Part shown: positions 1 to 64,000 of the stretch, piece after piece
How positions within the stretch are numbered: position 1 is the stretch's first letter
Layout: each line of letters starts with the position of its first letter
Origin: Natribaculum luteum
GTDB taxonomy: Archaea; Halobacteriota; Halobacteria; Halobacteriales; Natrialbaceae
Direction of reading: 5' to 3'
DNA length: 64,000 bases
NCBI RefSeq assembly: GCF_023008545.1
Contig: NZ_CP095398.1
Coordinates: 186,001 to 250,000 of the forward strand
Notes under the pieces: model-generated
Told to the model about the DNA's origin: nothing
The model's database searches: none
Seen by the model: only the letters and a program-made list of their open reading frames with translations
Translations under genes and position numbers: made by a program

Positions 1-484
1 GGTGCGGCCGTCGTCGGGTCTAGTTTATTGTCAGATATCAAATATGTGTGCTGTCAGACCGCTTGATAAGAGTGTTAAACGCTACTCAGACGGAGAATGG
101 CTCTTGCCTCTCGGAGCGAATAACTGATTTACGTGAAGCTGAACAGAGAATATCCCGATGGCTATCGCCGTTCCCTCACGATCGTGTTACTACGGATACT
201 AGCTGAACACCGCCTGTTCTGAACGATATTACGGTTCTATGCGTGTAACGGAGATGGCCATACCCGAACCGTATCGACGATATCGCGACCCCTCACTACT
301 CGTCGTGCTTCCGTTTGTTCGCCCCGATCATGCGTTTGGCGACTACAAACACGGTGAACCACAGCGAAATACCAGATCGATATACCCATACGCCAGAGAT
401 AGTCGTGGAAATGAACTCTACCTGAGGAATTTCTGATTATATCGTTGTATCCAGGGTACGAAATCGTTCGCGAGAGACGAAAGG
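1..484. other. No recognisable gene
   Basis: This stretch precedes the 3' end of the IclR gene. One short open frame (239-436, plus, 65 codons) is present, but its product resembles nothing I know and its third-position base use is not strongly GC-biased, unlike the real genes nearby. I see no RNA gene, repeat or clear terminator. Confidence 0.5.
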
Positions 485-1264
485 TCAGACCTGTGTCGAA
501 TTTACTTCGATCACATTTGCTGCACCCCGAACGACCTCCGCTAACTCATCACGAAACCGTTCATCTTTGAATCGACTGGTAGGCCCCGAAATACTGATTG
601 CACCCTGAATATCGCCGTTCTTATAGACGATCGGTGCCGCAACACACCGAAGCCCGGATAACGCCTCTTCGTCGTCGTAGGCGACGTTTTCCTGACGAAT
701 CGTTTCTAAATTGTCGAACAGTTCCTCTCGAGTCGTGATCGTGTTCTCGGTATGTGCAGGCATTCCGTGTTCGTCGATGATTTCCTCGACGCGTTCGCGG
801 GGAAACTGCGCCAGAATCGCCTTCCCAAGTGCGGTGCAATGGAGGTCCTTTCGTTCTCCCGTGTATGAGGCGGTTCGAATTGCATTTTCCCCACGGGCCT
901 TGTGCAGGTACACACCACGACCGTGTTCCTCGACCATGAACTGGGCGACCTCTCCCGTCTGCTCGGCCAGTTTATCGACTTCCTGTTTGGCGATGTCGTG
1001 AATGGCAACGCTATTTTTTGCGAACTCGCCAAAGTCGACGAACTTGAGGCTTATCTCGTATCTCTTTCCACGCTTGACCACGAATTCGTTTTCCAGGAGC
1101 GTCGCCAGGTGGGCGTGAACGGTTGCCTTCGAGTAGCCGGTCTCTCGAGTGAGCTCGGAGACGCCCGCACCGCCTCGCTCCCGAAGCGCATTCAGCAGTT
1201 CACACGTCGTTTCCACCGCCTGTATCCGTCGTCCGCCTTCGGACGATGTCGATGGGTTGCTCAT
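485..1264 (-). CDS. xacR: IclR-family transcriptional regulator (XacR-like)
   Basis: This is a 259-residue DNA-binding regulator. A winged helix-turn-helix at about residues 13-75 (recognition part GYSKATVHAHLATL) is followed by an IclR effector-binding domain at about 80-255 with the typical TALGKAILA and GLRCVAAPI segments. In Haloferax the IclR-type protein XacR controls the xylose/arabinose genes, and this gene lies beside the same set of genes, so control of the adjacent pentose genes is a good inference. It is on the same strand and just downstream of the ABC ATPase gene (55-bp gap). A 12-bp perfect palindrome, ATGGCTAGCCAT (1263-1274), overlaps its start codon and could be an autoregulatory site. 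The family call is firm; the ligand is inferred. Confidence 0.85.
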   Translation of the reverse strand: MSNPSTSSEGGRRIQAVETTCELLNALRERGGAGVSELTRETGYSKATVHAHLATLLENEFVVKRGKRYEISLKFVDFGEFAKNSVAIHDIAKQEVDKLAEQTGEVAQFMVEEHGRGVYLHKARGENAIRTASYTGERKDLHCTALGKAILAQFPRERVEEIIDEHGMPAHTENTITTREELFDNLETIRQENVAYDDEEALSGLRCVAAPIVYKNGDIQGAISISGPTSRFKDERFRDELAEVVRGAANVIEVNSTQV

Positions 1265-1319
1265 GGCTAGCCATACCTAGAGAAGTGACTTAACTGTTCG
1301 CAATGACCAAACAGCTACA

Positions 1320-2450
1320 CTACAACTGCTGTGTCGGCTCGACGAGATCGGTCGACGTGCTGTTTTTGATTGCGTCACCAGATCGGCTATCGAACAGATG
1401 GATCTTCTCTTCCGGGAAATGTACGGTAACGTCGTCACCTGCGTCGATACGGGTTTCACCGTCGACGCTGAGAGTATACGTTTCGTCACCGATCTGGATA
1501 TAGGCATAGGTCACTTCCCCCATCGGTTCGACGACGTCTACCTGCGTTACGATAGCGTTCGGTTGGGATCCGTCGCTCAGTTCGATGTGCTCCGGACGAA
1601 TTCCGAGTATCAACTGATCCGGTGCCCCCTCGAGCGTGGATACCGTCTCCTCCGAGAGTTCGTATTCGAACGAGTCGTTGAGCAACCGGTCCTGTTCGCG
1701 AGTCGTCGGGAAAAAGTTCATCGACGGTGAGCCGATGAAGCCAGCGACGAACCGATTACTGGGCTGGTGGTAACACTCGAGCGGTGTGCCGATCTGCTGC
1801 AGTCGTCCGTTGTTGAGAATGGCGATTCGGTCACCCATGGTCATCGCCTCCGTCTGGTCGTGGGTGACGTAGATCGTGGTGACGTCCATGTCCTGCTGGA
1901 GTTGCTGGATCTCCGTTCGCATCGCCGTTCGGAGCTTCGCGTCGAGATTCGAGAGGGGTTCGTCCATCAGGAATACTTCTGGCTCACGGATAATGGCCCG
2001 CCCCAGCGCGACGCGTTGTTGCTGTCCACCCGAAAGTTCCTTGGGCTTCTTCTCGAGAAGAGCACTGATCTCGAGCAGTTCCGCCGTCGACTCCACCCGT
2101 TCGGCGATTTCGTCGTCCGAAAGGTCCGTAGTCATCTTTAGCCCGTAGCCAATGTTCTTTCGGACCGTCATGTGGGGATACAGTGCGTAATTCTGGAACA
2201 CCATCGCCATATCCCGGTCTTTCGGTTTGGCGTCGGTGATGTTCCGCCCGTCGAGCCGTATTTCGCCGCTGGTCGCACGCTCCAGCCCAGCGATACACCG
2301 AAGTGTCGTCGATTTTCCACATCCAGACGGCCCGACGAGGACCAGAAAATCCCCGTTTTCGATGGTTACGTTCAATTCGTCGACGGCGACGATGTCGTTG
2401 CCGCCTTCGTCGAACACCTTCGTCAGATCGTTCAGCTCGAGTTTTCCCAT
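1320..2450 (-). CDS. ABC transporter ATP-binding protein, MalK/UgpC type (sugar import)
   Basis: This is a 376-residue ATPase that would power a CUT1-type sugar importer from the cytoplasmic face. Walker A GPSGCGKST lies at residues 40-48, a Q-loop (VFQNYALYPH) near 85, the signature LSGGQQQR near 140, and Walker B VFLMDEP with the D-loop SNLDAKLR near 165. An OB-fold/TOBE regulatory tail of about 130 residues follows, as in MalK and UgpC. It is separated by 6 kb from the binding protein and permeases at 8873-12254, which have no ATPase of their own, so it probably serves them. An AT-rich box (GGAATTTAATATCG on the minus strand, about 2483-2496) sits at promoter distance from the start. Haloferax has two ATPases (XacJ, XacK) for the equivalent importer; only one is visible here. 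Confidence 0.9.
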   Translation of the reverse strand: MGKLELNDLTKVFDEGGNDIVAVDELNVTIENGDFLVLVGPSGCGKSTTLRCIAGLERATSGEIRLDGRNITDAKPKDRDMAMVFQNYALYPHMTVRKNIGYGLKMTTDLSDDEIAERVESTAELLEISALLEKKPKELSGGQQQRVALGRAIIREPEVFLMDEPLSNLDAKLRTAMRTEIQQLQQDMDVTTIYVTHDQTEAMTMGDRIAILNNGRLQQIGTPLECYHQPSNRFVAGFIGSPSMNFFPTTREQDRLLNDSFEYELSEETVSTLEGAPDQLILGIRPEHIELSDGSQPNAIVTQVDVVEPMGEVTYAYIQIGDETYTLSVDGETRIDAGDDVTVHFPEEKIHLFDSRSGDAIKNSTSTDLVEPTQQL

Positions 2451-2531
2451 GATCCTGAGTCGTGTCTATAGCGTTTCAGGCCACGATATTAAATTCCTTG
2501 CTCCGAGACAACGAGGCGCATCGATGGGTCT

Positions 2532-4871
2532 TTATACCACGGCGATAAGTGAATCTGACGAGAGCGTCCACTCACCGGGGTTCGGGTCGTCCCCGGTATG
2601 CGAGAGCGATTCTCCGTTAATAACGACACTGGAGACGTCGTCGGTATCGACCACCTCGAGTCGAAGCTGGGTGGCCGAGAGCGACGGAACCTCCACGTTG
2701 AGAACCTGGTCGTTCGTCTCGGCCGAAACGGTCACGAGTCGATCCGCGGTCTCGTCGTAATAGCGTCCGTTTGCCGTCCCGTCCGCGAGGGTGACCTGCA
2801 GGATGAGGTCGTCCGGCGTTCCCGGCTGGACGAACTGGGTCGGTTCCTGCTGGGGGAGGACGCTTCCCGCACGGACGAAAATCGGCATCGTCTCGAGTGG
2901 AGCGTCGATCGCGACGGCTTGTCCGCCGTCGTATCGCTCGCCGTCCCAGAGGTGGCGCCACTCACCTCGTGGAAGGTAGACGTCGCGGGTCGTCTTGGAC
3001 TGGAAGACAGGTGCCACGAGCAGGTCTTTGCCGATGAGGTACTGGGTGTCGAGTCGGTGGGTCTGCGGGTCGTCCTGGTACTCGAGGACGAGTGGACGAA
3101 CCTCGGGGAGACCGGTTCGAGCAGCGATCTCGGCATACGTGTACAGATAGGGGAGCAGCCGATAGCGAAGCTGTGCGTACGTGCGGAAAATGTCGAGGGC
3201 TTCTTCGCCGAAGGCCCAGGGCTCTCGCGGCGTCGTGCCGTGACATCGGCTGTTGCTCGAGAGCAGGCCGAACTGCGCCCACCTGACGTACAGGTCGTCG
3301 CTCGGGGAGCCACGGAAGCCGCCGATGTCGTGGCTCCAGAAGGCGATTCCCGAGAGGGAAGCCGACAGTCCACCGCGGAGTGCCGCGGCCATTCCATTCC
3401 AGGAAGTCTGTGGGTCGCCACCCCAGTGCATCGGGAACTGCTGGCTGCCCGTCCAGGCGGCTCGACCCCAGACGAGGGCCTCCTCGTCGCCGTTGACCTC
3501 GCCGACCGTCTCGTAGACCGCCCGGTTGTACAGGTACGGATAGAGGTTGTGCATGATCCGACCGCTCTTCCCGTTGTCGAAGATCGCATCCTCGGGAACG
3601 TACTCGCCGTAGTCCGTCTTGAAGACGGCAACGCCCATCTCGAGAAGCCGCCGGTGTTTATCTTTCCACCACTCCACGGCTTCGGGGTTCGTGAAATCGA
3701 CCAGGGCGCCACGATACTCCCCCTGGCAGGTGTCGTCCATCACGTACGGCTTTCCGGCCCCGTCGGTGACGAAATACCCGTTCCGGACGCCCTCGCCGAA
3801 CGCGTCCGTGCCGACGGGGACGTGAGGATGTTCCCACAGGGAGAGTCGGAAGTTCCGATCGCGCAACCCCGCGATCATCCCCTCGGGGTCGGGGAACTGG
3901 TCGGTGTCCCACTCGAGGGTGCAGGACTCGCCGGGTGGCATCCAGAACGGGTCCAGATGCAAGACGTCACAGGGGATCTCCTCCTCGCGAAGTCGATCGG
4001 CGATCTCCTCGAGTTCGGCCCTCGATTCGTAGCCAAGCCGGGACATCCACGTTCCGAAACTCCACTTAGGCGGCCGATCGGGTCGACCGGTGAAGGCGGT
4101 GTACTGGCGGACGATCTCTTTCAACGACGGCCCGTAGAAGAAGACGAACGCGAAGCGATCATCGTCGACGGTGATGGTACCGCTGGCGGTCGATTCAGTG
4201 CCGAAATCGTAGGTGACTCTGGCGGTCGTATCGACGAGGAGCCCGTACCCGTTGATCGAGAGGTGAAACGGGATGTTCTTGTACGCACGTTCGGTCTCGG
4301 TGCCGAGGGGTTCCTTGTGCCAGGCCTCGATCGTGCGGCCTCGACGGTCGAACTCCACGAACTGCTCGCCGACGCCGTAGAGTTTCTCGTCGGGCGTCAG
4401 TCGGAATCCCGTTCCCGTTTCCGCCATCCGTCGTGGGTTGTGGTTGATCTGCTCCTGGACGCCGCCGAGTGGTTCGACGCGGTCGACCCCGAAGACGTCC
4501 TGGTCCTCGCGTTGTTCTTCGAAGACGACCCCGTTTTCGTCCTCGACGCGGAAACGCCACTCCTCGAGACCGACGATGACTGTGAGTACGCCCGTGTCGA
4601 GATGCAGTTCACCGTCGTGTTCCGCAGTCGTGAGGTCGACAGGCTCCTCCAGAGCCGACTCGTCGTACTCCGGATACGGCCGATCGGCAGATACCTCGGG
4701 ATTCGTCTCGAGTTCGAAGTGAAACGTCCGATCGTCGTAGAACCGAAGCGTTACGGGCCACGTCCGTTCAGTGGCCTCGGGGGGGCCCTCGACCGCACAC
4801 TCCAGTCGAACCGTGCCGTCCTCGATATCGTATGATTCGACCGCCGAAACCGTCAGTCGCTCACGCTTCAT
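2532..4871 (-). CDS. GH31 glycoside hydrolase, alpha-xylosidase (YicI) type
   Basis: This is a large cytoplasmic glycosidase that would remove alpha-linked xylose (or glucose) from oligosaccharides. It has the GH31 N-terminal beta-sandwich, the (beta/alpha)8 barrel beginning near PPKWSFGTWMSRLGY, and the C-terminal beta domains. The nucleophile motif is KTDYGE (Asp about residue 420); KTDFGE is characteristic of alpha-xylosidases such as E. coli YicI, whereas alpha-glucosidases carry WxDMNE. The acid/base region is GSQQFPMHWGGD. No signal peptide is present. I chose the inner start (4871) because a TATA-like box on the minus strand (CTTTATTACC, 4898-4907) lies about 27 bases upstream; the frame stays open to an ATG at 4949. 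It is divergent from the GH3 gene, with a shared regulatory region of about 130 bp. Confidence 0.88.
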   Translation of the reverse strand: MKRERLTVSAVESYDIEDGTVRLECAVEGPPEATERTWPVTLRFYDDRTFHFELETNPEVSADRPYPEYDESALEEPVDLTTAEHDGELHLDTGVLTVIVGLEEWRFRVEDENGVVFEEQREDQDVFGVDRVEPLGGVQEQINHNPRRMAETGTGFRLTPDEKLYGVGEQFVEFDRRGRTIEAWHKEPLGTETERAYKNIPFHLSINGYGLLVDTTARVTYDFGTESTASGTITVDDDRFAFVFFYGPSLKEIVRQYTAFTGRPDRPPKWSFGTWMSRLGYESRAELEEIADRLREEEIPCDVLHLDPFWMPPGESCTLEWDTDQFPDPEGMIAGLRDRNFRLSLWEHPHVPVGTDAFGEGVRNGYFVTDGAGKPYVMDDTCQGEYRGALVDFTNPEAVEWWKDKHRRLLEMGVAVFKTDYGEYVPEDAIFDNGKSGRIMHNLYPYLYNRAVYETVGEVNGDEEALVWGRAAWTGSQQFPMHWGGDPQTSWNGMAAALRGGLSASLSGIAFWSHDIGGFRGSPSDDLYVRWAQFGLLSSNSRCHGTTPREPWAFGEEALDIFRTYAQLRYRLLPYLYTYAEIAARTGLPEVRPLVLEYQDDPQTHRLDTQYLIGKDLLVAPVFQSKTTRDVYLPRGEWRHLWDGERYDGGQAVAIDAPLETMPIFVRAGSVLPQQEPTQFVQPGTPDDLILQVTLADGTANGRYYDETADRLVTVSAETNDQVLNVEVPSLSATQLRLEVVDTDDVSSVVINGESLSHTGDDPNPGEWTLSSDSLIAVV

Positions 4872-4960
4872 CGGTACCTGGAGTGGTGTGTCTCTGGGTA
4901 ATAAAGTCTCCGTCGAGGTATCGGCCGGTTTTGGACCCGTCTCCGTCACTTGCCACGGGA

Positions 4961-4968
4961 TATATATG
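4961..4968 (+). promoter_or_regulatory. TATA box of the GH3 gene
   Basis: TATATATG lies 32 bases before the ATG at 5000 in the divergent GH31-GH3 intergenic region. The spacing predicts a transcription start close to 4990, giving a very short leader. The sequence is nearly palindromic, but the predicted minus-strand start (about 4940) would fall inside the longer GH31 frame, which is one reason to prefer the shorter GH31 start. Confidence 0.55.
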
Positions 4969-4999
4969 CGTATTCCCCGAAGCGTTTCATCGGCTGACT

Positions 5000-7270
5000 A
5001 TGCAAGCGACAGACAGAGAGATAGCTGCTACGATTCTCGCGGACCTCTCTCTCGAAGAGAAAGTGGCCCAGCTCGGCACGGTTCGGATCGGCTCGCTGCT
5101 CGAGGATGGAGAGTTCTCTCGAGAACGCGCGTTCGAGACGATTCCACACGGGATCGGCCGCGTCACGCGCGTTGGCCGGGAGAGTCGTCTCGATCCGGAA
5201 GCCCTCTCGCGCGTCGTCCACGATATACAGCGGTTTCTCGAGGGAGAAACGCGTCCCGGGATTCCGGCTATTTGCCGGGAGGAGGCCCTCTGTGGCTACG
5301 CCGGCCGGCGCGGTACCGCGTTCCCACAGAGTATCGGGATGGCGAGTACGTGGAATCCGCCTCTGCTCGAGCAGGTGGCAGACGAGATATCGGGACAGCT
5401 CCGGGCCGTCGGCTGTCAGGCGACGCTCGCACCGGTACTCGATATCGGGATCGATCCACGGTGGGGGCGGGTCGAGGAGACCTACGGCGAGGACCCGTAC
5501 CTCGTGGCCTCTATGGGGCTCGCCGCAATCGAGGGATTTCAGGCCGGAGATCGAGAATCGGTCCTCGCAACCGCCAAGCACTTCGTCGGCCACGGTCGCC
5601 CCGAAGGCGGACGGAACCGCGCCCCGGTGACCCACTCGTTTCGCACGCTCAAACAGAACGACCTCTGGCCGTTTCGGGCGGCAGTCGAACGAGGCGGGGT
5701 CGAATCTGTCATGGCTGCCTACCAGGCCGTCGACGGCGTACCCTGCCACGCTGACGATCGCCTCCTCACGGGGATACTCCGCGAAGAGTGGGGGTTCGAC
5801 GGCACGGTCGTCTCGGACGGCCGTGGGATCGAACTTCTCTGTGACGATCATCACGTGGTGTCCGACCACGCGAGTGCTGGAACGACCGCACTCCGTGCGG
5901 GTATCGACGTCGAACTTCCCGAGATCGAGTGTTTCGGCGCGTCACTTCTCGAGGCCGTCCGTGAGGAACGGATCGACGAGAAATTCGTCGACCGGGCAGT
6001 TTGTCGCCACCTCGAGCAAAAGTCCCGTCTCGGCCTGTTCGACTCGGCGGCTCCGGACCCGGAACGAGCCAGCGCGGCCTTCGGTACCGACGATCAGCGC
6101 CTCCTCGCTCGACAAGCTGCTCGAGAATCGCTCGTTCTGCTGGAAAACGACGGGACTCTCCCCATTTCGGACGAGGCGTCCGTCGCGGTCGTGGGGCCCA
6201 ACGCGGACGAACCGCGCCATCTACTCGGCAACTACACCTACGCGGCGGCGGAGTCCGACGACGACGGTCTCGAGGTCACCACGCCACTCGAGGCCATCCG
6301 TGACCGACTTGGACGGGCATCGGTCCGATACGAACGGGGCTGTGGTATCTTGGCCGAGGGCGGGCAGGCCGACCTCGAGTCGCAGGAGTTCGATGCGGCC
6401 AGGACCATCGCCGACACAGCCGACGTCGTCGTTGCCTGCGTCGGTGGTCGATCCGGTATCGACGTCGAACGCGACGCGACCGGCACCGCTGGGGAAGGAC
6501 TCGACCGGGCGACACTTGGGCTGCCGGGGCATCAGCACGCGCTGCTCGAGGCGGTTACCGAAACCGGAACGCCAGTCGTCGTCGTGCTCGTCAGCGGCCG
6601 TCCGCTCTCGCTCGATGGTCGTTTCGACGCGCCCGGTGCGATCCTCGAGGCCTGGCTTCCGGGACAGGCTGGCGGGCTAGCGATTGCGGACGTGCTGTTC
6701 GGGGACGTGGATGCCGTCGGACGACTCCCCGTGTCGATTCCGCGGTCGGTCGGTCAGCTTCCCGCCCACTACCGTCGGACGGCGCTTTCGACCAACCAGC
6801 ACTACGTCGACGAGGCCGCCGATCCGTGGTATTCGTTTGGCCACGGGGAAAGCTACGCGACTTTCGAGTACGGCGAACTCGAGGTCGACGCGAAGACGGT
6901 TTCGATGGCCGGGTCGATCGATCTCGCTCTCGAGGTCGAAAATGTCGGGAACCGACCCGGTATCGAGGTCGTCCAGCTCTACGTTCGAGATCGCGAGGCC
7001 AGCGTGACGCGTCCAGATCGTGAACTCCGTGGCTTCTGTCGGCTCTCCCTGTCGCCTGGCGAGCGTCGACGAGTCTCGTTCTCGCTGCCGGTCGACGCAC
7101 TTGCACTCGTCGATCGGGACGCCGAGTGGACGATCGAACCGGGGTCGTTCGAGGTACAGGTCGGGCGCTCTGCGGCGGATATCCGGCTGCGTGAGACGAT
7201 CGCAGTGACGGGCGCTCCGACACCGCCATCGTCACCAGTCGCGTTTTCGGATAGCACCGTCGACCGGTGA
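5000..7270 (+). CDS. GH3 glycoside hydrolase, beta-xylosidase/beta-glucosidase type
   Basis: This is a 756-residue hydrolase expected to release xylose or glucose from the non-reducing ends of beta-linked oligosaccharides. The N-terminal barrel has the family segments GIPAICREEALCGY and TAFPQSIGMASTWNP, and KHFVGHGRPEGGRNRAP (the PEGGRN motif is common in xylosidase-type GH3). The nucleophile Asp is in GTVVSDGRG at about residue 273; the residue after it is Gly instead of the common Trp. The second alpha/beta domain (LVLLENDGTLPIS onward) and a C-terminal fibronectin-III-like domain (about 640-740) are present. There is no signal peptide, so substrates must be imported. The start at 5000 begins MQATDREIAATILADLSLEEKVAQLG, the usual N-terminus; the frame is open further upstream but without support. 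Confidence 0.9.
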   Translation: MQATDREIAATILADLSLEEKVAQLGTVRIGSLLEDGEFSRERAFETIPHGIGRVTRVGRESRLDPEALSRVVHDIQRFLEGETRPGIPAICREEALCGYAGRRGTAFPQSIGMASTWNPPLLEQVADEISGQLRAVGCQATLAPVLDIGIDPRWGRVEETYGEDPYLVASMGLAAIEGFQAGDRESVLATAKHFVGHGRPEGGRNRAPVTHSFRTLKQNDLWPFRAAVERGGVESVMAAYQAVDGVPCHADDRLLTGILREEWGFDGTVVSDGRGIELLCDDHHVVSDHASAGTTALRAGIDVELPEIECFGASLLEAVREERIDEKFVDRAVCRHLEQKSRLGLFDSAAPDPERASAAFGTDDQRLLARQAARESLVLLENDGTLPISDEASVAVVGPNADEPRHLLGNYTYAAAESDDDGLEVTTPLEAIRDRLGRASVRYERGCGILAEGGQADLESQEFDAARTIADTADVVVACVGGRSGIDVERDATGTAGEGLDRATLGLPGHQHALLEAVTETGTPVVVVLVSGRPLSLDGRFDAPGAILEAWLPGQAGGLAIADVLFGDVDAVGRLPVSIPRSVGQLPAHYRRTALSTNQHYVDEAADPWYSFGHGESYATFEYGELEVDAKTVSMAGSIDLALEVENVGNRPGIEVVQLYVRDREASVTRPDRELRGFCRLSLSPGERRRVSFSLPVDALALVDRDAEWTIEPGSFEVQVGRSAADIRLRETIAVTGAPTPPSSPVAFSDSTVDR

Positions 7271-7334
7271 CGGCCCGTTTTCGGCGGCCGCGATCGACGG
7301 ACGACCGTCCATTCCGGTCGGCAGTGTAAACGTA

Positions 7335-7348
7335 CCACAAGCTTTATT
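7335..7348 (+). promoter_or_regulatory. BRE/TATA promoter of the pentonate dehydratase
   Basis: CCACAAGCTTTATT ends 25 bases before the ATG at 7374, so the message would be leaderless. It matches the promoter of the aldehyde dehydrogenase gene (ACACAAGATTTATT, 13591-13604) at 12 of 14 positions. This suggests co-expression of the two pathway genes, although part of the likeness is simply the purine-rich BRE plus TATA consensus. Confidence 0.55.
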
Positions 7349-7373
7349 CGAGCGTTCACGGATCGGTTAGACG

Positions 7374-8636
7374 ATGCACGAGGACGAACCGGACTACCGT
7401 ATCCCACAGGGTGGCGGCGTTCCCTGGCGGAGCATGGGGATGGAGGAATCGCATCGCCCCGCGGATCGAGACATCGAGATCACCGACGTGAAGACGATGG
7501 CTATCGCCGGAAACTTCACCTGGGGCATCGTCAAGGTCGAAACCGACTCGGACGTTTACGGGCTGGGTGAAACCTTCCGTGCCGAGGCCGCTCTGGATAT
7601 GGCCGACAGGATGTCGATCGACCTCGAGGGAGAGAATCCACTCGACACCGACCGGATCGTCGAACTCCTCGAGCAGCGCTACACCGCGACGGGCCGCATC
7701 GGGCAGGCCGCATTCACCGCCATCGAGACAGCCTGCTACGACATCAAGGGGAAAGTGTTCGACGTTCCCGTCTATGAACTGCTCGGCGGGAAGTACCGCG
7801 ACGAAATCAAAATATACTGTGATACCCACGGCGGGGAATCCCTCGGCGAGGCCGCAGCCTACGACCCGATGGAGGTCTACACACCGGAGTCGTACGCACG
7901 GGCCGCTCGCGAGGTCGTCGACGAGGGCTTCGAGGCGCTGAAACTCGATCTCGACGTCCCGACCCACAGTTCGTACGACGAGGCTAACCGGCGGATGGAC
8001 AACGAGGCCATCGAACACAAAGTGAGTCTCGTCGAGGCCGTTCGGGACGAGATCGGCTACGACATCGACCTCGGGATGGACCTCCACTGGAACTTTACCG
8101 TCGAGACGGCGGCCCGCCTCGGCAAGAAACTCGAGCCGTTCGACCTGGCATTCCTCGAAGACCCCGTGCCACCGGAGAAGTTCGAAGCCCAAAAACGCGT
8201 CACCGATGCGCTCGATATCCCGGTTTTGACCGGTGAAAACCTCGTCAAGCCACACCAGTTCAACAAGGCCGCCCGGAAGGGGATCTTCGATATCGCCGCA
8301 CCGGACGTGAACAAGTGTGGCGGTCTCGGAGAGTATCGCAAGATCGCTACGATCTGTGATCTGTACGGCGTTCCTGTCGCATCTCACAACATCTCGAGCC
8401 CGCTCGGAACCGTTGCCGGTGTCCACGCCTCGGCGTCGATTCCGAACTTCCTCATGATGGAATACCACTCCCGGGACGTCCCCTGGTGGAACGACATGGT
8501 CGAACGCGTCGAGGGAAGCGGTCCGATTCTCGAAGACGGCTACATCGACCTTCCTGAAGGCCCCGGACTCGGTGTGCGGCTCGACCGTGACCTGTGCCGA
8601 GAGTTCCTGGCCGACGACTCGGAACTCATCGTCTAG
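7374..8636 (+). CDS. xacD: Pentonate dehydratase, enolase superfamily (XacD-like)
   Basis: This 420-residue mandelate-racemase/muconate-lactonizing-type dehydratase probably converts D-xylonate and/or L-arabinonate to the 2-keto-3-deoxy acid. The N-terminal capping domain (about 30-160) is followed by a barrel carrying the metal ligands: Asp in DLGMDLHWN, Glu in FLEDPVP and Glu in VLTGENL. A catalytic His lies in SHNISSPLG, and the KLDLDV strand holds the usual Lys position. The C-terminal EYHSRDVPWW is typical of sugar-acid dehydratases. The substrate is inferred from family likeness and from the surrounding genes (sugar dehydrogenase, keto-deoxy acid dehydratase, semialdehyde dehydrogenase), the same set as the Haloferax xylose/arabinose cluster. 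Galactonate or gluconate cannot be excluded by eye. Confidence 0.85.
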   Translation: MHEDEPDYRIPQGGGVPWRSMGMEESHRPADRDIEITDVKTMAIAGNFTWGIVKVETDSDVYGLGETFRAEAALDMADRMSIDLEGENPLDTDRIVELLEQRYTATGRIGQAAFTAIETACYDIKGKVFDVPVYELLGGKYRDEIKIYCDTHGGESLGEAAAYDPMEVYTPESYARAAREVVDEGFEALKLDLDVPTHSSYDEANRRMDNEAIEHKVSLVEAVRDEIGYDIDLGMDLHWNFTVETAARLGKKLEPFDLAFLEDPVPPEKFEAQKRVTDALDIPVLTGENLVKPHQFNKAARKGIFDIAAPDVNKCGGLGEYRKIATICDLYGVPVASHNISSPLGTVAGVHASASIPNFLMMEYHSRDVPWWNDMVERVEGSGPILEDGYIDLPEGPGLGVRLDRDLCREFLADDSELIV

Positions 8637-8840
8637 ACGTACGCCGGTCGAATTTTCCCGACACTCGAGTAGACCAGTGAGTCGTCTCTCTGGGGAAGAT
8701 CGGTAATCTGCTCGTGGATGCACCCGCGTCTATAGCTATTTCAGCGCTCGTCTACCCACTACGCTTGGTACTCGCTACTTCGCTTCTGTGCCTATCTAAC
8801 CGGCCAGCCGGTGCTCTCGTATCAGGTCCACAATAAAAAA

Positions 8841-8871
8841 GTATATATTTAACATGAATGTATGACATTCA
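8841..8871 (+). promoter_or_regulatory. Promoter and putative operator of the sugar importer
   Basis: A strong TATA box (GTATATATTT, 8841-8850) is followed by a perfect inverted repeat, TGAATGT-ATG-ACATTCA (8855-8871), with 7-bp arms and a 3-bp spacer. The repeat lies between the TATA box and the preferred start ATG at 8873, which is where a repressor would block the start site. It also overlaps an alternative in-frame ATG at 8858. I infer an operator for a local regulator, perhaps the IclR protein at 485-1264; I did not find the same repeat at the other pentose promoters. Confidence 0.5.
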
Positions 8872-8872
8872 C

Positions 8873-10183
8873 ATGGCATGGGATAGTAGTGCTATTAGAC
8901 GGCGTCAGATCATCAAAGGGGTTGCTGCAGGGGGGAGCGCGTTCGTTGCGGGCTGTCTCGGCGGCGACGGCGACGATGACGGCGGATCCTCTTCGGGATC
9001 GATCAACTTCGTCCACATCTCTTCGTTCGAGCCGTCGGCGAACGACTTCAAGGAAGCCTACGGCAGTCAGAGCGACGCCACCCTCGAGGTTCAGTCGACG
9101 CCCGCCGAATCGAGTTCGAGCCGGGAATACTACGTCAACCAGTTTGCCGCGCAGTCCTCGGAATTCGACGTCGGAATGATGGACGTGGTCTGGCCGGCGG
9201 AGTTCGTCAGTGCGGGCTGGGCGTCGGAAGTCGACGATCCGGAGAACCACACCGACGAGATGCTCCCGACCCCGGTCGAAACCGTCACTATCGACGGTTC
9301 TCTGTACGGGATGCCCATGTTCACAGATGCGAACGGGCTCTACTATCGGACGGACCTACTCGAGGAAGCCGGATACGACGAACCGCCATCGACGTATATG
9401 GAACTCGTCGATATGGCACAGGATATCATGGGCCAGTCCGACGAGGACCTCAACGGCTACATCTGGCAGGGGGGTGCCAACGAGGGGCTGACGATCATGT
9501 GGCTCAACTGGCTGTGGGGGATGGGCGGTTCGGTGAGAGACGGAGACGGCAACCTGGTCGTCAACACCGAAGAGGGTGTCCAGGCGCTCCAGCACGCCGT
9601 CGATCTCATCCACGAGTACGAGATTACGCCCGAATCCATCCCCTCGAGTGGGACCGACGGGAATCGGCAAACCTTCCAACAGGGGAACACGATCTTCATG
9701 CGCAACTGGCCGTACGCGTACGCACTCTTTCAGGACGACACCCCCGTTACAGACAACTTCGCCGTGACGACGATGCCGAAAGCCGAGGGACACGAGGACG
9801 CAAGCAACTCGTGTATCGGCGGCTGGAGCCTGTTCATCAACAGCTTCTCGCAGAACAAGGCCGCCGCCCAGGAGCTGGCGACCTACGTCGGCACGGCCGA
9901 AGCGCAGGAAAAACTAGCCGTCGACCGGAGCCGGCTTCCGGTCCGTGCTGAACTCTACGAGGACGCGTACTGGGAGGACAGTGATACCGACAAACCCGCA
10001 TTCCTCGACCGATTTAGCGAGATCCTCGATCAGACGAGCGCCCGCCCGGCAATTTCAAACTATTCCCAGTGGTCTAACATCGTGTACACCGAGTGCAATA
10101 ACGCACTGACTCAACAGAAAAGTGTACAGGAGGCGCTCGACGACGCTCAAGAGCAGATCGATAGCGACATCAACAACGCCTGA
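8873..10183 (+). CDS. ABC transporter sugar-binding lipoprotein
   Basis: This 436-residue extracellular solute-binding protein (family 1, CUT1 type) captures a sugar or oligosaccharide outside the cell. The N-terminus has a Tat motif (RRRQII at about residues 9-14) and a lipobox ending FVAGC, followed by a Gly/Asp/Ser-rich linker (GGDGDDDGGSSSG) typical of haloarchaeal lipoproteins. The mature part shows the family segments GSLYGMPMFTDANGLYYRTDLLEEAG and NTIFMRNWPYAYALF. I prefer the ATG at 8873 because the TATA box at 8841-8850 fits a leaderless message there; an ATG at 8858 adds five residues. Two permease genes follow on the same strand. The substrate is inferred from context to be a pentose or pentose oligosaccharide. 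Confidence 0.9.
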   Translation: MAWDSSAIRRRQIIKGVAAGGSAFVAGCLGGDGDDDGGSSSGSINFVHISSFEPSANDFKEAYGSQSDATLEVQSTPAESSSSREYYVNQFAAQSSEFDVGMMDVVWPAEFVSAGWASEVDDPENHTDEMLPTPVETVTIDGSLYGMPMFTDANGLYYRTDLLEEAGYDEPPSTYMELVDMAQDIMGQSDEDLNGYIWQGGANEGLTIMWLNWLWGMGGSVRDGDGNLVVNTEEGVQALQHAVDLIHEYEITPESIPSSGTDGNRQTFQQGNTIFMRNWPYAYALFQDDTPVTDNFAVTTMPKAEGHEDASNSCIGGWSLFINSFSQNKAAAQELATYVGTAEAQEKLAVDRSRLPVRAELYEDAYWEDSDTDKPAFLDRFSEILDQTSARPAISNYSQWSNIVYTECNNALTQQKSVQEALDDAQEQIDSDINNA

Positions 10184-10324
10184 GATCGGCTCTTTGCCGG
10201 GCCCGATTCGCTGTTTCGACTCGGGAGTCCGACCACAGTCTATCGGATAGCCGGACGTTCGCCTTTTCGTGACTTGTGGTATCGTCAGACACATTTATGG
10301 CTCATGAGACCACAACGAGAAGTG

Positions 10325-11308
10325 ATGGTAGATTCGACCACGGGAAAACAGGATATCACCCGAATCGGTGAGGAGGGTTTACGCGGGCGGCTCGAACGCT
10401 ATCGCGAACTCAGGATCACCGAAGAGGAGCTTGCAGTCGTGTTGTTGATGCCGGTGCTGGCCTTCTTACTCGCAGTCTCGTTTTATCCTATCGTGGACAC
10501 GGTCTGGGCGAGCCTGCATACGGGATACGTCGTTCAACTTCCCACACAGACCACTGAATTCGTCGGAATCGAAAACTACCGGGCACTCTTTACCGACGGG
10601 AGCTTCTGGAACGCGCTGGGGGTGAGCCTCTTTTATACGTTCGTGAGCGTCCCGGTCGAACTGGTCTTCGGGCTCGGACTGGCTTTGCTCCTCAAGGCCG
10701 ATTTCAAGTGGAAGTACTTCGCACAGGCTGCGATCCTCTTCCCATGGGCATTGCCAACGGTAATCAATGCGAAAATCTGGGCATGGCTGCTGAATCCCGA
10801 CTACGGTGTCATAAGCGACATTCTCGTGCGGGTGGGTATCCTCAGCCAGCCGTACCCGTTTCTCTCCAGTCCCGACGTCGCACTGTACTCGATGACGGCG
10901 ATTACGATCTGGAAGACGACCTCGTTTATGGCGCTCATCTTGCTCGCCGGACTCTCGAGTATCCCGGATCACCTGTACGAGTCCGCACGGATGGACGGGG
11001 CGTCGAGATGGCGCCAGTTCCGGGACATTACGCTGCCATTGCTCAAACCGACCATCCTCGTGGCACTTATTTTTCGAACGTTGCCCGCGTTCCAGGCGTT
11101 CGGGTTGCCCTACGGGCTCACAGGCGGTGGACCAGGAGAGGCGACGACGACGCTCGTCCTCTACACCCAGCAGGCCGCGTACAACAATCCCGGACCAACC
11201 AACGGCGGGTTCGCTCTCGGTTCGGCAGCAGCCACCGTCATCACTATGATCGCACTGGTGATCGCGCTGATTTACGTTGCTACTCTCTACGAACCGGAGG
11301 TGCGCTAG
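10325..11308 (+). CDS. ABC sugar transporter permease (MalF/UgpA type)
   Basis: This 327-residue membrane protein has about six hydrophobic helices, the first at LAVVLLMPVLAFLLAVSFYPI. The cytoplasmic EAA loop, which contacts the ATPase, is seen as YESARMDGASRWRQFRDITLPLLKP. It is the first of two permeases after the binding-protein gene. I chose ATG 10325 because TTTATG at 10295-10300 lies at TATA distance; in-frame starts at 10304 and 10274 would add residues with no family likeness. The second permease gene begins two bases after its stop codon, so the two are surely co-transcribed. Confidence 0.9.
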   Translation: MVDSTTGKQDITRIGEEGLRGRLERYRELRITEEELAVVLLMPVLAFLLAVSFYPIVDTVWASLHTGYVVQLPTQTTEFVGIENYRALFTDGSFWNALGVSLFYTFVSVPVELVFGLGLALLLKADFKWKYFAQAAILFPWALPTVINAKIWAWLLNPDYGVISDILVRVGILSQPYPFLSSPDVALYSMTAITIWKTTSFMALILLAGLSSIPDHLYESARMDGASRWRQFRDITLPLLKPTILVALIFRTLPAFQAFGLPYGLTGGGPGEATTTLVLYTQQAAYNNPGPTNGGFALGSAAATVITMIALVIALIYVATLYEPEVR

Positions 11309-11309
11309 T

Positions 11310-12254
11310 ATGAGCCTCGTCGACTCCGCCCGAGAGATGACTCTCGAGGACGTCGCACTCTGGGACATCGGCAAACGATTCGGGTTCTACGGCTCCATCG
11401 CGGCCATGGTCACGATCTCGATGTTTCCCGTCTTCTGGATCCTGCTCAGTTCCCTGAAGCCGCCGTCGGAACTCTTCGTCTTCCCCCAGGAATTTCTCCC
11501 CTACGTGATCACGATTCAGGACGGACAGCTTACCGTCGTCCAGCAGTTCCCGCTCACCCTCGAGAACTACCGGGCTGCCCTCCAGGAACGTCCCGTGGGA
11601 CGATATCTGATCAACAGTGCAATCGTCGCCTCGGGGACGGCCATCATCGACGTCGTCCTCGGTTCGATGGCCGGATACGCGCTCTCGAGACTTCGGTTCC
11701 CGTACAAACTGCACGTGCTACTGCTCATCCTGTTTGCAGCACTCCTCCCGTTCATTTCCCGACTCATTCCACTGTACAAGCTGGCGATCGACCTGCAGGG
11801 AACGGTATTCGGACCGTTTTTCGGACTCAATCAGTATCTGGGATTGATCCTTCCCTACGCGGCGTTCCAGATGCCGTTTGCCGTCTGGATCTTCCAGGCG
11901 TACTTCAACGAGCTTCCCGATTCGCTCGAGGAAGCCGGGCTCATGGACGGGCTCTCACGAGTCGGCGTGCTGTTTCGCATCATCCTCCCGGTATCGATGC
12001 CAGCGATGGCGACGACGGCAATCATCGTCTTCATCTACGCCTGGAACGAGTTCCTGTTCGCGCTGACGTTCATGACGCAGGATTCAAAGCGAACGATTAC
12101 GGTGGGTATCGCGCTCTTTGGCGGCCAGTTCAACTCCCCCTGGGGGATAATTACGGCAGCGGTCTTCATGTCACTCGTCCCGCTTATGGTGTTCATGCTC
12201 GTCTTCCAGAAGAAGATCGTCGAGGGCATGACTGCCGGAGTCGGCAAGGCCTGA
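11310..12254 (+). CDS. ABC sugar transporter permease (MalG/UgpE type)
   Basis: This 314-residue inner-membrane permease forms a heterodimer with the preceding permease. Hydrophobic helices include AAMVTISMFPVFWILLSSL near the N-terminus and FMSLVPLMVFMLVFQ near the end, where MalG-type proteins carry their last helix. The EAA loop is LEEAGLMDGLSRVGVLFRIILPVSMPA. The start ATG at 11310 directly follows the stop of the upstream permease, so translation is probably coupled. A T-rich run after the stop marks the end of the transport operon. Confidence 0.9.
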   Translation: MSLVDSAREMTLEDVALWDIGKRFGFYGSIAAMVTISMFPVFWILLSSLKPPSELFVFPQEFLPYVITIQDGQLTVVQQFPLTLENYRAALQERPVGRYLINSAIVASGTAIIDVVLGSMAGYALSRLRFPYKLHVLLLILFAALLPFISRLIPLYKLAIDLQGTVFGPFFGLNQYLGLILPYAAFQMPFAVWIFQAYFNELPDSLEEAGLMDGLSRVGVLFRIILPVSMPAMATTAIIVFIYAWNEFLFALTFMTQDSKRTITVGIALFGGQFNSPWGIITAAVFMSLVPLMVFMLVFQKKIVEGMTAGVGKA

Positions 12255-12272
12255 CCAGGTCCGTCTTCACAG

Positions 12273-12286
12273 ATTTTTTCGTTTTC
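12273..12286 (+). terminator. T-rich transcription terminator
   Basis: ATTTTTTCGTTTTC follows the stop codon of the last permease gene by about 20 bases. Runs of T of this kind end transcription in archaea without needing a hairpin. It lies between the importer operon and the tandem repeat array. Confidence 0.5.
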
Positions 12287-12324
12287 TCGGTTCGTTGGCG
12301 AGAGGGATCACGTTGGGAATCAAC

Positions 12325-12584
12325 AGTCCCAGACCGTATCGTGTCCGTGAATGCGATAGTCCCAGACCGTATCGTGTCCGTGAATGCGATAGTCCCAGAC
12401 CGTATCGTGTCCGTGAATGCGATAGTCCCAGACCGTATCGTGTCCGTGAATGCGATAGTCCCAGACCGTATCGTGTCCGTGAATGCGATAGTCCCAGACC
12501 GTATCGTGTCCGTGAATGCGATAGTCCCAGACCGTATCGTGTCCGTGAATGCGATAGTCCCAGACCGTATCGTGTCCGTGAATG
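12325..12584. repeat. 33-bp tandem repeat, 7 full copies plus one partial
   Basis: The unit is AGTCCCAGACCGTATC followed by GTGTCCGTGAATGCGAT. Seven copies (12325-12555) are identical base for base, and an eighth (12556-12584) matches for 29 of 33 bases before diverging. There are no spacers, so this is not a CRISPR array. Because the unit is a multiple of three, several frames stay open across the array on both strands, but these are artefacts of the repeat. It lies between convergent genes (importer permease and the keto-deoxy acid dehydratase). Perfect identity implies recent expansion or active homogenisation. Function unknown. Confidence 0.95.
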
Positions 12585-12633
12585 TACCTACGTTCAGAAC
12601 GAGGCCTGTGGCCAGTCGGTCCAAGAGTCGACG

Positions 12634-13539
12634 TTACTCGACGATATCTGCGTCGAACCGCTCCGTAACCTGCCTGTGACACGCGCTGAGTCGGTTCCGT
12701 TCGTCCCTCGAGAGCGGTGCAAGCGGTGGGAGCGGTTCACCGAGATCGAGCCCATCGAGTTTCACCAGGTGTTTGATGGCCGCCGCCGTTGGGATATTCT
12801 GATAGGTACTGACGAGTGGCAATACGAGTTCTCGAGCGAGTCGCGTGGCCGTCCGGTCGTCTCCGCGTCGGTGGGCTTCGTACAGTTCGGTCAGAGCCGC
12901 CGGAAACACGTTCGCCGGACCCGCGATGAGTCCATCGATACCGACGTCGAGTGACGGGATGGCGGTGGCAGTCGTCCCGTTAAAGACGGCGAACGACTCG
13001 GGCGTTGCCTCGACGACTCTGTGCTGGTAGATGAGATCCCCCGAGGTGTCTTTCAGGCCGACGATCGCGTCGTGCTCGGCAAGTGTGGCGACAGTTTCGA
13101 CGGCAAGTTCGTTGCCGGTCAGCGCCGGAATGTTGTAGAGTACCACCGGAAGCGGACTCTCCTCGGCAAGCGAGGTGAAAAAACGCGAGAGACCGCGCTG
13201 GGTCGTATTCAGATAGTACGGGGCGACGACGACGGCTGCGTCTGCCCCGGCATCGGCTGCCGTCTCCATCTTCGCTCGTACCTCCTGGATACTCGTTCCA
13301 CAGCACCCTGCGAGTACCGTGGTATCCCCGTCGGCGACCGAGGAGACCGTTCGAACGATCGTGTCGTGTTCTCTAGTGCTCAAACTCGAGAATTCACCGA
13401 TCGAGCTTCCTGGAAAGAGGCCGTGAACGCCCCCGTCGATCAACGTACGTGTGAATTCCTCGAGTGTCTCTTCGTCGACTCCCTGGCCATCGGCGTCGAT
13501 AGGCGTGGCCATGGGAACGACTGTTCCCGACAGTTCCAT
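12634..13539 (-). CDS. xacE: 2-keto-3-deoxy-pentonate dehydratase (or aldolase), DHDPS/NAL family (XacE-like)
   Basis: This 301-residue (beta/alpha)8 enzyme of the dihydrodipicolinate synthase/N-acetylneuraminate lyase family has the catalytic Tyr in YNIPALTG and the Schiff-base Lys in GLKDTSGD. The substrate loop GSSIGEFSSL replaces the GTTGE form common in DHDPS. With its neighbours it would dehydrate 2-keto-3-deoxy-xylonate/arabinonate to 2-oxoglutarate semialdehyde, as in Haloferax. An alternative is aldol cleavage to pyruvate plus glycolaldehyde, since both activities occur in the family. It is divergent from the aldehyde dehydrogenase gene (89-bp gap); a TATA-like AAAATATAAC on the minus strand (about 13563-13572) predicts a leaderless message. 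Confidence 0.85.
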   Translation of the reverse strand: MELSGTVVPMATPIDADGQGVDEETLEEFTRTLIDGGVHGLFPGSSIGEFSSLSTREHDTIVRTVSSVADGDTTVLAGCCGTSIQEVRAKMETAADAGADAAVVVAPYYLNTTQRGLSRFFTSLAEESPLPVVLYNIPALTGNELAVETVATLAEHDAIVGLKDTSGDLIYQHRVVEATPESFAVFNGTTATAIPSLDVGIDGLIAGPANVFPAALTELYEAHRRGDDRTATRLARELVLPLVSTYQNIPTAAAIKHLVKLDGLDLGEPLPPLAPLSRDERNRLSACHRQVTERFDADIVE

Positions 13540-13590
13540 ACGCCGTAGTTGTCTACCGACAAGTTATATTTTGGGATGGATGGTAGCTCG

Positions 13591-13604
13591 ACACAAGATT
13601 TATT
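13591..13604 (+). promoter_or_regulatory. BRE/TATA promoter of the semialdehyde dehydrogenase
   Basis: ACACAAGATTTATT ends 25 bases before the ATG at 13629, giving a predicted leaderless transcript. It closely resembles the promoter at 7335-7348. The opposite strand of the same short gap holds the promoter of the divergent dehydratase. Confidence 0.55.
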
Positions 13605-13628
13605 TCTTCGTTTCCCGACTGTTCGGTC

Positions 13629-15107
13629 ATGAGTCTTGACGTAGCCGGCAGTCTCGACATGCAGATGCTCGTCGCTGGAGAGTGGGTCGACGGCGAGGAA
13701 CGAGCAGCCGTCATCAACCCGTACGACGGTGAACGGATCGGCTCGATTCCGATGGCCGATGCCGAGCAGGTACGGACGGCCATCGACGCTGCTCAGTCTG
13801 CCTTCGAATCGACGACGCTCTCGGCCTACCAGCGATACGAACTGCTGATCGACACCGCCGATCGACTCGAGGAACGCACAGAGGAGGTCGCGCAAGTTAT
13901 CACGGGCGAGCAGGGGAAACCGATCACCGAGGCTCGAACCGAGGTCGACCGGGCAGTTCAGACCCTGCGCCTCTCCGGTGAGCAGGCAAAGCGACTGTTC
14001 GGCGAGTACGTTCCCATGGACGCCCAGAAGGGGTTCGCCAGGGACCACTGTTTCACCCAGCGTGAACCCCTCGGTGTCGTCGCCGCCATTACGCCGTTCA
14101 ACTTTCCGCTCAACCTGATGGTTCACAAGGTCGGTCCCGCGCTCGCGGCGGGAAACACCGTCGTCGGCAAACCGGCGACGAACACGCCGCTCAGCGCCCT
14201 TCTGCTGTTCGAGTGCCTCCAGGAAGCGCTCGAGGACTCGCCCGCTCCGGACGGTCTCGTCAACGTCGTCACCGGCAGCGGCAGTACGGTGGGCGACGAG
14301 ATCCTGGCCCACGACGCCGTCGAGGCGATCTCCTTTACCGGCAGCACCGACGTCGGGAAGTACCTCGCCGAAAACAGCAGCATGAAAGAGCTGACTCTCG
14401 AGCTCGGCGGGAACGATCCGACGATCGTCTGGCACGATACAGACGTCGAAGCGGCAGCCAAGCAGGTCGTCGGCGGGGCATGTGCGAACGCGGGGCAGGT
14501 CTGTAACAGCGTCGAACGAGTCATCGTCCACGAGTCGGTAGCGGACGAACTCGTCGACGCGATGGTCGATGCCTGTCAAAACCTGACGATCGGCGATTCG
14601 TTCGACGAAACGACCGAGATTGCGGCGATGGTCGACGACGACCAGTTCGACGACGTCGTCGAGATATACGAGGAGACCGTCGCACAGGGGGCGACCGTCG
14701 AATGCGGCGGCAACTACGGCGGTGAGCTCGGCGAGCGAGTTTTCGAACCCACCGTCCTCTCGGGCGTGACCCCGGCGATGCCAGCAGCCAGAGAGGAGAC
14801 GTTCGGTCCGCTCGTCCCAGTCATCAGCGTCGCTTCGTTCGACGAGGCGGTCGAAGAGGCCAACAACACGAACTACGGCCTCGAAGCAGGACTGTTCACC
14901 CAGGATATCGATCGAGCAAAACGGGCGGCAGACGAAATCGACGCCGGCGGCGTCAACATCAACACGGTCAGCGGCTTCCGGGCGGATCACATGCCGTACG
15001 GCGGGTTCAAGGACTCCGGCGTCGGAAAAGAGGGAATCAAATACGCAGTCGAGCACTTCTCGCGGGAGAAACTCGTCGGGTTTCACCAGGGATTCACGGA
15101 CGTGTAG
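13629..15107 (+). CDS. xacF: 2-oxoglutarate semialdehyde dehydrogenase, ALDH superfamily (XacF-like)
   Basis: This 492-residue NAD(P)-dependent aldehyde dehydrogenase has the cofactor-binding strand ITPFNFPLN, the general base Glu in LELGGN (about residue 258), and the catalytic Cys in NAGQVCNS (about 292). The C-terminal segment MPYGGFKDSGVGKEG is of the succinate-semialdehyde/2-oxoglutarate-semialdehyde type. Next to the dehydratases and a sugar dehydrogenase it most likely oxidises 2-oxoglutarate semialdehyde to 2-oxoglutarate, feeding the TCA cycle. If the pathway instead used aldol cleavage, the substrate could be glycolaldehyde. Single-gene transcript with its own promoter. Confidence 0.87.
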   Translation: MSLDVAGSLDMQMLVAGEWVDGEERAAVINPYDGERIGSIPMADAEQVRTAIDAAQSAFESTTLSAYQRYELLIDTADRLEERTEEVAQVITGEQGKPITEARTEVDRAVQTLRLSGEQAKRLFGEYVPMDAQKGFARDHCFTQREPLGVVAAITPFNFPLNLMVHKVGPALAAGNTVVGKPATNTPLSALLLFECLQEALEDSPAPDGLVNVVTGSGSTVGDEILAHDAVEAISFTGSTDVGKYLAENSSMKELTLELGGNDPTIVWHDTDVEAAAKQVVGGACANAGQVCNSVERVIVHESVADELVDAMVDACQNLTIGDSFDETTEIAAMVDDDQFDDVVEIYEETVAQGATVECGGNYGGELGERVFEPTVLSGVTPAMPAAREETFGPLVPVISVASFDEAVEEANNTNYGLEAGLFTQDIDRAKRAADEIDAGGVNINTVSGFRADHMPYGGFKDSGVGKEGIKYAVEHFSREKLVGFHQGFTDV

Positions 15108-15143
15108 GCTGTTCAGTTATCTTCACCCGTTGTTCGCCCTCGC

Positions 15144-16229
15144 TCACTCCAGAGAGACCCACCGATCGTCCGCGGCCCCTTCGTAGATCGCTTCCATGAT
15201 CTCCACGTCGATGCGACCGTGGTCGCCGTCCGGATAGATGGGCGCGTCGCCGCGGATACGGTCAGCGAAGTAGTCGAACTCCTCGAGCATCTGGTCGACT
15301 GGCTCGAGTTCGATGCGGGCGCGGCCGTCGCCGCGCGAGACGTGGAGGGCCCGAGATTGGTCCTGGAAGAAGGCGGGTTCGACGCGAACCTGTCCTTCCG
15401 TGCCCGTAACGGTGATCGAACTGGACTGACGGGCGTTGTGACTGGCGTAACAGCGACCAGTCACGCCGTCGGGAAACCGAAGCGCAAACGAGACCGTTTC
15501 GTCGACGTCGTCGAAGGCGTCGTGCGTGCTCGAGGTGGTCCCGGTGACGGCGACCGGATCCGTATCGAGAAGGAATCGGGCGGTGTTGAGCGGGTATATC
15601 CCGATATCGAAGAGTGCACCGCCGCCGGCGAGCCACTCGTCGAGGCGCCACTGATCGGGGTCGGGATTGATGCGGTCGAGCAGTCGCTGGGACATGTCTC
15701 CGTCGACAGCCATCGGCGTGCCCACGTAACCCGCATCGATGAGTTCGCGGGCCCGCCGCACCGCGGGTTCGGTGTGCATCCGATAGGCGATCATCAACTC
15801 GACGCCCGCACTCGCACAGATTGCCTCGAGTTCACGTGCGCGCTCGCTCGAGCGTTCCATCGGCTTCTCACAGAGGACGTGTTTGCCGTGGTCGGCAGCC
15901 GTCTCGACGTACTCCATGTGAAGGGCGTTGGGAGTGACGACGTAGATGGCATCGTAGGCGTCGGTCGCGACGCCATCGTGAAACTCATCGTAGGAAATCC
16001 CGTGGGTCGCACCGTCCGTGTTTTCGGCAATTCGCTCGGCCTTCTCGGCCGACCCACTGACGAGTACAGTCGGAACGCATCGCTCGCTCGCTTCCAGTGC
16101 GGGGAGGGCTCTCCCTTTGGTAAACCAGCCGAGTCCGATCACGGCAAATCGAACCGGCTCGACGTCGCTCGGGTCGACCCTCTCCCAGTCGCGGTCACAA
16201 CCGTTACCGATCACTGCCTCGAGATCCAT
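15144..16229 (-). CDS. xacA: Gfo/Idh/MocA-family sugar dehydrogenase (probable D-xylose dehydrogenase)
   Basis: This 361-residue NAD(P)-dependent oxidoreductase has a Rossmann motif, VIGLGWFTKGRALPAL, the CEKPM motif that carries the catalytic Lys, and the GGGALFDIGIYPLN segment with the conserved Asp. It belongs to the same family as haloarchaeal xylose dehydrogenase (Gfo6 of Haloarcula, XacA of Haloferax), and its place in the cluster fits oxidation of xylose to xylonolactone as the first step. No lactonase gene is visible in the window. The start at 16229 is preferred over 16244 because a TATA-like ATTTAA on the minus strand (16255-16260) lies about 26 bases upstream. It converges with the aldehyde dehydrogenase gene. 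Confidence 0.82.
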   Translation of the reverse strand: MDLEAVIGNGCDRDWERVDPSDVEPVRFAVIGLGWFTKGRALPALEASERCVPTVLVSGSAEKAERIAENTDGATHGISYDEFHDGVATDAYDAIYVVTPNALHMEYVETAADHGKHVLCEKPMERSSERARELEAICASAGVELMIAYRMHTEPAVRRARELIDAGYVGTPMAVDGDMSQRLLDRINPDPDQWRLDEWLAGGGALFDIGIYPLNTARFLLDTDPVAVTGTTSSTHDAFDDVDETVSFALRFPDGVTGRCYASHNARQSSSITVTGTEGQVRVEPAFFQDQSRALHVSRGDGRARIELEPVDQMLEEFDYFADRIRGDAPIYPDGDHGRIDVEIMEAIYEGAADDRWVSLE

Positions 16230-16328
16230 GCATACTCCCTCCAAACGACGTCTATTAAATCCTTGGCGGCAGAATTCACCACAAAACGTATATTTTTTAT
16301 TAGATGCGACCGATCAACCCTCGTTACC

Positions 16329-17516
16329 GTGACTCAAACAGAGAGCCTCGTTAGCCACTTCGAGTGTTACGACTGCGGCGCGACCTACGACTTAGAGCAC
16401 ACCGAGTTCCCCTGTCCCGAGTGTGGGGGTATTCTCGATCCCAAGTACGACTACGACGAGATCGACGTCTCCCGCGAGGAAGTCGAGTCGCGAAACGGGT
16501 CGATGTGGAAGTATCGCGAACTCCTTCCCATCCGCGACACTGACGATGTCGTCTCGATGGGCGAAGGGGACACGCCGATCGTCGACTGTCCCGAACTCGC
16601 CGAGGAGATGGGCGTCGCCCGCGTCGCGATCAAAGACGAGGGACAGAACCCGACGAACACGTTCAAGGATCGCGGCGCTTCCGCGTCCATCTCCGGAGCG
16701 TCCCAGCAGAACATCGCGGAGGTCGCGATCCCCTCGGCCGGAAACGCCGGTCAGGCGGCGGCGGCGTACACCGCTCGAGCCGGGATCGACTGTCACGTCG
16801 TTCTCAACTACCAGTCGAACGACATCCAGAAGACGATGGTCGAAGCTCACGGCGCGGACCTTCACCTCGTCGACGGCAAACTCGACAAAGCCGGCGGAAC
16901 GTTCGGCGAGTTGCGAGACGAACACGGCTGGTACACCGTCGCGACGTTTCAAACACCGTTCAGACACGAGGGAAAGAAGACGATGGGACTCGAGATTTTC
17001 GAGCAGTTCGACTGGGACAGTCCCGACGAGATTTTCTACCCCACCGGCGGCGGCGTCGGCCTGATCGGCATCTGGAAAGCCTATCAGGAGCTATCACGCC
17101 TGGGCTGGCTCGAGGACGAGACACCACCTAGCCTGCACGTTGCCCAGTCGAGTGGCTGTGCTCCGGTCGTCGAGGCGATCGAAGACCACCGCGAGGAACA
17201 CGACGCCTGGGAGTGTCCCGAGTCCATCGGCCGCGGGATCGAAGTCCCCGATCCGGGCGCCTCACCCTGGATGCTCGAGGCCGTCTACGAGACCGGCGGC
17301 ACCGGGGTCGCCGTCTCCGACGACGAGGCACTCGAGGGTGCCCTGGCGAGCGCACGACACGCCGGCGTCGAGATGTGTGTCGAACCCGGTGCCGCCCTGG
17401 CTGCGGCCATGCAGATGGCCGAAGAAGGGAAACTGGACGAAGACGACGAGGTCCTCATCATCAACACCGGGGCCGGAAACAAGGCGACCAACGCGCTCAG
17501 TTACGCGATCGAGTGA
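16329..17516 (+). CDS. thrC: Threonine synthase
   Basis: This 395-residue PLP enzyme of the fold-II family converts O-phosphohomoserine to threonine. It begins with a zinc-ribbon-like segment (CYDCG and CPECG, about residues 12-35) often seen in archaeal ThrC. The PLP Lys is in NTFKDRGAS (about residue 113), the phosphate loop is PSAGNAGQAAAAY, and the C-terminus carries INTGAGNKATNAL. The start is GTG at 16329, about 30 bases after the TATA-like GTATATTTTTTAT (16288-16300); the frame is open far upstream but only as antisense to the dehydrogenase. It is divergent from the sugar dehydrogenase and has no obvious link to pentose use. Confidence 0.88.
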   Translation: MTQTESLVSHFECYDCGATYDLEHTEFPCPECGGILDPKYDYDEIDVSREEVESRNGSMWKYRELLPIRDTDDVVSMGEGDTPIVDCPELAEEMGVARVAIKDEGQNPTNTFKDRGASASISGASQQNIAEVAIPSAGNAGQAAAAYTARAGIDCHVVLNYQSNDIQKTMVEAHGADLHLVDGKLDKAGGTFGELRDEHGWYTVATFQTPFRHEGKKTMGLEIFEQFDWDSPDEIFYPTGGGVGLIGIWKAYQELSRLGWLEDETPPSLHVAQSSGCAPVVEAIEDHREEHDAWECPESIGRGIEVPDPGASPWMLEAVYETGGTGVAVSDDEALEGALASARHAGVEMCVEPGAALAAAMQMAEEGKLDEDDEVLIINTGAGNKATNALSYAIE

Positions 17517-17622
17517 ACGCCTGAGAGCGGTTTCCCACCGACACTGGCATCTGATCCCGGAAACACGGCTGATCCGATCGAGCGAGTGCAGGACGAGAGG
17601 ACGGGCAGGATCGAGAGCGGTC

Positions 17623-20600
17623 TCAGTTCTCGAGGGCGGCCGCAAGCGCCTGGATCGGCGTCAGTGGTCCCTGGGTGTCCGGCGTGAGATCGACTGCTCG
17701 CGTGTCCAGGTTCAGATCCTCGAGTTGCGTCCGACAGGAGGCCCCCGGTGCCACGACGACCTCCCCGGAACTGTCGGAGAGTTGGGTCTCGAGAATCTCA
17801 CCGATCGCCGTGCTCATCGCGTAGTGTTCGGCCTCGTACCCGAACGTTCCGGCCATGCCACAGCACGTCGAGTCGATCGGATCGACCGCGTATCCTACAC
17901 GTCGAAGGACGCCGACCGCGTGGTGGTCTTTCTTCGTCGCCTTCTGGTGGCAGTGGCCGTGGTAGGCGAGCGAGACCGACGCCGCTTCGAAGTCGACCGA
18001 GTCGCCCAGTTCGAACACGTCGAGGTACTCACAGACGCCGTAGGTGTTTTCGGCGAGAGTCTCGACTCGCTTCCCCGAGAGCAAGTCGCGGTAGTCCGAC
18101 TGGAACATCACCGCGTCCGAGGGCTCGACGAGGACGACGTCCCACCCATTCTCGACGCGTGGGGCGAGCGCTGCCACGTTTTCGGCTGCAGTCTGGCGGG
18201 ATTTCTCGAGGAAACCCTTCGAGTGGGCGGGGCGACCACTGTCGGTTCGCTCCGCGAGGTCGACGTAGACGCCTGCGGCCTCGAGGACCCGAACCGCTGC
18301 CTTGCCGACTTCCGGATGACTGTAGTTCGTGTACGTATCCGGAAAAAGAATCACTCGGCGTTCAGCGTCAGATCGGCTAACCTTCGAACCGCCGCGCTCG
18401 CGAAACCACCGCTGGAGCGATTCCCGCTCGAACGTCGGCAGCGTGCGCTCTCGGGCGATCCCGAGAGTCCGTTCGGCGAGGCGTCGAGCACCGGGAAGTT
18501 TCGGGAGCGCGTTCGAAAACGGTGCAGTCAGGCTTCCGAGGCGAGCGAGGGTGTCGACGTTCGCAAATAGCCTGTCCCGGATCGCTGCACCGTCTCGCTG
18601 ATGGCGGGCGTGGTTGACCTCGACTTTGAGCTTCGCCATGTCGACACCGCTCGGACAGTCTCTCGCACAGCCCTTGCACCCGACACAGAGGTCGAGGACC
18701 TCGGTGGCGAACGGCTCGTCGGTCGGATCGTCGGGAAGGTCGCCACTTATGGCCTGTCGGAGCATGTTCGCTCGACCGCGCGTGCTCGTGATCTCTTCGT
18801 CTGCGGCTCGATAGGTCGGACACATCACGCCCCCAGTCGTCTCTTGCGTTCCGCGACAGCCCCCACAGCCGTGACAGAGTTCGACCATCCCCTGCATGCC
18901 GTTCTCGTTGTCCCAGTTGAGGGTTGGCTCGAACTCGAGGTCGACGCCGGACTCGCCGTCGAACCGAAGGTTTTCGGTCATATCGACGTCCCCACAGACC
19001 TGTCCCGGATTGAGCAGCCAGTCTGGATCGCACGCCGTCTTCAACTCGCGGAACACCTGCCAGAGTGATTCGCCGTAGAGCTTCCGGTTCCACTGCGTCC
19101 GGGCCCGACCGTCGCCGTGTTCGCCGGAGACCGCCCCGCCAAACTCGACGACGAGGTCCGTCACAGCATCCGAAATGGCGACCATCGCCTCGCGGTCTCT
19201 CGCCGACTTCGTGTCGATGAGCGGCCGAATGTGCAAGACGCCTGGTCCGGCGTGGCCGTAAAAGGAGGCGAACGTGTCCCACTCCTCGAGGATTGCCTGA
19301 AACCGGTCGACGAATTCCGGCAAGTGTTCGGCGGGAACGGCACAGTCCTCGATGAAGCTAATGTGTTTGGCGTCCGAGGTGCGCGAGAGCAAGATCGGAT
19401 TCGCGGCCTTGCGCATCTTCCAGAACATCGCCCGGTCGTCGGCCTCGTGGGCCTCCAGTGCCTCGAAGGCGTACCGTTCCGCGCGCGCCGTCTGCCTCTC
19501 TGCTCCCCCATTGGTCTGGGTGTGCTCAACCTCGCCGCGGACGCGATCCTCGACGAGGGCCGCAGTTTGCTCGCGGCCGTCCCGATCGTCGCTCGCGTAG
19601 AACTCGACGAGCAACGCCGCGTTGGTTCCCGAGGGGAGAAGCGACACCGTCTCCTCGAACTCCGGGGTTTCGCCCGCCAGCTCGAGGAGCATATCGTCGA
19701 CGAGTTCGACCGCCGCAGGATCGTGCTCGAGCACGTTCTCGACGTCGGAGACGGCGTCGTACAGGCGCTCGTAGGCCAACAGCGCGATCGCTTTCGTCTC
19801 GGGGACCGGCTCGAGCGAGACCGTGGCCTCCGTGACGATCGCCAGCGTTCCCTCGCTGCCCGCGAGCAACCGCGCGAGGTTTACCGTTCCCGTCTTGGCC
19901 TCCTCGAGCAGCCGATCGAGATTGTACCCCGACACGTTGCGCTTGAGTGAAGGATAGCGCGATTCGATCTCCTCGGCGTGCTCGTCGATAATCGTGAGCA
20001 CGTACGCGTAGATCCGGGGGAGGAGGTCGTCGGCATCGCTGTCGGCCCGTTCTCGTAGTTCCGAAACGTCCATCTCGCCGAGCGTCGCGACGGTACCGTC
20101 GGCCAGCACGACCTCGCAAGATTCGACGTACGCGTCAGTCTTGCCATACTTCAGGGAGTGAGAACCGGTCGAATTGTTTCCGATGGCACCGCCGATCGCG
20201 CTCCGGTTCCCGGAGGCCGGATCGGGCGCGAATTTGAGGTTTTCGGGAGCGAGTCGCTGGTTGAGGTCCTCGAGTACCGTTCCCGCCTGGACACGCGCCA
20301 GTCGAGAATCGGCGTCGACCTCGAGGATGGAGTCCATGTGTCGCGTGAAGTCGAGGACGATGGCCTCGTTGACGGTCTGCCCCGCGAGACTCGTCCCGCC
20401 GCCGCGGGGAAGGACCGGAATCTCCCGGTCGGCGCAGTAGGTCATGACCGAGGCGACATCCTCGGTGGTCCTCGGAAAGACGACACCGATCGGCGTCACT
20501 TCGTAGGCGGATGCGTCAGTTGCGTACAGTTGCCGGGTATAGACGTCGAATCGAACCTCTCCATCGATCCGGAGACGGAGGTCGTCGACCAGCTCCGGTC

Positions 20601-20694
20601 GTTCGACGTCGTCACCGACGTAGTCGTAGTCGGCTCGGTCGTCGACGGCGAGCGCTCCATCGGCGTCTACTTCTCTGCGTTTCTCGAATGCCAT
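17623..20694 (-). CDS. FAD-linked oxidase fused to Fe-S (GlpC-like) protein, YdiJ-type 2-hydroxyacid dehydrogenase
   Basis: This 1023-residue fusion protein has an N-terminal FAD-binding PCMH domain (about 70-290; LPRGGGTSLAGQ) and an FAD-oxidase C domain (about 290-540). A ferredoxin-like region follows with CHGCGGC and CVGCKGCARDCPSG clusters (about 610-690), then two CCG-type domains ending in CCGMAGTFGYEAEHY. Length and domain order match E. coli YdiJ, a D-2-hydroxyglutarate dehydrogenase, and D-lactate dehydrogenases of the DLD/GlcDF type. The likely reaction is oxidation of a D-2-hydroxyacid with electrons passed to quinone or another carrier. It converges with thrC. Given the pentose genes, glycolate or 2-hydroxyglutarate are candidate substrates, but this is inference. 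Confidence 0.82.
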   Translation of the reverse strand: MAFEKRREVDADGALAVDDRADYDYVGDDVERPELVDDLRLRIDGEVRFDVYTRQLYATDASAYEVTPIGVVFPRTTEDVASVMTYCADREIPVLPRGGGTSLAGQTVNEAIVLDFTRHMDSILEVDADSRLARVQAGTVLEDLNQRLAPENLKFAPDPASGNRSAIGGAIGNNSTGSHSLKYGKTDAYVESCEVVLADGTVATLGEMDVSELRERADSDADDLLPRIYAYVLTIIDEHAEEIESRYPSLKRNVSGYNLDRLLEEAKTGTVNLARLLAGSEGTLAIVTEATVSLEPVPETKAIALLAYERLYDAVSDVENVLEHDPAAVELVDDMLLELAGETPEFEETVSLLPSGTNAALLVEFYASDDRDGREQTAALVEDRVRGEVEHTQTNGGAERQTARAERYAFEALEAHEADDRAMFWKMRKAANPILLSRTSDAKHISFIEDCAVPAEHLPEFVDRFQAILEEWDTFASFYGHAGPGVLHIRPLIDTKSARDREAMVAISDAVTDLVVEFGGAVSGEHGDGRARTQWNRKLYGESLWQVFRELKTACDPDWLLNPGQVCGDVDMTENLRFDGESGVDLEFEPTLNWDNENGMQGMVELCHGCGGCRGTQETTGGVMCPTYRAADEEITSTRGRANMLRQAISGDLPDDPTDEPFATEVLDLCVGCKGCARDCPSGVDMAKLKVEVNHARHQRDGAAIRDRLFANVDTLARLGSLTAPFSNALPKLPGARRLAERTLGIARERTLPTFERESLQRWFRERGGSKVSRSDAERRVILFPDTYTNYSHPEVGKAAVRVLEAAGVYVDLAERTDSGRPAHSKGFLEKSRQTAAENVAALAPRVENGWDVVLVEPSDAVMFQSDYRDLLSGKRVETLAENTYGVCEYLDVFELGDSVDFEAASVSLAYHGHCHQKATKKDHHAVGVLRRVGYAVDPIDSTCCGMAGTFGYEAEHYAMSTAIGEILETQLSDSSGEVVVAPGASCRTQLEDLNLDTRAVDLTPDTQGPLTPIQALAAALEN

Positions 20695-20929
20695 CTGTTA
20701 GTACCTGTTATGAACGCCTCACCTTGGATTTTCGGACTTCTCGGAGGGTCGTTTTGCGGTCAAAGACGCCGAGAGCCGACTCGGATTTAAGGTGATCGGT
20801 GCGTCGCAACCGTTTTCACGATAGCTCGGTCCGCGTCCCATCACGAAGGCCGGAAGGACGGTCTAGTTTAGCGCCTTCGCTAGTTCCCATATATCAATTT
20901 ACCTATCCTATATGGAATTTTATAGTCGT

Positions 20930-21301
20930 GTGAAAACTATTCAAGTCATTCTCTGACTTTCGCCTAACGGTCCACTCACGAGTTATTAACTCGGTCAACG
21001 CGTGTTCTGAAGGTGTAAGGCTGATTTTTGATTATATTAGTTAGTCGAAATCAACATCACAACTCGATTCTAACCGAGATATGACAGTCATATATCGGTA
21101 ACTATCGACGAGAAGCACAGTGTCGGTGAGATCGTGTATCTCGGTCGATCGATGCAGGGACACAGCGGCTGGACCGGCGCCTCGTCGTGCAAAAACTTCG
21201 ACATCGAAAATCAGCTGTGACTCGATATTTATTGTAGTGTATATCCAAGACCACTCGCCGTAGATCTTACCAGTAGTCTTATAAATCACCGGTATCCTCA
21301 C
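20930..21301 (-). pseudogene. Degenerate IS6-like transposase, copy 1
   Basis: The 86-codon frame at 21041-21301 (minus) reads KIYGEWSWIYTTINIES and VEVFARRGAGPAAVSLHR, the catalytic-core type of haloarchaeal IS6-family (ISH14/ISH15-like) transposases. The likeness continues past its stop in broken frames to about 20930, where an RVDRVNNS-type stretch is recognisable. There is no intact frame and I see no clear terminal repeats. A second relic of the same type lies at 23755-24120; the two are alignable but clearly diverged. Confidence 0.75.
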
Positions 21302-21381
21302 CTAGCGGTACGGTACCGTGGGGAACCTCGCCGTGTACGGCGAAGAGGAGGTCACTTATACTAGTAGCGGGGAGATGAGGT

Positions 21382-21879
21382 ATGGTACACGTTGGTGAGA
21401 AGGCACCGGATTTCGTGGTTCCACGGGCAGACGGGGACGCATACAACGACGTCGCGGAGTTCACCCTGTCGGAGGCGCTCGGCGACGGACCGATCGTCCT
21501 TGCGTTCTACCCGGCGGCGTTCACGAGCGGGTGCACCGAGGAGATGTGCTCGTTCCGCGATTCGATGGACGCGTTCGAAGACCTCGACGCGCAGGTCTAC
21601 GGGATCAGCGTCGATCTACCGTTTGCCCAGAACATCTGGATCCAGGAGCACGATCTCAACTTTTCGATGCTCTCCGACTGGAACCACGACGTCATCCACC
21701 AGTACGACGTCGTTCTCGAGGACATGTACGGACTGGTCGAGGCAGCCCAGCGGAGCGTCTTCGTCCTCGACGACGAGGGCACCGTCGTCTACAAGTGGGT
21801 TCGCGACGGCGACAATCCGGACTTCGACGCGTTCGTCATGGAGGTTCGCGACGCGGTTGCGGAAGCCGCCGGCGAGTGA
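21382..21879 (+). CDS. Peroxiredoxin (AhpC/TSA, Bcp type)
   Basis: This 165-residue thiol peroxidase reduces hydrogen peroxide and organic peroxides in the cytoplasm. The thioredoxin-like fold begins MVHVGEKAPDFVVPRADG. The peroxidatic Cys is in FYPAAFTSGCTEEMCSF (about residue 52), with a second Cys five residues later that could resolve it, as in some BCP-type enzymes. Later strands GISVDLPFAQNIWIQEH and RSVFVLDDEGTVVYKWV are typical. ACTTATAC (about 21353-21360) is a plausible TATA box. It stands alone between decayed insertion sequences. Confidence 0.9.
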   Translation: MVHVGEKAPDFVVPRADGDAYNDVAEFTLSEALGDGPIVLAFYPAAFTSGCTEEMCSFRDSMDAFEDLDAQVYGISVDLPFAQNIWIQEHDLNFSMLSDWNHDVIHQYDVVLEDMYGLVEAAQRSVFVLDDEGTVVYKWVRDGDNPDFDAFVMEVRDAVAEAAGE

Positions 21880-21945
21880 AGTGACTGCACCGCTGCGCAC
21901 CGATGGAGCAGACATCCACTATCCCGATAGCGGTGAGAGGGAGTT

Positions 21946-22185
21946 CTACTCGGCTCGATCGGTGGCAGTCGCTTCCGGGAGGGGCTCGACGCGGAAGACG
22001 TAGTCGGCGTAGACGCCATCGAGGTTCGTGGGGTGTTCTTCGGCGGTGTGCGTTCGGCACAAAACAGCCTCCGCCTCGACGGCGCCGTGTCCGGTCTCTT
22101 CCTGGTAGCGCTCGAGGACGACGAACGCCGCCGGCTCGTCGCAATCGCGGCGGTGGCACGTGCGCGGGTTTGAATTCTCGTCCAT
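21946..22185 (-). CDS. Small Cys/His-rich protein of unknown function
   Basis: This 79-residue acidic protein starts MDENSNPRTCHRRDCDEPAAFVVLERY and has a later RTHTAEEHP stretch. The pattern C-H-x2-DC followed by C-x-T-H could bind one zinc ion, as in several short haloarchaeal proteins annotated only as hypothetical. I chose the ATG at 22185 because codon use is coding-like from there; upstream codons in the same frame look random. It converges with the peroxiredoxin gene. No function can be assigned. Confidence 0.6.
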   Translation of the reverse strand: MDENSNPRTCHRRDCDEPAAFVVLERYQEETGHGAVEAEAVLCRTHTAEEHPTNLDGVYADYVFRVEPLPEATATDRAE

Positions 22186-22727
22186 ACGTTCAGTTGGGGG
22201 CGTGGGTACTTTATGCTCTTCCTGCCCTGAAGAACGGTGTTCAGATGCGGATTGAAAGGTGAGGCATAACGTGTTCTGCGTGTCTATGGTCGAAAACGCT
22301 AGTCTCAATCGATGTCTCGACTAGATTGGGGTAGGTTTTGTGGAGCGAGAAGCAACACTACAGTAGTCGCTCTTGCGTAGCACATTGTTGATTTCAGAAC
22401 GTTGCTCGGACAGCGTGTTTGAGTGCATCTCGTCCCGGTTTTCGATATAACTCTCGCCGTAGTTGGAACACTCTGAGATATTGCGTGAGTTTGCCCCAGG
22501 GAGTACGCTCGAGTCTATCGGGGTGGAACTGCCCGACTTTCCCTCGGTGTGCCACTCGTCGAACCGCTGTAGTGACGTTGATCGCCGTCTCCTCCGACCC
22601 GAGTATGACACGAGTACGTGTGTAAAGATACTCGTTCTCAGGACCGCATCGGAGCCACTAGAACGTTATCTCAGATGGTGAAACGACAGAGCGGAACACT
22701 TGTAATGGCCACGTCCAATTGTAAACT
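22186..22727. other. Intergenic region with an IS6-like fragment
   Basis: On the plus strand at about 22330-22360 a short stretch reads FVEREATL, the N-terminal signature of the IS6-like transposase type found at 24240 and 25303. The rest shows no alignable transposase. Short open frames exist on both strands (for example 22463-22681 plus) but none resembles a known protein. I read the region as decayed mobile DNA upstream of the RdfA-like gene. Confidence 0.45.
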
Positions 22728-23336
22728 ATGACTGATAAAACGGATAATCGAAGACGAACCAAGGTCGAGCGGGTAATAGACGACTACGACCTCGAGGGGT
22801 GGGGTGCGCGTCTCGAAGCAGAGTGGATCGGCGACGGTACCGAACGGACGAGTCTGCGCGATCTCGCGACCAAATTCAATCTCGCCGTGTTACGAGCGGC
22901 GCTGCGCGATGCGGGAATGTCGACGATCACGGCCGACGTCGAGAGCACGTACCACACGCTTACGGACGACGACGTCTCTCAATCTGACAAGATCCGAAAA
23001 CGACGCGAACTCGAGCGCAACGGGGTCGACGTCGACGAGGTTCTTTCGGACTTCGTCACGCATCAAGCGGTCCACACGTACCTCACGAACGTTCGGGAAG
23101 CCGAGCTCACGCGGGACGACGAAGATCGCGCCGAACGCAAAAAAGAGACCATCCAGCGGTTAGCGAACAAGACGCGAGTCGTCACGGACTCGACGCTCGA
23201 TGAACTGGTCCGCGCTGACCTATTGACTGACAGTGACTACGATGTATTCGTTAACGTTCGCGTCGTCTGTGACAAGTGCGGGACTGATTACGGGGTCGAC
23301 GAACTGATCGAACAGGGCGGGTGTGATTGCCAGTGA
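22728..23336 (+). CDS. rdfA: RdfA-family protein (rod-determining factor homologue)
   Basis: This 202-residue protein matches the haloarchaeal RdfA family from end to end. It has an N-terminal segment KVERVIDDYDLEGWGARLEAEW, then SLRDLATKFNLAVLRAALRDAGM, then LTDDDVSQSDKIRKRRELERNGVDVDEVLSDFVTHQAVHTYL in pieces, and a C-terminal putative zinc motif with CDKCG and GGCDC. In Haloferax volcanii RdfA is needed for the rod cell shape. Haloarchaea often carry several paralogues, so this copy need not have that role. It stands alone between IS6-like relics, suggesting an accessory copy. The family call is from memory of the pattern. Confidence 0.75.
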   Translation: MTDKTDNRRRTKVERVIDDYDLEGWGARLEAEWIGDGTERTSLRDLATKFNLAVLRAALRDAGMSTITADVESTYHTLTDDDVSQSDKIRKRRELERNGVDVDEVLSDFVTHQAVHTYLTNVREAELTRDDEDRAERKKETIQRLANKTRVVTDSTLDELVRADLLTDSDYDVFVNVRVVCDKCGTDYGVDELIEQGGCDCQ

Positions 23337-23754
23337 CTCTCTCTTTTCGGCCGTAAATAGTCTTGGGCAGATTGCATCTTCACACGACATCTCGGTGGAA
23401 GACTCATTGAAACAGATAAATATATATAACAGATACGGATTTGGATCGGCACGAAGGCTAGACTCAATACCGAATTCGTTCTCCTTTCCTGATTCCCGAG
23501 TCGATTCAGCCATCCAAACGGAGAGTCGGTTTGAACCACTGTCGAAATATCCAAGCTACAGCGGTCGTTCCGACCGAATCGGCCATGTTCTATAGGTATA
23601 AAAGAAACGAATATTATATGATAGTAGTCCATCCCAATATGGTTTATTTCACGGATTTCTATACTATACTCTGCCACTGTTTCGTTTAACGCCTCCGGTG
23701 ACGTCTGTCCGTTATGTGATTAGTGTGTACGTTGTGTGTTATAGTAGTGTACTA
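23337..23754. other. AT-rich intergenic region, no gene seen
   Basis: This stretch has a markedly lower GC content than the genes around it. Two open frames (23288-23677 minus, 23323-23595 plus) lie across it, but their composition is not acidic and neither matches a known family. No clear repeat or RNA gene is visible. Confidence 0.45.
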
Positions 23755-24120
23755 ATTGTTCAAGTCACCTTCTGATATTGGCCCGACTGCCCACCCACGA
23801 GTTGTGGACGCGGTTAACGCGCATCTTGAATGTATGAAACCACTTTTCGATACGGTTTCAGTCGACACAGTTGAGTTGGCCGCTCAACCCTAACCGAGAG
23901 AAGGTAGTCTGATAGTGGTAGTCATCGACAAGAAGCACAACCTCAGAGAAATCGTGTTTCTCGGTTAAGCGATGCAGGAATGCAACGGCTGGATCGGCAC
24001 CTCGTTGCGCAAAAACTGCGACGTCGAGAATCAGTTTCGACTCAATATCTATTGCAGAGTATACACAAGACCAATTCCTATTGATCTTAACAACTGTGTT
24101 ATCAATTCCAAGCCGCGACG
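23755..24120 (-). pseudogene. Degenerate IS6-like transposase, copy 2
   Basis: This is a diverged counterpart of the relic at 20930-21301 in the same orientation. Shared blocks include the segments around CACGAGTT.GT (23799 and 20978), GATGCAGG (23970 and 21150) and GTGCAAAAAC-like sequence (24009 and 21187). No uninterrupted frame survives. The order and spacing of the matching blocks are conserved, so both are remnants of the same element type. Confidence 0.7.
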
Positions 24121-24239
24121 GCTGTGCCGTCCTCAGAACGTGAAGCGTTCTGATGGGGGCGGTGTTAAATTAAGCGTGAACAGTGAGACGGTACGGTTTT
24201 GTGCTGGTTTATGGCAAAAATCAACCGTCACAGCGGCTG

Positions 24240-24838
24240 TCGCGACTGAATCAATTGGAGTTTTGTGGAGCGAGAACAGACACCGCGACAGTTGCTGGCG
24301 CTCGACATTCGCCTTCATCTTGCTGGATTGTCGCTTTCGAATACTGTTCTGAAACTCGAGAAGTTCGGTGTCAAGCGGTCGTGCAAGGTCGTTCATGATT
24401 GGGTGCAGAAAGCCGATCTACAGTCTGCAACTGATGCAAATCCGAATCACATCGCACTCGACGAAACCGTGACTCGCATCGACGATCAGCAGTACTGACT
24501 GTACGCCGCAGTCGATCCCGAAACGAACAGGATTCTCCACACACGGCTGTTTTCGACGACTACGGCTGTACTGATTGAACTCTTTCTGCGAGAACTGGCC
24601 GAGAAAAACGACGTCGACAACATCGTGTTTCTCGTCGATGAAGCACGTCAGCTCCAGACGACACCCCCAACGTGGACTTCGATTTCGAGACGAGAAGCAG
24701 GAAAATCAGAACGCTGTCGAACGTGTCTTCAGAGAGATGGAAAGACGGACGTCTTCGTTCTCAAACTGTTTCAGTCACGTAAACCATCAACAAACACGAC
24801 CGCTCGTTGCGTGCCGGCAGTGACGTTGTATCAGTAGC
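24240..24838 (+). pseudogene. Degenerate IS6-like transposase (second type)
   Basis: Pieces in more than one frame read FVEREQTPRQLL, LHLAGLSLSNTVLKLEKFGV, VHDWVQKADLQ, HIALDETVTRIDDQQY-stop-LYAAVDPETN, then LFLRELAEKNDVDNIVFLVD. This is nearly a whole haloarchaeal transposase of the IS6-like type. An in-frame TGA replaces the usual Trp after DDQQY, and small indels break the frame near both ends. It cannot make a working protein. Confidence 0.8.
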
Positions 24839-24845
24839 GTGCTTT

Positions 24846-25302
24846 GGTGCAAGTAGTCGTGGAAGCGACTCTGGCCGTCCAACCACTCTCTGAACTGGCC
24901 GCTCGAGACGGCGTCATCGACCTCCTCGAGACGGTCTTCAACCCACGCTCCGATCGGACGATGCATCTCGTCGTGCCGGGTGTCCGAATTGTCGAACGAT
25001 TCCTGGGTGCTGCTCGTAGTCGTGTTCGATCAGTGCTTCTCGAGTCGAGCTCGAGAAGACCGCCGCCCCTTGGCGGGTCTCAAAAAACACGTCGGCGACA
25101 GGCGGCAGAACGACGTTAGTCAGCGGACGCCGGTGCCTCTACTTCCGCCTGAAGATAGATATCTGTGCCAACTATTTACCAATTCTAGAACAGGCGGTGG
25201 TGCAGAAGTCTTCACAAGCTCTGTACTTACTGGTCTCAGTTCTACGGGTGACCTAATTTTCCACTCTAGAACTAATGGTGAAATACGCCAATTTCTTCCT
25301 GT
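24846..25302. other. Intergenic region, no clear gene
   Basis: A short frame (24844-25119 plus) begins right after the transposase relic and encodes an arginine-rich product unlike haloarchaeal proteins. The rest is AT-rich. I see no RNA gene or repeat; it is probably decayed DNA between two insertion-sequence relics. Confidence 0.4.
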
Positions 25303-25676
25303 TTATACGACGGACTCGACCCGAGATCTGTCGAGTGAGGCCTTGAGACGTATTGCGTTCGTCTCTGGATCGACCGCAGCGTACAGCCAGTAGCGCTGAT
25401 CGTCGAGTTGGATCACGGTTTCGTCGAGCGCAACGTGATTCGGCTCTTTCCAATCTGTCGGCTGTAGATCGGCTTTTGTGCCCAATTATGAATCGTCGAT
25501 CTTGCACGTCCGACACCGAATCTCTCCAGTATAGAAACAGTGTCTGAAAGTGATGATTTGGACAAATAGAGCTGGATACTCAATCGCATCAGATCACGCG
25601 GTGTCGCTTCTCGCTCCACAAAACCTAACTGAATCTCTGTGCTAGAGCCGTTGAGGACGGTGGATTCTGGCATAGG
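25303..25676 (-). pseudogene. Truncated IS6-like transposase (second type)
   Basis: On the minus strand the N-terminal part reads MPESTVLNGSS, LGFVEREATPRDLMRLSIQLYLSKSSLSDTV and IHNWAQK, then after a frameshift PNHVALDETVIQLDDQRYWLYAAVDPETN. The C-terminal half that would carry the remaining catalytic residues is missing. It is the same transposase type as at 24240-24838 but in opposite orientation. Confidence 0.8.
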
Positions 25677-25869
25677 CACCACGAACTCCACCGCCTCATA
25701 ACGATAGCTGTGAGTCGTTACCGCCGCAACCGCAAGACGGTTCGCGGTTGCGTCGGCAACCAGTCACAGACATCATTATCAGTCCTTCAAACTCTAATCT
25801 GAACCGCGCCCTGGCTATCCAGACGAACTTTCATAGAAGTCGAGCTCGTATTCTGTACGAGAGCAAACA

Positions 25870-26883
25870 ATGGCAAGTGATCAATCACGTGTACGTATAT
25901 TTCGCGAAGCTCACGAGGGTTCGACTGTGGAACTCGCCTATGCGGGCCACAATACGTTTCTCAAGGGAGAACCGCGGGACGTAGAGGACCTCGAAACCGC
26001 TGATATCGGCGTTCTCGGAATTCCCTTCGACGGGGCTGCGAGCAACAGACCCGGAGCCCGGTACGGACCAGATGCTATTCGGCGGGCGAGTTCGTGGTGG
26101 GCGTACCTGTCCGGATACAAGGGCGGATTGACGAACATAAATACTCGTGAGGCGGTCGACTTCAGCTCCGTGACCGTAGCGGATTGTGGGGATGTCCCGG
26201 TGTTTCCCCAGGATATAGCGATGTCCACCGAGAGCATTACTGCTCATGTTGCAACCGTGGCTGACCGGGCGTTTCCGGTCGTTCTCGGTGGGGATCACTA
26301 CTGTACCTATCCGTCGTATCTCGGGTTCGCCGAGGCGATAGATGCCGATTCCGTTGGTCTCGTGCAGATCGATGCCCACACAGATACTGCCGAGGAGAGC
26401 CCGATCTTCGGTGAGCGGTTTCACGGCTCGTCGACTCGACTGATCGCGGAGTCCGAATACGGTGCGTACGACAACATAAGCCAGATCGGGATTCGCGGCT
26501 ACGAGTCCCCGGACTTCTTCGAATTCGTCGCGGAGTCGGGCCTGAACCTATACACGATGCGAGACGTTCAGGAGTCGGGGATCCGGAACGTCGTCACCGA
26601 AGCGATCGAACGCGCCGCTGAAAACACCGACGCCGTCTACGTGACGTTCGACATCGATGCACTCGATCCGAGCGTTGCACCCGGGACGGGAACCCCCGAA
26701 CCCGCCGGTCTCAGCAGTCACCAGGCACTCACGATTATGGAAATCGCTGGTACGTACGACGAGGTCGGAGCCGTCGATCTGATGGAGGTCGCGCCGAACT
26801 ACGACCCAACGCGATCGACGCAGACGCTGGCAGCGTACCTCCTCGTGACGCTCCTCGAACGAAAGTTCGCGGAGGAACAGTAA
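25870..26883 (+). CDS. Ureohydrolase (agmatinase/guanidinobutyrase family)
   Basis: This 337-residue manganese enzyme hydrolyses a guanidino compound to an amine and urea. The metal-binding motifs of the arginase/agmatinase fold are all present: VVLGGDHY (about residue 138), QIDAHTD (about 162) and TFDIDALDPSVAPGTGTPEPAG (about 258). The N-terminal GIPFDGAASNRPGARYGPDAIR is typical of agmatinase-like rather than arginase-like members. Possible substrates are agmatine, 4-guanidinobutyrate or 3-guanidinopropionate. Nearby aminotransferase and semialdehyde dehydrogenase relics make an omega-amino acid product plausible. The start at 25870 fits the usual N-terminus. Confidence 0.87.
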   Translation: MASDQSRVRIFREAHEGSTVELAYAGHNTFLKGEPRDVEDLETADIGVLGIPFDGAASNRPGARYGPDAIRRASSWWAYLSGYKGGLTNINTREAVDFSSVTVADCGDVPVFPQDIAMSTESITAHVATVADRAFPVVLGGDHYCTYPSYLGFAEAIDADSVGLVQIDAHTDTAEESPIFGERFHGSSTRLIAESEYGAYDNISQIGIRGYESPDFFEFVAESGLNLYTMRDVQESGIRNVVTEAIERAAENTDAVYVTFDIDALDPSVAPGTGTPEPAGLSSHQALTIMEIAGTYDEVGAVDLMEVAPNYDPTRSTQTLAAYLLVTLLERKFAEEQ

Positions 26884-27039
26884 CCAGACTTCCGGTCGCG
26901 ACGAAACGGTGACCGGGCGTCGGTAGATAAATCACACTATGACCTGGCTTCCATCGAAACACGATCTGCCATCGGAGTCCAGTTCATATCGTCTTCGGCC
27001 ACTGTTGTGAGAACAGCAGTGCTATCGAAACAGTTCGGA

Positions 27040-27542
27040 AAAGGCCCCTCCTCAAGATCTACCCCTAGGCGTTGGGCCACCGTTCGATGAAGATCGTCTT
27101 GTCGGTATAGAACTGGATCATATCCCCGCCCTGTGCGTGCACAACAGCGTGCCAGCCTGCACATTGACGGAATTCCACACACTATCTCGACAGTCTCTAT
27201 GCCTCGCCGCAGTTCGCCCTGCGCTTCGCCGATAGTCCTCCCGTGATCCCAAACGAGTATTCCGCCAATTCGTCCTTGTAGCCCTCAAGGAGCGATTTTT
27301 AGTTCGAACAGCGGCAGGATTCGCTCCTCTGCGGCGGGGCTCGACCGTTCCGCAAACGCATCGTTCGCTGCCTCGCCGGCCTCGTCGACGTCCGCCTGGG
27401 AGCTAAGCGGGACCGTCGCCAATTCCGCGCCAGTTGTGGGATTGATCGTCGGTACGTCTTCGTCGCTGCCGGGCTTTACCCAGTCGTCGGCGACGTAGTT
27501 GCGAACCGTGTTGTCTTGGCCTAACGAATCCAATTCGACCAC
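27040..27542 (-). pseudogene. Methylmalonate/malonate-semialdehyde dehydrogenase (MmsA) remnant
   Basis: The N-terminal 85 codons (27285-27542) read like MmsA, with VRNYVADDWVKPGSDEDVPTINPTTGAELATVP. After a stop and frameshifts the match continues as EGYKDELAE, DHGRTIGEAQGELRRGIETVEIVCGIPS (about 27185-27280). It then jumps directly to the C-terminal signature GGDMIQFYTDKTIFIERWP (about 27070-27130). Roughly 300 internal residues, including the catalytic Cys, are missing. The gene once made a CoA-acylating aldehyde dehydrogenase of the kind that converts malonate semialdehyde to acetyl-CoA. It lies downstream of pdxS on the same strand. Confidence 0.82.
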
Positions 27543-27740
27543 GGGAGATGTATTAGAACAATTGAAGTGAATTCCTCGGCGATGATTACAATGTACGACC
27601 TGTTCGTGTAAAACAAAATAGCATCCCAGGTGACTTGATATACCCGAACTCTATTCTAGGATCGATCGGTCGTCATCTTTGGCTTCCGACTTGACGACCC
27701 GCTCGCGCCGCGCGAGAGAAAACGGATCTCGCCAGCCTCA

Positions 27741-28640
27741 CTAGACGCCCCGTCCCTGCAACTGTTCTTCTTCGGGAAGGTCGACGTTGGCGTCGCCTTT
27801 CATGCCTTTGCCGAGGTTTTTCGAGATTTTGGCCAGCACTTCGGGATCGTCCCAGTTGTTCGTCGCGTTCACGATCGCCTCGCCCATGGCTACGGGGTCC
27901 TCCGCGCCGAAGATGCCGCTGCCGACGAAGATGCCGTCGCACTCGTGGTGCATCATGAGCGCGGCGTCGGCGGGCGTCGCGATGCCGCCGGCCGCGAAGT
28001 TCACGACGGGCAGCCGACCCATCTCGGCGGTCTCGTGGACGAGTTCGGCAGGCGCTTCGATCTCGCGGGCGTAGGCCTCGCGTTCCTCGTGGCTCATCCC
28101 CTCGAGTTTGCGGATCTCGCCTTTGATCGTGCGCTGGTGGTGGACGGCCTGGTTGACGTCACCAGTGCCCGCTTCGCCCTTGGTGCGGATCATCGCTGCG
28201 CCCTCGCCGATCCGGCGCAGCGCCTCGCCGAGGTTCCGTGCGCCACAGACGAACGGGGAGGTAAAGTCGCGCTTGTCGATGTGGTAGGCGTCGTCGGCGG
28301 GGGTCAGCACCTCCGACTCGTCGACCATGTCGACGCCGACGGCCTCGAGAATCTGGGCCTCTTTGGTGTGCCCGATCCGCGCTTTGCCCATCACGGGGAT
28401 CGAGACCTCCTCGATGATCTCCTCGACGTCCGCAGGATCGGCCATCCTGGCGACGCCGCCTCGTTTCCGGATGTCGGCCGGGACGGCCTCGAGTGCCATC
28501 ACCGCGACCGCACCAGCGTCTTCGGCGATGCGCGCCTGCTCGGGGTTGACGACGTCCATGATGACGCCACCTTTCTGCATTCGGGCGAACCCGCGTTTTA
28601 CCAGGTCAGTTCCGCGTCGTAATTTTTCTATCTCGAACAT
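27741..28640 (-). CDS. pdxS: Pyridoxal 5'-phosphate synthase subunit PdxS
   Basis: This 299-residue synthase subunit builds PLP from ribose 5-phosphate, glyceraldehyde 3-phosphate and ammonia delivered by PdxT. The sequence is highly conserved: [19 protein letters not shown], the first catalytic Lys in [19 protein letters not shown] for phosphate binding and [18 protein letters not shown]. No pdxT lies beside it; the amidotransferase at 32312-32944 is not PdxT-like in its motifs. The gene starts 25 bases after the class III aminotransferase gene on the same strand, so a PLP-dependent enzyme and the synthase of its cofactor are probably co-expressed. Confidence 0.96.
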
Positions 28641-28665
28641 AGTTGCTCCTCAGTTTTCAGACGTT

Positions 28666-29997
28666 TCAACCGAATATTTCGCCGATCGCCAGGTCCAGCA
28701 CCGAGATCGCTTCCTCCAGCTGGTCGCCATCAATACAGAGCGGCGGACTCAAGAGAACCTGTAGATCGGGTCGACCGCTCCCGAAGAGTACGCCGTTCTC
28801 CTTCGCAATTTGTCTGACGTGTTCGGCCGGATTTTCACCGTCGTCGACGCGCGGATCGAAGAACGGCTCGCCCGTCTCGGGATCAGTGAACTCGACGCTC
28901 CAGAGGAACCCCCGTCCGTGGACCGACCCGACGGCGTCGTGTCGGTTTTTGATCGCCTCGAGTCCCTCGCGGAAGTCGTCTTCAAGTTCGCGGACGTTAT
29001 CGAGCAAGCCATCGTCGTAGGCCTCGAGTGCGCCGAGTCCGGCAGCACACCCCACCGGATGGCCGGCGAACGTCTGACCGAGGTCGGTTCCGGTTTCGTT
29101 GAACCACGTTCCGATCTCGTCGTTCATGAGGACTCCGGCGAGCGGAACGTACGCACTCGTAACGCCTTTGGCGAACGTAATTATGTCCGGCTCGACGTCT
29201 TCGGTCTGGATGCCGAACCAATCTCCGCACCGACCGAAGCCCGAGATGACCTCGTCAGAAATCAGCAGGATGTCGTACTCGTCACACAGTTCGCGAACGC
29301 GTTCGAAGTAGCCCGGCGGTGCTGGATACGCACCGCTTGTACCGGCGATCGGTTCGGTGAGGATTGCAGCGATCGAATCCGGTCCTTCGTTTCGAATCAC
29401 GAACTCGAGGTGTTCCGCAGCTTGCCGACCGATCTCCTCCGGCGTGTCCCCGTCAAACGGGGATCGGTGGATCATCGGGGGGAGGAATTTCGCGGCTCCG
29501 GTCACCGCGGCGTGTCGTTCAACGACCGAGCGCGTCTGGGGATCACCCGTCAGGCTGGCAGCGCCGTACGTCGACCCGTGGTAGGATCGCCATCGAGTGA
29601 GCACCTTCTGCGCGCCCGTATACTCGCGGGCGATCTGAATAGCCGATTCGTTCGCTTCGCTCCCGGAGATGGAGAAAAAGACGTCGGAGAACGAGTCGGG
29701 CGCAACGTCTACGAGGCGTTTCGCGAGTTCGTCGCGTGTGTCGTTCCGTTTCGCCGATGAGACGTACGGAACCCGTTCGAGTTGGTCGTTGATTCGCTCG
29801 ATGATCCTAGGCTCGTCGTGCCCGGCGTTGACGCAGTACAGCTGGGCGATGAAATCGAGGTACTCCGTCCCCCCCTCGTCGTATACGCACGCACCAGATG
29901 CGTCGGTGATCTCAAGCGGATCGCCGTCAGGACCGTACCAGTGCGGAATTGAATGAAACGATGAATCGGTCGATTCAGACTCCGAATTGAGCGACAT
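28666..29997 (-). CDS. Class III (omega-amino acid) aminotransferase
   Basis: This 443-residue PLP aminotransferase of fold type I has SISGSEANESAIQIAR for cofactor phosphate binding, WRSYHGSTYGA, the Asp that holds the PLP ring in LLISDEVISGFGRCG, and the Schiff-base Lys in FAKGVTSAYVPLAG. The subtype resembles beta-alanine:pyruvate, taurine:pyruvate and 4-aminobutyrate aminotransferases. With the ureohydrolase and the MmsA relic nearby, beta-alanine or 4-aminobutyrate are reasonable substrates, but sequence alone does not decide. It heads an apparent two-gene operon with pdxS. Confidence 0.88.
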   Translation of the reverse strand: MSLNSESESTDSSFHSIPHWYGPDGDPLEITDASGACVYDEGGTEYLDFIAQLYCVNAGHDEPRIIERINDQLERVPYVSSAKRNDTRDELAKRLVDVAPDSFSDVFFSISGSEANESAIQIAREYTGAQKVLTRWRSYHGSTYGAASLTGDPQTRSVVERHAAVTGAAKFLPPMIHRSPFDGDTPEEIGRQAAEHLEFVIRNEGPDSIAAILTEPIAGTSGAYPAPPGYFERVRELCDEYDILLISDEVISGFGRCGDWFGIQTEDVEPDIITFAKGVTSAYVPLAGVLMNDEIGTWFNETGTDLGQTFAGHPVGCAAGLGALEAYDDGLLDNVRELEDDFREGLEAIKNRHDAVGSVHGRGFLWSVEFTDPETGEPFFDPRVDDGENPAEHVRQIAKENGVLFGSGRPDLQVLLSPPLCIDGDQLEEAISVLDLAIGEIFG

Positions 29998-30147
29998 ACG
30001 AAGATAATGGGATAGCAGTAGTATAAAGTTTTTCGTGAAAGATGTCTTCTTAAACGTGAGTCAGTTCCACTACCAGAGTTCGAACATAGTATAGTGAAAT
30101 ATTGCCGGTTGAAATAATATTATTACTCTGCGTTCGATTCTTCATGT

Positions 30148-31137
30148 ATGTCCGTACTCTTGCTTTCCAGCGAGGAGGTCGACGAAAACGCAACGATGGA
30201 ACGTGTTATACCGGCAGTCGAAGACGCGTTCGCAGCCTACGAGCGCGGAACTGCACAAATGCCTGCAAAGTCATACATCGATCTCGATCGGTACAACGGA
30301 GACTTCCGCTCGATGCCGGCGTACATGGATGCTGGAGAGTGGGATGCTGCCGGTATCAAGTGGGTTAACGTCCACCCGGACAATCCGGACCAACACGATC
30401 TCCCGACGGTGATGGGGACGATGATTTATTCTGATCCAGAAACGGCACTTCCGCTCGCGATCATGGACGGGACAGCGCTGACTATGAAGCGGACCGGTGC
30501 CGCTGCCGCGGTCGCGACCGACTACCTCGCGGTCGAGGACGCGACCACGCTTGGAATCGTCGGTGCAGGAATCCAGTCATACGCGCAGGTCGACGCGATC
30601 ACGAAGATCCGGCCGATTCAAGAAATCGTTGTCAGCGATCCCGATAACGAACGCATAGCCGACTTTATCGACCACTTCAGTGATCGGTACGACGTCCAGG
30701 AAGGGATGATCCAAGACGCTGCGTCGTCCGACGTCCTCTCTACGGTAACGCCGGTCAGAGACCCTATCGTCTCCCTCGACGACGTTGGTGACCACACACA
30801 CATCAATGCGATGGGGGCAGATGCCGAAGGAAAGCAGGAACTCGCTACCGAAATTGGTCTCGAGGCCAAGTTGGTCATCGACGATCACGCCCAGACCACG
30901 CATTCGGGGGAAATCAACGTGCCGTACTCGTCGGGCGAACTAACCGACGACGAGATTTACGGCGATCTCGGAGAGATCATCGTCGGTGAAAAAGAGGGGC
31001 GACGAGCGGACGACGGTATTTCTGTCTTCGATAGCACCGGGTTGGCGATTCAGGACGTGGCAGCGGCACACGTCACCTACCAAAACGCACGGCAGAGCGG
31101 GAGCGGTACGGAGTTCGATTTGCTCTCCACATCGTAA
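30148..31137 (+). CDS. Ornithine cyclodeaminase/mu-crystallin family protein
   Basis: This 329-residue NAD(P)-binding enzyme has the family Lys/Arg region GIKWVNVHPDNP, MDGTALTMKRTGAAAAVATDYLA, the Rossmann motif GIVGAGIQSYAQ (about residue 133), and the C-terminal FDSTGLAIQDVAAA with the catalytic Asp of ornithine cyclodeaminase. Members cyclise ornithine to proline, or act as alanine dehydrogenase (archaeal AlaDH) or ketimine reductase, so the activity is open. It is divergent from the aminotransferase gene; the TATA-like AATAATATTATT (about 30112-30123) precedes the start by about 25 bases. Confidence 0.85.
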   Translation: MSVLLLSSEEVDENATMERVIPAVEDAFAAYERGTAQMPAKSYIDLDRYNGDFRSMPAYMDAGEWDAAGIKWVNVHPDNPDQHDLPTVMGTMIYSDPETALPLAIMDGTALTMKRTGAAAAVATDYLAVEDATTLGIVGAGIQSYAQVDAITKIRPIQEIVVSDPDNERIADFIDHFSDRYDVQEGMIQDAASSDVLSTVTPVRDPIVSLDDVGDHTHINAMGADAEGKQELATEIGLEAKLVIDDHAQTTHSGEINVPYSSGELTDDEIYGDLGEIIVGEKEGRRADDGISVFDSTGLAIQDVAAAHVTYQNARQSGSGTEFDLLSTS

Positions 31138-31306
31138 CCGGCGGACGCTCGCGTTCGGATCGCGATGCGCGATCTGACGGAGATGCTATCGACCCGAACG
31201 ATCGCAGTAGCTGTTCTCGAGGGGGTTTGACGGAACGCCACGAATCCTCAGAGTATCGAAACAGTTTCATCGCCCACGAACAACCTGCTGGCGAGTTCGA
31301 AGACGA

Positions 31307-32200
31307 GTGGTTGGGTCGGATCGCGTACCGCGAACTGCCTTCCGATTGACCCGAGCGGATGAAGAACGTCTATCGATCATTCAGGGGCAACTCGCGGAGT
31401 ACGTCGACTGGGCCGACGTCAAACCAGCGACTCGCGACCAACTAGAACGGACCCACCCAGCCGATCACGTGGACGACCTGCGGGACTTCTGTGCTGATGG
31501 CGGCGGCCGACTCACGGCCGAGACCGGCGTCACGAGAGGAGGCATCGCGGCCGACCATGACGAAATAACGGCGGTCGTAACGTTCGACGGCACGATTAGG
31601 GCCGATCGGGTCGTCGCCACGGCCGGCAGGCAACCCGCAGTCTCGTTACAGAGTACGTTCATTGACTGCGTATTCCTTCCGGTGGCAGAACACGGTCTTC
31701 AATTTCGGCGGGGAACTCGGAGACGACTTCTCGACGGGGCGGATCCGGTGATGGAACGTTACTGACGGTCGGAACGCACCACGTCGGCGGCGAGTACCGC
31801 ATTACGGATTCCGGTTCGGTCAGTAATTCTGTCAGGGAATCGTTTCGACACCACCCAGGACGGTGGTTCCGAAACGCTCCAGTCGGTTCAGGGACGTTCG
31901 ATTCGTATGCGGTGATCTGTTCCCAACCGGCGACACGACCACACCGGATAAGTGTCCCATCATAGATATCCGCTCGAAGCACCAGACGATTTCGTCGTGA
32001 CGACCCCCACATCGGCGAAATCAGGATTTCGACTGTCGTCGGTGCGGCTGTTCGTGAACTGGCTGCCGGGAGCATGGCACCGTTTTTCCTGGGGACGTAT
32101 CAACTCGGATGATTCGGTTCGCGTGACACTGACTTCGAGCTCGAGCCACACTACGGGTCGACGGCGTTCGTGAGCATGCTGAACCGGACGACTGACGCGA
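31307..32200 (+). pseudogene. Chimeric relic: histone-deacetylase-like N part joined to FAD oxidoreductase C part
   Basis: A frame at 31307-31765 first reads ERLSIIQGQLAEYVDW and HPADHVDDLRDFCADGGG, as near the N-terminus of histone-deacetylase/acetoin-utilisation-like proteins. From about 31540 it switches to ITAVVTFDGTIRADRVVATAG, a stretch of the FAD oxidoreductase type found at 44948, 48095 and 58628. Beyond its stop, broken frames to about 32200 still match that family (for instance a GDTTTPDKCPIID stretch near 31930, compared with GDTATPDERPIHD). The two halves are fragments fused by deletion, and neither can be functional. Confidence 0.55.
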
Positions 32201-32311
32201 TCTCGAGGACCCTGACGCGGCGTTGCGTGAACTGACCGCAGCTACTGGATTGCCGACGAGCGAAATCGCATTCCGTCAGACTCAATATAATAGGTTACTA
32301 TCTATACGCCA

Positions 32312-32944
32312 ATGATACTTGTCCTCGACCTCGAAGTACAACCGGATTATCGCTACCTCGGTCCAAACATCGATCGTCTGCTCCCCGGTGAAACGGAGTA
32401 TCAGGTATTTGTTGACGAGCTGTTTCGTCCCGACTTGGAGCAGTACGACGGGGTCGTTCTGAGCGGCAGTACCGCGAGTGTCTACGACGATGACCACGCC
32501 GACTGGATCGAACCGGCGGCAGAAATCGTCCATCGCTGTCGCGATCAGAAGGTCCCGTTGCTCGGGATCTGTTTCGGTCATCAACTAATCCACGACGCAC
32601 TCGGTGGCGTTGTCAAAGAAGACCGCAGACGGGCCACGTTCATCGAGATTGAGCACATCGAAGACGATCTCGTGCTCGACGGCCTCGACCCTATCGTACC
32701 CGTGTTACACGCTGATTTGGTCATCGAGCCGGGTGACGAACTGGTCACAACCGCACGGACGGCATACAATGACCACTTCTGTAGCCGTCACAACGATGCA
32801 CCGATCTGGACCGTCCAGTTTCATCCTGAGTTCACCGAGCAGATCAAAGACGAGCCGAGTGACTGGTCCGACTGCGATCACTCGTTCGATGACTCGAACG
32901 CGACGCGGGTGCTCGAGAATTTCGCGTACTACTGTCTGGCATAG
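32312..32944 (+). CDS. Class I glutamine amidotransferase (GMP-synthase-like, stand-alone)
   Basis: This 210-residue protein consists of one GATase1 domain that would hydrolyse glutamine and pass ammonia to a partner, or hydrolyse a gamma-glutamyl compound. The catalytic Cys is in LLGICFGHQL (about residue 89), and His and Glu are in VQFHPEF (about 171-173). LSGSTASVYDDDHADW follows the GGxxSVYD pattern of GMP synthase amidotransferase domains. No synthetase partner is adjacent. An AATATAATAG box at about 32283-32292 lies at TATA distance from the ATG, suggesting a leaderless gene. Confidence 0.85.
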   Translation: MILVLDLEVQPDYRYLGPNIDRLLPGETEYQVFVDELFRPDLEQYDGVVLSGSTASVYDDDHADWIEPAAEIVHRCRDQKVPLLGICFGHQLIHDALGGVVKEDRRRATFIEIEHIEDDLVLDGLDPIVPVLHADLVIEPGDELVTTARTAYNDHFCSRHNDAPIWTVQFHPEFTEQIKDEPSDWSDCDHSFDDSNATRVLENFAYYCLA

Positions 32945-33320
32945 ACGGACACGACCACCGGAGCACTGTCAATCAGAGGACGCTATTTTCTCTGTTCCTC
33001 CCCATCGTTACCATTGCCTAGTTCAAGAAGGGCCGACCGGTACTCCTCCATCTTTTTATGAAAAATCATCAGACATTTTAAAAATTGCCAATACTTTATT
33101 TTATCAATATATAATAATTTAGAAATAATGCTATGGAAGGTTCAACCAAGCAGCTCGTGATCCGAACGTTCTTGTCTTGAGATACTACCCTGCTGAAAGC
33201 TGAGCGTTCGGTGGTCGTTCACTGAGAGCCTCGAAAGAGACTCGTTACGCACTCGACGCTAGTTCGACGAGATGTAAGTCGCAAACAGCGGCCGGCGAAC
33301 ACTTGAGCGGGTGAGACGAC
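32945..33320. other. AT-rich intergenic region, no gene seen
   Basis: This stretch lies between the amidotransferase and the convergent oxidoreductase gene. It contains a strongly AT-rich core (about 33060-33125) that could end transcription from both sides. I see no repeat or RNA gene. Confidence 0.45.
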
Positions 33321-35174
33321 TTACGTGACGAGGGAGTCTGGAGCGAGCGGCGCGATGTCCAGCCGCTCGAGCGTTTCGCGGGTGGGTTTCCCGTCCGACG
33401 TCCAGCCGCGTTGGTCGTAATACTCCTCGAGCATCGTCTCAAACTCGGCTTCGCTGATGGCGTTCCCGTCTGCGGGCCCGCCACGCTCAAGAGGTTCGGT
33501 GAACCGTGGCGGTAACGCGTCGTCATCCCTGTCGAATTCCTCACGAACGTTGAACAACCGCGTCATGTTCCAGGCGCGTTCACCAACCACATGGAGATCG
33601 TCGACCGCTACGTCGTACGCGAGCGCGTTCAACCATTCGCAGACTCTCTCATAGTTGTACGCAGTAAACGAGCACGAAACCATGCTATAGGTCAGCGCAG
33701 TTTCGTTTTGCTCCTCGATGACGACCGATGCGTGACCGTCGGTGTCGAAGGGATCCCGCTCGCCACCCAACGCGTCCGATCCGATGGGGAACGCGCGCTG
33801 GTGACATGCCCCCCGATCGGACGTCGCATACGCCAGCGCCATACTGAACGATGCACGCGGCTCGTACGCGGGGAGTTCGAGACCCTTGATCTGGACCGCA
33901 GCCTCGCGAGCGTCCGGATGCCCGTCACAGAGGCACTCGGCCGCGCGCGCGGTCCCTTCCGCGAGATCGTCGCCGATTCCCTCGCGGTGACTGATTTTCC
34001 GGATGACCTCGGCAGCCGCCTCGGCGTCGCCCCAGCGCAGGTCGGCGTCAACAAGTCCCTTTTCCGTCACCTCCATCAACCACGAAAGGACGTTTCCGAG
34101 CGAGATCGTATCCATCCCGAGCGTATCAGCGAGGTTCGCCAGCTCCGTCACTTCGGTCACGTTCGTGATATCCGTGTTCGCACCCATCATGCCGATCGTC
34201 TCGTACTCCGGTCCCCAGTCGACGTTCGCGTTCGGGAACGCACCTCCGACGTCGCTCTCCTCGAAGTCGACGACGTGACCACACGCGACCGGACAGCCGA
34301 AACACGAATCGGTGTCGACGTGTCCTGCCTCGAATGCGTCGATGTTCAGGTCGTCGACGTCTTCGATCATTCCGCGGGACCAGTTGTGCGATGGAAGCGC
34401 GCCGACCTCTTGCGTCCAGTCGACGATGAGCTGTGTGCCGCCGTTTCTCGCCCACGAGACTTCGTCGTCGGTCCCGAGACGCTGGGTGTGTTTGACCTTC
34501 AACTCCTGCACGTTCGGCGCAGTCGGCGGTGAGTCACCGGTCGCGACGACGGCCTTCAGATTTTTGGACCCCATGACGGCACCGACTCCGCCACGACCCG
34601 CGTGGTGCGTGCCTTCGTCGCTCGATATCGTCGCAAACTTGACTTGGTTTTCGCCCGCTGGTCCGATACAGGCTGTCTTCGTTTGCTTTCCGTCGAACTG
34701 CCGCGCAGTCTCCTTCGTGTCGAGCCCCCACAGATCGGTCGCGTCCTCGAGGGTTATCTCCCCCTCGGTGATACGCAGCGTCACCGGTTCATCCGCACGA
34801 CCCTCGATCGCGATCGCGAGGACGTTCGGAAGCGCGTACCGAACCATCGTCGGGAAGTGGCCGCCGGAATACGAGTCGACGAACGCCCCCGTCAGTGGTG
34901 ATTTCGTGACGGCAGCGTACCGCGAAGTACCCGGGGCGAATCCCGTGAGCGGCCCGAACAGGAAATAGAGATTGTTCTCGGGCGAAAGCGGGTCCGTTCC
35001 GGCCTCGACCTCGTCGAGTAACAGCGCTGCTCCGAGCCCCTTCCCGGCGATGAACCGGTCCCGGTACTCCTGTGGAATCGTTTCGATCGTAACCTCTCGC
35101 TCGCTGAGATCAACTCTGACGAGTTTATCCAACTGCGTTACCTGTTCTGGGACCTCGACAGTTGCCCGTGACAT
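33321..35174 (-). CDS. Aldehyde:ferredoxin oxidoreductase family protein (tungsten)
   Basis: This 617-residue enzyme oxidises an aldehyde to its acid with ferredoxin as acceptor, using a tungsto-bispterin and a 4Fe-4S cluster. The N-terminal domain has VRVDLSEREVTIETIP, GAALLLDEVEAGTDPLSPEN and TGAFVDSYSGGHF, typical of the AOR pterin-binding domain. The cluster Cys motif is DSCFGCPVACGH (about residue 285-296), and the later Cys is in DRGACHQRAFP. The start at ATG 35174 gives MSRATVEVPEQ; two more codons upstream are in frame. It is single and convergent with its left neighbour. Substrate unknown; aldehydes from amine catabolism nearby are candidates. Confidence 0.9.
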   Translation of the reverse strand: MSRATVEVPEQVTQLDKLVRVDLSEREVTIETIPQEYRDRFIAGKGLGAALLLDEVEAGTDPLSPENNLYFLFGPLTGFAPGTSRYAAVTKSPLTGAFVDSYSGGHFPTMVRYALPNVLAIAIEGRADEPVTLRITEGEITLEDATDLWGLDTKETARQFDGKQTKTACIGPAGENQVKFATISSDEGTHHAGRGGVGAVMGSKNLKAVVATGDSPPTAPNVQELKVKHTQRLGTDDEVSWARNGGTQLIVDWTQEVGALPSHNWSRGMIEDVDDLNIDAFEAGHVDTDSCFGCPVACGHVVDFEESDVGGAFPNANVDWGPEYETIGMMGANTDITNVTEVTELANLADTLGMDTISLGNVLSWLMEVTEKGLVDADLRWGDAEAAAEVIRKISHREGIGDDLAEGTARAAECLCDGHPDAREAAVQIKGLELPAYEPRASFSMALAYATSDRGACHQRAFPIGSDALGGERDPFDTDGHASVVIEEQNETALTYSMVSCSFTAYNYERVCEWLNALAYDVAVDDLHVVGERAWNMTRLFNVREEFDRDDDALPPRFTEPLERGGPADGNAISEAEFETMLEEYYDQRGWTSDGKPTRETLERLDIAPLAPDSLVT

Positions 35175-35292
35175 TACCAATCATACTCTATTCAGCGTAT
35201 AAATAAGTACCCGAATCACCCACTGTGGACGACCGGTCGCCCGTGATTGCCGACGACTCCTGTGGCTGGACAGAACCGAACGGTCGACTGGG

Positions 35293-35934
35293 GTGCCGTT
35301 CCGACGCGGCGGTACCATGCCTCCGTTCCAACTCTCGCCGTATCCGTCGACTCCGATTCCCGGATACCGGCGCTGCCATCACAGGACGAAGACGTCAGGA
35401 TCGGTCGCCATCGCCGATACGTCGTCCGGTTCTATCGATACGACAAATTTCGAGTCGAGCTACACGAACACGTACGAATACGGCGAACGGGAGGTAATCT
35501 CGTTCCGTAGCCCAGTCTCACAGGGTGACGGCGAAACGACCGTAATGATCACGGTAACCAGTAGCGATCCGTTCTACGAGGAACAACGCGGCCACAGTAC
35601 CGACTCATCGACCACCGTCTCGGATATGCTCTCGAGATCGGCTGCAGACGGATACAACAAGGTCATCAACACTGACGATGGCACAGTGATGCTCGCCGAT
35701 ACCGAAACGACGGTTCGTTCCTCGTATCGCAACGATAGCATCGCGCTCGATTCCTGGCGATTCGGGATGACGGAGTACGATGACACCGAGGAAGTCGTCG
35801 CGTACGCGGTTTCTGATACCGTAGAACGACGACAGTGGGTCCCCCTCAGCAAGAATTCAACACCGGGTCGGAAAAACGATCCAGCCATCTTCTCGTGTTC
35901 GGGTTTCCCTCATTACATTGCCCGCAGGGGGTAG
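35293..35934 (+). CDS. Hypothetical protein or fragment, Ser/Thr/Asp-rich
   Basis: An open frame of 213 codons has a coding-like acidic, Ser/Thr-rich centre (about residues 45-185, for instance SSGSIDTTNFESSYTNTY and TTVRSSYRNDSIALDSW). Its first 40 and last 25 residues have unusual composition. There is no clear signal peptide, though the style resembles the mature part of haloarchaeal surface or lipoproteins. The start may be wrong or the gene truncated. It lies between the oxidoreductase and a convergent reductase gene. I do not recognise it. Confidence 0.35.
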   Translation: MPFRRGGTMPPFQLSPYPSTPIPGYRRCHHRTKTSGSVAIADTSSGSIDTTNFESSYTNTYEYGEREVISFRSPVSQGDGETTVMITVTSSDPFYEEQRGHSTDSSTTVSDMLSRSAADGYNKVINTDDGTVMLADTETTVRSSYRNDSIALDSWRFGMTEYDDTEEVVAYAVSDTVERRQWVPLSKNSTPGRKNDPAIFSCSGFPHYIARRG

Positions 35935-35967
35935 TTCAGCCGAGGGATTCGCCCGTGTCAGGAGTGA

Positions 35968-37902
35968 TCAATTCTTCCAGGCGTCGAGCAGGTCCTCCTT
36001 CGATTCGAGTGAGGAGTCCGGGAGGGCGTGATTGATGACGTACGACCCCTCTTTGTGTTCGTTGTTCCACATATCCTCGTGCACGCTCGGCGTGTCCGCC
36101 CACGCGGATAGATTGGTCTTCGGAACGTCGATGGTCCCCTGTTCGATCTCCTCGTGTAACTTCATCACCTCGTAGGTGTTCTTCATGTGGGTCCCGAAGA
36201 TTTCCGTCGTCGGCATGATAATCCGACGCTGACGCATCCACACCTGCGGAGCGTAGAAGGAGTAGCGCTGGCCGGACATGTCCTCGGAGTAGATCACCTC
36301 TCCCTTGAAGGACGAACACAGCATGGTAGATACGCCGAGGGTGTTCTGTCCGGCCCGTTCGAAGACGACATCGGGATTTCCACGGGGATTGTTCGGAGTC
36401 TTCAGGAGGCTTCCGACTGCCTTCCCCAGCGGCTTGAACATTTTGTTCGAGTACGCACCAACGGTAGGGAGAAGGTCGGACGACTCCGGCCGTGGAAGTT
36501 CCGGAAGCGAATCGACGAACTCGAAGTCGTCGTCTTCCACCGCCAGGGTCTCGATACTCACTGCTCCTTCGACGTCGTACTCGGAGTCGACGTACTCGGC
36601 CTGCGCGTCCGTCTCTGTGACGACTGCGACCCGACAGAAATTATCGAGGGCGCTCTCGATGGCGGCTTCGCCGACGGCGTCTTCGGGTCCGGTGACCTGT
36701 TCGGGTGTCCCGTACCAGACCATGACACCTTGGCCGGGCCGGAGATTCGTGCGGTCGTACATCTCGTCCGGCGTGGATTCTTTACCTTTTCCGATGAACG
36801 CCATCTCGTACCCGGTGGAGGCGCCGAAGAACGTGAGACGTCCGCCGTCATCGAGCAGTTGATACGAACGGGAAAACGCTGCTTGACCGGCGTGCGAGAC
36901 GACGTAACCGGCGAGGTCGCCGTCGTTTTTATCCCGGAACTCTTTTAGGAGGGGGTCACCTGCGGCCCGCCAGTCCTCCCATTTGTCGGGGTCGTGGGGA
37001 ACCATACGCATGGCGTCCGCATGCTCGTCGCTCTTGCGGTTGATGTACGCGTCCGCACCGGCGGAGAGGGCACGTTCGCCACGTTCGGGACTGGAGACGA
37101 GTCCCGTTATGTCCAGATCGCGAGTGTCCGCGAGGACGACCGTGTCGCGCCCGGTCCCCGTCGAAGCACCCTCGACGAAGAGATTCGATCCGGTTTCGAC
37201 GTCGAGCGTGTTGAAGAGCGCCCGGTGGATCGTCCCCATCGTCAGCAGATAGCTGCCAGCTTCCTCCAGATTGAGCGGCGCGGGCGGCTCGAACAGCTGC
37301 GTGGCCTGCGCGAGCATGAACTGCTGGTGGGAGCCGTCGGGGGTTTGGTATCCCTGGATACGAAAGTTGGCAGCCATGGGGTCGCGCCCCACCTCCGGTG
37401 AGAACGCGTCGTACTGCCCGGAGTAGATGGTGACCAGGTCACCGACTTCGAAGCGGCTGTCGGCTGAGGCGCCGTCGCCCATGTCCGTGACGATTCCGAG
37501 GCCGCCCGAGCCTGTGATGTGCCAGTCGCGGTCGTGATTACCGAACGTCGAAACCGGGATCCCCGTTATCGCCCAGACGTCGTTGTAGTTCACTTCGGAG
37601 GTGAGCATGTAGACCAGCGCCTCGTTCGGGCCTGGTTCCTCAACGGGAATGAGCAGCTCTTTTTCTGCGCCGTCACCGAGTGGTGTCCCGTGGTTTGGAT
37701 TCCCGTCTTCGTCGCTGTTGATGCCCCACGCGAACTGATAGTCGGGGATCGGTGTCTCGTCGGGTAAGAAGGGAGAACCGACTTCAAGCAGTTCGTCGGC
37801 TTCGACCAACTCTTCGATCACCTCGTCACTGGGTTCGACGCCGACGGTTACGTCTTTACAGTCACTGACCTCATCGTCCGCTGCTGAGTTACCGTCTGTC
37901 AT
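35968..37902 (-). CDS. Crotonyl-CoA carboxylase/reductase-like medium-chain dehydrogenase
   Basis: This 644-residue zinc-independent MDR-family protein aligns with enoyl-CoA carboxylases/reductases. It has EALVYMLTSEVNYNDVWAITG (the N-Y-N region), GSGGLGIV, VGDLVTIYSG, a nucleotide-binding stretch VEGASTGTGRDTVVLA, and the C-terminal FERAGQNTLGVS and FGTHMKNTYE (the conserved His). It is longer than typical Ccr (about 420-450) because of an extended N-terminus and a middle insertion (about residues 290-510). In GYQTPDGSHQQF the pair expected to be Phe-Glu in carboxylating enzymes appears as Tyr-Gln, which suggests simple reduction of an enoyl-CoA (for example acryloyl- or crotonyl-CoA). It is divergent from the enoyl-CoA hydratase-like gene. 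Confidence 0.75.
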   Translation of the reverse strand: MTDGNSAADDEVSDCKDVTVGVEPSDEVIEELVEADELLEVGSPFLPDETPIPDYQFAWGINSDEDGNPNHGTPLGDGAEKELLIPVEEPGPNEALVYMLTSEVNYNDVWAITGIPVSTFGNHDRDWHITGSGGLGIVTDMGDGASADSRFEVGDLVTIYSGQYDAFSPEVGRDPMAANFRIQGYQTPDGSHQQFMLAQATQLFEPPAPLNLEEAGSYLLTMGTIHRALFNTLDVETGSNLFVEGASTGTGRDTVVLADTRDLDITGLVSSPERGERALSAGADAYINRKSDEHADAMRMVPHDPDKWEDWRAAGDPLLKEFRDKNDGDLAGYVVSHAGQAAFSRSYQLLDDGGRLTFFGASTGYEMAFIGKGKESTPDEMYDRTNLRPGQGVMVWYGTPEQVTGPEDAVGEAAIESALDNFCRVAVVTETDAQAEYVDSEYDVEGAVSIETLAVEDDDFEFVDSLPELPRPESSDLLPTVGAYSNKMFKPLGKAVGSLLKTPNNPRGNPDVVFERAGQNTLGVSTMLCSSFKGEVIYSEDMSGQRYSFYAPQVWMRQRRIIMPTTEIFGTHMKNTYEVMKLHEEIEQGTIDVPKTNLSAWADTPSVHEDMWNNEHKEGSYVINHALPDSSLESKEDLLDAWKN

Positions 37903-38215
37903 GAGTCGTTGTGACGTTTATGACTAACTCCCCATTTATATAATTTTTGCAATCATACACTCCGTAGACACAATAGCTGGCACAGCGTGAGCTCGTGAAA
38001 CCATCTTGTTGTTCGGGATGACTCGGTTGAGGTCCTCGTGGGGATTGCGTCCTCGCTGGCTCCATGCCGGCAGCAGCGACAGCAGTGTCCGTGGACGAAC
38101 ATTCATGGCGGAGATCGGCCTTGACGTAGCGTTCTCTACCGGACCTGACCCGTCATCATCCGTGAGAATTAGGACCACCGAAATCTATAAGAATGCTGTT
38201 TCGGAATACTTGTCC
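37903..38215. promoter_or_regulatory. Divergent promoter region
   Basis: This gap separates the reductase (minus) and the hydratase-like gene (plus). On the minus strand an AT-rich block at about 37934-37950 is a probable TATA region for the reductase. On the plus strand ATCTATAAGAA (38182-38192) is a probable TATA box for a leaderless start at 38216. An open frame from 38006 runs through this gap into the hydratase but its codons look non-coding. Confidence 0.5.
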
Positions 38216-39016
38216 GTGCTCGACTACGAATACCTAGAGACAGAGACGGATGATCGCACACTGACAATCACTCTTGACAACGAAGAGTCCCTCAACGCGC
38301 TGAACATCTCCCTGCGCGAGGAACTGGAGGACGCGCTCCTGACCGCGGAAGACGACGACGAGATCCGTGCCGTAGTCCTAACTGGAGCGGGAAGAGCGTT
38401 CTCGTCGGGATACGACTTCGGCGAGGAGGGAATCGAGACGATGGACGATCTGATAAAATCGTCGTACACGCACCTCGATACCATCTTCAACCTGAACCTG
38501 CCAGTGATCGCAGCCGTGGATGGATACGCGCTCGCAGGCGGATGTAATCTGGCGCTGGTATGTGATCTGACAATCGCGACGGAGCGTTCTGAGTTCGGTT
38601 TTCCAGACGTTCACATGGGCGAACTTCCACCGCGTCTGATCTTGCCGTTCGTGACTGACTCGCTGAAACAGGCACGGGAACTCCTGTACGGCGGCAAGCA
38701 CATCGACGCTGACACAGCCGCGAAGATGGGGCTGGTGAATCGAGTCGTCGAAGATGAAGACGCGCTCGAGGCGGCAGTCGAGGAAGAGGTTTCCCACATC
38801 AAGAAGACCCCCAGTTCGGTCGTGAAGCTCCTGAAGGACACGCTCAATGATATCCAGGAGACGCAGGGATATCGCTCGAACTCGGCAGGACAGATCGATG
38901 AGTACCTCTTTGCGGTGACCTCCGAAACCGAGACAGCCCACCGCTTTCACGAGATCGTCGATGAAGAGGGTGTGAGCGCGGCTATCGAGTGGATGAACAC
39001 CACGGAGAAGGACTAG
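38216..39016 (+). CDS. Enoyl-CoA hydratase/isomerase (crotonase) family protein
   Basis: This 266-residue crotonase-fold protein acts on a CoA thioester. The oxyanion-hole segments are AFSSGYDF and ALAGGCNLAL. The two catalytic Glu residues of true enoyl-CoA hydratases (in GGCELA and the FGxPE motif) appear here as Asn (GGCNLA) and Asp (FGFPDV), so ordinary hydration is doubtful and another crotonase reaction such as isomerisation or thioester hydrolysis is possible. I chose the GTG at 38216, which sits 26 bases after a TATA-like TATAAG; the longer in-frame ATG starts at 38006 or 38105 would add about 40-70 residues of unlikely composition. Neighbours are the enoyl-CoA reductase and an acyl-CoA synthetase. 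Confidence 0.78.
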   Translation: MLDYEYLETETDDRTLTITLDNEESLNALNISLREELEDALLTAEDDDEIRAVVLTGAGRAFSSGYDFGEEGIETMDDLIKSSYTHLDTIFNLNLPVIAAVDGYALAGGCNLALVCDLTIATERSEFGFPDVHMGELPPRLILPFVTDSLKQARELLYGGKHIDADTAAKMGLVNRVVEDEDALEAAVEEEVSHIKKTPSSVVKLLKDTLNDIQETQGYRSNSAGQIDEYLFAVTSETETAHRFHEIVDEEGVSAAIEWMNTTEKD

Positions 39017-39199
39017 CGGAAGAACGCTACAGTATCCCTGACGAGCCGTAATTACTGCTCAGAAGTGGGAGAGTCATCGTACACACACCATCATGGGCGA
39101 TGGTGTCGCGTCGACAACGCTAAATCCGCGCCGGAGTCCATTTTCTTGTGAGCCGTGTCCGTCAAGACTGCAATCGCTCGTCAGCGTTTGTCCTGAGAG

Positions 39200-41323
39200 T
39201 CACTCGGCGTCGAGTTCGAGGCTCGCGTCGAGTACTGACAGTCCGTCCTCGGTGGCGACCACCGGATTGATGTCCAGTTCTTCAATTGCGGGATTGTTCG
39301 TCACGAGATCGGAGACGGACAGGAGGAGTTCGACCAGTTCGTCTCTATCGACTGCTGGGAGGTCGCGTGGGCCGTCGAGTAGCGCCTGGGCTTCGATATC
39401 GTCTATCATCGTTCGGGCGTCGTGCTCGGTGACCGGGAGTGCTCGAAACGCGACATCGTCAACTACCTCGACGAGGGTTCCACCGATTCCGCAGGTGACG
39501 ACCGGTCCTATCTCAGGATCGTTCACCACGCCCACCAGCAGTTCGACCCCGTTCGGAACCATCGGGGAGACGAGGACACCCTCTACTTGGGCGGACGGAT
39601 CGTAGTCGCTTACGCTGGTACGAATCCGGTGGAACGCGTCGCGAACTCCCTGTTCATCCTCAATATCCAGCTCGACGCCGCCAGCTTCGGTCTTGTGGAC
39701 GATGTCCGGCGACGAGATCTTCATAGCGACAGATCCGTCGAACTCGTCTGCAATGTCGACGGCTTCTTCGGCCGTTTCCGCAAGTTCAAACGATGTCACT
39801 GGGGCACCGTGATCTGCGAGCATTGTCTTGGATTCGAACTCGGAGAGAGTCGTCCGGCCGTCATGGACCGCGTCGGTGACGACAGGGCTCGCGTTCTCGT
39901 TGGTATCGAGACTGAAATCCGACTTTTCGTCTACGTGAGACAGGTGGTCGCCGTACTCGGCGAGCGCTCTGAGTGCTGCCACCGACGTGTCGATCTGTTC
40001 GTACACCGGCACACCGTTCTTTGAGAGGTGACTCAGCGCAGTCGAACACCCAAGTTCCTCCCACATACTGTTGAATACGATTGGCTTATCGACCTCGTCG
40101 ACCAGCGCCGTGAGCTTGCGAGCGATGGCGATATCGCGTTCGGGTTCGTCTTCGTCCCAGCACTCCTCGTAACCGAGCGCCGCTCCCGTGATCAGGAGGG
40201 CGTCGATGTTCGGATCCTCGAGGATGTGACGTGCGGTGTCGTACCACATCGTCTCGTGGTCAGACAGCCCCATCACGTCAACCGGATTGGTAAGGTTTGG
40301 TGACAGTTCGTAGAGTTCTTCAAGCGTTTTCTGGGTCTCCGAGGTCAGATTCGGGACTTCAAGGCCGGCTCGTTCGATGGCGTCAGCCGTTACCGTCGCG
40401 TGACCTCCCCCGTCTGTGAGTACGGCCACATTTGGACCGTCCGGGATCGGACAGGTTGTCAGTGCCTCAGCAACGGGAACAAGTAAGTCGATGTTGTCGA
40501 GAGGGTAGACCCCAGCCTGTCGGTAGGACGCTTCCACCACGTCGATGTTGCCAGCCAGTGACGCGGTATGGGACTTGGCGGATTCCCTTCCTTCAGCGGT
40601 TCGTCCGGATTTGTATGCCACGATCGGTTTCTCGCGCGAGACGCTGCGGGCCTCGCGGAGGAAGGCTCGTCCATCGTTCATCCCCTCGACGTACGCGACA
40701 ACGCCGTCAGTGTTGTCATCCTCGCCGAGGAACTGGAGGTACTCGTGGAACTCGAGGTCGGTCTCGTTCCCGACACCAATGTTGTAGCTGAACCCGACGG
40801 TTCCCCTGTCTTCGGCGTCGATCGAGAGCGCTACCCCCATATTCCCGGACTGGGTTACCATTCCCAATTGCCCGGGATTCGTCCGGACGCCGCCTAACAA
40901 GTGGACGTGCTGATGGACGAAATCGGCACCCTGGATGTTGGGCCCGATGATCCGTACGTTGCTTTCTTCGGCGGCCGCGGCGAGTTCCTCCTCGAGGGCT
41001 TCTTCACCTACCTCACCGAATCCTGCCGTGTTGATCACCGCACCCGCGATGCCCGCTTTGCCGCACTCACGGATCGTATCAGGGACGTACTGCGCAGGGA
41101 TCGCGATGAACGCCAGGTCGACCTGCTCCGGGATGGCGAGAACCGAGTCATACGTCGGCAACCCTAGTACTTCCTCGTATTTTGGATTCACCGGATAGAT
41201 GTCGCCTTCGTATCCCCAGCGTTGGAGATCCGATAGCGTGGTGTGACCGCGTTTTTTCGGGTTTTGGGATGCTCCGATGACGGCAATAGCTTGCGGATCG
41301 AACAGTCGTTCGAGTTGCTCCAT
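39200..41323 (-). CDS. ADP-forming acyl-CoA synthetase (acetate-CoA ligase family), fused alpha-beta
   Basis: This 707-residue enzyme interconverts acyl-CoA, ADP and phosphate with the free acid, CoA and ATP. The CoA-binding domain begins FDPQAIAVIGASQNPKKRG (about residues 9-27). The ligase-CoA domain carries the phosphorylated His in AEGRESAKSHTASLAG. The C-terminal ATP-grasp domain has VAMKISSPDIVHKTEAGGV and EELDINPV. The frame opens at 41443, but a TATA-like TCTATTAG on the minus strand (about 41348-41355) points to the ATG pair at 41326/41323. Substrate range is unknown. Beside the enoyl-CoA reductase and crotonase it could activate a short-chain acid such as acrylate, propionate or 3-hydroxypropionate. 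Confidence 0.88.
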   Translation of the reverse strand: MEQLERLFDPQAIAVIGASQNPKKRGHTTLSDLQRWGYEGDIYPVNPKYEEVLGLPTYDSVLAIPEQVDLAFIAIPAQYVPDTIRECGKAGIAGAVINTAGFGEVGEEALEEELAAAAEESNVRIIGPNIQGADFVHQHVHLLGGVRTNPGQLGMVTQSGNMGVALSIDAEDRGTVGFSYNIGVGNETDLEFHEYLQFLGEDDNTDGVVAYVEGMNDGRAFLREARSVSREKPIVAYKSGRTAEGRESAKSHTASLAGNIDVVEASYRQAGVYPLDNIDLLVPVAEALTTCPIPDGPNVAVLTDGGGHATVTADAIERAGLEVPNLTSETQKTLEELYELSPNLTNPVDVMGLSDHETMWYDTARHILEDPNIDALLITGAALGYEECWDEDEPERDIAIARKLTALVDEVDKPIVFNSMWEELGCSTALSHLSKNGVPVYEQIDTSVAALRALAEYGDHLSHVDEKSDFSLDTNENASPVVTDAVHDGRTTLSEFESKTMLADHGAPVTSFELAETAEEAVDIADEFDGSVAMKISSPDIVHKTEAGGVELDIEDEQGVRDAFHRIRTSVSDYDPSAQVEGVLVSPMVPNGVELLVGVVNDPEIGPVVTCGIGGTLVEVVDDVAFRALPVTEHDARTMIDDIEAQALLDGPRDLPAVDRDELVELLLSVSDLVTNNPAIEELDINPVVATEDGLSVLDASLELDAE

Positions 41324-41326
41324 CAT

Positions 41327-42148
41327 AGAGTCATAGCGAGAGAGTCGTCTAATAGATTGGGGTCCGTCGATAATAGTGTTCAGACAATACTCATTGTAAT
41401 CAATTAGTGCAGGTCTCGGTATCTGTGATTCATAACCGGTCAAGAGAGTGAATCAAGCCGTTCAGCCATCGCCAACCGGCTACACAGCGGACATCGGCGG
41501 TATTCCTCTTCTGCCCAAGAAGCGCCATAATAGCCACTCTTCGTCGGGTTATGACTCACGAGCATAGCTGAACACGATCGGTCGGAAGGGAGAATCGTCA
41601 CGTTATGTTAACCGGTCCTTGATGCTAGAGGATCTTTCGACGGGTACCTCGAGGGAGTTTCTCGTGGTGTGTGTAAACTCGTTCCATACACCAATCTCTT
41701 GAGAGAACCGGGCTTTCTCACAGATACCACTGTGTGCAATGACCACCACCTCATCTCGGTTGGCCCAATCGACTTGAAAACGTCGTGGTAGTGATCAAGT
41801 ATCCGAACTATTCGATTATCAGTACACTCAGTATCGGATGGTCTTCGTAGATCCTCGATGATGACGATGGCCAGGAGACTGTCGATCAACTGATCAAAAT
41901 TGTACAAAATCTCGGAGCGGAAGTTGTGAACGCTACGAAATCACGATGGTGTCAACGTACCGCATTGAGTATCCCCTGCAATTCAACGATCCAAGCGTCT
42001 TGGCTAAATTCGGTGCTGCAGTAGTCGCACGTGATAGGCAGCCCGCTTGGCGACACTACTGTCTGCAGTTCTGAACGCCGGCTGTTCCGATACTGAACTG
42101 GAAATCAGAGCAACGCTCGTTACCGCTTTCCTCAAATGAAGGATGCTA
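41327..42148. other. Long intergenic region, no clear gene
   Basis: Over 800 bases lie between the synthetase start and the IS66 target duplication. A 99-codon minus-strand frame (41608-41907) is present but has no acidic bias and resembles nothing known to me. The region after the IS (43741-43895) is its continuation before insertion. It may be decayed DNA. Confidence 0.4.
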
Positions 42149-43740
42149 GATGGAGAGTAGTTGGATAGCGATTTGCCGTCAGACCAATTTCGTAGCAGTC
42201 TCATGAATGGTCTCTCAATGGTGAGCTAAGTGTGTCGCTGGGGATTGGCGGATCGCCGGAATCGATAGATTCCGCGATCCGCACCGAGAACAGTACGTAT
42301 CTCCGCCAGCAACTCGTCGTCCAAAAGCTTGAGAACCGTCTTCTCCGTCGCCAACTCGCTGCACAGCAACAGCAGATAGAGGAACTTGAGGCGAGTCTCA
42401 AGCGGTACGAAAACCCAAACACACCACCCAGTAAGCAGGGTGGTGCGGCTGGATCACCTGGCAGCGACGACAGCGACGAGGAAGAAAACGAAAACCAGAA
42501 AGACGACGCTGGCGGCGACGCTGACGCCGCCAGCGACTCGTCCCCTGGACGTAACGAAGGTCACGAAGGGACAACTCGACCGCCACCTGAACCAGAGGAA
42601 ACTATCCGAGTCGATCAGGGATATTGCCCAGACTGTGAGCAAATCCTCTCTAACCCGGACAGCTACGTCTCACGGACGATTATCGACATACCTCTCCCTA
42701 TTCCAACCACTGTCGTCGAGTACGAACTCGGCAAACACCGCTGTTCCTGTGGAAACGAAGTCGTTGCTGAACATCCTGACTGCCCGAAAACCGGGCGGTT
42801 TGGGCCAAATATCATGGCCCAAACCGCCCTCGGTAGGTTCCATCAGCGACTTCCAAACCGCAAACAGGCGGAGCTGTTTGACTGGGAGCTCGATACACCC
42901 ATCTCTTATCGGACGATCTACAACCTGACCAAGCGGGTCGCAGACCGGCTGCGACCCGCGTATGACGATTTCAAAGCCCGTATTCAGGAAAGTGATGTCG
43001 TCTACTGCGATGAAACGGGCTTTCCTGTTGACGGAGAGCAACACTGGGCGTGGACGTTCGTTACTGACGAAGAGGTGCTGTTCTGGGTTGATGAGAGTCG
43101 TGGAAGCCAGGTGTTAGAGGACGTCCTCGACGAGGAATTCGCCGAGGACTCGACGTTCAGCTGTGACGGTTGGTCAGCGTATCCGAGCTATCACACGAAG
43201 CTCCAGCGGTGCTGGGCACATCTGTTGCGGGAGGCGGAGTACGTTGCTGAACGGTACGAGGAAGCAGAGAGGTTATCTGCGGAGTTACACGCTCTTCACG
43301 ACGATTTAACGTCATTCGACGAGGAGGCTCTGTCCGCCTCCGCCCGCGAGCAAAAGCGGGCGGAGGCGTCGTTACATCTGGAAGGCCTGATCAGGGAAGA
43401 CCACGAGGCACAGGAGGTTCAGAAGCTGATCGAGAAGATCAGGAACGGGTTAGGGCACTGGCTGACGTTCGTTACAGAGCCAGACGTAAGTTCGACGAAT
43501 AATCGCGCAGAGCGCGCTCTGCGCGAGCAAGTTGTGCTTCGGAAGATGTTCCGGACCCTCCGCTCAGCCGAAGGGGTCCAGATTCACGAGACGATCACGA
43601 CCATGTTGGCCACGTGGAAACGGCGAGGACTAGATCCGCCCGAACAGCTCCAGTCCATCTCGGTGGGAAAGAACTCAGATCAGGATGAGAGGTATCACTG
43701 GCTGGTGAATTCTGGTCACGCTATCCAACTACGATGGAGA
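42149..43740 (+). mobile_element. Intact IS66-family insertion sequence with target duplication
   Basis: The element spans 42157-43732 (1576 bp). Its ends are perfect 14-bp inverted repeats: GTAGTTGGATAGCG (42157-42170) and CGCTATCCAACTAC (43719-43732). It is flanked by an exact 8-bp duplication, GATGGAGA (42149-42156 and 43733-43740), the length usual for IS66. This shows the insertion is young. It encodes one transposase and no accessory TnpA/TnpB proteins, as in other haloarchaeal IS66-like elements. Confidence 0.95.
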
Positions 43741-43821
43741 TTCCGTCATCAAAGATTATCTCATCAGCCATTACTCCCGGAGATAAAGAAAACGGGGAGA
43801 GTAGCATTTCACGTCTCGTGA
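42232..43821 (+). CDS. IS66-family transposase
   Basis: This 529-codon DDE transposase has an N-terminal coiled-coil region (RQQLVVQKLENRLLRRQLAAQ, about 25-60), a low-complexity acidic linker, and a zinc-binding part (YCPDCEQ and RCSCGNEV). The catalytic domain has the first Asp in VVYCDETGFPVDG, the second in SCDGWSAY and the Glu in NNRAERALR. Codon 501 starts at the last base of the element, so the final 29 residues and the stop codon come from flanking DNA. The natural C-terminus in other copies probably differs from site to site. Confidence 0.95.
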   Translation: MSLGIGGSPESIDSAIRTENSTYLRQQLVVQKLENRLLRRQLAAQQQQIEELEASLKRYENPNTPPSKQGGAAGSPGSDDSDEEENENQKDDAGGDADAASDSSPGRNEGHEGTTRPPPEPEETIRVDQGYCPDCEQILSNPDSYVSRTIIDIPLPIPTTVVEYELGKHRCSCGNEVVAEHPDCPKTGRFGPNIMAQTALGRFHQRLPNRKQAELFDWELDTPISYRTIYNLTKRVADRLRPAYDDFKARIQESDVVYCDETGFPVDGEQHWAWTFVTDEEVLFWVDESRGSQVLEDVLDEEFAEDSTFSCDGWSAYPSYHTKLQRCWAHLLREAEYVAERYEEAERLSAELHALHDDLTSFDEEALSASAREQKRAEASLHLEGLIREDHEAQEVQKLIEKIRNGLGHWLTFVTEPDVSSTNNRAERALREQVVLRKMFRTLRSAEGVQIHETITTMLATWKRRGLDPPEQLQSISVGKNSDQDERYHWLVNSGHAIQLRWRFRHQRLSHQPLLPEIKKTGRVAFHVS

Positions 43822-44047
43822 AACGCCAAAACGTCCTTCAAACTGCTTGTTAGCGCATCGAGTAGAGATAACAACACACATAACATTACAACCATATGTC
43901 TGTAATGGCACTGGCAACTCGACTATGTATGTGCGAAAATTTCTCTATGTGTGAAACCATGGTGTTTTCGCGGGGCCTACGGTTCACACTGGGTGGCAGG
44001 ATCGGTCAGCAGGGGAATATTCAAACGTCCAACGCGGTTGGTGGGGT
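43741..44047. other. Intergenic region after IS66
   Basis: The first part continues the pre-insertion sequence and includes the read-through tail of the transposase frame (to 43821). The part from about 43960 may hold further decayed bases of the FAD oxidoreductase relic that becomes clear at 44048. A short open frame at 43896-44099 has no recognisable product. Confidence 0.4.
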
Positions 44048-44790
44048 GGCGTGGAGTTCACTGATTGCGGCTGGGTCGATCTCTACACGTACACGATGAC
44101 GCTAAGAGCGGACGCGGAGGGCGCTGGCGCACGCTATAAGACGGGAACGGAAGTGGAGGCAATCGAGACCGAAGACGGCTCGGTGACTGAAGTACGTGTG
44201 GACGGAGATACTATCTCGTCGGAGCACGTGGTATGCGCGACGGACTGGCGTACCCGAAACCTCCTCTCGGACCTCGTCGAGACCCCGATCCGCCCGTTCC
44301 GCTGGCAAACAGTGAACCAGGAGGTGGGCCGAGCATTCGGCGAGGAGTTCCCGATGGCGGGGATCAACACTCCAGAAGGTACTGGCGCACGGAGCACAAC
44401 GGGGACCTCCACGTCGGCGGTGGCACGTACTCCGTCTAGAATTCCGGTAACGTCTGCAGTACAATCACCGAGAATTTCCGCAAAGTGGTCGCGGAGACCA
44501 TCGTAGATCGCGTCGAGAACGTCGAAGACGCTCGAATCAAAAGCGAGGACTGTTGTCCGTCGGGCGACGCGGCCACGCCCGACGACCTTCCGATCATCGA
44601 TGCGCCCAGCGACGCACCCGATAGCCTTGTCGTCACAATCACGGGCCTCGTCGGAGGCATCATGTGCTCGCCGTTCGTTGCGACAGCTGTCCGTTCACTC
44701 GTAACTGAGGAGACCGCGCCGTTTCCGGCCGATCCACACCGTCTCGCTCGGCTCCAGGACCGTCGACTGACTTCGAGCCCGACTACGTCA
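44048..44790 (+). pseudogene. FAD-dependent oxidoreductase remnant
   Basis: The N-terminal FAD-binding third is absent. From 44048 the relic reads VEFTDCGWVDLYTYTMTLRADAEG, then ETPIRPFRWQTVNQEVG. After a frameshift near 44375 it continues as WRTEHNGDLHVGGGTY, and after more damage EDCCPSGDAATPDDLPIIDAP and AVRSLVTEETAPFP. Each block has a counterpart in the intact gene at 48095-49273, and the relic looks closest to that copy. It lies just upstream of another intact paralogue. Confidence 0.85.
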
Positions 44791-44947
44791 CCGGGAAAAA
44801 GAGTCCCCAGGGGAGTGTACCGGTTGACGCTGAGTACGTCGGGTCATTCTCGTGAACCTTCCGGACAGACGGCGGTCAGCGTCTCACTACTGATCGTCGT
44901 GAGGTACGGTCAGCTTTTATAATACTGGGGATCCCATACAACCAGTG

Positions 44948-46123
44948 ATGACAGATTCCGATACAGACTACGATGTCGTCATCGTCGGTGGCGGCGTGGC
45001 CGGCTGTGCCTCCGCGTACCATCTCGCATCCGATCACGACGTCGCCATCGTCGAACGAGGCCAGATCGCGGGCGAGGCGTCCGGCCTGGCGGCCGGACTC
45101 GTCGCACCGACGCTGTTCTACGGTGACCACCCGGACGTCGCGCGGTACGCGAACGAGTGGTTCCGAGCGTTCGACGGTACCCAGAACTTCTCGTATCACG
45201 AACGTCCACGGATCGAGTTTGTCCAGCCGGACAGCAAAGAGATCGCGCGTGGACGCGCCGCAAACCTCTCAGATGAGGGATTCCCCGTCTCGTTCCTCGA
45301 TCCGGAGGAGGTAGAGCAGGAGTATCCGTGGTTCGACGCGTCGCGATTCGCCGGCGCCGTCGAGTACGCGGACACGGGCTGGGTCGACCCCTACGAGTAC
45401 ACTGTATCCCTCCAGAAAGCCGCCGAGGACCGGGGCGTCGATGTGTTCACAAACACGCCGGTGAGCAGCTTTCACGTGGAGGACGGAATAGCAGAGGTCG
45501 AACTGTCGAAGAGATCGCTGTCCGCCGAGTACGTCGTGATGGCTGCTGGCTGGCGGACGCGGGACTTTCTGGCCGAATACGTCCAGCTTCCCATCCGCCC
45601 GTTCCGTCTCCAGTGTGCGATGCTACGGCTGGATGAGGATCTCGATGATACGTTCCCGCTCGGCCGTGTCGCCAGGGAGGAGCTCTATTTCCGTGGTGAA
45701 CTCAACGGCGACCTCCTCCTCGGCGGTGGCGAGTATTTCGAGGAACATCCGGAGGCGATTTCGTCCGGGTCGGGAATCGACGACGAGTTTCGCCAACACG
45801 TTGCGAGTACTGTTCCGACCTTCCTCGACGGGTTCGAACGGGCGGAGTTCGTCGACGGATGGTCTGGCATCGACGCGGCCACGCCTGACACCCTCCCCCT
45901 TCTCGGTTCTTCGGCTTCGCTCCCGGACGAGATCGTAGTCGCGACCGGGTTCAACGGCCTCGGGATGGTGAACTCCCCAGTTGCGGCAGCGGCGGTCAGA
46001 TCCCACGTGACCGGCGAGGATACGCCGTTTTCGCTGGAGCAGTTCGACGTCGATAGATTCTCCGACAGCACCGGAGACTTCGACCTGCGGGGCACGTTCG
46101 AGATGGAAGGTGCTGGTCGATGA
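44948..46123 (+). CDS. FAD-dependent oxidoreductase (DAO/sarcosine-oxidase-like), paralogue A
   Basis: This 391-residue amine or amino-acid dehydrogenase has the FAD-binding motif YDVVIVGGGVAGCASAYHLA at its N-terminus, followed by VERGQIAGEASGLAAG. A DAO-type substrate domain includes GWVDPYEYTVSLQ, and the C-terminal FAD part is TPDTLPLLGSS and TGFNGLGMVNSPV. Family members oxidise glycine, sarcosine, dimethylglycine or D-amino acids. This copy lacks the GDTATPDERP form seen in the other two, so it may use a different substrate. The start is the ATG at 44948, after a TATA-like TTTATAATAC (44915-44924). Confidence 0.87.
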   Translation: MTDSDTDYDVVIVGGGVAGCASAYHLASDHDVAIVERGQIAGEASGLAAGLVAPTLFYGDHPDVARYANEWFRAFDGTQNFSYHERPRIEFVQPDSKEIARGRAANLSDEGFPVSFLDPEEVEQEYPWFDASRFAGAVEYADTGWVDPYEYTVSLQKAAEDRGVDVFTNTPVSSFHVEDGIAEVELSKRSLSAEYVVMAAGWRTRDFLAEYVQLPIRPFRLQCAMLRLDEDLDDTFPLGRVAREELYFRGELNGDLLLGGGEYFEEHPEAISSGSGIDDEFRQHVASTVPTFLDGFERAEFVDGWSGIDAATPDTLPLLGSSASLPDEIVVATGFNGLGMVNSPVAAAAVRSHVTGEDTPFSLEQFDVDRFSDSTGDFDLRGTFEMEGAGR

Positions 46124-46329
46124 TCGAGTGTCCGTGATGCCGCGCATCCCAGCGTGATTTCAGGAGATCATCTCGTGTACGATGTTAACGTTCGATGGCC
46201 CGCCAGCTACGCCGAAATCTCGGACGTCGTCGAAGTATAGTCTGCGGCTACAGCTGGGAGTTCGCTCGGATGCAATTGATTCGTTTAAGCGCCGTAGATC
46301 GCGCCGAGGTGATGCCGGTCAGTGGGCGG

Positions 46330-47847
46330 TCAAAAGGACGGTTCGTCGAGCGAGAGGTTGACCGCTTTCGTATGGGTGTACTCGGCGAGCGTCTCCTTGG
46401 CACACTCCCGGCCGATACCTGAAGCCTTGTAGCCGCCGAAAGGAATTCCCGGCCCGCCGCCATGGTACTCGTTGATCCAGACACTCCCAGCCTGGATGTC
46501 CGCCGCAGCCCGATGTGCCAGTGACGCATCCCGGGTAGCGACTCCCGCTGCGAGGCCGTACTCGACGTCGTTGGCGAGCTCGATTGCCTCGTCGTAGTTC
46601 TCGAAGGTGATGAGACACTGCACCGGACCAAAGATCTCTTCCTGTGCGATCCGCATCTGGTTGTCAACCTGGTCGAACACTATCGGCCCCACGAAGAATC
46701 CCTCACCATCTTCCCGGTCCGGGACACCCTCGCCGTAGACCTGCTCTGCTCCTTCGTCTCGGCCGACGCCGACGTACTTTGAGACCTTGTCGTACTGATT
46801 CCGGAAGGTCAGCGGCCCCATCGTCGTCCCGTCCACGAGCGGATCGCCGGGTTCCCAATCGGCGGCCGCTTCGGTGAAGGCGTCGACGAACTCCTCGTGT
46901 ACGTCCTCATGGACGAGGATGCGAGAGCAGGCGTCACACGACTGGCCAGTGTTATAGAAGATCCCCGCGGCAGAGGTCTCGGCGGCCTGCTCGATGTCCG
47001 CATCCGGGAAGACGACGAACGGCGACTTCCCGCCGAGTTCCAGCGTCACCGGTGTCACGTGATCGGCCGCGGTCTCCATCACCTGTTTGCCTACCGGGAC
47101 CGAGCCCGTGAACGACAGTTTGTCCACGTCTTCATGATCTGTGAGCGGAGTACCGGCCTCCGTGCCGTACCCGTTGACGACGTTTAACACGCCGTCGGGC
47201 AGGATATCTTCGGACAGCTGTGCGGCCCGCGTGATCGACAGCGGTGCCTCTTCCGATGGCTTACAGACGACGGTGTTGCCGGCCGCGAGCGCCGCACCTG
47301 CTTTCCAAGCGAAGAGGTCGATCGGATAGTTCCACGGCAGGATCTGGCCGGCTACACCGTATGGCTCGTTGCGGATGTAGACGTGATTGTCCTCACCCTG
47401 TGGAAGGTGGGAACCTTCGTGGGCCCGTGCGACCGAAACGTAGTACTCGAAGTACTCGATCGCGTCGAGGACTTCATCACGGGCGTACGCGAGCGGTTTC
47501 CCCGTGTCGAGCGATTCGAGCAGCGCGAGTTCGTCGGCGTACTCTCGAATCCGGTCCATCCACTCTCGAATGATCCCGGCGCGGTCAGCGGGTGTCATCT
47601 GTCGCCAGTGTTCTCGGAACGCGGAACGTGCGGCGGATACAGCCCTGTCGACGTCCTCGGCGTCTCCGCGTGCCACGTCGCTGATCGGTTGCGCTACGGC
47701 TGGGTCGATCGTCTCGAACTGGCGACCACTCGACGGGGCGACGGTCCGCCCGTCGATCCAGTGACCGAACGTCGTGTCTGCCGCCGCTCGTTCGATAGCC
47801 TTCGTGTGATTCTCTTCGACGGACTCTGTGAACGTTTGTGAACTCAT
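46330..47847 (-). CDS. NAD(P)-dependent aldehyde dehydrogenase (betaine-aldehyde type)
   Basis: This 505-residue enzyme has the standard ALDH layout: GQILPWNYPIDLFAWK for cofactor binding, SFTGSVPVGK, the general base Glu in LELGGKSPFVVF, and the catalytic Cys in NTGQSCDACSR. The C-terminal GIPFGGYKASGIGRE is typical of betaine-aldehyde and 4-aminobutyraldehyde dehydrogenases. It lies convergent with paralogue A and divergent from the next FAD oxidoreductase, so it could oxidise an aldehyde released by amine oxidation. Precise substrate unknown. Confidence 0.88.
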   Translation of the reverse strand: MSSQTFTESVEENHTKAIERAAADTTFGHWIDGRTVAPSSGRQFETIDPAVAQPISDVARGDAEDVDRAVSAARSAFREHWRQMTPADRAGIIREWMDRIREYADELALLESLDTGKPLAYARDEVLDAIEYFEYYVSVARAHEGSHLPQGEDNHVYIRNEPYGVAGQILPWNYPIDLFAWKAGAALAAGNTVVCKPSEEAPLSITRAAQLSEDILPDGVLNVVNGYGTEAGTPLTDHEDVDKLSFTGSVPVGKQVMETAADHVTPVTLELGGKSPFVVFPDADIEQAAETSAAGIFYNTGQSCDACSRILVHEDVHEEFVDAFTEAAADWEPGDPLVDGTTMGPLTFRNQYDKVSKYVGVGRDEGAEQVYGEGVPDREDGEGFFVGPIVFDQVDNQMRIAQEEIFGPVQCLITFENYDEAIELANDVEYGLAAGVATRDASLAHRAAADIQAGSVWINEYHGGGPGIPFGGYKASGIGRECAKETLAEYTHTKAVNLSLDEPSF

Positions 47848-47890
47848 AGTTCGACAGTGGCGGCGTAAATGTTATCGTATGGGGGTATAA

Positions 47891-48088
47891 TTGTTGGGAT
47901 GCTTCGCCGAGGACGTCGAGAGCCACGTGGGATACTACCGTCGGAGCGACGACTCCATCCGTGTCAGGCCGCCCTCGTTCCTCGATGTGGCGGATCTCCC
48001 GCCCCCGACTCCGCAGTCAGTCGAAGAGGCAACGCTGACAACGGTTCGAGAACCCAAAGAGTTAGGAGCGCGGAATACTGTTACTTGA
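47891..48088 (+). other. Possible coding fragment upstream of paralogue B
   Basis: A 65-codon frame has GC-rich third positions and an acidic product (AEDVESHVGYYRRSDDSI, then PPPTPQSVEEATL), unlike typical intergenic DNA. It ends just before the oxidoreductase start at 48095 and lies in its promoter region. It may be the tail of a deleted gene. I do not recognise a family. Confidence 0.25.
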
Positions 48089-48094
48089 GTACCT

Positions 48095-49273
48095 ATGGCA
48101 AGCCATAGTTACGACGTAGCGATCATCGGCGGCGGCATCAACGGGTGCGTGGCGGCGAAGTTCCTCGCCGACGACCACGACGTACTCGTCTTGGAGAAAG
48201 ACCAAATTGCGGGTGCAACGACCGCGAAGGCGTCGGGACTTATTTCGGTCGCGCACGACTACATCGACCATCTCGAGGCCGCCAAGTACGCGGCCGACTT
48301 CTTCGACGAGTACGACGGCACGGGAAACTTCGAATTCACGCAGCGCACGAATCTCCGCCTCATCCCGCCGGGGACGGAAGAACTCGCCCGGTCCGAGGCC
48401 GAACGCATCGAGGAGCACTTCGAGATGGACTACATCGAGTCGACGAGTGAGATCGAGGACCGATATCCAGGAATCTTCGAGTTGGACCCCTTCGTCGGCG
48501 CCATCGAAGTCGAGCAAGGTGGCTGGGTCGACCCTTACACGCTGACGATGACCTTCAAGGAGGACGCTGAGGACTCTGGTGCCGACTTCGAGACCGGTGT
48601 CGAAGTAACCGACATCACCACCGAGGACGGCGCCGTTACCGGCGTCGAGACCAATACTGGCACGTACGCCGCCGATAACGTCGTCGTGGCGATGGGCTGG
48701 CACACCAAAGAATTCGTCTCCGAATGGGTCGACCTTCCCATTCGACCGTTCCGCTATCAGTGGGTCAACCTCGAGGTCGAGCGGGACTTCCCCGACTACT
48801 GCCCCGTCGCCTGGGACAGGCAGAGTCAACTCTACTGGCGCCCCGAACACAACGGCGACCTCCACGTCGGGGGCGGCACCTACTTCGTGGACGAACCGGG
48901 TTCGGTCCGCACGACGACCATCGAGGACTTCAGGCGTCACGTCGCCATGACCATCCCCGAGCAGGTGAGTAACGTCGGGGATGCCCGCGTCTCCAGTGAG
49001 GACACTTGCCACATCGGCGACACTGCGACCCCCGACGAGCGCCCCATCCACGACGCTCCTGACGACTGTCCCGACGGTCTCATCATCTCGACGGGGATGC
49101 ACGGGTTCGGAATCATGGGATCGCCCGTCACCGGTGCGGCCGTGCGTTCTCTCGTCACCGGCGAGGACGCACCGTTCCCCATATCGAAGTACGCCCTCGA
49201 CCGCTTCGACGACGGACCACACGACTGGAGTGCGACCTTCATCAACGAATCACCAGATGAAATCGGAACCTGA
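48095..49273 (+). CDS. FAD-dependent oxidoreductase (DAO/sarcosine-oxidase-like), paralogue B
   Basis: This 392-residue flavoprotein has SYDVAIIGGGINGCVAAKFLA for FAD binding, VLEKDQIAGATTAKASGLI, the GGWVDPYTLTMTF segment, the middle domain LPIRPFRYQWVN with EHNGDLHVGGGTYFVDEP, and the C-terminal IGDTATPDERPIHDAP and GMHGFGIMGSPVTGAAVRSL. It is expected to oxidise a small amine or N-methylated amino acid and to pass electrons on, plausibly to the ETF encoded immediately downstream on the same strand. The gap to etfB is about 170 bases and contains an AT-rich box, so it may be transcribed separately. Confidence 0.88.
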   Translation: MASHSYDVAIIGGGINGCVAAKFLADDHDVLVLEKDQIAGATTAKASGLISVAHDYIDHLEAAKYAADFFDEYDGTGNFEFTQRTNLRLIPPGTEELARSEAERIEEHFEMDYIESTSEIEDRYPGIFELDPFVGAIEVEQGGWVDPYTLTMTFKEDAEDSGADFETGVEVTDITTEDGAVTGVETNTGTYAADNVVVAMGWHTKEFVSEWVDLPIRPFRYQWVNLEVERDFPDYCPVAWDRQSQLYWRPEHNGDLHVGGGTYFVDEPGSVRTTTIEDFRRHVAMTIPEQVSNVGDARVSSEDTCHIGDTATPDERPIHDAPDDCPDGLIISTGMHGFGIMGSPVTGAAVRSLVTGEDAPFPISKYALDRFDDGPHDWSATFINESPDEIGT

Positions 49274-49443
49274 ACGCGAATCTTTGCCACTCTCCGAATT
49301 GGACCCCCCGAATCACGCCAGTCACGATACCCCCTCGTGAGTCGCTACTGCGGTCGGATCTGGTCGCGCTCGCGATATCTGTCCTCCGTTCGACCGAGAC
49401 TATGAAAACACTTAATAATGATACAACATATATTCCTGTGAGT

Positions 49444-50235
49444 ATGCAAATTCTCGTAGCGGTTAGTGAGGTTGCCGACGTCGCGGACGAGTTCGAGATC
49501 GAGGACCTCTCGATCCCCGAGCAGTACCTTGAGTACGACCTGAACGAATGGGATGACTACGCGGTCGAGGAGGCCGTCCAGTTGAGTGAAGCCAAGGAAG
49601 ACGTTGAGGTCGTGACAGTGACGATCGGACCGGAGCGGGCAGAGGAGACGATTCGGATGGCGCTGGCGAAAGGTGCCGATCGCGCAATCCGCGTCTGGGA
49701 CGGCGCGCTTGCGGAGGCCGGCTATCTTGACACCAGGGCGAAAGCCGACCTACTCGCCGCCGTTGTCGCCGAAGAATCACCTGACCTCGTGCTGACCGGA
49801 GTCCAGTCGGACGACGAGGCGAACGCTGCGACCGGCGTGACACTCGCGGAGGTACTGGGGTTCCAATGGTCGGCCGTGGTCAACGAACTGGACCTCGACC
49901 AAGAGGCGGGCCTGGCGAACGTCCACCGCGAACTGGAAGGCGGACTCGAGGAGCTTGTTGGGGTGGAACTACCGGCGGTGTTGACGATCCAGTCGGGGAT
50001 CAACGAGCCCCGGTACGCGAGCTTGCGTGGCATTCGACAGGCTCAGCGTAAACCACTGGACGTCTACTCTTTGGAGGACCTCGATCTCGACGCGGGCTTG
50101 GTCGACAGTCCGCTGGAACAGACCGGGCTGTACAAACCCGAGTCAGAGGGCGAAGCGACGTTGTGGGAGGGTGAGCCTTCGGAGACGGCCGGCGAACTCG
50201 CTGGACTGCTTCAGGAGAAGGGGGTAGGCCAATGA
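49444..50235 (+). CDS. etfB: Electron transfer flavoprotein beta subunit (FixA)
   Basis: This 263-residue subunit carries electrons from flavin dehydrogenases to the membrane ETF:quinone oxidoreductase together with the alpha subunit. It shows the beta-type N-terminus MQILVAVSEVADVADEFEI, DDYAVEEAVQLSE and VVTVTIGPERAEETIRMALAKGADRAIRVWD, and the core GVQSDDEANAATGVTLAEVLGF. The ATG at 49444 is preferred to 49402 because it gives the normal N-terminus. The stop overlaps the etfA start by four bases (ATGA), so the two are translationally coupled. ETF beside four flavin dehydrogenase genes suggests a dedicated electron path. Confidence 0.92.
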   Translation: MQILVAVSEVADVADEFEIEDLSIPEQYLEYDLNEWDDYAVEEAVQLSEAKEDVEVVTVTIGPERAEETIRMALAKGADRAIRVWDGALAEAGYLDTRAKADLLAAVVAEESPDLVLTGVQSDDEANAATGVTLAEVLGFQWSAVVNELDLDQEAGLANVHRELEGGLEELVGVELPAVLTIQSGINEPRYASLRGIRQAQRKPLDVYSLEDLDLDAGLVDSPLEQTGLYKPESEGEATLWEGEPSETAGELAGLLQEKGVGQ

Positions 50236-51185
50236 GCGTGCTGGTCGTCGCTGAGCACCGTCGTGGGGAGCTACGGGACGTGAGCCTCGAGATGATTACT
50301 GCAGGGAGGCAGGTCACAGCAGCGACGGACGGCGACCTCCATGTGGCGGTGATCGGCGGCCGGGTCGACGAGTACGCTCAACAACTCAACCGCGAGGGCG
50401 TCGACGTCGTCTACACGGTCGCCGAAGGTGAGGAGTTCAACCACGATGTCTCCGTCCAGACAGTAGAACAACTCACCGTGGACCTCGATCCGGCAGTATT
50501 GTTGATGCCACACACGGTGAACGGGCTGGATTACGCGCCTGCGGTGGCGTCACGCCTGGATCGGCCGCTGGTATCTGACGCGATCGGTCTGGCGGTCGAG
50601 GACGACCTCGTGGTAACCCGGGAGCTGTACGGATCGAAAGTCGAGACATCGATCGCAGTCGGGAGCGAACGGGCCGCCGTGACGGTGCGGCCTGCGGAGT
50701 GGCCGAAAACCGAGGCGATCGGAGATGCCCAGATAGAAACCGCCGACGTGACGATTGACGAGTCCACGATCGGATCCACGGTAAGGGGATTCGAAGAGAC
50801 CACCGGTGGCGATATCGACATCACGGACTCTGAAATCCTCGTCTCCGTCGGTCGCGGGATCGACGAAGAGGAGAACCTGGACCTCATCTTTGACCTGGCG
50901 GACGAATTGGACGCAACGGTGTCAGCCTCGCGTCCAATCGTCGACAGCGGCTGGCTCGAGAAAGGTCGACAGGTCGGTCAGTCCGGCAAGGTCGTAACGC
51001 CAGATGTCTACATCGCGATCGGTATCTCCGGAGCCGTCCAGCATGTCGCCGGCATGAAGGACTCGGAGACGATCGTCGCGATCAACACCGATCCGAACGC
51101 TCCAATCTTCGACATCGCCGACTACGGGATCGTCGACGATCTCTTCGACGTAGTGCCGGCGCTGATAGAACAGTTCGAGGCGTAA
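50232..51185 (+). CDS. etfA: Electron transfer flavoprotein alpha subunit (FixB)
   Basis: This 317-residue subunit has an N-terminal domain ([22 protein letters not shown]) and the C-terminal FAD-binding domain with [42 protein letters not shown] and [31 protein letters not shown] in pieces. The FAD-binding residues of the GISGAVQH and NTDPNAPIF loops are kept. It overlaps etfB by four bases. It converges with the transporter operon. Confidence 0.93.
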
Positions 51186-51418
51186 CCCGGATCGCTGGGT
51201 TGAGAGCCGCGTCTGATGGATACCGTCGGTGAACCGTTCGAATGAGGAGAAACTAGTCGGCGGCACCGTATGGGCGGTTTTGCTGGCACAATATAGTCGA
51301 AACGTATCGAAGCCGGGAGAGTTGTATCTCTCCGACGACAAAACGAACAAACGTGGGGAATCGCCTCCGAGGAACCGAGCCAACATCCGGCGTCGAAGAG
51401 ACAACGCGGTCGAACCAG

Positions 51419-52189
51419 CTAGGAGCGTTCAAGCCGCGTTGCGAGCGCCGCAATCGAGATGCTTATTACCAGCACCACGACGCTGATCGAGTAGATCTCG
51501 GGGGTGATACCTCGTCGGACACGCGACCAGATCTCCATCGGGAGCGTCGTGTCGCCGAGTCCTCCAACGAAGAAGGCGATGAGGAACTCGTCGAATGAGA
51601 GGGTGAAACTGAACAGCGCAGCGGCAATAATGCTCGGCGCGAGCAGCGGCAGCGTCACTTCACGCATGATGGTCAGTTCGTCGCCGCCGAGGTCCATTGC
51701 CGCCTCCTCGAGCGACGTGTCGAAGTCTTGTAACCCGGAAACCATCACAAGTGTGGCGAACGGAAGCGCATAGACGATGTGGCCGATTATGATCGCTCCT
51801 TCACCCCGCTGGAGGCCGAGGTTCGATAGGACCGCGAACAGTCCGATGGCGTAGACGATCACGGGTAACATCAGTGGAAGGCTGAGGTATGCCATTGCAA
51901 AGCTCTTCCGCTTCGGCCAGGTGTATCGGACGATGCCGAAACTAGCCATGATGCTGAGTATCGTCGTGATAACCATTACGACGAGTGCAATCTTCACACT
52001 GAGTAGCAGTGCACTCGTCAGTGCCTGCGCGCTCAATAGGGCTTTGTAGTATTCGAGCGTGAAGCCGAATCCCTCTCCTCCTTTCTTGAACGAAAGAGCG
52101 ACGACGACCAGAATTGGAGCGTACAGATAGAGATACGTCCCCGCTGTGGCCGCATTGAGACCGTACCGATAGAGTTCCTTCACCTGCAT
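51419..52189 (-). CDS. ABC transporter permease, PotC type
   Basis: This 256-residue permease is the last gene of a four-gene spermidine/putrescine-type importer operon. Hydrophobic helices include AGTYLYLYAPILVVVALSF and SFAMAYLSLPLMLPVIVYAIGLFAVL. The EAA loop is TSLEEAAMDLGGDELTIMREVTLPLLAPS. It begins three bases after the upstream permease gene stops. The Pot family also moves betaine-like and opine-like cations, so polyamine is not certain. Confidence 0.9.
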   Translation of the reverse strand: MQVKELYRYGLNAATAGTYLYLYAPILVVVALSFKKGGEGFGFTLEYYKALLSAQALTSALLLSVKIALVVMVITTILSIMASFGIVRYTWPKRKSFAMAYLSLPLMLPVIVYAIGLFAVLSNLGLQRGEGAIIIGHIVYALPFATLVMVSGLQDFDTSLEEAAMDLGGDELTIMREVTLPLLAPSIIAAALFSFTLSFDEFLIAFFVGGLGDTTLPMEIWSRVRRGITPEIYSISVVVLVISISIAALATRLERS

Positions 52190-52192
52190 GTT

Positions 52193-53170
52193 TTACCCCA
52201 TGCTCCTCGAGCTGACGTTCAGTCCCAGTCGACTGCCAAGCCACAACAGGAACAGCACAACGACCAAGAGGATGAACGACAGGGCAGCGCCGAGGTTCCA
52301 ATTGAACAGTTCACGGAATTGTGAGACGATGACGTTGGCGTAGAGGATTCCGTTGCTGCCGCCGAGAAGTGTGGGGGTGATGAACGCCGCGGCGCACTTG
52401 ATGAAGATGAACAGTGAGCCGGCGGCTGCTCCCGGCAGAGTCAGTGGGAAGATGACCTCTTTGAAGACGTCGACGCGGGTCGCACCCATGTCCTGTGCGG
52501 CTTCGATGAGCGAGTTGTCGAGGCCGTTCATGCTCGCGTACAGCGGGAGGATCATGAACGGGATGTAGACGTAGACGAGGCCGACCGTCGTCGCGAGTCC
52601 CGTGTACAGCAGCTGCAGTTTCGGGAGCCCCAGCGTCGAGAGCGTCGTATTGATGATCCCGTTTTGCGAGAGAATCGGAACCCAGGCGTACGTTCGGATC
52701 AGATACGACGTCCAGAACGGGATGATTACCAGCATGATCAGGCTCGTCTTGTACCGCTGTGGCGCTTTCTGCCCGACGTAGTACGTGATCGGATACGATA
52801 TGATCAGGCAGATGAATGTTACGACGAGAGATACACGCAACGACTTCAGGAGTAGTTTAACGTACGTGGCATTTTCCCAGTTGAAAGAGAGAAGCGCGTC
52901 TGGGGTCAGGAATGCCACGTAGTGGTTGATCGTGAAGGCGAAGCGCTCCATCGGAACCTCTTGGAACTGGTTAATACTGTAGAGGAACAGGAGGAAGAAT
53001 GGTAACATGTAGACGACCGTCAGCAACAGCGCGACGGGACCAAACGTCGCCAACCCTTTCCGGTACTCCGACCGAAGGGCGTCAATGACCCACGCTCTAA
53101 CCCCGTCCGGGCTGGTAGGTGCTCCCTCTGTGGCGAGATCGGTTTCACGAACCGGTGATTTATTACTCAT
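52193..53170 (-). CDS. ABC transporter permease, PotB type
   Basis: This 325-residue membrane protein has helices such as FGPVALLLTVVYMLPFFLLFLYSI and SLIMLVIIPFWTSYLIRTYAWV, the latter a PotB signature. The EAA loop is NSLIEAAQDMGATRVDVFKEVIFPLTLPG. The start overlaps the end of the ATPase gene by eight bases, so translation is coupled. The order in the operon is binding protein, ATPase, PotB, PotC. Confidence 0.9.
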   Translation of the reverse strand: MSNKSPVRETDLATEGAPTSPDGVRAWVIDALRSEYRKGLATFGPVALLLTVVYMLPFFLLFLYSINQFQEVPMERFAFTINHYVAFLTPDALLSFNWENATYVKLLLKSLRVSLVVTFICLIISYPITYYVGQKAPQRYKTSLIMLVIIPFWTSYLIRTYAWVPILSQNGIINTTLSTLGLPKLQLLYTGLATTVGLVYVYIPFMILPLYASMNGLDNSLIEAAQDMGATRVDVFKEVIFPLTLPGAAAGSLFIFIKCAAAFITPTLLGGSNGILYANVIVSQFRELFNWNLGAALSFILLVVVLFLLWLGSRLGLNVSSRSMG

Positions 53171-54245
53171 CGGTTGAATTCCTGAATAGCTTCGTTTGCG
53201 TATCGTCCCATGTCATCGATACCTCCTCCCCTATCGTCGGTAGCTCGTCGATCCGTTCAACGTGTTCTTCGACGACTAGTGTCTGACCATCTATGTCGAT
53301 GTGGATCTTCATCGTGTTCCCCTGGTAAATGACATCATCGACAGCTCCAGAGAGACGCGGATCGTCGCCGGTGAGGTGGATCTTCTCGGGGCGAATCGAG
53401 ACTGTTACGCTCTCCCCGTCGGAGAACCCGTCGGTATCCTTGACTGGGATCTCGATGTTACCCCACACGACCAAAGCTTCACTGCCCCGGGTCTGATACC
53501 TACCGTCGATCAGATTGGTGTCACCGATGAAATCGGCGACAAACCGCGTTTCGGGCTCCTCGTAAATCTCCGTCGCGGTGCCCACCTGCTCAACGTCCCC
53601 GTCGTTCATCACTGCGATGTAGTCACTCATCGTCAGCGCCTCTTCCTGATCGTGAGTGACGTACACGAAGGTCGTCCCTAGTTGGTTCTGGAGATTCTTC
53701 AACTCGACTTGCATCTCTTCGCGCAGTTTCATGTCGAGTGCACCGAGCGGTTCGTCCAGAAGCAGTATGGTTGGTTCCGTAATCAGCGCTCGCGCAAGCG
53801 CGACACGCTGCTGTTGCCCTCCAGATAGCTCGTCGATACTCCGGTCTTGGTACCCGCCGAGGGAGACCAGTTCGAGCATTTCCTCGGCACGTCTCTGTCG
53901 TTCCTCTTTGGACACGTCCCGCATTTTCAGTCCGAAAGCGACGTTCTCCCCCACGGTTTTGTGCGGGAAGAGCGCGTAGCTCTGGAACACCATACTCGTC
54001 GGACGGCTATAGGGCGCCACCGAGGAGACGTCCTCGTCGGCGATCGTGATCGTCCCTTCCGTTTGCTCCTCGAAGCCGGCGATCATTCGAAGTGTCGTCG
54101 TCTTTCCACACCCCGATGGTCCGAGAAGCGTCAGGAACGACCCTTGTTCCACATACAGGTCGAGGTCGTCGACAGCGACAACGTTACCGAATTGTTTGGT
54201 GACGCCATCTAACACAACGTCGTTGTTCGCGTTGTTCGTAGCCAT
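53163..54245 (-). CDS. ABC transporter ATP-binding protein, PotA type
   Basis: This 360-residue ATPase energises the Pot-type importer. Walker A is LLGPSGCGKTTTLRMIAG, the Q-loop MVFQSYALFPHKTV, the signature ELSGGQQQRVALARAL, and Walker B ILLLDEPLGALD. A TOBE domain follows from about residue 270 (SIRPEKIHL). The start follows the binding-protein stop by about 30 bases. Confidence 0.92.
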   Translation of the reverse strand: MATNNANNDVVLDGVTKQFGNVVAVDDLDLYVEQGSFLTLLGPSGCGKTTTLRMIAGFEEQTEGTITIADEDVSSVAPYSRPTSMVFQSYALFPHKTVGENVAFGLKMRDVSKEERQRRAEEMLELVSLGGYQDRSIDELSGGQQQRVALARALITEPTILLLDEPLGALDMKLREEMQVELKNLQNQLGTTFVYVTHDQEEALTMSDYIAVMNDGDVEQVGTATEIYEEPETRFVADFIGDTNLIDGRYQTRGSEALVVWGNIEIPVKDTDGFSDGESVTVSIRPEKIHLTGDDPRLSGAVDDVIYQGNTMKIHIDIDGQTLVVEEHVERIDELPTIGEEVSMTWDDTQTKLFRNSTDE

Positions 54246-54274
54246 AGTTTATAACAAGTGAGATTTTCGTTCTG

Positions 54275-55357
54275 TTACCGCGACTTCACGCGAGACCAAA
54301 TCTCGTCGTACTCGCGCTGCATCTCGTCACTAACCATGTTCATGATAGTTAGTTGGTCCAGGGAATTCAACCGGTACTTCTCTGTCTCTTCTTCGGTGTA
54401 ATCGACCGCACTGGATGGGATGGCGTATCCGTTCAGTTCCATCCAATCACGTGCTGCGTCGCTGGCGCAGAAGTCGATCCATTTCTCGGCGAGTGTGCGG
54501 TGTTTCGCACCCTTGACCACGCACTGATTGTCGACCCAGCCCTTAGTCCCCTCTTCGAAGAACGAGTATTCAACGGGGAGGCCTTCATCCTTTAGGAGAT
54601 TCGCGTCGCCGTCCCACGTGTACATGATGTCGACCTCACCGGATTTCATAATTTGTTGAACTTCCTCTCCACTGGTCCAGAACGTGCGCACGAGTTCTGC
54701 ATGTTTGTACAGTTCCTCCTCGATTGCTTCGAGATCGTCTGGGTTATTCGGGTCCTGGCCGAGTTTTAGTGCCGCGTAAAACACCTGAACCTTTGCGTTA
54801 TCCCGGGTGGACATTCGGCCCTCGAATCGATCGTTCCAGAAAATATCGATACTTGGGGGCGTGCTGATCTCTCTCTCTGTATCGGTCTTGTACGTGAACC
54901 CGGTCGACCCGAACGTCGCCGGAACGGCGTACACGTCACCGTCCTCCTCGTACACGTCGAGTTTTAACTCGTCGAAAATATACTCCTCGTACGCCGGGAT
55001 ATTTTCCAGCCGGAGTGGTTCGAGCATGTCGTTCCCCATCATCCGCTCGACAGCGTAGTTCGTCGGCTGCACGATGTCGTAGGTTCCTTCGGGGATCGAC
55101 CGCAGTTTGTTGACGGCGTCGGCGTTAGAGGTGAACGTCTCGACTACCACCTCGCAGTCGTGTTCCTCTTCGAACGGCTCGATGAACTGATCGTCGGCGT
55201 ATCCGCTACCCCAGCTGAACAGGTTCAACTGGTCGGAGTTACCGGAGTTATCGCTACCACCAGTACAGCCCGCAAAGCCAGCTAGAATACCTGTTGCTGC
55301 TGTTCCGCTCACTTTAAGATAGTCTCTACGACTATGTTGGTTGTCCTCTTTTCTCAT
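54275..55357 (-). CDS. Pot-type solute-binding lipoprotein (PotD-like)
   Basis: This 360-residue extracellular binding protein has a Tat motif, SRRDYLKVSG, and a lipobox, ILAGFAGC, at about residues 9-31. The mature protein begins with a Ser/Gly/Asp/Asn linker, then LNLFSWGSGYADDQFIEPFEEEHDCEV, the PotD-like N-terminal strand. Later segments YDIVQPTNYAVERMM and GEVDIMYTWDGDANLL fit the family. The ATG at 55357 gives a normal signal peptide; six codons upstream are in frame. An AT-rich box (TTTTTATTGG on the minus strand, about 55388-55397) lies at TATA distance. Ligand probably a polyamine or quaternary/methylated amine, judged from the oxidative genes around it. Confidence 0.9.
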   Translation of the reverse strand: MRKEDNQHSRRDYLKVSGTAATGILAGFAGCTGGSDNSGNSDQLNLFSWGSGYADDQFIEPFEEEHDCEVVVETFTSNADAVNKLRSIPEGTYDIVQPTNYAVERMMGNDMLEPLRLENIPAYEEYIFDELKLDVYEEDGDVYAVPATFGSTGFTYKTDTEREISTPPSIDIFWNDRFEGRMSTRDNAKVQVFYAALKLGQDPNNPDDLEAIEEELYKHAELVRTFWTSGEEVQQIMKSGEVDIMYTWDGDANLLKDEGLPVEYSFFEEGTKGWVDNQCVVKGAKHRTLAEKWIDFCASDAARDWMELNGYAIPSSAVDYTEEETEKYRLNSLDQLTIMNMVSDEMQREYDEIWSRVKSR

Positions 55358-55561
55358 AGCTACACCCACTATCACTCAACCCTCCAATAAAAATGTTGTG
55401 TAAGTATTTCTTTATTTGGGGCCAATATATCACAGAAGGAGCTTTCGAATCCTTGTAGATAGACGTGCACCGTGATTCGGAGTCACTTGCACCTTGATCT
55501 CTTAACTCCTTGACTTCGCACCTTATGCTGGTAGAACGCGTAGAACCAGCATTGAACGCTG

Positions 55562-56608
55562 ATGCTCCCTGTTACGTCGTTCCTGTCATGCACTGAGCCA
55601 ATCGACCAGTTAGAGTGTTTCTCGACGAGGCAGAAACACCACGCCAAGACCTACGTTACAGGTCTTGTTGCGGCCAGCAACAAGACCGTCCAAGGCATCT
55701 CGAACCACATTCTTCCGGCCAAAAGTGAGCGTGCCCTGAACAAGTTCCTCACCGAGTACAACTGGGACGAAGACCAGCTCAACAGAGAACGTCTCGCGCT
55801 TCTCCAACAGACGAACGACACGAAGTGGAGCAGTGACGGTGTCGTCATCATTGACGACACCTTCACGCACAAAACCGGCGAGAAAATCCCGAACGTCGGA
55901 AAATTCTACGACCACACGATTCGCGGCTATATCTGGGGCCAGAATCTGGTGTATGCACTCTACGCCGACGAGAAAACCACCTATCCACTCGGATTTCGTC
56001 TCTACGAAAAAGATGCACAGCGACGGGTTGAGTTAGCTATTGAACTCGTCGATGAACTCATCGAGATAGGTGTCCCGGCGGACACCTATCTCTTCGACAT
56101 GAGCTACTGTTCCCAGGAGTTCGTCACTCACCTCGAAACCTACGGCAAAGAGTGGGTTTCAGCCGTTAAAAGCGACGCACGCGTCATGTACGGTGGTGAG
56201 CGAATCCGAGTCGATGCGCTGGCCGAGCGCATCGACACCGTTCCACGCACGATCGACGGCGAAACCTACCACATCTGGACACAAAAACGCGAAGTGAGCC
56301 GTCTTGGTGAGGTGAAGCTCCTGATTACAACGAAAGAATCCAACAACGACGAGGAAGAACTGAGCGTGAAGTACATAGTCTCGAACAAAATCGATGCACC
56401 AGCGAGCTATCTCATCGCGTTGTACGCGATGCGATGGCGAGTGGAGACGTTCTTCAGGGACACCAAGCAGGATCTCGGTTTTGGAGACTGCGAGCTCCGG
56501 CATGCCGCAGGTACCAGTCGCCACTGGCACCTGCTGATGCTGGCCTACAGCCTCCTCAAGCTCGGTGCTGACTCGATGGAAATTCTGCTATATCCCATGA
56601 GAGCGTGA
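55562..56608 (+). pseudogene. DDE transposase, N-terminal 335 codons before the IS110 insertion
   Basis: The protein begins with a helical N-terminal domain (CFSTRQKHHAKTYVTGLVAASNKTVQGIS) followed by a catalytic core with VVIIDDTFTHKTGEKIPNVGKFYDH (first Asp), TYLFDMSYCSQEFV (second Asp) and RWRVETFFRDTKQDLGFGDCE (Glu). The native frame is broken at 56568; the present frame then runs 13 more codons into the inserted element. All three catalytic residues lie before the break, but the last 54 codons are separated from it, so the gene is probably dead unless the insert excises. Confidence 0.9.
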
Positions 56609-56790
56609 AACAAGTATGGGACGCAAGAGACCGTGCTGTATGCCGTGCCCGAGAGCACGTGGTGCTGACTGGTCCGAGTGCGTAGGAAGCCGAGTCATGG
56701 GCATCACAGCCCGACTGCCGCCAGGAGCGGCAGTCGGGAAAGCCCGTATAGGTGCATCTCTGTTTCACGCACCGGCGTTCCAAGGTGAAT
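56609..56790 (+). ncRNA. Candidate guide (bridge) RNA in the IS110 leader
   Basis: The non-coding leader before the recombinase has a perfect 12-bp hairpin, CCCGACTGCCGC / GCGGCAGTCGGG (56710-56721 and 56727-56738), with a 5-base loop. It contains GGTGCTGACT (56661-56670), identical to the left junction (56564-56573). CGAGTCA (56691-56697) is the exact reverse complement of the first seven bases of the element. ATAGGTGCA (56748-56756) is identical to the right junction (57994-58002). In IS110 elements such as IS621 an RNA from this leader pairs with donor and target DNA to direct recombination. Extent, strand and existence of the RNA are inferred. Confidence 0.5.
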
Positions 56791-56793
56791 CCA

Positions 56794-57792
56794 ATGTTCA
56801 TTGGAATCGACGTACACAAGCGGTACTCACAGATCGCAGTACTGGACGAAAACGGTGAGATCGTCGAAGAGGTTCGCGTCGAAAACGCGAGCCTCGACGA
56901 CTTTGCCCAGCGGTACGCTGGGGCCAAAGCCGCGCTTGAAGCGACCAGCAACTACTACCACATCCATGATACTCTTTCAGAGTATCTGGATGTTAGTGTC
57001 GCTAATCCAGGCGAACTGAAGTTGATCTCCGACTCGGATAAGAAAACTGACCGCGTTGACGCGAAACAACTCGCTCGGATGGTTCGGTTGGAATCGATTC
57101 CTGAGAGCTACGTTCCAACCGACGAGGTTCGGCAAGCCCGCGCACTTGTGCGCGGGCGACAGAAACTCGTGGAGAACCGGACCGAGTACGCGAACAAGAT
57201 CCACGGCTTGTTGAGTGATCACGGCATCACTCGGGAGGTAAAGCCGTTGAGTGTGGAGGGACGAGAGTTCCTGGCGGAACTCTCGCTCCCGGAACCGTGG
57301 GATGCGTTGCTGGAGTCATACCTGGAACTCATTCAGGTACTCACTGAGCAGATCGAGTCGTTGGAAGCGGAGATCGAGGAACGAGCTGGGTCTCTGAAGG
57401 AGACCCAGCTCCTGATGACGATTCCTGGTGTGAGTTACTTTACGGCGTTGACGATTTACGCGGAGTTGGGCGAGGTCAACCGGTTTGACCGGGCCAAAGA
57501 GGTCGTAAGTTACGTCGGGCTGAACCCGATAATCCGCGAGTCTGGCGACTCGCGGTTTGAGGGAGGCATCTCGAAGCGAGGATCAGGACGGGTCCGGTGG
57601 CTGCTCGTTCAAGCGTCGTACACGGCGGTTCATACATGCGAAGACGAGTACCTCAGCCGGTTTTACAACCGGTTAGCTCGGAAGAAGAACTCGAAAACAG
57701 CGATTGTGGCAACCGCTCGGAAGTTGCTGGTTTCAATGTATCACATGCTTGACCGTGAGGAGGTGTACGATCCACCAGGGGTGAGTGCCTGA
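56794..57792 (+). CDS. IS110-family recombinase (DEDD transposase)
   Basis: This 332-residue recombinase has the N-terminal RuvC-like DEDD domain: Asp in MFIGIDVHKRYSQIAV, Glu in AALEATSNYY, and two Asp in SDKKTDRVDAKQLARM. A coiled-coil follows (about residues 185-215). The C-terminal transposase-20 domain has LLMTIPGVSYFTALTIYAELG and EGGISKRGSGRVR, which contains the serine region thought to act in strand exchange. The ATG at 56794 gives the normal MxxGIDVHK start; 14 codons upstream are open but unlikely. All recognised catalytic residues are present, so the element is probably active. Confidence 0.93.
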   Translation: MFIGIDVHKRYSQIAVLDENGEIVEEVRVENASLDDFAQRYAGAKAALEATSNYYHIHDTLSEYLDVSVANPGELKLISDSDKKTDRVDAKQLARMVRLESIPESYVPTDEVRQARALVRGRQKLVENRTEYANKIHGLLSDHGITREVKPLSVEGREFLAELSLPEPWDALLESYLELIQVLTEQIESLEAEIEERAGSLKETQLLMTIPGVSYFTALTIYAELGEVNRFDRAKEVVSYVGLNPIIRESGDSRFEGGISKRGSGRVRWLLVQASYTAVHTCEDEYLSRFYNRLARKKNSKTAIVATARKLLVSMYHMLDREEVYDPPGVSA

Positions 57793-57854
57793 GCGCCGCC
57801 CCGGCGGCGCTCATTGGCCGGCCGGTGGTAACGTTAGCGACTGCTCTCGCTAAC
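57791..57854 (+). terminator. Paired hairpins after the IS110 recombinase
   Basis: GAGCGCCGCC-CC-GGCGGCGCTC (57791-57812) is a perfect 10-bp stem overlapping the stop codon. A second perfect stem, GTTAGCGA / TCGCTAAC (57833-57840 and 57847-57854), has a 6-base loop. They may end the transcript or belong to a structured RNA encoded at the right end, where IS1111-type members are reported to place their guide RNA. Confidence 0.45.
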
Positions 57855-58001
57855 AAGAAGTCCCCCGCCTGATGGTTGTTACAGTAGCCATCGGTTCGCC
57901 GGTTGTCGATTCTTTGCTCAACGAGTAGAGCAAGTCTTCGTACCCCGAAAAATTATCTTGGCAAACGTGGTTTGCTCAGCCAGCAGAATTTCCATAGGTG
58001 C

Positions 58002-58164
58002 ACACAGCGCCCTTGGAACGATCCTCGAACGTGCAACCTCACTGCGTAACGACATCAAACGATCCTTCCGCGAAAGCGTTGAAAACCTCTTGTCCTGGGC
58101 GCTCAACAGCCCAAACCGAAGTACCGACGAGCTAATGCACCAGATCGAAGGCATGGTCGTCTAA
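58002..58164 (+). pseudogene. DDE transposase, C-terminal tail after the IS110 insertion
   Basis: The frame reads HSALGTILERATSLRNDIKRSFRESVENLLSWALNSPN and ends DELMHQIEGMVV two bases before the right inverted repeat of the outer element. It is the missing C-terminus of the transposase that starts at 55562. The segment is well preserved, so the interruption is recent. Confidence 0.85.
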
Positions 58165-58184
58165 CGTGCGAAGTCAAGTAACTC

Positions 58185-58627
58185 AACAGCGGTTCCCGGA
58201 CTGTAGTGAACGTATTCTGAAACTAGCAATCTACTAAGATGACACACTGACCGAGAACGAACTGTTCGAGAACCAGTCGAGGGTCCTCGCAGACCTGATC
58301 ACGGCGGCTCGTTGGAGATGCGGACGAAGGGTGTTTGGGCTGTGTGTCCCATCCCGAGACAACCGCGACGTCTGGCAGCTCGAGTCGATGATCAGTGATT
58401 TTCGACACCGATAACAGATTCACAGATGGGCAGGCATCCGCGACTACGTCCAAATCGAACCCTTACACTGCGCTTTTGTATCCTGTGAGCGGGGTGCCCG
58501 CGTGTCGTGGAGGATGACGGGGATTCTGATTAGCGACGCTGCATTCGTAGCGTCAACCCTACGGTACGAGACGAACTACCCCCGTCGACTCCCCAGTTTT
58601 ATTAGTGAATAGGTAGCACACTAATGT
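58185..58627. other. Intergenic region with a coding-like stretch
   Basis: On the plus strand about 58240-58400 reads TENELFENQSRVLADLITAARWRCGRRVFGLCVPSRDN with reasonable codon use before stops appear. It may be a fragment of a lost gene, but I recognise no family. The stretch just before 58628 contains TTTTATTAGTG (58597-58607), a probable TATA box for the next gene. Confidence 0.35.
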
Positions 58628-59815
58628 ATGACAGACAGTAAATCAAACTACGACGTCGTAGTAATTGGTGCTGGAATATCCGGAATCATCGGCGCCTATG
58701 AACTCGCCATCGATCACGACGTGCTCGTCATCGATCAAGGGCGAGTGGCAAACGACGCAACGAGCCGAGCGTCGGGTCTCATCTCGACCCCACAGGTATT
58801 TCCGGACATGCCCGCGTTCGGTGCCTATGCAATCGACTTCTTCGAGAAGTTCAGCGGAACCGGGATATTTTCTTACAAGCCTCGAAGAAAGATTCAACCG
58901 GTGTTGAACGGTGGAGAGGCGGCGGCACGACAACACGCACAAGAGCAATCTGAACAGGACAATCCGGTCCACTACTACGACCCACACGAGTTCAACGAGC
59001 GATTCCCGAACGTCGCCCGTCTCGACGCTCTCGAAGGGTACGACGGTGTCCTAGAGTACGAGCGTACCGGGATGATAGATCCCATGGACTACGCTCACTC
59101 GTTGAAAAACCAGGCCAAGAGCAGAGGTGCGGAGTTCCGAACAGACACAGAAGTTTTGGACGTTTTAGTAGATAATGACGTTGTTGCCGGTGTCGAGACG
59201 GAATACGGGCGCGTACACGCTCCGAAGGTCGTCTGCGCTGCTGGGTGGCGAACAAACGAACTGCTCGCCGACCACGCCGAACTCCCGGTCCGCCCGTTCC
59301 GATGGCAAGCCGTCGAAGTCAAGCTTTCCGACGGCCTCCCCACTGCATACCCGATGGGATCCGAGACATCGATGGAGGTGTACTGGCGACCGATCAACGG
59401 CGACAATCTCCTGATCGGCGGGAGGCCTATTACGGTCGGTTCCCCGGCGTCGGAGCCGTCGACGATCACGGACTCCTTCCAAACAATGGTTCGGGAGCAA
59501 CTCCCCGAGCTCCTTCCAGTCTTAGAGGACGCGACGATCGTTCGGGAGGAGTGTTGCCCCACAGGCGACTCCGCGACTCCGGACGCGTTGCCGATCTACG
59601 ACACGCCTGCAGACGCGCCCGATGGACTGGTTATCGCCACCGGGTTCCAGAAAGGTGGAATCATGAGTTCTCCGTGTACGGGAGCCGCGATTCGGTCACT
59701 CGTGGCAGACGAGCCTGCGCCGTTCTCGCTAGAACCGTTCCAACTCTCCCGATTTGATGATCGCTCGTCTGATTTCCCACTGATGAATATCTACACGGCG
59801 TTTCGAGAGAGTTAG
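58628..59815 (+). CDS. FAD-dependent oxidoreductase (DAO/sarcosine-oxidase-like), paralogue C
   Basis: This 395-residue flavoprotein has YDVVVIGAGISGIIGAYELA, VIDQGRVANDATSRASGLI, the middle part LPVRPFRWQAVEVKLSDG, and the C-terminal CCPTGDSATPDALPIYDTP and TGFQKGGIMSSPCTGAAIRSLVADEPAPFSL. It resembles paralogue B and the relic at 44048-44790 more than paralogue A. It stands apart from the other copies, after the nested insertion sequences, and converges with the next oxidoreductase. The TATA-like box at 58597-58607 fits a nearly leaderless message. Confidence 0.87.
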   Translation: MTDSKSNYDVVVIGAGISGIIGAYELAIDHDVLVIDQGRVANDATSRASGLISTPQVFPDMPAFGAYAIDFFEKFSGTGIFSYKPRRKIQPVLNGGEAAARQHAQEQSEQDNPVHYYDPHEFNERFPNVARLDALEGYDGVLEYERTGMIDPMDYAHSLKNQAKSRGAEFRTDTEVLDVLVDNDVVAGVETEYGRVHAPKVVCAAGWRTNELLADHAELPVRPFRWQAVEVKLSDGLPTAYPMGSETSMEVYWRPINGDNLLIGGRPITVGSPASEPSTITDSFQTMVREQLPELLPVLEDATIVREECCPTGDSATPDALPIYDTPADAPDGLVIATGFQKGGIMSSPCTGAAIRSLVADEPAPFSLEPFQLSRFDDRSSDFPLMNIYTAFRES

Positions 59816-59999
59816 TTGAGGATCGCTGCCTGGATTCTGATTCGAGATCACATCTCAAGACTGCTCCCGTAATGTGCCACTGTCTCATCAAACCGTGACA
59901 TGAATAGATAGGTGATAGGGCTGTTCTTCCATATATGAACAAGTGATTGGGCGTAAAATTACGTTAATATCATGCAAACATTACTACACCCCCGTTTTC

Positions 60000-61151
60000 T
60001 CAGCGGTCGTCCCACCACTCAACGGCGTCATTTATTTCAAACTCCTCGCCGCCCTGGTACCTCGTCGGATCGAACTCTGAGGGGTCGACGAGGGGGTCGT
60101 CACCGCCGATCAGATCAGCGAGCAGTCGAGCACCGAATGGGCTATTGGAGATACCCTCACCATTGAATCCGCTGCAGACGTAAAGCCCCTCGATGTCTGT
60201 CTCACCGATATGGGGATACCGGTCGGGCGTTGCCGAAACGCGTCCGGCCCAGTCGTCGTGGAGAGTTGCGTCCTCGAGGAGCGGTATTATTTCGGGGGCA
60301 CGCTCCCCGACTTGTCGGAGGAAAGGTACCCGGGCCCGATTGTGGAAGTCTTCTAGATCCGTCACCGGTGTTGTGGTTCCGCCGCCGAACAGCACCCTGC
60401 CGTCTGGCGTCGGTCGTCCGTAGACGCTCCAATCAGGCGCACCCCACATAGGGAGGTCTATATTGTTTGGCGGATCGAGGATAGCAATCTGGCTCGTTCG
60501 CGGTCGGAGAGCGACGTCAGTCCCGGCCCGTTGGAGGAGACGTTTCGTCCATGCACCGGCGGCGATGATCACGACGGGTGCCTCGTAACTGCCGTTGGTC
60601 GTCTTTACGGAGATATCTTTTCCCTCTACCTCGAAATCTCTCACCTCCTCGATCTTCAGAGAGACCCCTTCGTCGCGGGCGACGGCGTGGGCTGCGTGCG
60701 TCAGCTGTTCTGGATCAGTGTAAACTGCTTCATCTATACAGAGGGCTGCTGTGACGTCGTCAGTAGCAAATTCCGGCTCTCGATCGGCTAGCTCGGCAGC
60801 ACTCAATAGCTCCGTTTCGACAGTCGTCGATTCGTCTTTTAAACTGAGGTAGTGAGCCCCTTCGTCGCTGTACGCGATGGAGTACGATTTTTCCCGGTGG
60901 AATGTGAGGCCATCGTACGCTCGTTCGTATTCTTCGTAGAGGTCACGCCCGACGCGGGAAGCCTCTGCACCGAACCGTTCGTGCCGATAGATGGTCAGAC
61001 TCCCCGCTGCACGACCACTGGCTTTGCTCGCGGGCGCATCACGTTCTAGCATGACTATGTCGTCCACGCCGGCACGGGCGAGCTGGACCGCACAGTTTGC
61101 ACCGACGATGCCACCACCGACGACAACGGCGTCAAAAGAGGTACCAGGCAT
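60000..61151 (-). CDS. FAD-dependent oxidoreductase (sarcosine/dimethylglycine-dehydrogenase-like), paralogue D
   Basis: This 383-residue flavoprotein has FDAVVVGGGIVGANCAVQLARAG at its N-terminus, then LERDAPASKASGRAAGSLT. The middle part shows VVIIAAGAWTKRLLQRAG and the C-terminal WAGRVSATPDRYPHIGETDIEGLYVCSGFNGEGISNSPFGARLLADL, a form common in sarcosine oxidase beta and dimethylglycine dehydrogenase. It is more distant from paralogues A, B and C than they are from each other. With the ETF genes it could feed electrons from N-demethylation into the respiratory chain. It follows the IclR-type gene on the same strand after a 434-base gap. Confidence 0.85.
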   Translation of the reverse strand: MPGTSFDAVVVGGGIVGANCAVQLARAGVDDIVMLERDAPASKASGRAAGSLTIYRHERFGAEASRVGRDLYEEYERAYDGLTFHREKSYSIAYSDEGAHYLSLKDESTTVETELLSAAELADREPEFATDDVTAALCIDEAVYTDPEQLTHAAHAVARDEGVSLKIEEVRDFEVEGKDISVKTTNGSYEAPVVIIAAGAWTKRLLQRAGTDVALRPRTSQIAILDPPNNIDLPMWGAPDWSVYGRPTPDGRVLFGGGTTTPVTDLEDFHNRARVPFLRQVGERAPEIIPLLEDATLHDDWAGRVSATPDRYPHIGETDIEGLYVCSGFNGEGISNSPFGARLLADLIGGDDPLVDPSEFDPTRYQGGEEFEINDAVEWWDDR

Positions 61152-61585
61152 TGCTATATGGTAACTTGGTGTCGACTTAACTGTTACGCCCTGTTGAGTT
61201 TATCGTCCTGCGACAAGATGCGGTGCAGGTGTTGCCGAACAACCCCTCCAGATTGTCGTCTGATGTTCTGAATCTTGTGTTCACACTACGCTGCGGAGTC
61301 GTGATTATTTAGTCCAATGATTGTTTCAGATTTCCAGAAGGACTGCAACTTGGGGACACGAAATATTCGAATGGTGTGTGCACTCAACCGAATAATTCGG
61401 CGGAGAAATACTTTCAAGCATCAGAAAGTGGTTGAGCCGCTTTGCTGAGCGGTGTCACGCTAAGGATCGCAACGACTGATCGAGGAAGCATAGAGAGGAG
61501 GGTCGATACCGACTTGAATCGGAACAGGAAACAACCCTCTGAGAATCGTCGATGAGCTGTGTGAAACAATTGTTAGCAGATGATC
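61152..61585. other. Intergenic region, no gene seen
   Basis: This is the gap between the IclR-type regulator and paralogue D, both on the minus strand. I see no open frame with haloarchaeal codon use and no obvious repeat. It should contain the paralogue D promoter close to 61180. Confidence 0.4.
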
Positions 61586-62368
61586 TTACGACTCTGTGGC
61601 TGCTATATCAGCTTCGATGGACTCCTTAGTGCGGAGTAGTTTGTCGATTATCCATTGAGGTACGTCATTCTCGAAATGGTAGGTCGGCCATCCCACGGTT
61701 ACAGCCCCGATTATCGTTCCGTCAGGATGTGTTAGGACGACACCGATATTGTCGAACCCTTCGACGACTTCTTGATCGGCTCTGGAGTACCCCCTCTCTC
61801 GTATCTGTTCTAGCTGTTCGTATAATGTATCCCGACTCGTTATCGAGTACGACGTCATCTCGGGAAGCCCCCACATATCCAGTATCTCTTCGACCCGTTC
61901 GTCGGTCATTTCTGCGAGTATCGCTTTTCCGGAGGCTGTACAGGTCATCGGGTAGAACTTTCCGACGTTCAGGCTTGTGTCGATGGTGGAGTATTTTGTC
62001 AACTCGTATCCTGTATCGATAACAGAAACGACACGGCCGTTTTCCTCAACGAGAAACTCTGTATCCAGTTCTATTTGTTGGGCGACCTCGAATATATTGC
62101 GCCTGATCTCTCGTATGAACGGAATATTCCTTCGGGCAGACATTCCATATTTGAGTTGCTTCATTCCAAGAGTGTACTTGCCGTCTTTCTTGACGAGGAA
62201 ACCCTCATGTTCGAGTGTGGTCAGATGATTGTGAGCCGTACTGTGTCCGATATCGAGTTCGGAGGCGATGTCGGTCAGTCTCGCATTTCCGTGTTTTTCG
62301 ACGTACTCGAGAATCCGCAGGGAACGTATCGTCGATTGGACCAACCGTCCGGAACTCGTGTTTTCCAT
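61586..62368 (-). CDS. IclR-family transcriptional regulator
   Basis: This 260-residue regulator has an N-terminal winged helix (VQSTIRSLRILEYVEKHGNARLTDIASELDIGHSTAHNHLTTLEHEGFLV in pieces, about residues 9-65) and an IclR effector domain from about 80. TASGKAILAEMTDERVEEIL and a QEVVEGFDNIGVVL stretch are typical. It is divergent from the Old-Yellow-Enzyme-like gene (268-base gap) and upstream of paralogue D, so it is a candidate regulator of the amine-oxidation genes. The ATG at 62368 removes seven unlikely codons of the longer frame. Confidence 0.88.
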   Translation of the reverse strand: MENTSSGRLVQSTIRSLRILEYVEKHGNARLTDIASELDIGHSTAHNHLTTLEHEGFLVKKDGKYTLGMKQLKYGMSARRNIPFIREIRRNIFEVAQQIELDTEFLVEENGRVVSVIDTGYELTKYSTIDTSLNVGKFYPMTCTASGKAILAEMTDERVEEILDMWGLPEMTSYSITSRDTLYEQLEQIRERGYSRADQEVVEGFDNIGVVLTHPDGTIIGAVTVGWPTYHFENDVPQWIIDKLLRTKESIEADIAATES

Positions 62369-62636
62369 TACCAGATATGTGCCAACCATCGCATAAAGAT
62401 GTCTCGGTGAGACAGGGGCAGTATCGTGATCTGTCGTGAAGCCGAGTTGGATCCGCCGACTGGAGCCACGAGCAGTTCTCGATCACAGTCAGTGGGATTT
62501 GGCGAGCCCCCAGCGTCTCTCGCGGCACAAGGTTAATAAGTAATCATAAACATTACAGTTTCAGGCGCCTTCGTCGGATGGCCGTCCAGTGGGACGAACA
62601 GTCCGACATGTGCGCACACAAACGCGAAAACTCGCT

Positions 62637-64000
62637 ATGGCACACGACACACTTTTCGAGCCGACACAAGTGGGACCAATCCGGCTGCCGAACCGTATCA
62701 TGAGTTCGGGACATCAGACGACGCTCGTACACGACCACTTGCCGACTGAGGAGTTCAACGCGTATCACCTCGAACGTGCTCGCGGTGGGGTCGGACTCGT
62801 CGTTCTCGAGGCTCACGCCGTCCACGAAAGTGGATTGCTGACCGACCACACTATCGACGCGTCCAACGATGCGATCGTCGATCTGTACGAGCCGTTCGCA
62901 GAAGCGATGCACGACGCGGACACCCGCGTTGTGGCACAACTCTTCCACGGCGGCCGAGAGCGCTACGCTGGGGAGTACGCTCCGCCTGCACTATCGTCGT
63001 CTGCCGAACCGACGGATCGGCTCCACGTCGTGCCACGGCCGATGGAGAGCGAGGAAGTGTACGAAATGATAGACTCGTTTGCCGACGCTGCGGCGCGGAT
63101 AGAGCGCGCAGGTCTCGACGGTGTCGAAGTCGTCGGGTCACACACGTATCTGCCGGCGCAGTTCTGGAGCCCGAACGTCAACGACCGAAACGACGAGTTC
63201 GGTGGCAGTCTCGCGAACCGCTGTCGATTCACGACGGAAGTTATCAATCGCATCCGCGACCGGACGGGCGACGATTTCGGCGTCGGTCTCCGATTCAGTG
63301 CCGAGGAACGATCCGAACAGGGGCTCTCGTTCGAAGAAACACTCCCCATCGTCAAGCAGATTGACGACGAGACATCTCTCGATTACTGGAGTATCGTCGT
63401 CGGTAGTTCCAGTACGCAAGAGGGTTGCAGTTACATCGTCCCTCCGGCCACCGAATCAGAAACGGTGACCCGGTCACCCGCCGCAGTCATCGACGAGATG
63501 GTCGACGGACAGGTCATCGTCACGTCACGTATCAACACTCCCGAGAAGGCGACACGGATGCTTGAAGAGACCGGAGCCGACGTCGTCGGGATGACACGGG
63601 CCCTCATCGCCGATCCGTCTCTCCCACGGAAGACGAAGTCTGGCGAATGGGACGACGTTACACCTTGCGTAGCCTGCAATCAGGGCTGCATCGGCCGGTA
63701 TCAGGAGGGATTGCCAATCCGCTGCACAATAAACCCCGTCACCGGCCGCGAGACCGAGTACAGCGACCCAGACCTCGCGGACACGCCGAAGTCAGTCCTC
63801 GTGGTCGGTGGTGGGCCTGCAGGCCTCGTCGCGGCGACGACGGCGGGCAAACGCGGACACGACGTGACGCTTCTCGAAGCCACCGATGAACTCGGCGGGC
63901 AGGTGACAGCCTACGCCGACCTGGAGCACCGAGGGCGGTACGAAGACTGGCTGGATACGCTCGTCTCGCGCCTGAGCGAGTACGACGTGACCGTTGAGTG
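62637..64000 (+). CDS. Old-Yellow-Enzyme/trimethylamine-dehydrogenase-like NADH:flavin oxidoreductase (runs off the window)
   Basis: At least 454 residues are present, and the gene continues past 64000. The N-terminal FMN barrel starts LFEPTQVGPIRLPNRIMSSGH, with VVAQLFHGGRER, GVEVVGSHTYLPAQFWSPNVNDRNDEFGGSLANRCRF in pieces, and GADVVGMTRALIADP. The 4Fe-4S Cys motif is CVACNQGCIGRYQEGLPIRC (about 347-366). A second FAD/NAD domain starts SVLVVGGGPAGLVAATTAGKRGHDVTLLEA. This layout is shared by trimethylamine and dimethylamine dehydrogenase, 2,4-dienoyl-CoA reductase FadH and N-methylproline demethylase. Context (FAD amine oxidoreductases, ETF, amine-type transporter) favours N-demethylation. 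Confidence 0.85.
   Translation, partial: MAHDTLFEPTQVGPIRLPNRIMSSGHQTTLVHDHLPTEEFNAYHLERARGGVGLVVLEAHAVHESGLLTDHTIDASNDAIVDLYEPFAEAMHDADTRVVAQLFHGGRERYAGEYAPPALSSSAEPTDRLHVVPRPMESEEVYEMIDSFADAAARIERAGLDGVEVVGSHTYLPAQFWSPNVNDRNDEFGGSLANRCRFTTEVINRIRDRTGDDFGVGLRFSAEERSEQGLSFEETLPIVKQIDDETSLDYWSIVVGSSSTQEGCSYIVPPATESETVTRSPAAVIDEMVDGQVIVTSRINTPEKATRMLEETGADVVGMTRALIADPSLPRKTKSGEWDDVTPCVACNQGCIGRYQEGLPIRCTINPVTGRETEYSDPDLADTPKSVLVVGGGPAGLVAATTAGKRGHDVTLLEATDELGGQVTAYADLEHRGRYEDWLDTLVSRLSEYDVTVE

Follow-up and report, generated by a model that had tools for sequence, protein, structure and literature searches.

A stand-alone propionyl-CoA synthase-type reductase beside an Asn/Asp crotonase and an ADP-forming ligase in the haloarchaeon Natribaculum luteum

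The locus described here lies within a stretch of 64,000 nucleotides of contig NZ_CP095398.1 from Natribaculum luteum, referred to as the window. It contains the genes for a stand-alone enoyl-CoA reductase (ECR) of the type found in propionyl-CoA synthase (PCS), a crotonase-fold protein and an ADP-forming acyl-CoA ligase, the first two being divergently oriented and about 200 bp apart. Each of the three genes has an uninterrupted reading frame and the arrangement is found again in relatives; it is therefore not a product of chance. An initial annotation had recognized this gene set, and its interpretation as a whole is partly supported by our results: it correctly identified a reductase with a core resembling that of the carboxylating enzyme Ccr and an additional segment, a crotonase devoid of its catalytic Glu pair and an ADP-forming synthetase, and the outcome it named as a refutation, unlinked genes in relatives, did not appear. 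The features relevant to the analysis are the following:

35968-37902, minus strand: stand-alone PCS-type ECR, 644 aa (6eqo match, AlphaFold model)
36187-36189, minus strand: H572, counterpart of KsCcr H365, kept (alignment)
36223-36735, minus strand: extra segment, about residues 390-560, probable degenerate second Rossmann copy (strand/helix order, profile match)
36790-37191, minus strand: ECR Rossmann half that binds the cofactor, spanning about residues 238-371 and carrying the GASTGTG motif (strand/helix order in the model)
37345-37350, minus strand: Y185-Q186, counterparts of KsCcr F170-E171 (alignment)
37582-37584, minus strand: N107, counterpart of KsCcr N81, kept (alignment)
38105-39016, plus strand: crotonase-fold protein without both catalytic Glu, start uncertain (PF00378, 162 bits)
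38546-38548, plus strand: Asn replacing crotonase Glu144 (alignment)
38606-38608, plus strand: Asp replacing crotonase Glu164 (alignment)
39200-41323, minus strand: ADP-forming acyl-CoA ligase, ACD type (domain and family matches)
40166-40171, minus strand: ligase Y425-E426 (Tyr-Glu), located in a putative substrate loop (alignment)
40568-40570, minus strand: ligase H292 (numbering of the 747-aa frame), part of an SHT motif that aligns with the phospho-His loop (alignment)
44945-46123, plus strand: possible accessory gene, encoding an amine-oxidase-like (DAO) protein dependent on FAD (related DAO in locus L031)

The reductase matches residues 1226-1839 of the trifunctional PCS from Erythrobacter sp. 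NAP1 (PDB 6eqo) with an E value of 5e-190, and the match spans the entire protein, including the segment of about 200 residues that is additional relative to the Ccr structure 4gi2. Its AlphaFold model (pLDDT 89) superimposes on 6eqo_B with a TMq of 0.92 and an rmsd of 2.0, at 48-49% identity to the ECR domain. The bit scores reach 636 for PCS versus 171 for Ccr, and the Ccr equivalog TIGR01751 recognizes the core with 214 bits, below its cutoff of 378.55. In full-length similarity and fold, the protein is thus the ECR part of PCS rather than an odd carboxylase. However, whereas the PCS of NAP1 unites an AMP-forming ligase, a Glu/Glu crotonase and an ECR in one chain of ~1800 aa, the window reductase is an ORF of its own and not part of such a trifunctional chain, and its neighbors are a crotonase of the Asn/Asp kind and a ligase that is ADP-forming. 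It would act as an NADPH-dependent acryloyl-CoA reductase; because it is a PCS-type ECR, our best guess at its substrate is a short enoyl-CoA, above all acryloyl-CoA. Searching the open-licence literature by title and the start of the abstract, we found no paper on a stand-alone enzyme of this type.

The most plausible reading of the additional residues is that they form a degenerate duplicate of the Rossmann half. In the predicted secondary structure, the order of strands and helices in the extra segment matches that of the first copy, and a weak profile match connects the two (124 columns, E 4.9e-4, probability 32%; E 0.11 in a shorter comparison of residues 300-375 with 490-560). A GxGxxG-like motif is absent from this segment. 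Ccr shares the MDR core with the window ECR but lacks the second Rossmann copy.

The residues lining the CO2 pocket of KsCcr are named in PMC10966969 (residue numbers in chain 6na4 equal the native ones plus 4). From the set of Asn, Phe/Tyr, Glu and His, the window ECR retains Asn, Tyr and His, two of the four positions being as in KsCcr, while Gln takes the place of Glu171. Tyr-Gln had been reported where CO2-binding enzymes were expected to carry Phe-Glu; the pair does align with KsCcr F170-E171, but the expectation of Phe was mistaken, since the Ccr 4gi2 likewise has Tyr. Nor is the pair peculiar: Tyr occupies this position in 101 of 101 PCS-type ECRs and Gln the next one in 32 of them, so that, judged from the alignment, Tyr-Gln falls within the normal variation of the family and is no special change of the pocket.

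In phylogenetic analysis, the window protein falls inside the tree of PCS ECRs. Nine stand-alone haloarchaeal ECRs form one clade (SH-aLRT 100), which is sister to 18 fused haloarchaeal PCS (support 97), in a quick, midpoint-rooted tree without outgroup from which 35 of 101 rows had been dropped beforehand as near copies or duplicates. The first branch of the stand-alone clade is a 956-aa crotonase-ECR fusion with the Glu/Glu pair (G022; support 88, not starred), which suggests a stepwise loss of domains from PCS, in an order that rests on this one basal sequence. Fused PCS itself is encoded in 12 of the 391 Halobacteria genomes searched, including that of N. luteum, whose copy (L009:9187-14622; 51% identity to the window ECR) has a canonical Glu/Glu crotonase domain and lies on the same replicon as the window, beside aldehyde and hydroxyacid dehydrogenase genes that suit the use of 3-hydroxypropionate. 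PCS chemistry is therefore not new to haloarchaea, and a 3-hydroxypropionate route to propionyl-CoA has been proposed for Haloferax mediterranei (PMC6631277), so that the earlier statement that such a route was not described in this group was too strong. What appears to be new among haloarchaea is the split and re-partnered form. No introns emerged when L114, L142 and L105, loci with a split PCS, were scanned with Rfam.

The crotonase frame is opened by a TTG at 38006 and ends at 39016, with the start at 38105 or further in. The catalytic Glu pair of 3h81 aligns with Asn and Asp, and the protein accordingly lacks the two Glu residues that characterize enoyl-CoA hydratases. This replacement is a family-wide trait, present in all 17 distinct relatives (17 loci), whereas the five PDB entries among the matches listed for the crotonase profile all have Glu/Glu. 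Stand-alone ECR is missing from 11 of the 14 genomes found to contain the conserved Asn/Asp family.

The ligase, whose frame begins with ATG (with a TTG at 41443 as an alternative), possesses the CoA-binding, Succ-CoA-ligase-like and ATP-grasp domains of ACD-type enzymes and retains the phospho-His. At Y425-E426, seven other ligases of its family have Tyr-Gly. Among its best matches in NCBIfam and the PDB are ligases for 3HP-CoA and 4HB-CoA, the Nitrosopumilus-type ligase 9y43 scoring 345 bits. The ATP-dependent DMSP lyase DddX (7cm9; 217 bits) belongs to the same superfamily, with the phospho-His in the same place. DddX features a cation-pi cage of Trp391 and Phe435 and the base Glu432; Trp391 aligns with Met391 of the window ligase in a weak local alignment (E 0.57), and Glu432/Phe435 fall into a gapped loop with no confident alignment. 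According to PMC8163506 and our loci, a BCCT transporter gene neighbors both DddX and stand-alone ECR in several cases.

A CoA ligase lies beside the reductase in nine of the 10 stand-alone loci, spread over several haloarchaeal families, although the loci are not all independent (L179 and L180 are near copies; L034-L036 represent one genus). It is ADP-forming in six (the window, L031, L032, L037, L179 and L180) and AMP-forming in three (L034-L036). The complete trio with the Asn/Asp crotonase occurs in half of the loci, scored by sequence in the window, L031, L032 and L179, and for L180 from the record annotation and a layout identical to L179. L037 has a ligase and a transporter without crotonase, and no ligase lies near G022. 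ORFs of fetched loci were picked by a longest-ORF rule, which hid some crotonases that were later recovered. A ligase-crotonase pair 81-89% identical to that of the window is found without ECR in G245 contig 3, indicating that the pair can work alone. In G355, G071 and G126, glyoxylate-cycle genes adjoin the ECR, which does not point to propionyl-CoA.

We regard the chances as about even that the window trio converts a short acid via an enoyl-CoA to propionyl-CoA by means of a re-partnered PCS reductase. In such a scenario, the reductase would have lost first the AMP-forming ligase domain and then the crotonase domain, and gained a separate CoA ligase as its new partner. The ADP-forming ligase would turn a short carboxylic acid into its CoA thioester, on which the Asn/Asp crotonase may catalyze an elimination or isomerization rather than ordinary hydration; the ECR would then use NADPH to reduce the enoyl-CoA, most likely acryloyl-CoA, without CO2 fixation. 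The product is probably propionyl-CoA or a near relative, and the feedstock a short, perhaps zwitterionic acid. It is tempting, if speculative and rather doubtful, to go further and envisage a haloarchaeal osmolyte route, in which the ligase forms the CoA ester of a C3 zwitterion such as beta-alanine betaine or DMSP, the crotonase acts as a new C-N or C-S lyase releasing acryloyl-CoA, and the escaped PCS reductase clears this toxic intermediate as propionyl-CoA. Such a route would also include the genes for BCCT uptake and Rieske/FAD oxidase demethylation of Haladaptatus and Haloferax marinum.

Alternatively, the ligase may activate a quaternary-ammonium or sulfonium acid imported by BCCT, with crotonase and ECR interconverting an enoyl-betaine-CoA and no acryloyl-CoA being formed. 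This possibility, which we consider unlikely, recalls the carnitine system of CaiC, CaiD and CaiA, with its AMP-forming ligase, CoA transferase and acyl-CoA-dehydrogenase-type reductase, although the window ligase and reductase presumably belong to other families. A betaine-type BCCT gene indeed lies in four of the 10 ECR loci (L032, L037, L179 and L180), joined by a Rieske oxygenase in L032 and Haladaptatus, for whose Haladaptatus copy glycine betaine monooxygenase is the best NCBIfam model (151 bits, cutoff 670), and by an FAD oxidase in Haladaptatus. However, all equivalog cutoffs are unreached, a C4 betaine exceeds the C3 substrate of PCS in size, and both BCCT genes of N. luteum reside on another replicon. 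It is similarly improbable that the genes form no single pathway, with the ligase and crotonase degrading amines or polyamines and an independent role for the ECR in detoxifying acryloyl-CoA. The pair in G245, ligases paired with other crotonases in nine loci and a window rich in amine-catabolism genes are consistent with this notion, but the recurrent linkage of ECR and CoA ligase across families argues against it.

Less probable still is a split 3-hydroxypropionate pathway, in which the ligase would form 3HP-CoA, the crotonase dehydrate it and the ECR reduce acryloyl-CoA. The Nitrosopumilus-type 3HP-CoA ligase, 3HP-CoA dehydratase and acryloyl-CoA reductase, which comprise an ADP-forming ligase, a crotonase and an MDR reductase as separate proteins, provide a working parallel to the trio, and both the relatives of the ligase and the PCS-type ECR fit this scheme. 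Yet the window crotonase lacks both Glu residues used in dehydration, the ligase reaches 443 bits, far under the 3HP-CoA ligase cutoff of 1300, and the fused PCS is already present on the same replicon. A true enoyl-CoA carboxylase/reductase yielding methyl- or ethylmalonyl-CoA, as in the function of Ccr, is highly improbable and was dropped on the PCS match and the pocket residue counts, given the far greater proximity to PCS, the missed Ccr cutoff and the Gln at the Glu171 position, despite the retained N107 and H572 and the latent carboxylating activity of PCS (PMC10176493).

PCS seals toxic acryloyl-CoA within one large enzyme. A clade that has shed both partner domains, a living crotonase-ECR fusion and a new ADP-forming ligase constitute a natural series that could serve to test the reasons for this fusion and the conditions that allow its separation, and the BCCT-linked loci hint that haloarchaea may use osmolyte-like acids in a hitherto overlooked way. 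An AOR-family gene at 33321-35180 was considered as a fourth member of the set and rejected, having no relative among the ORFs of the compared loci; names for several neighbors in L089-L097, such as an ABC transporter and an Lrp-like regulator, come from visual inspection. Amine-catabolism genes abound in the window, and L031 carries a relative of the window DAO between its crotonase and ligase genes.

The three genes of the module lie on a replicon of 862 kb (contig C2, carrying the window at 186001-250000) within a haloarchaeal genome of 4.6 Mb:

35968-37902, minus strand, open frame, reductase
ends at 39016, plus strand, open frame, crotonase
39200-41323, minus strand, open frame, ADP-forming (ACD) ligase

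The divergent reductase and crotonase genes are separated by ~200 bp, and the ligase and crotonase genes are arranged tail to tail. By sequence, fold and tree, the reductase is an enoyl-CoA reductase (ECR) of the propionyl-CoA synthase (PCS) type. Its residues 31-642 match residues 1226-1839 of the trifunctional PCS of Erythrobacter (PDB 6eqo) with an E-value of 5e-190 (phmmer), whereas the match to the crotonyl-CoA carboxylase/reductase (Ccr) 4gi2 reaches only 3e-49. A structure model built from 29 sequences (pLDDT 89, pTM 0.87) superimposes on 6eqo with a TM-score of 0.92 and an rmsd of 2.0, Ccr structures ranking after it. Membership in the Ccr family and in the trifunctional PCS enzymes were both ruled out. 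The additional ~200 residues reported in the initial annotation are present but not peculiar to this protein, since the match to 6eqo in both sequence and model makes them common to PCS and the window reductase. In the model, the predicted elements of the cofactor domain (E240-244, H249-260, E264-269, H272-281, E285-288, H305-325, E331-336, H340-348) recur in this segment (E392-397, H409-420, E424-429, H432-441, E446-449, H477-500, E512-514, H522-528), and a profile comparison aligned the two over 124 columns (E 4.9e-4, at a probability of only 32%). Judging from both, the segment is probably a second Rossmann copy whose glycine motif was lost.

A Tyr-Gln pair had likewise been highlighted where CO2-binding enzymes should have Phe-Glu. 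The pocket residues described for KsCcr, N81, F170, E171 and H365 (PMC10966969), indeed align with N107, Y185, Q186 and H572 of the reductase. However, among 101 PCS-type ECR rows, some being copies of one genome, Tyr and His are each found in 101, Asn in 100 of the 100 rows having a letter there, and at the Glu171 position 69 rows carry Glu and 32 carry Gln, 19 of the Gln rows coming from long fused frames. Tyr-Gln is therefore a variant within the family rather than the mark of a special enzyme. Gln is found in nine of the ten stand-alone haloarchaeal loci, the genome G074 having Glu.

Matches to the ECR (E<=1e-60) occur in 19 of 391 Halobacteria genomes. Eight have a short form (the host G000, G074, G245, G290, G355, G071, G126 and G022, the latter a 956-aa crotonase-ECR fusion) and 12 the long fused form (cut to 1560 aa in G309), with both present in G000. 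Two further stand-alone copies lie on two Haladaptatus plasmids, and a phylum-wide search of 392 genomes gave five matches, every one from the same order. In a quick midpoint-rooted tree (66 rows, after dropping 35 near copies), nine stand-alone rows form one clade (support 100), which groups with 18 haloarchaeal fused rows (support 97), separate from bacteria. Within the stand-alone clade, G022 is the first branch (support 88, not starred); under the midpoint root, this suggests that loss of the ligase domain preceded loss of the crotonase domain. C2 also carries a broken third copy of the ECR (L010:9434-10177; residues 325-580, 77-79% identity, four TAA within the match), with no crotonase, ligase or AOR (aldehyde ferredoxin oxidoreductase) remnant around it in that locus. 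Bacterial PCS genes at five loci (L114, L142, L117, L105, L107) are interrupted around residue 170 of their crotonase domain: the Chlorobiota genes form two ORFs with a gap of 490-705 bp, those of L117 overlap, and in Acidobacteriota the C-terminal part stands alone, with no ligase domain in the locus.

The absence of the catalytic Glu pair from the crotonase was borne out. Asn and Asp occupy both positions in all 17 distinct loci with >=45% identity, and, with numbering from base 38192, His94, Asn119 and Asp139 do not vary among the 14 aligned sequences. Following the second of these positions of the Glu pair, the crotonase has ELPP where hydratases have a glycine-rich loop. A canonical enoyl-CoA hydratase was ruled out on account of Asn/Asp in place of the Glu pair. 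The Asn/Asp family (E<=1e-65) spans 14 genomes, 11 of which lack a stand-alone ECR. In each of the nine related ligase loci (L089-L097), two crotonases flank the ligase, one of them Glu/Glu and the other Asp/Phe. Altered crotonases thus turn up repeatedly next to ligases of this kind, and the altered one is unlikely to be the hydratase. Most of these nine loci also contain ABC transporter genes, identified by eye, and some a nitrilase-family gene. In the window ligase, H292 sits in the phospho-His loop. Residues 425-426 of another loop are Tyr-Glu in seven of 14 haloarchaeal ligases, all near an ECR, a BCCT (betaine-type) transporter or an Asn/Asp crotonase, and Tyr-Gly in the remaining seven. 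These groups may be no more than separate clades; a putative cation-binding role for Tyr-Glu is a guess.

The genes also proved to be linked in relatives. Across ten stand-alone ECR loci (eight genomes, two plasmids), an ADP-forming ligase is nearby in six (window, L031, L032, L037, L179, L180) and an Asn/Asp crotonase in five (window, L031, L032, L179 and, by annotation, L180). Three (L034-L036) instead have an AMP-forming ligase oriented divergently to the ECR; the copy scanned, that of L035, matches, among other NCBIfam models, 3-(methylthio)propionyl-CoA ligase (522 of 822 bits); G022 has no ligase near its ECR. These three loci, from three species of one genus, also contain haloarchaeal malate synthase AceB (830 bits in L035, above cutoff), an isocitrate-lyase-like gene and a Na+/H+ antiporter-family gene. 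In Haladaptatus, the order is IclR, crotonase, ligase, EamA, a Rieske-type (SRPBCC) protein and ECR, followed by a second crotonase (Glu/Glu, opposite strand), BCCT and FAD oxidoreductase, a layout mostly common to Haloferax marinum (L032). BCCT transporters occur in four of the ten loci; none lies near the window module, both BCCT genes of G000 being on contig C1.

Most likely, the ligase would form a CoA ester, which the crotonase would convert to an enoyl-CoA for reduction by the ECR, giving propionyl-CoA or a closely related product. The same replicon encodes, outside the window, a complete fused PCS of 1811 aa (L009:9187-14622), next to an acylating aldehyde dehydrogenase (SauS-like, 584 of 600 bits), a 2-hydroxy-3-oxopropionate-reductase-like (HIBADH-like) protein, an Fe-alcohol dehydrogenase and an MmdA-like carboxyltransferase; the sister-species locus L013 also carries methylmalonyl-CoA mutase. 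This neighbourhood suits 3-hydroxypropionate, so the split module probably acts on a different acid. Given that relatives have BCCT and Rieske genes close to the module, an acid of the betaine or sulfonium type is an attractive candidate.

Downstream of the ECR lies an AOR-family gene (33321-35180, minus strand), of which no relative was found in the relatives' loci compared. An IS66-type transposase adjoins the ligase, followed by a DAO-family (FAD-dependent amine-oxidase-like) gene in fragments and in one complete copy (42232-46123), which gives the impression that insertion and duplication have disrupted the cluster. Further out (25870-32944 and 46330-62389) are genes of amine and amino-acid catabolism: agmatinase-like, class III aminotransferase, alanine-dehydrogenase-like, betaine-aldehyde-dehydrogenase-like ALDH, an ETF pair, a PotD-type ABC transporter, DAO proteins and an IclR regulator.
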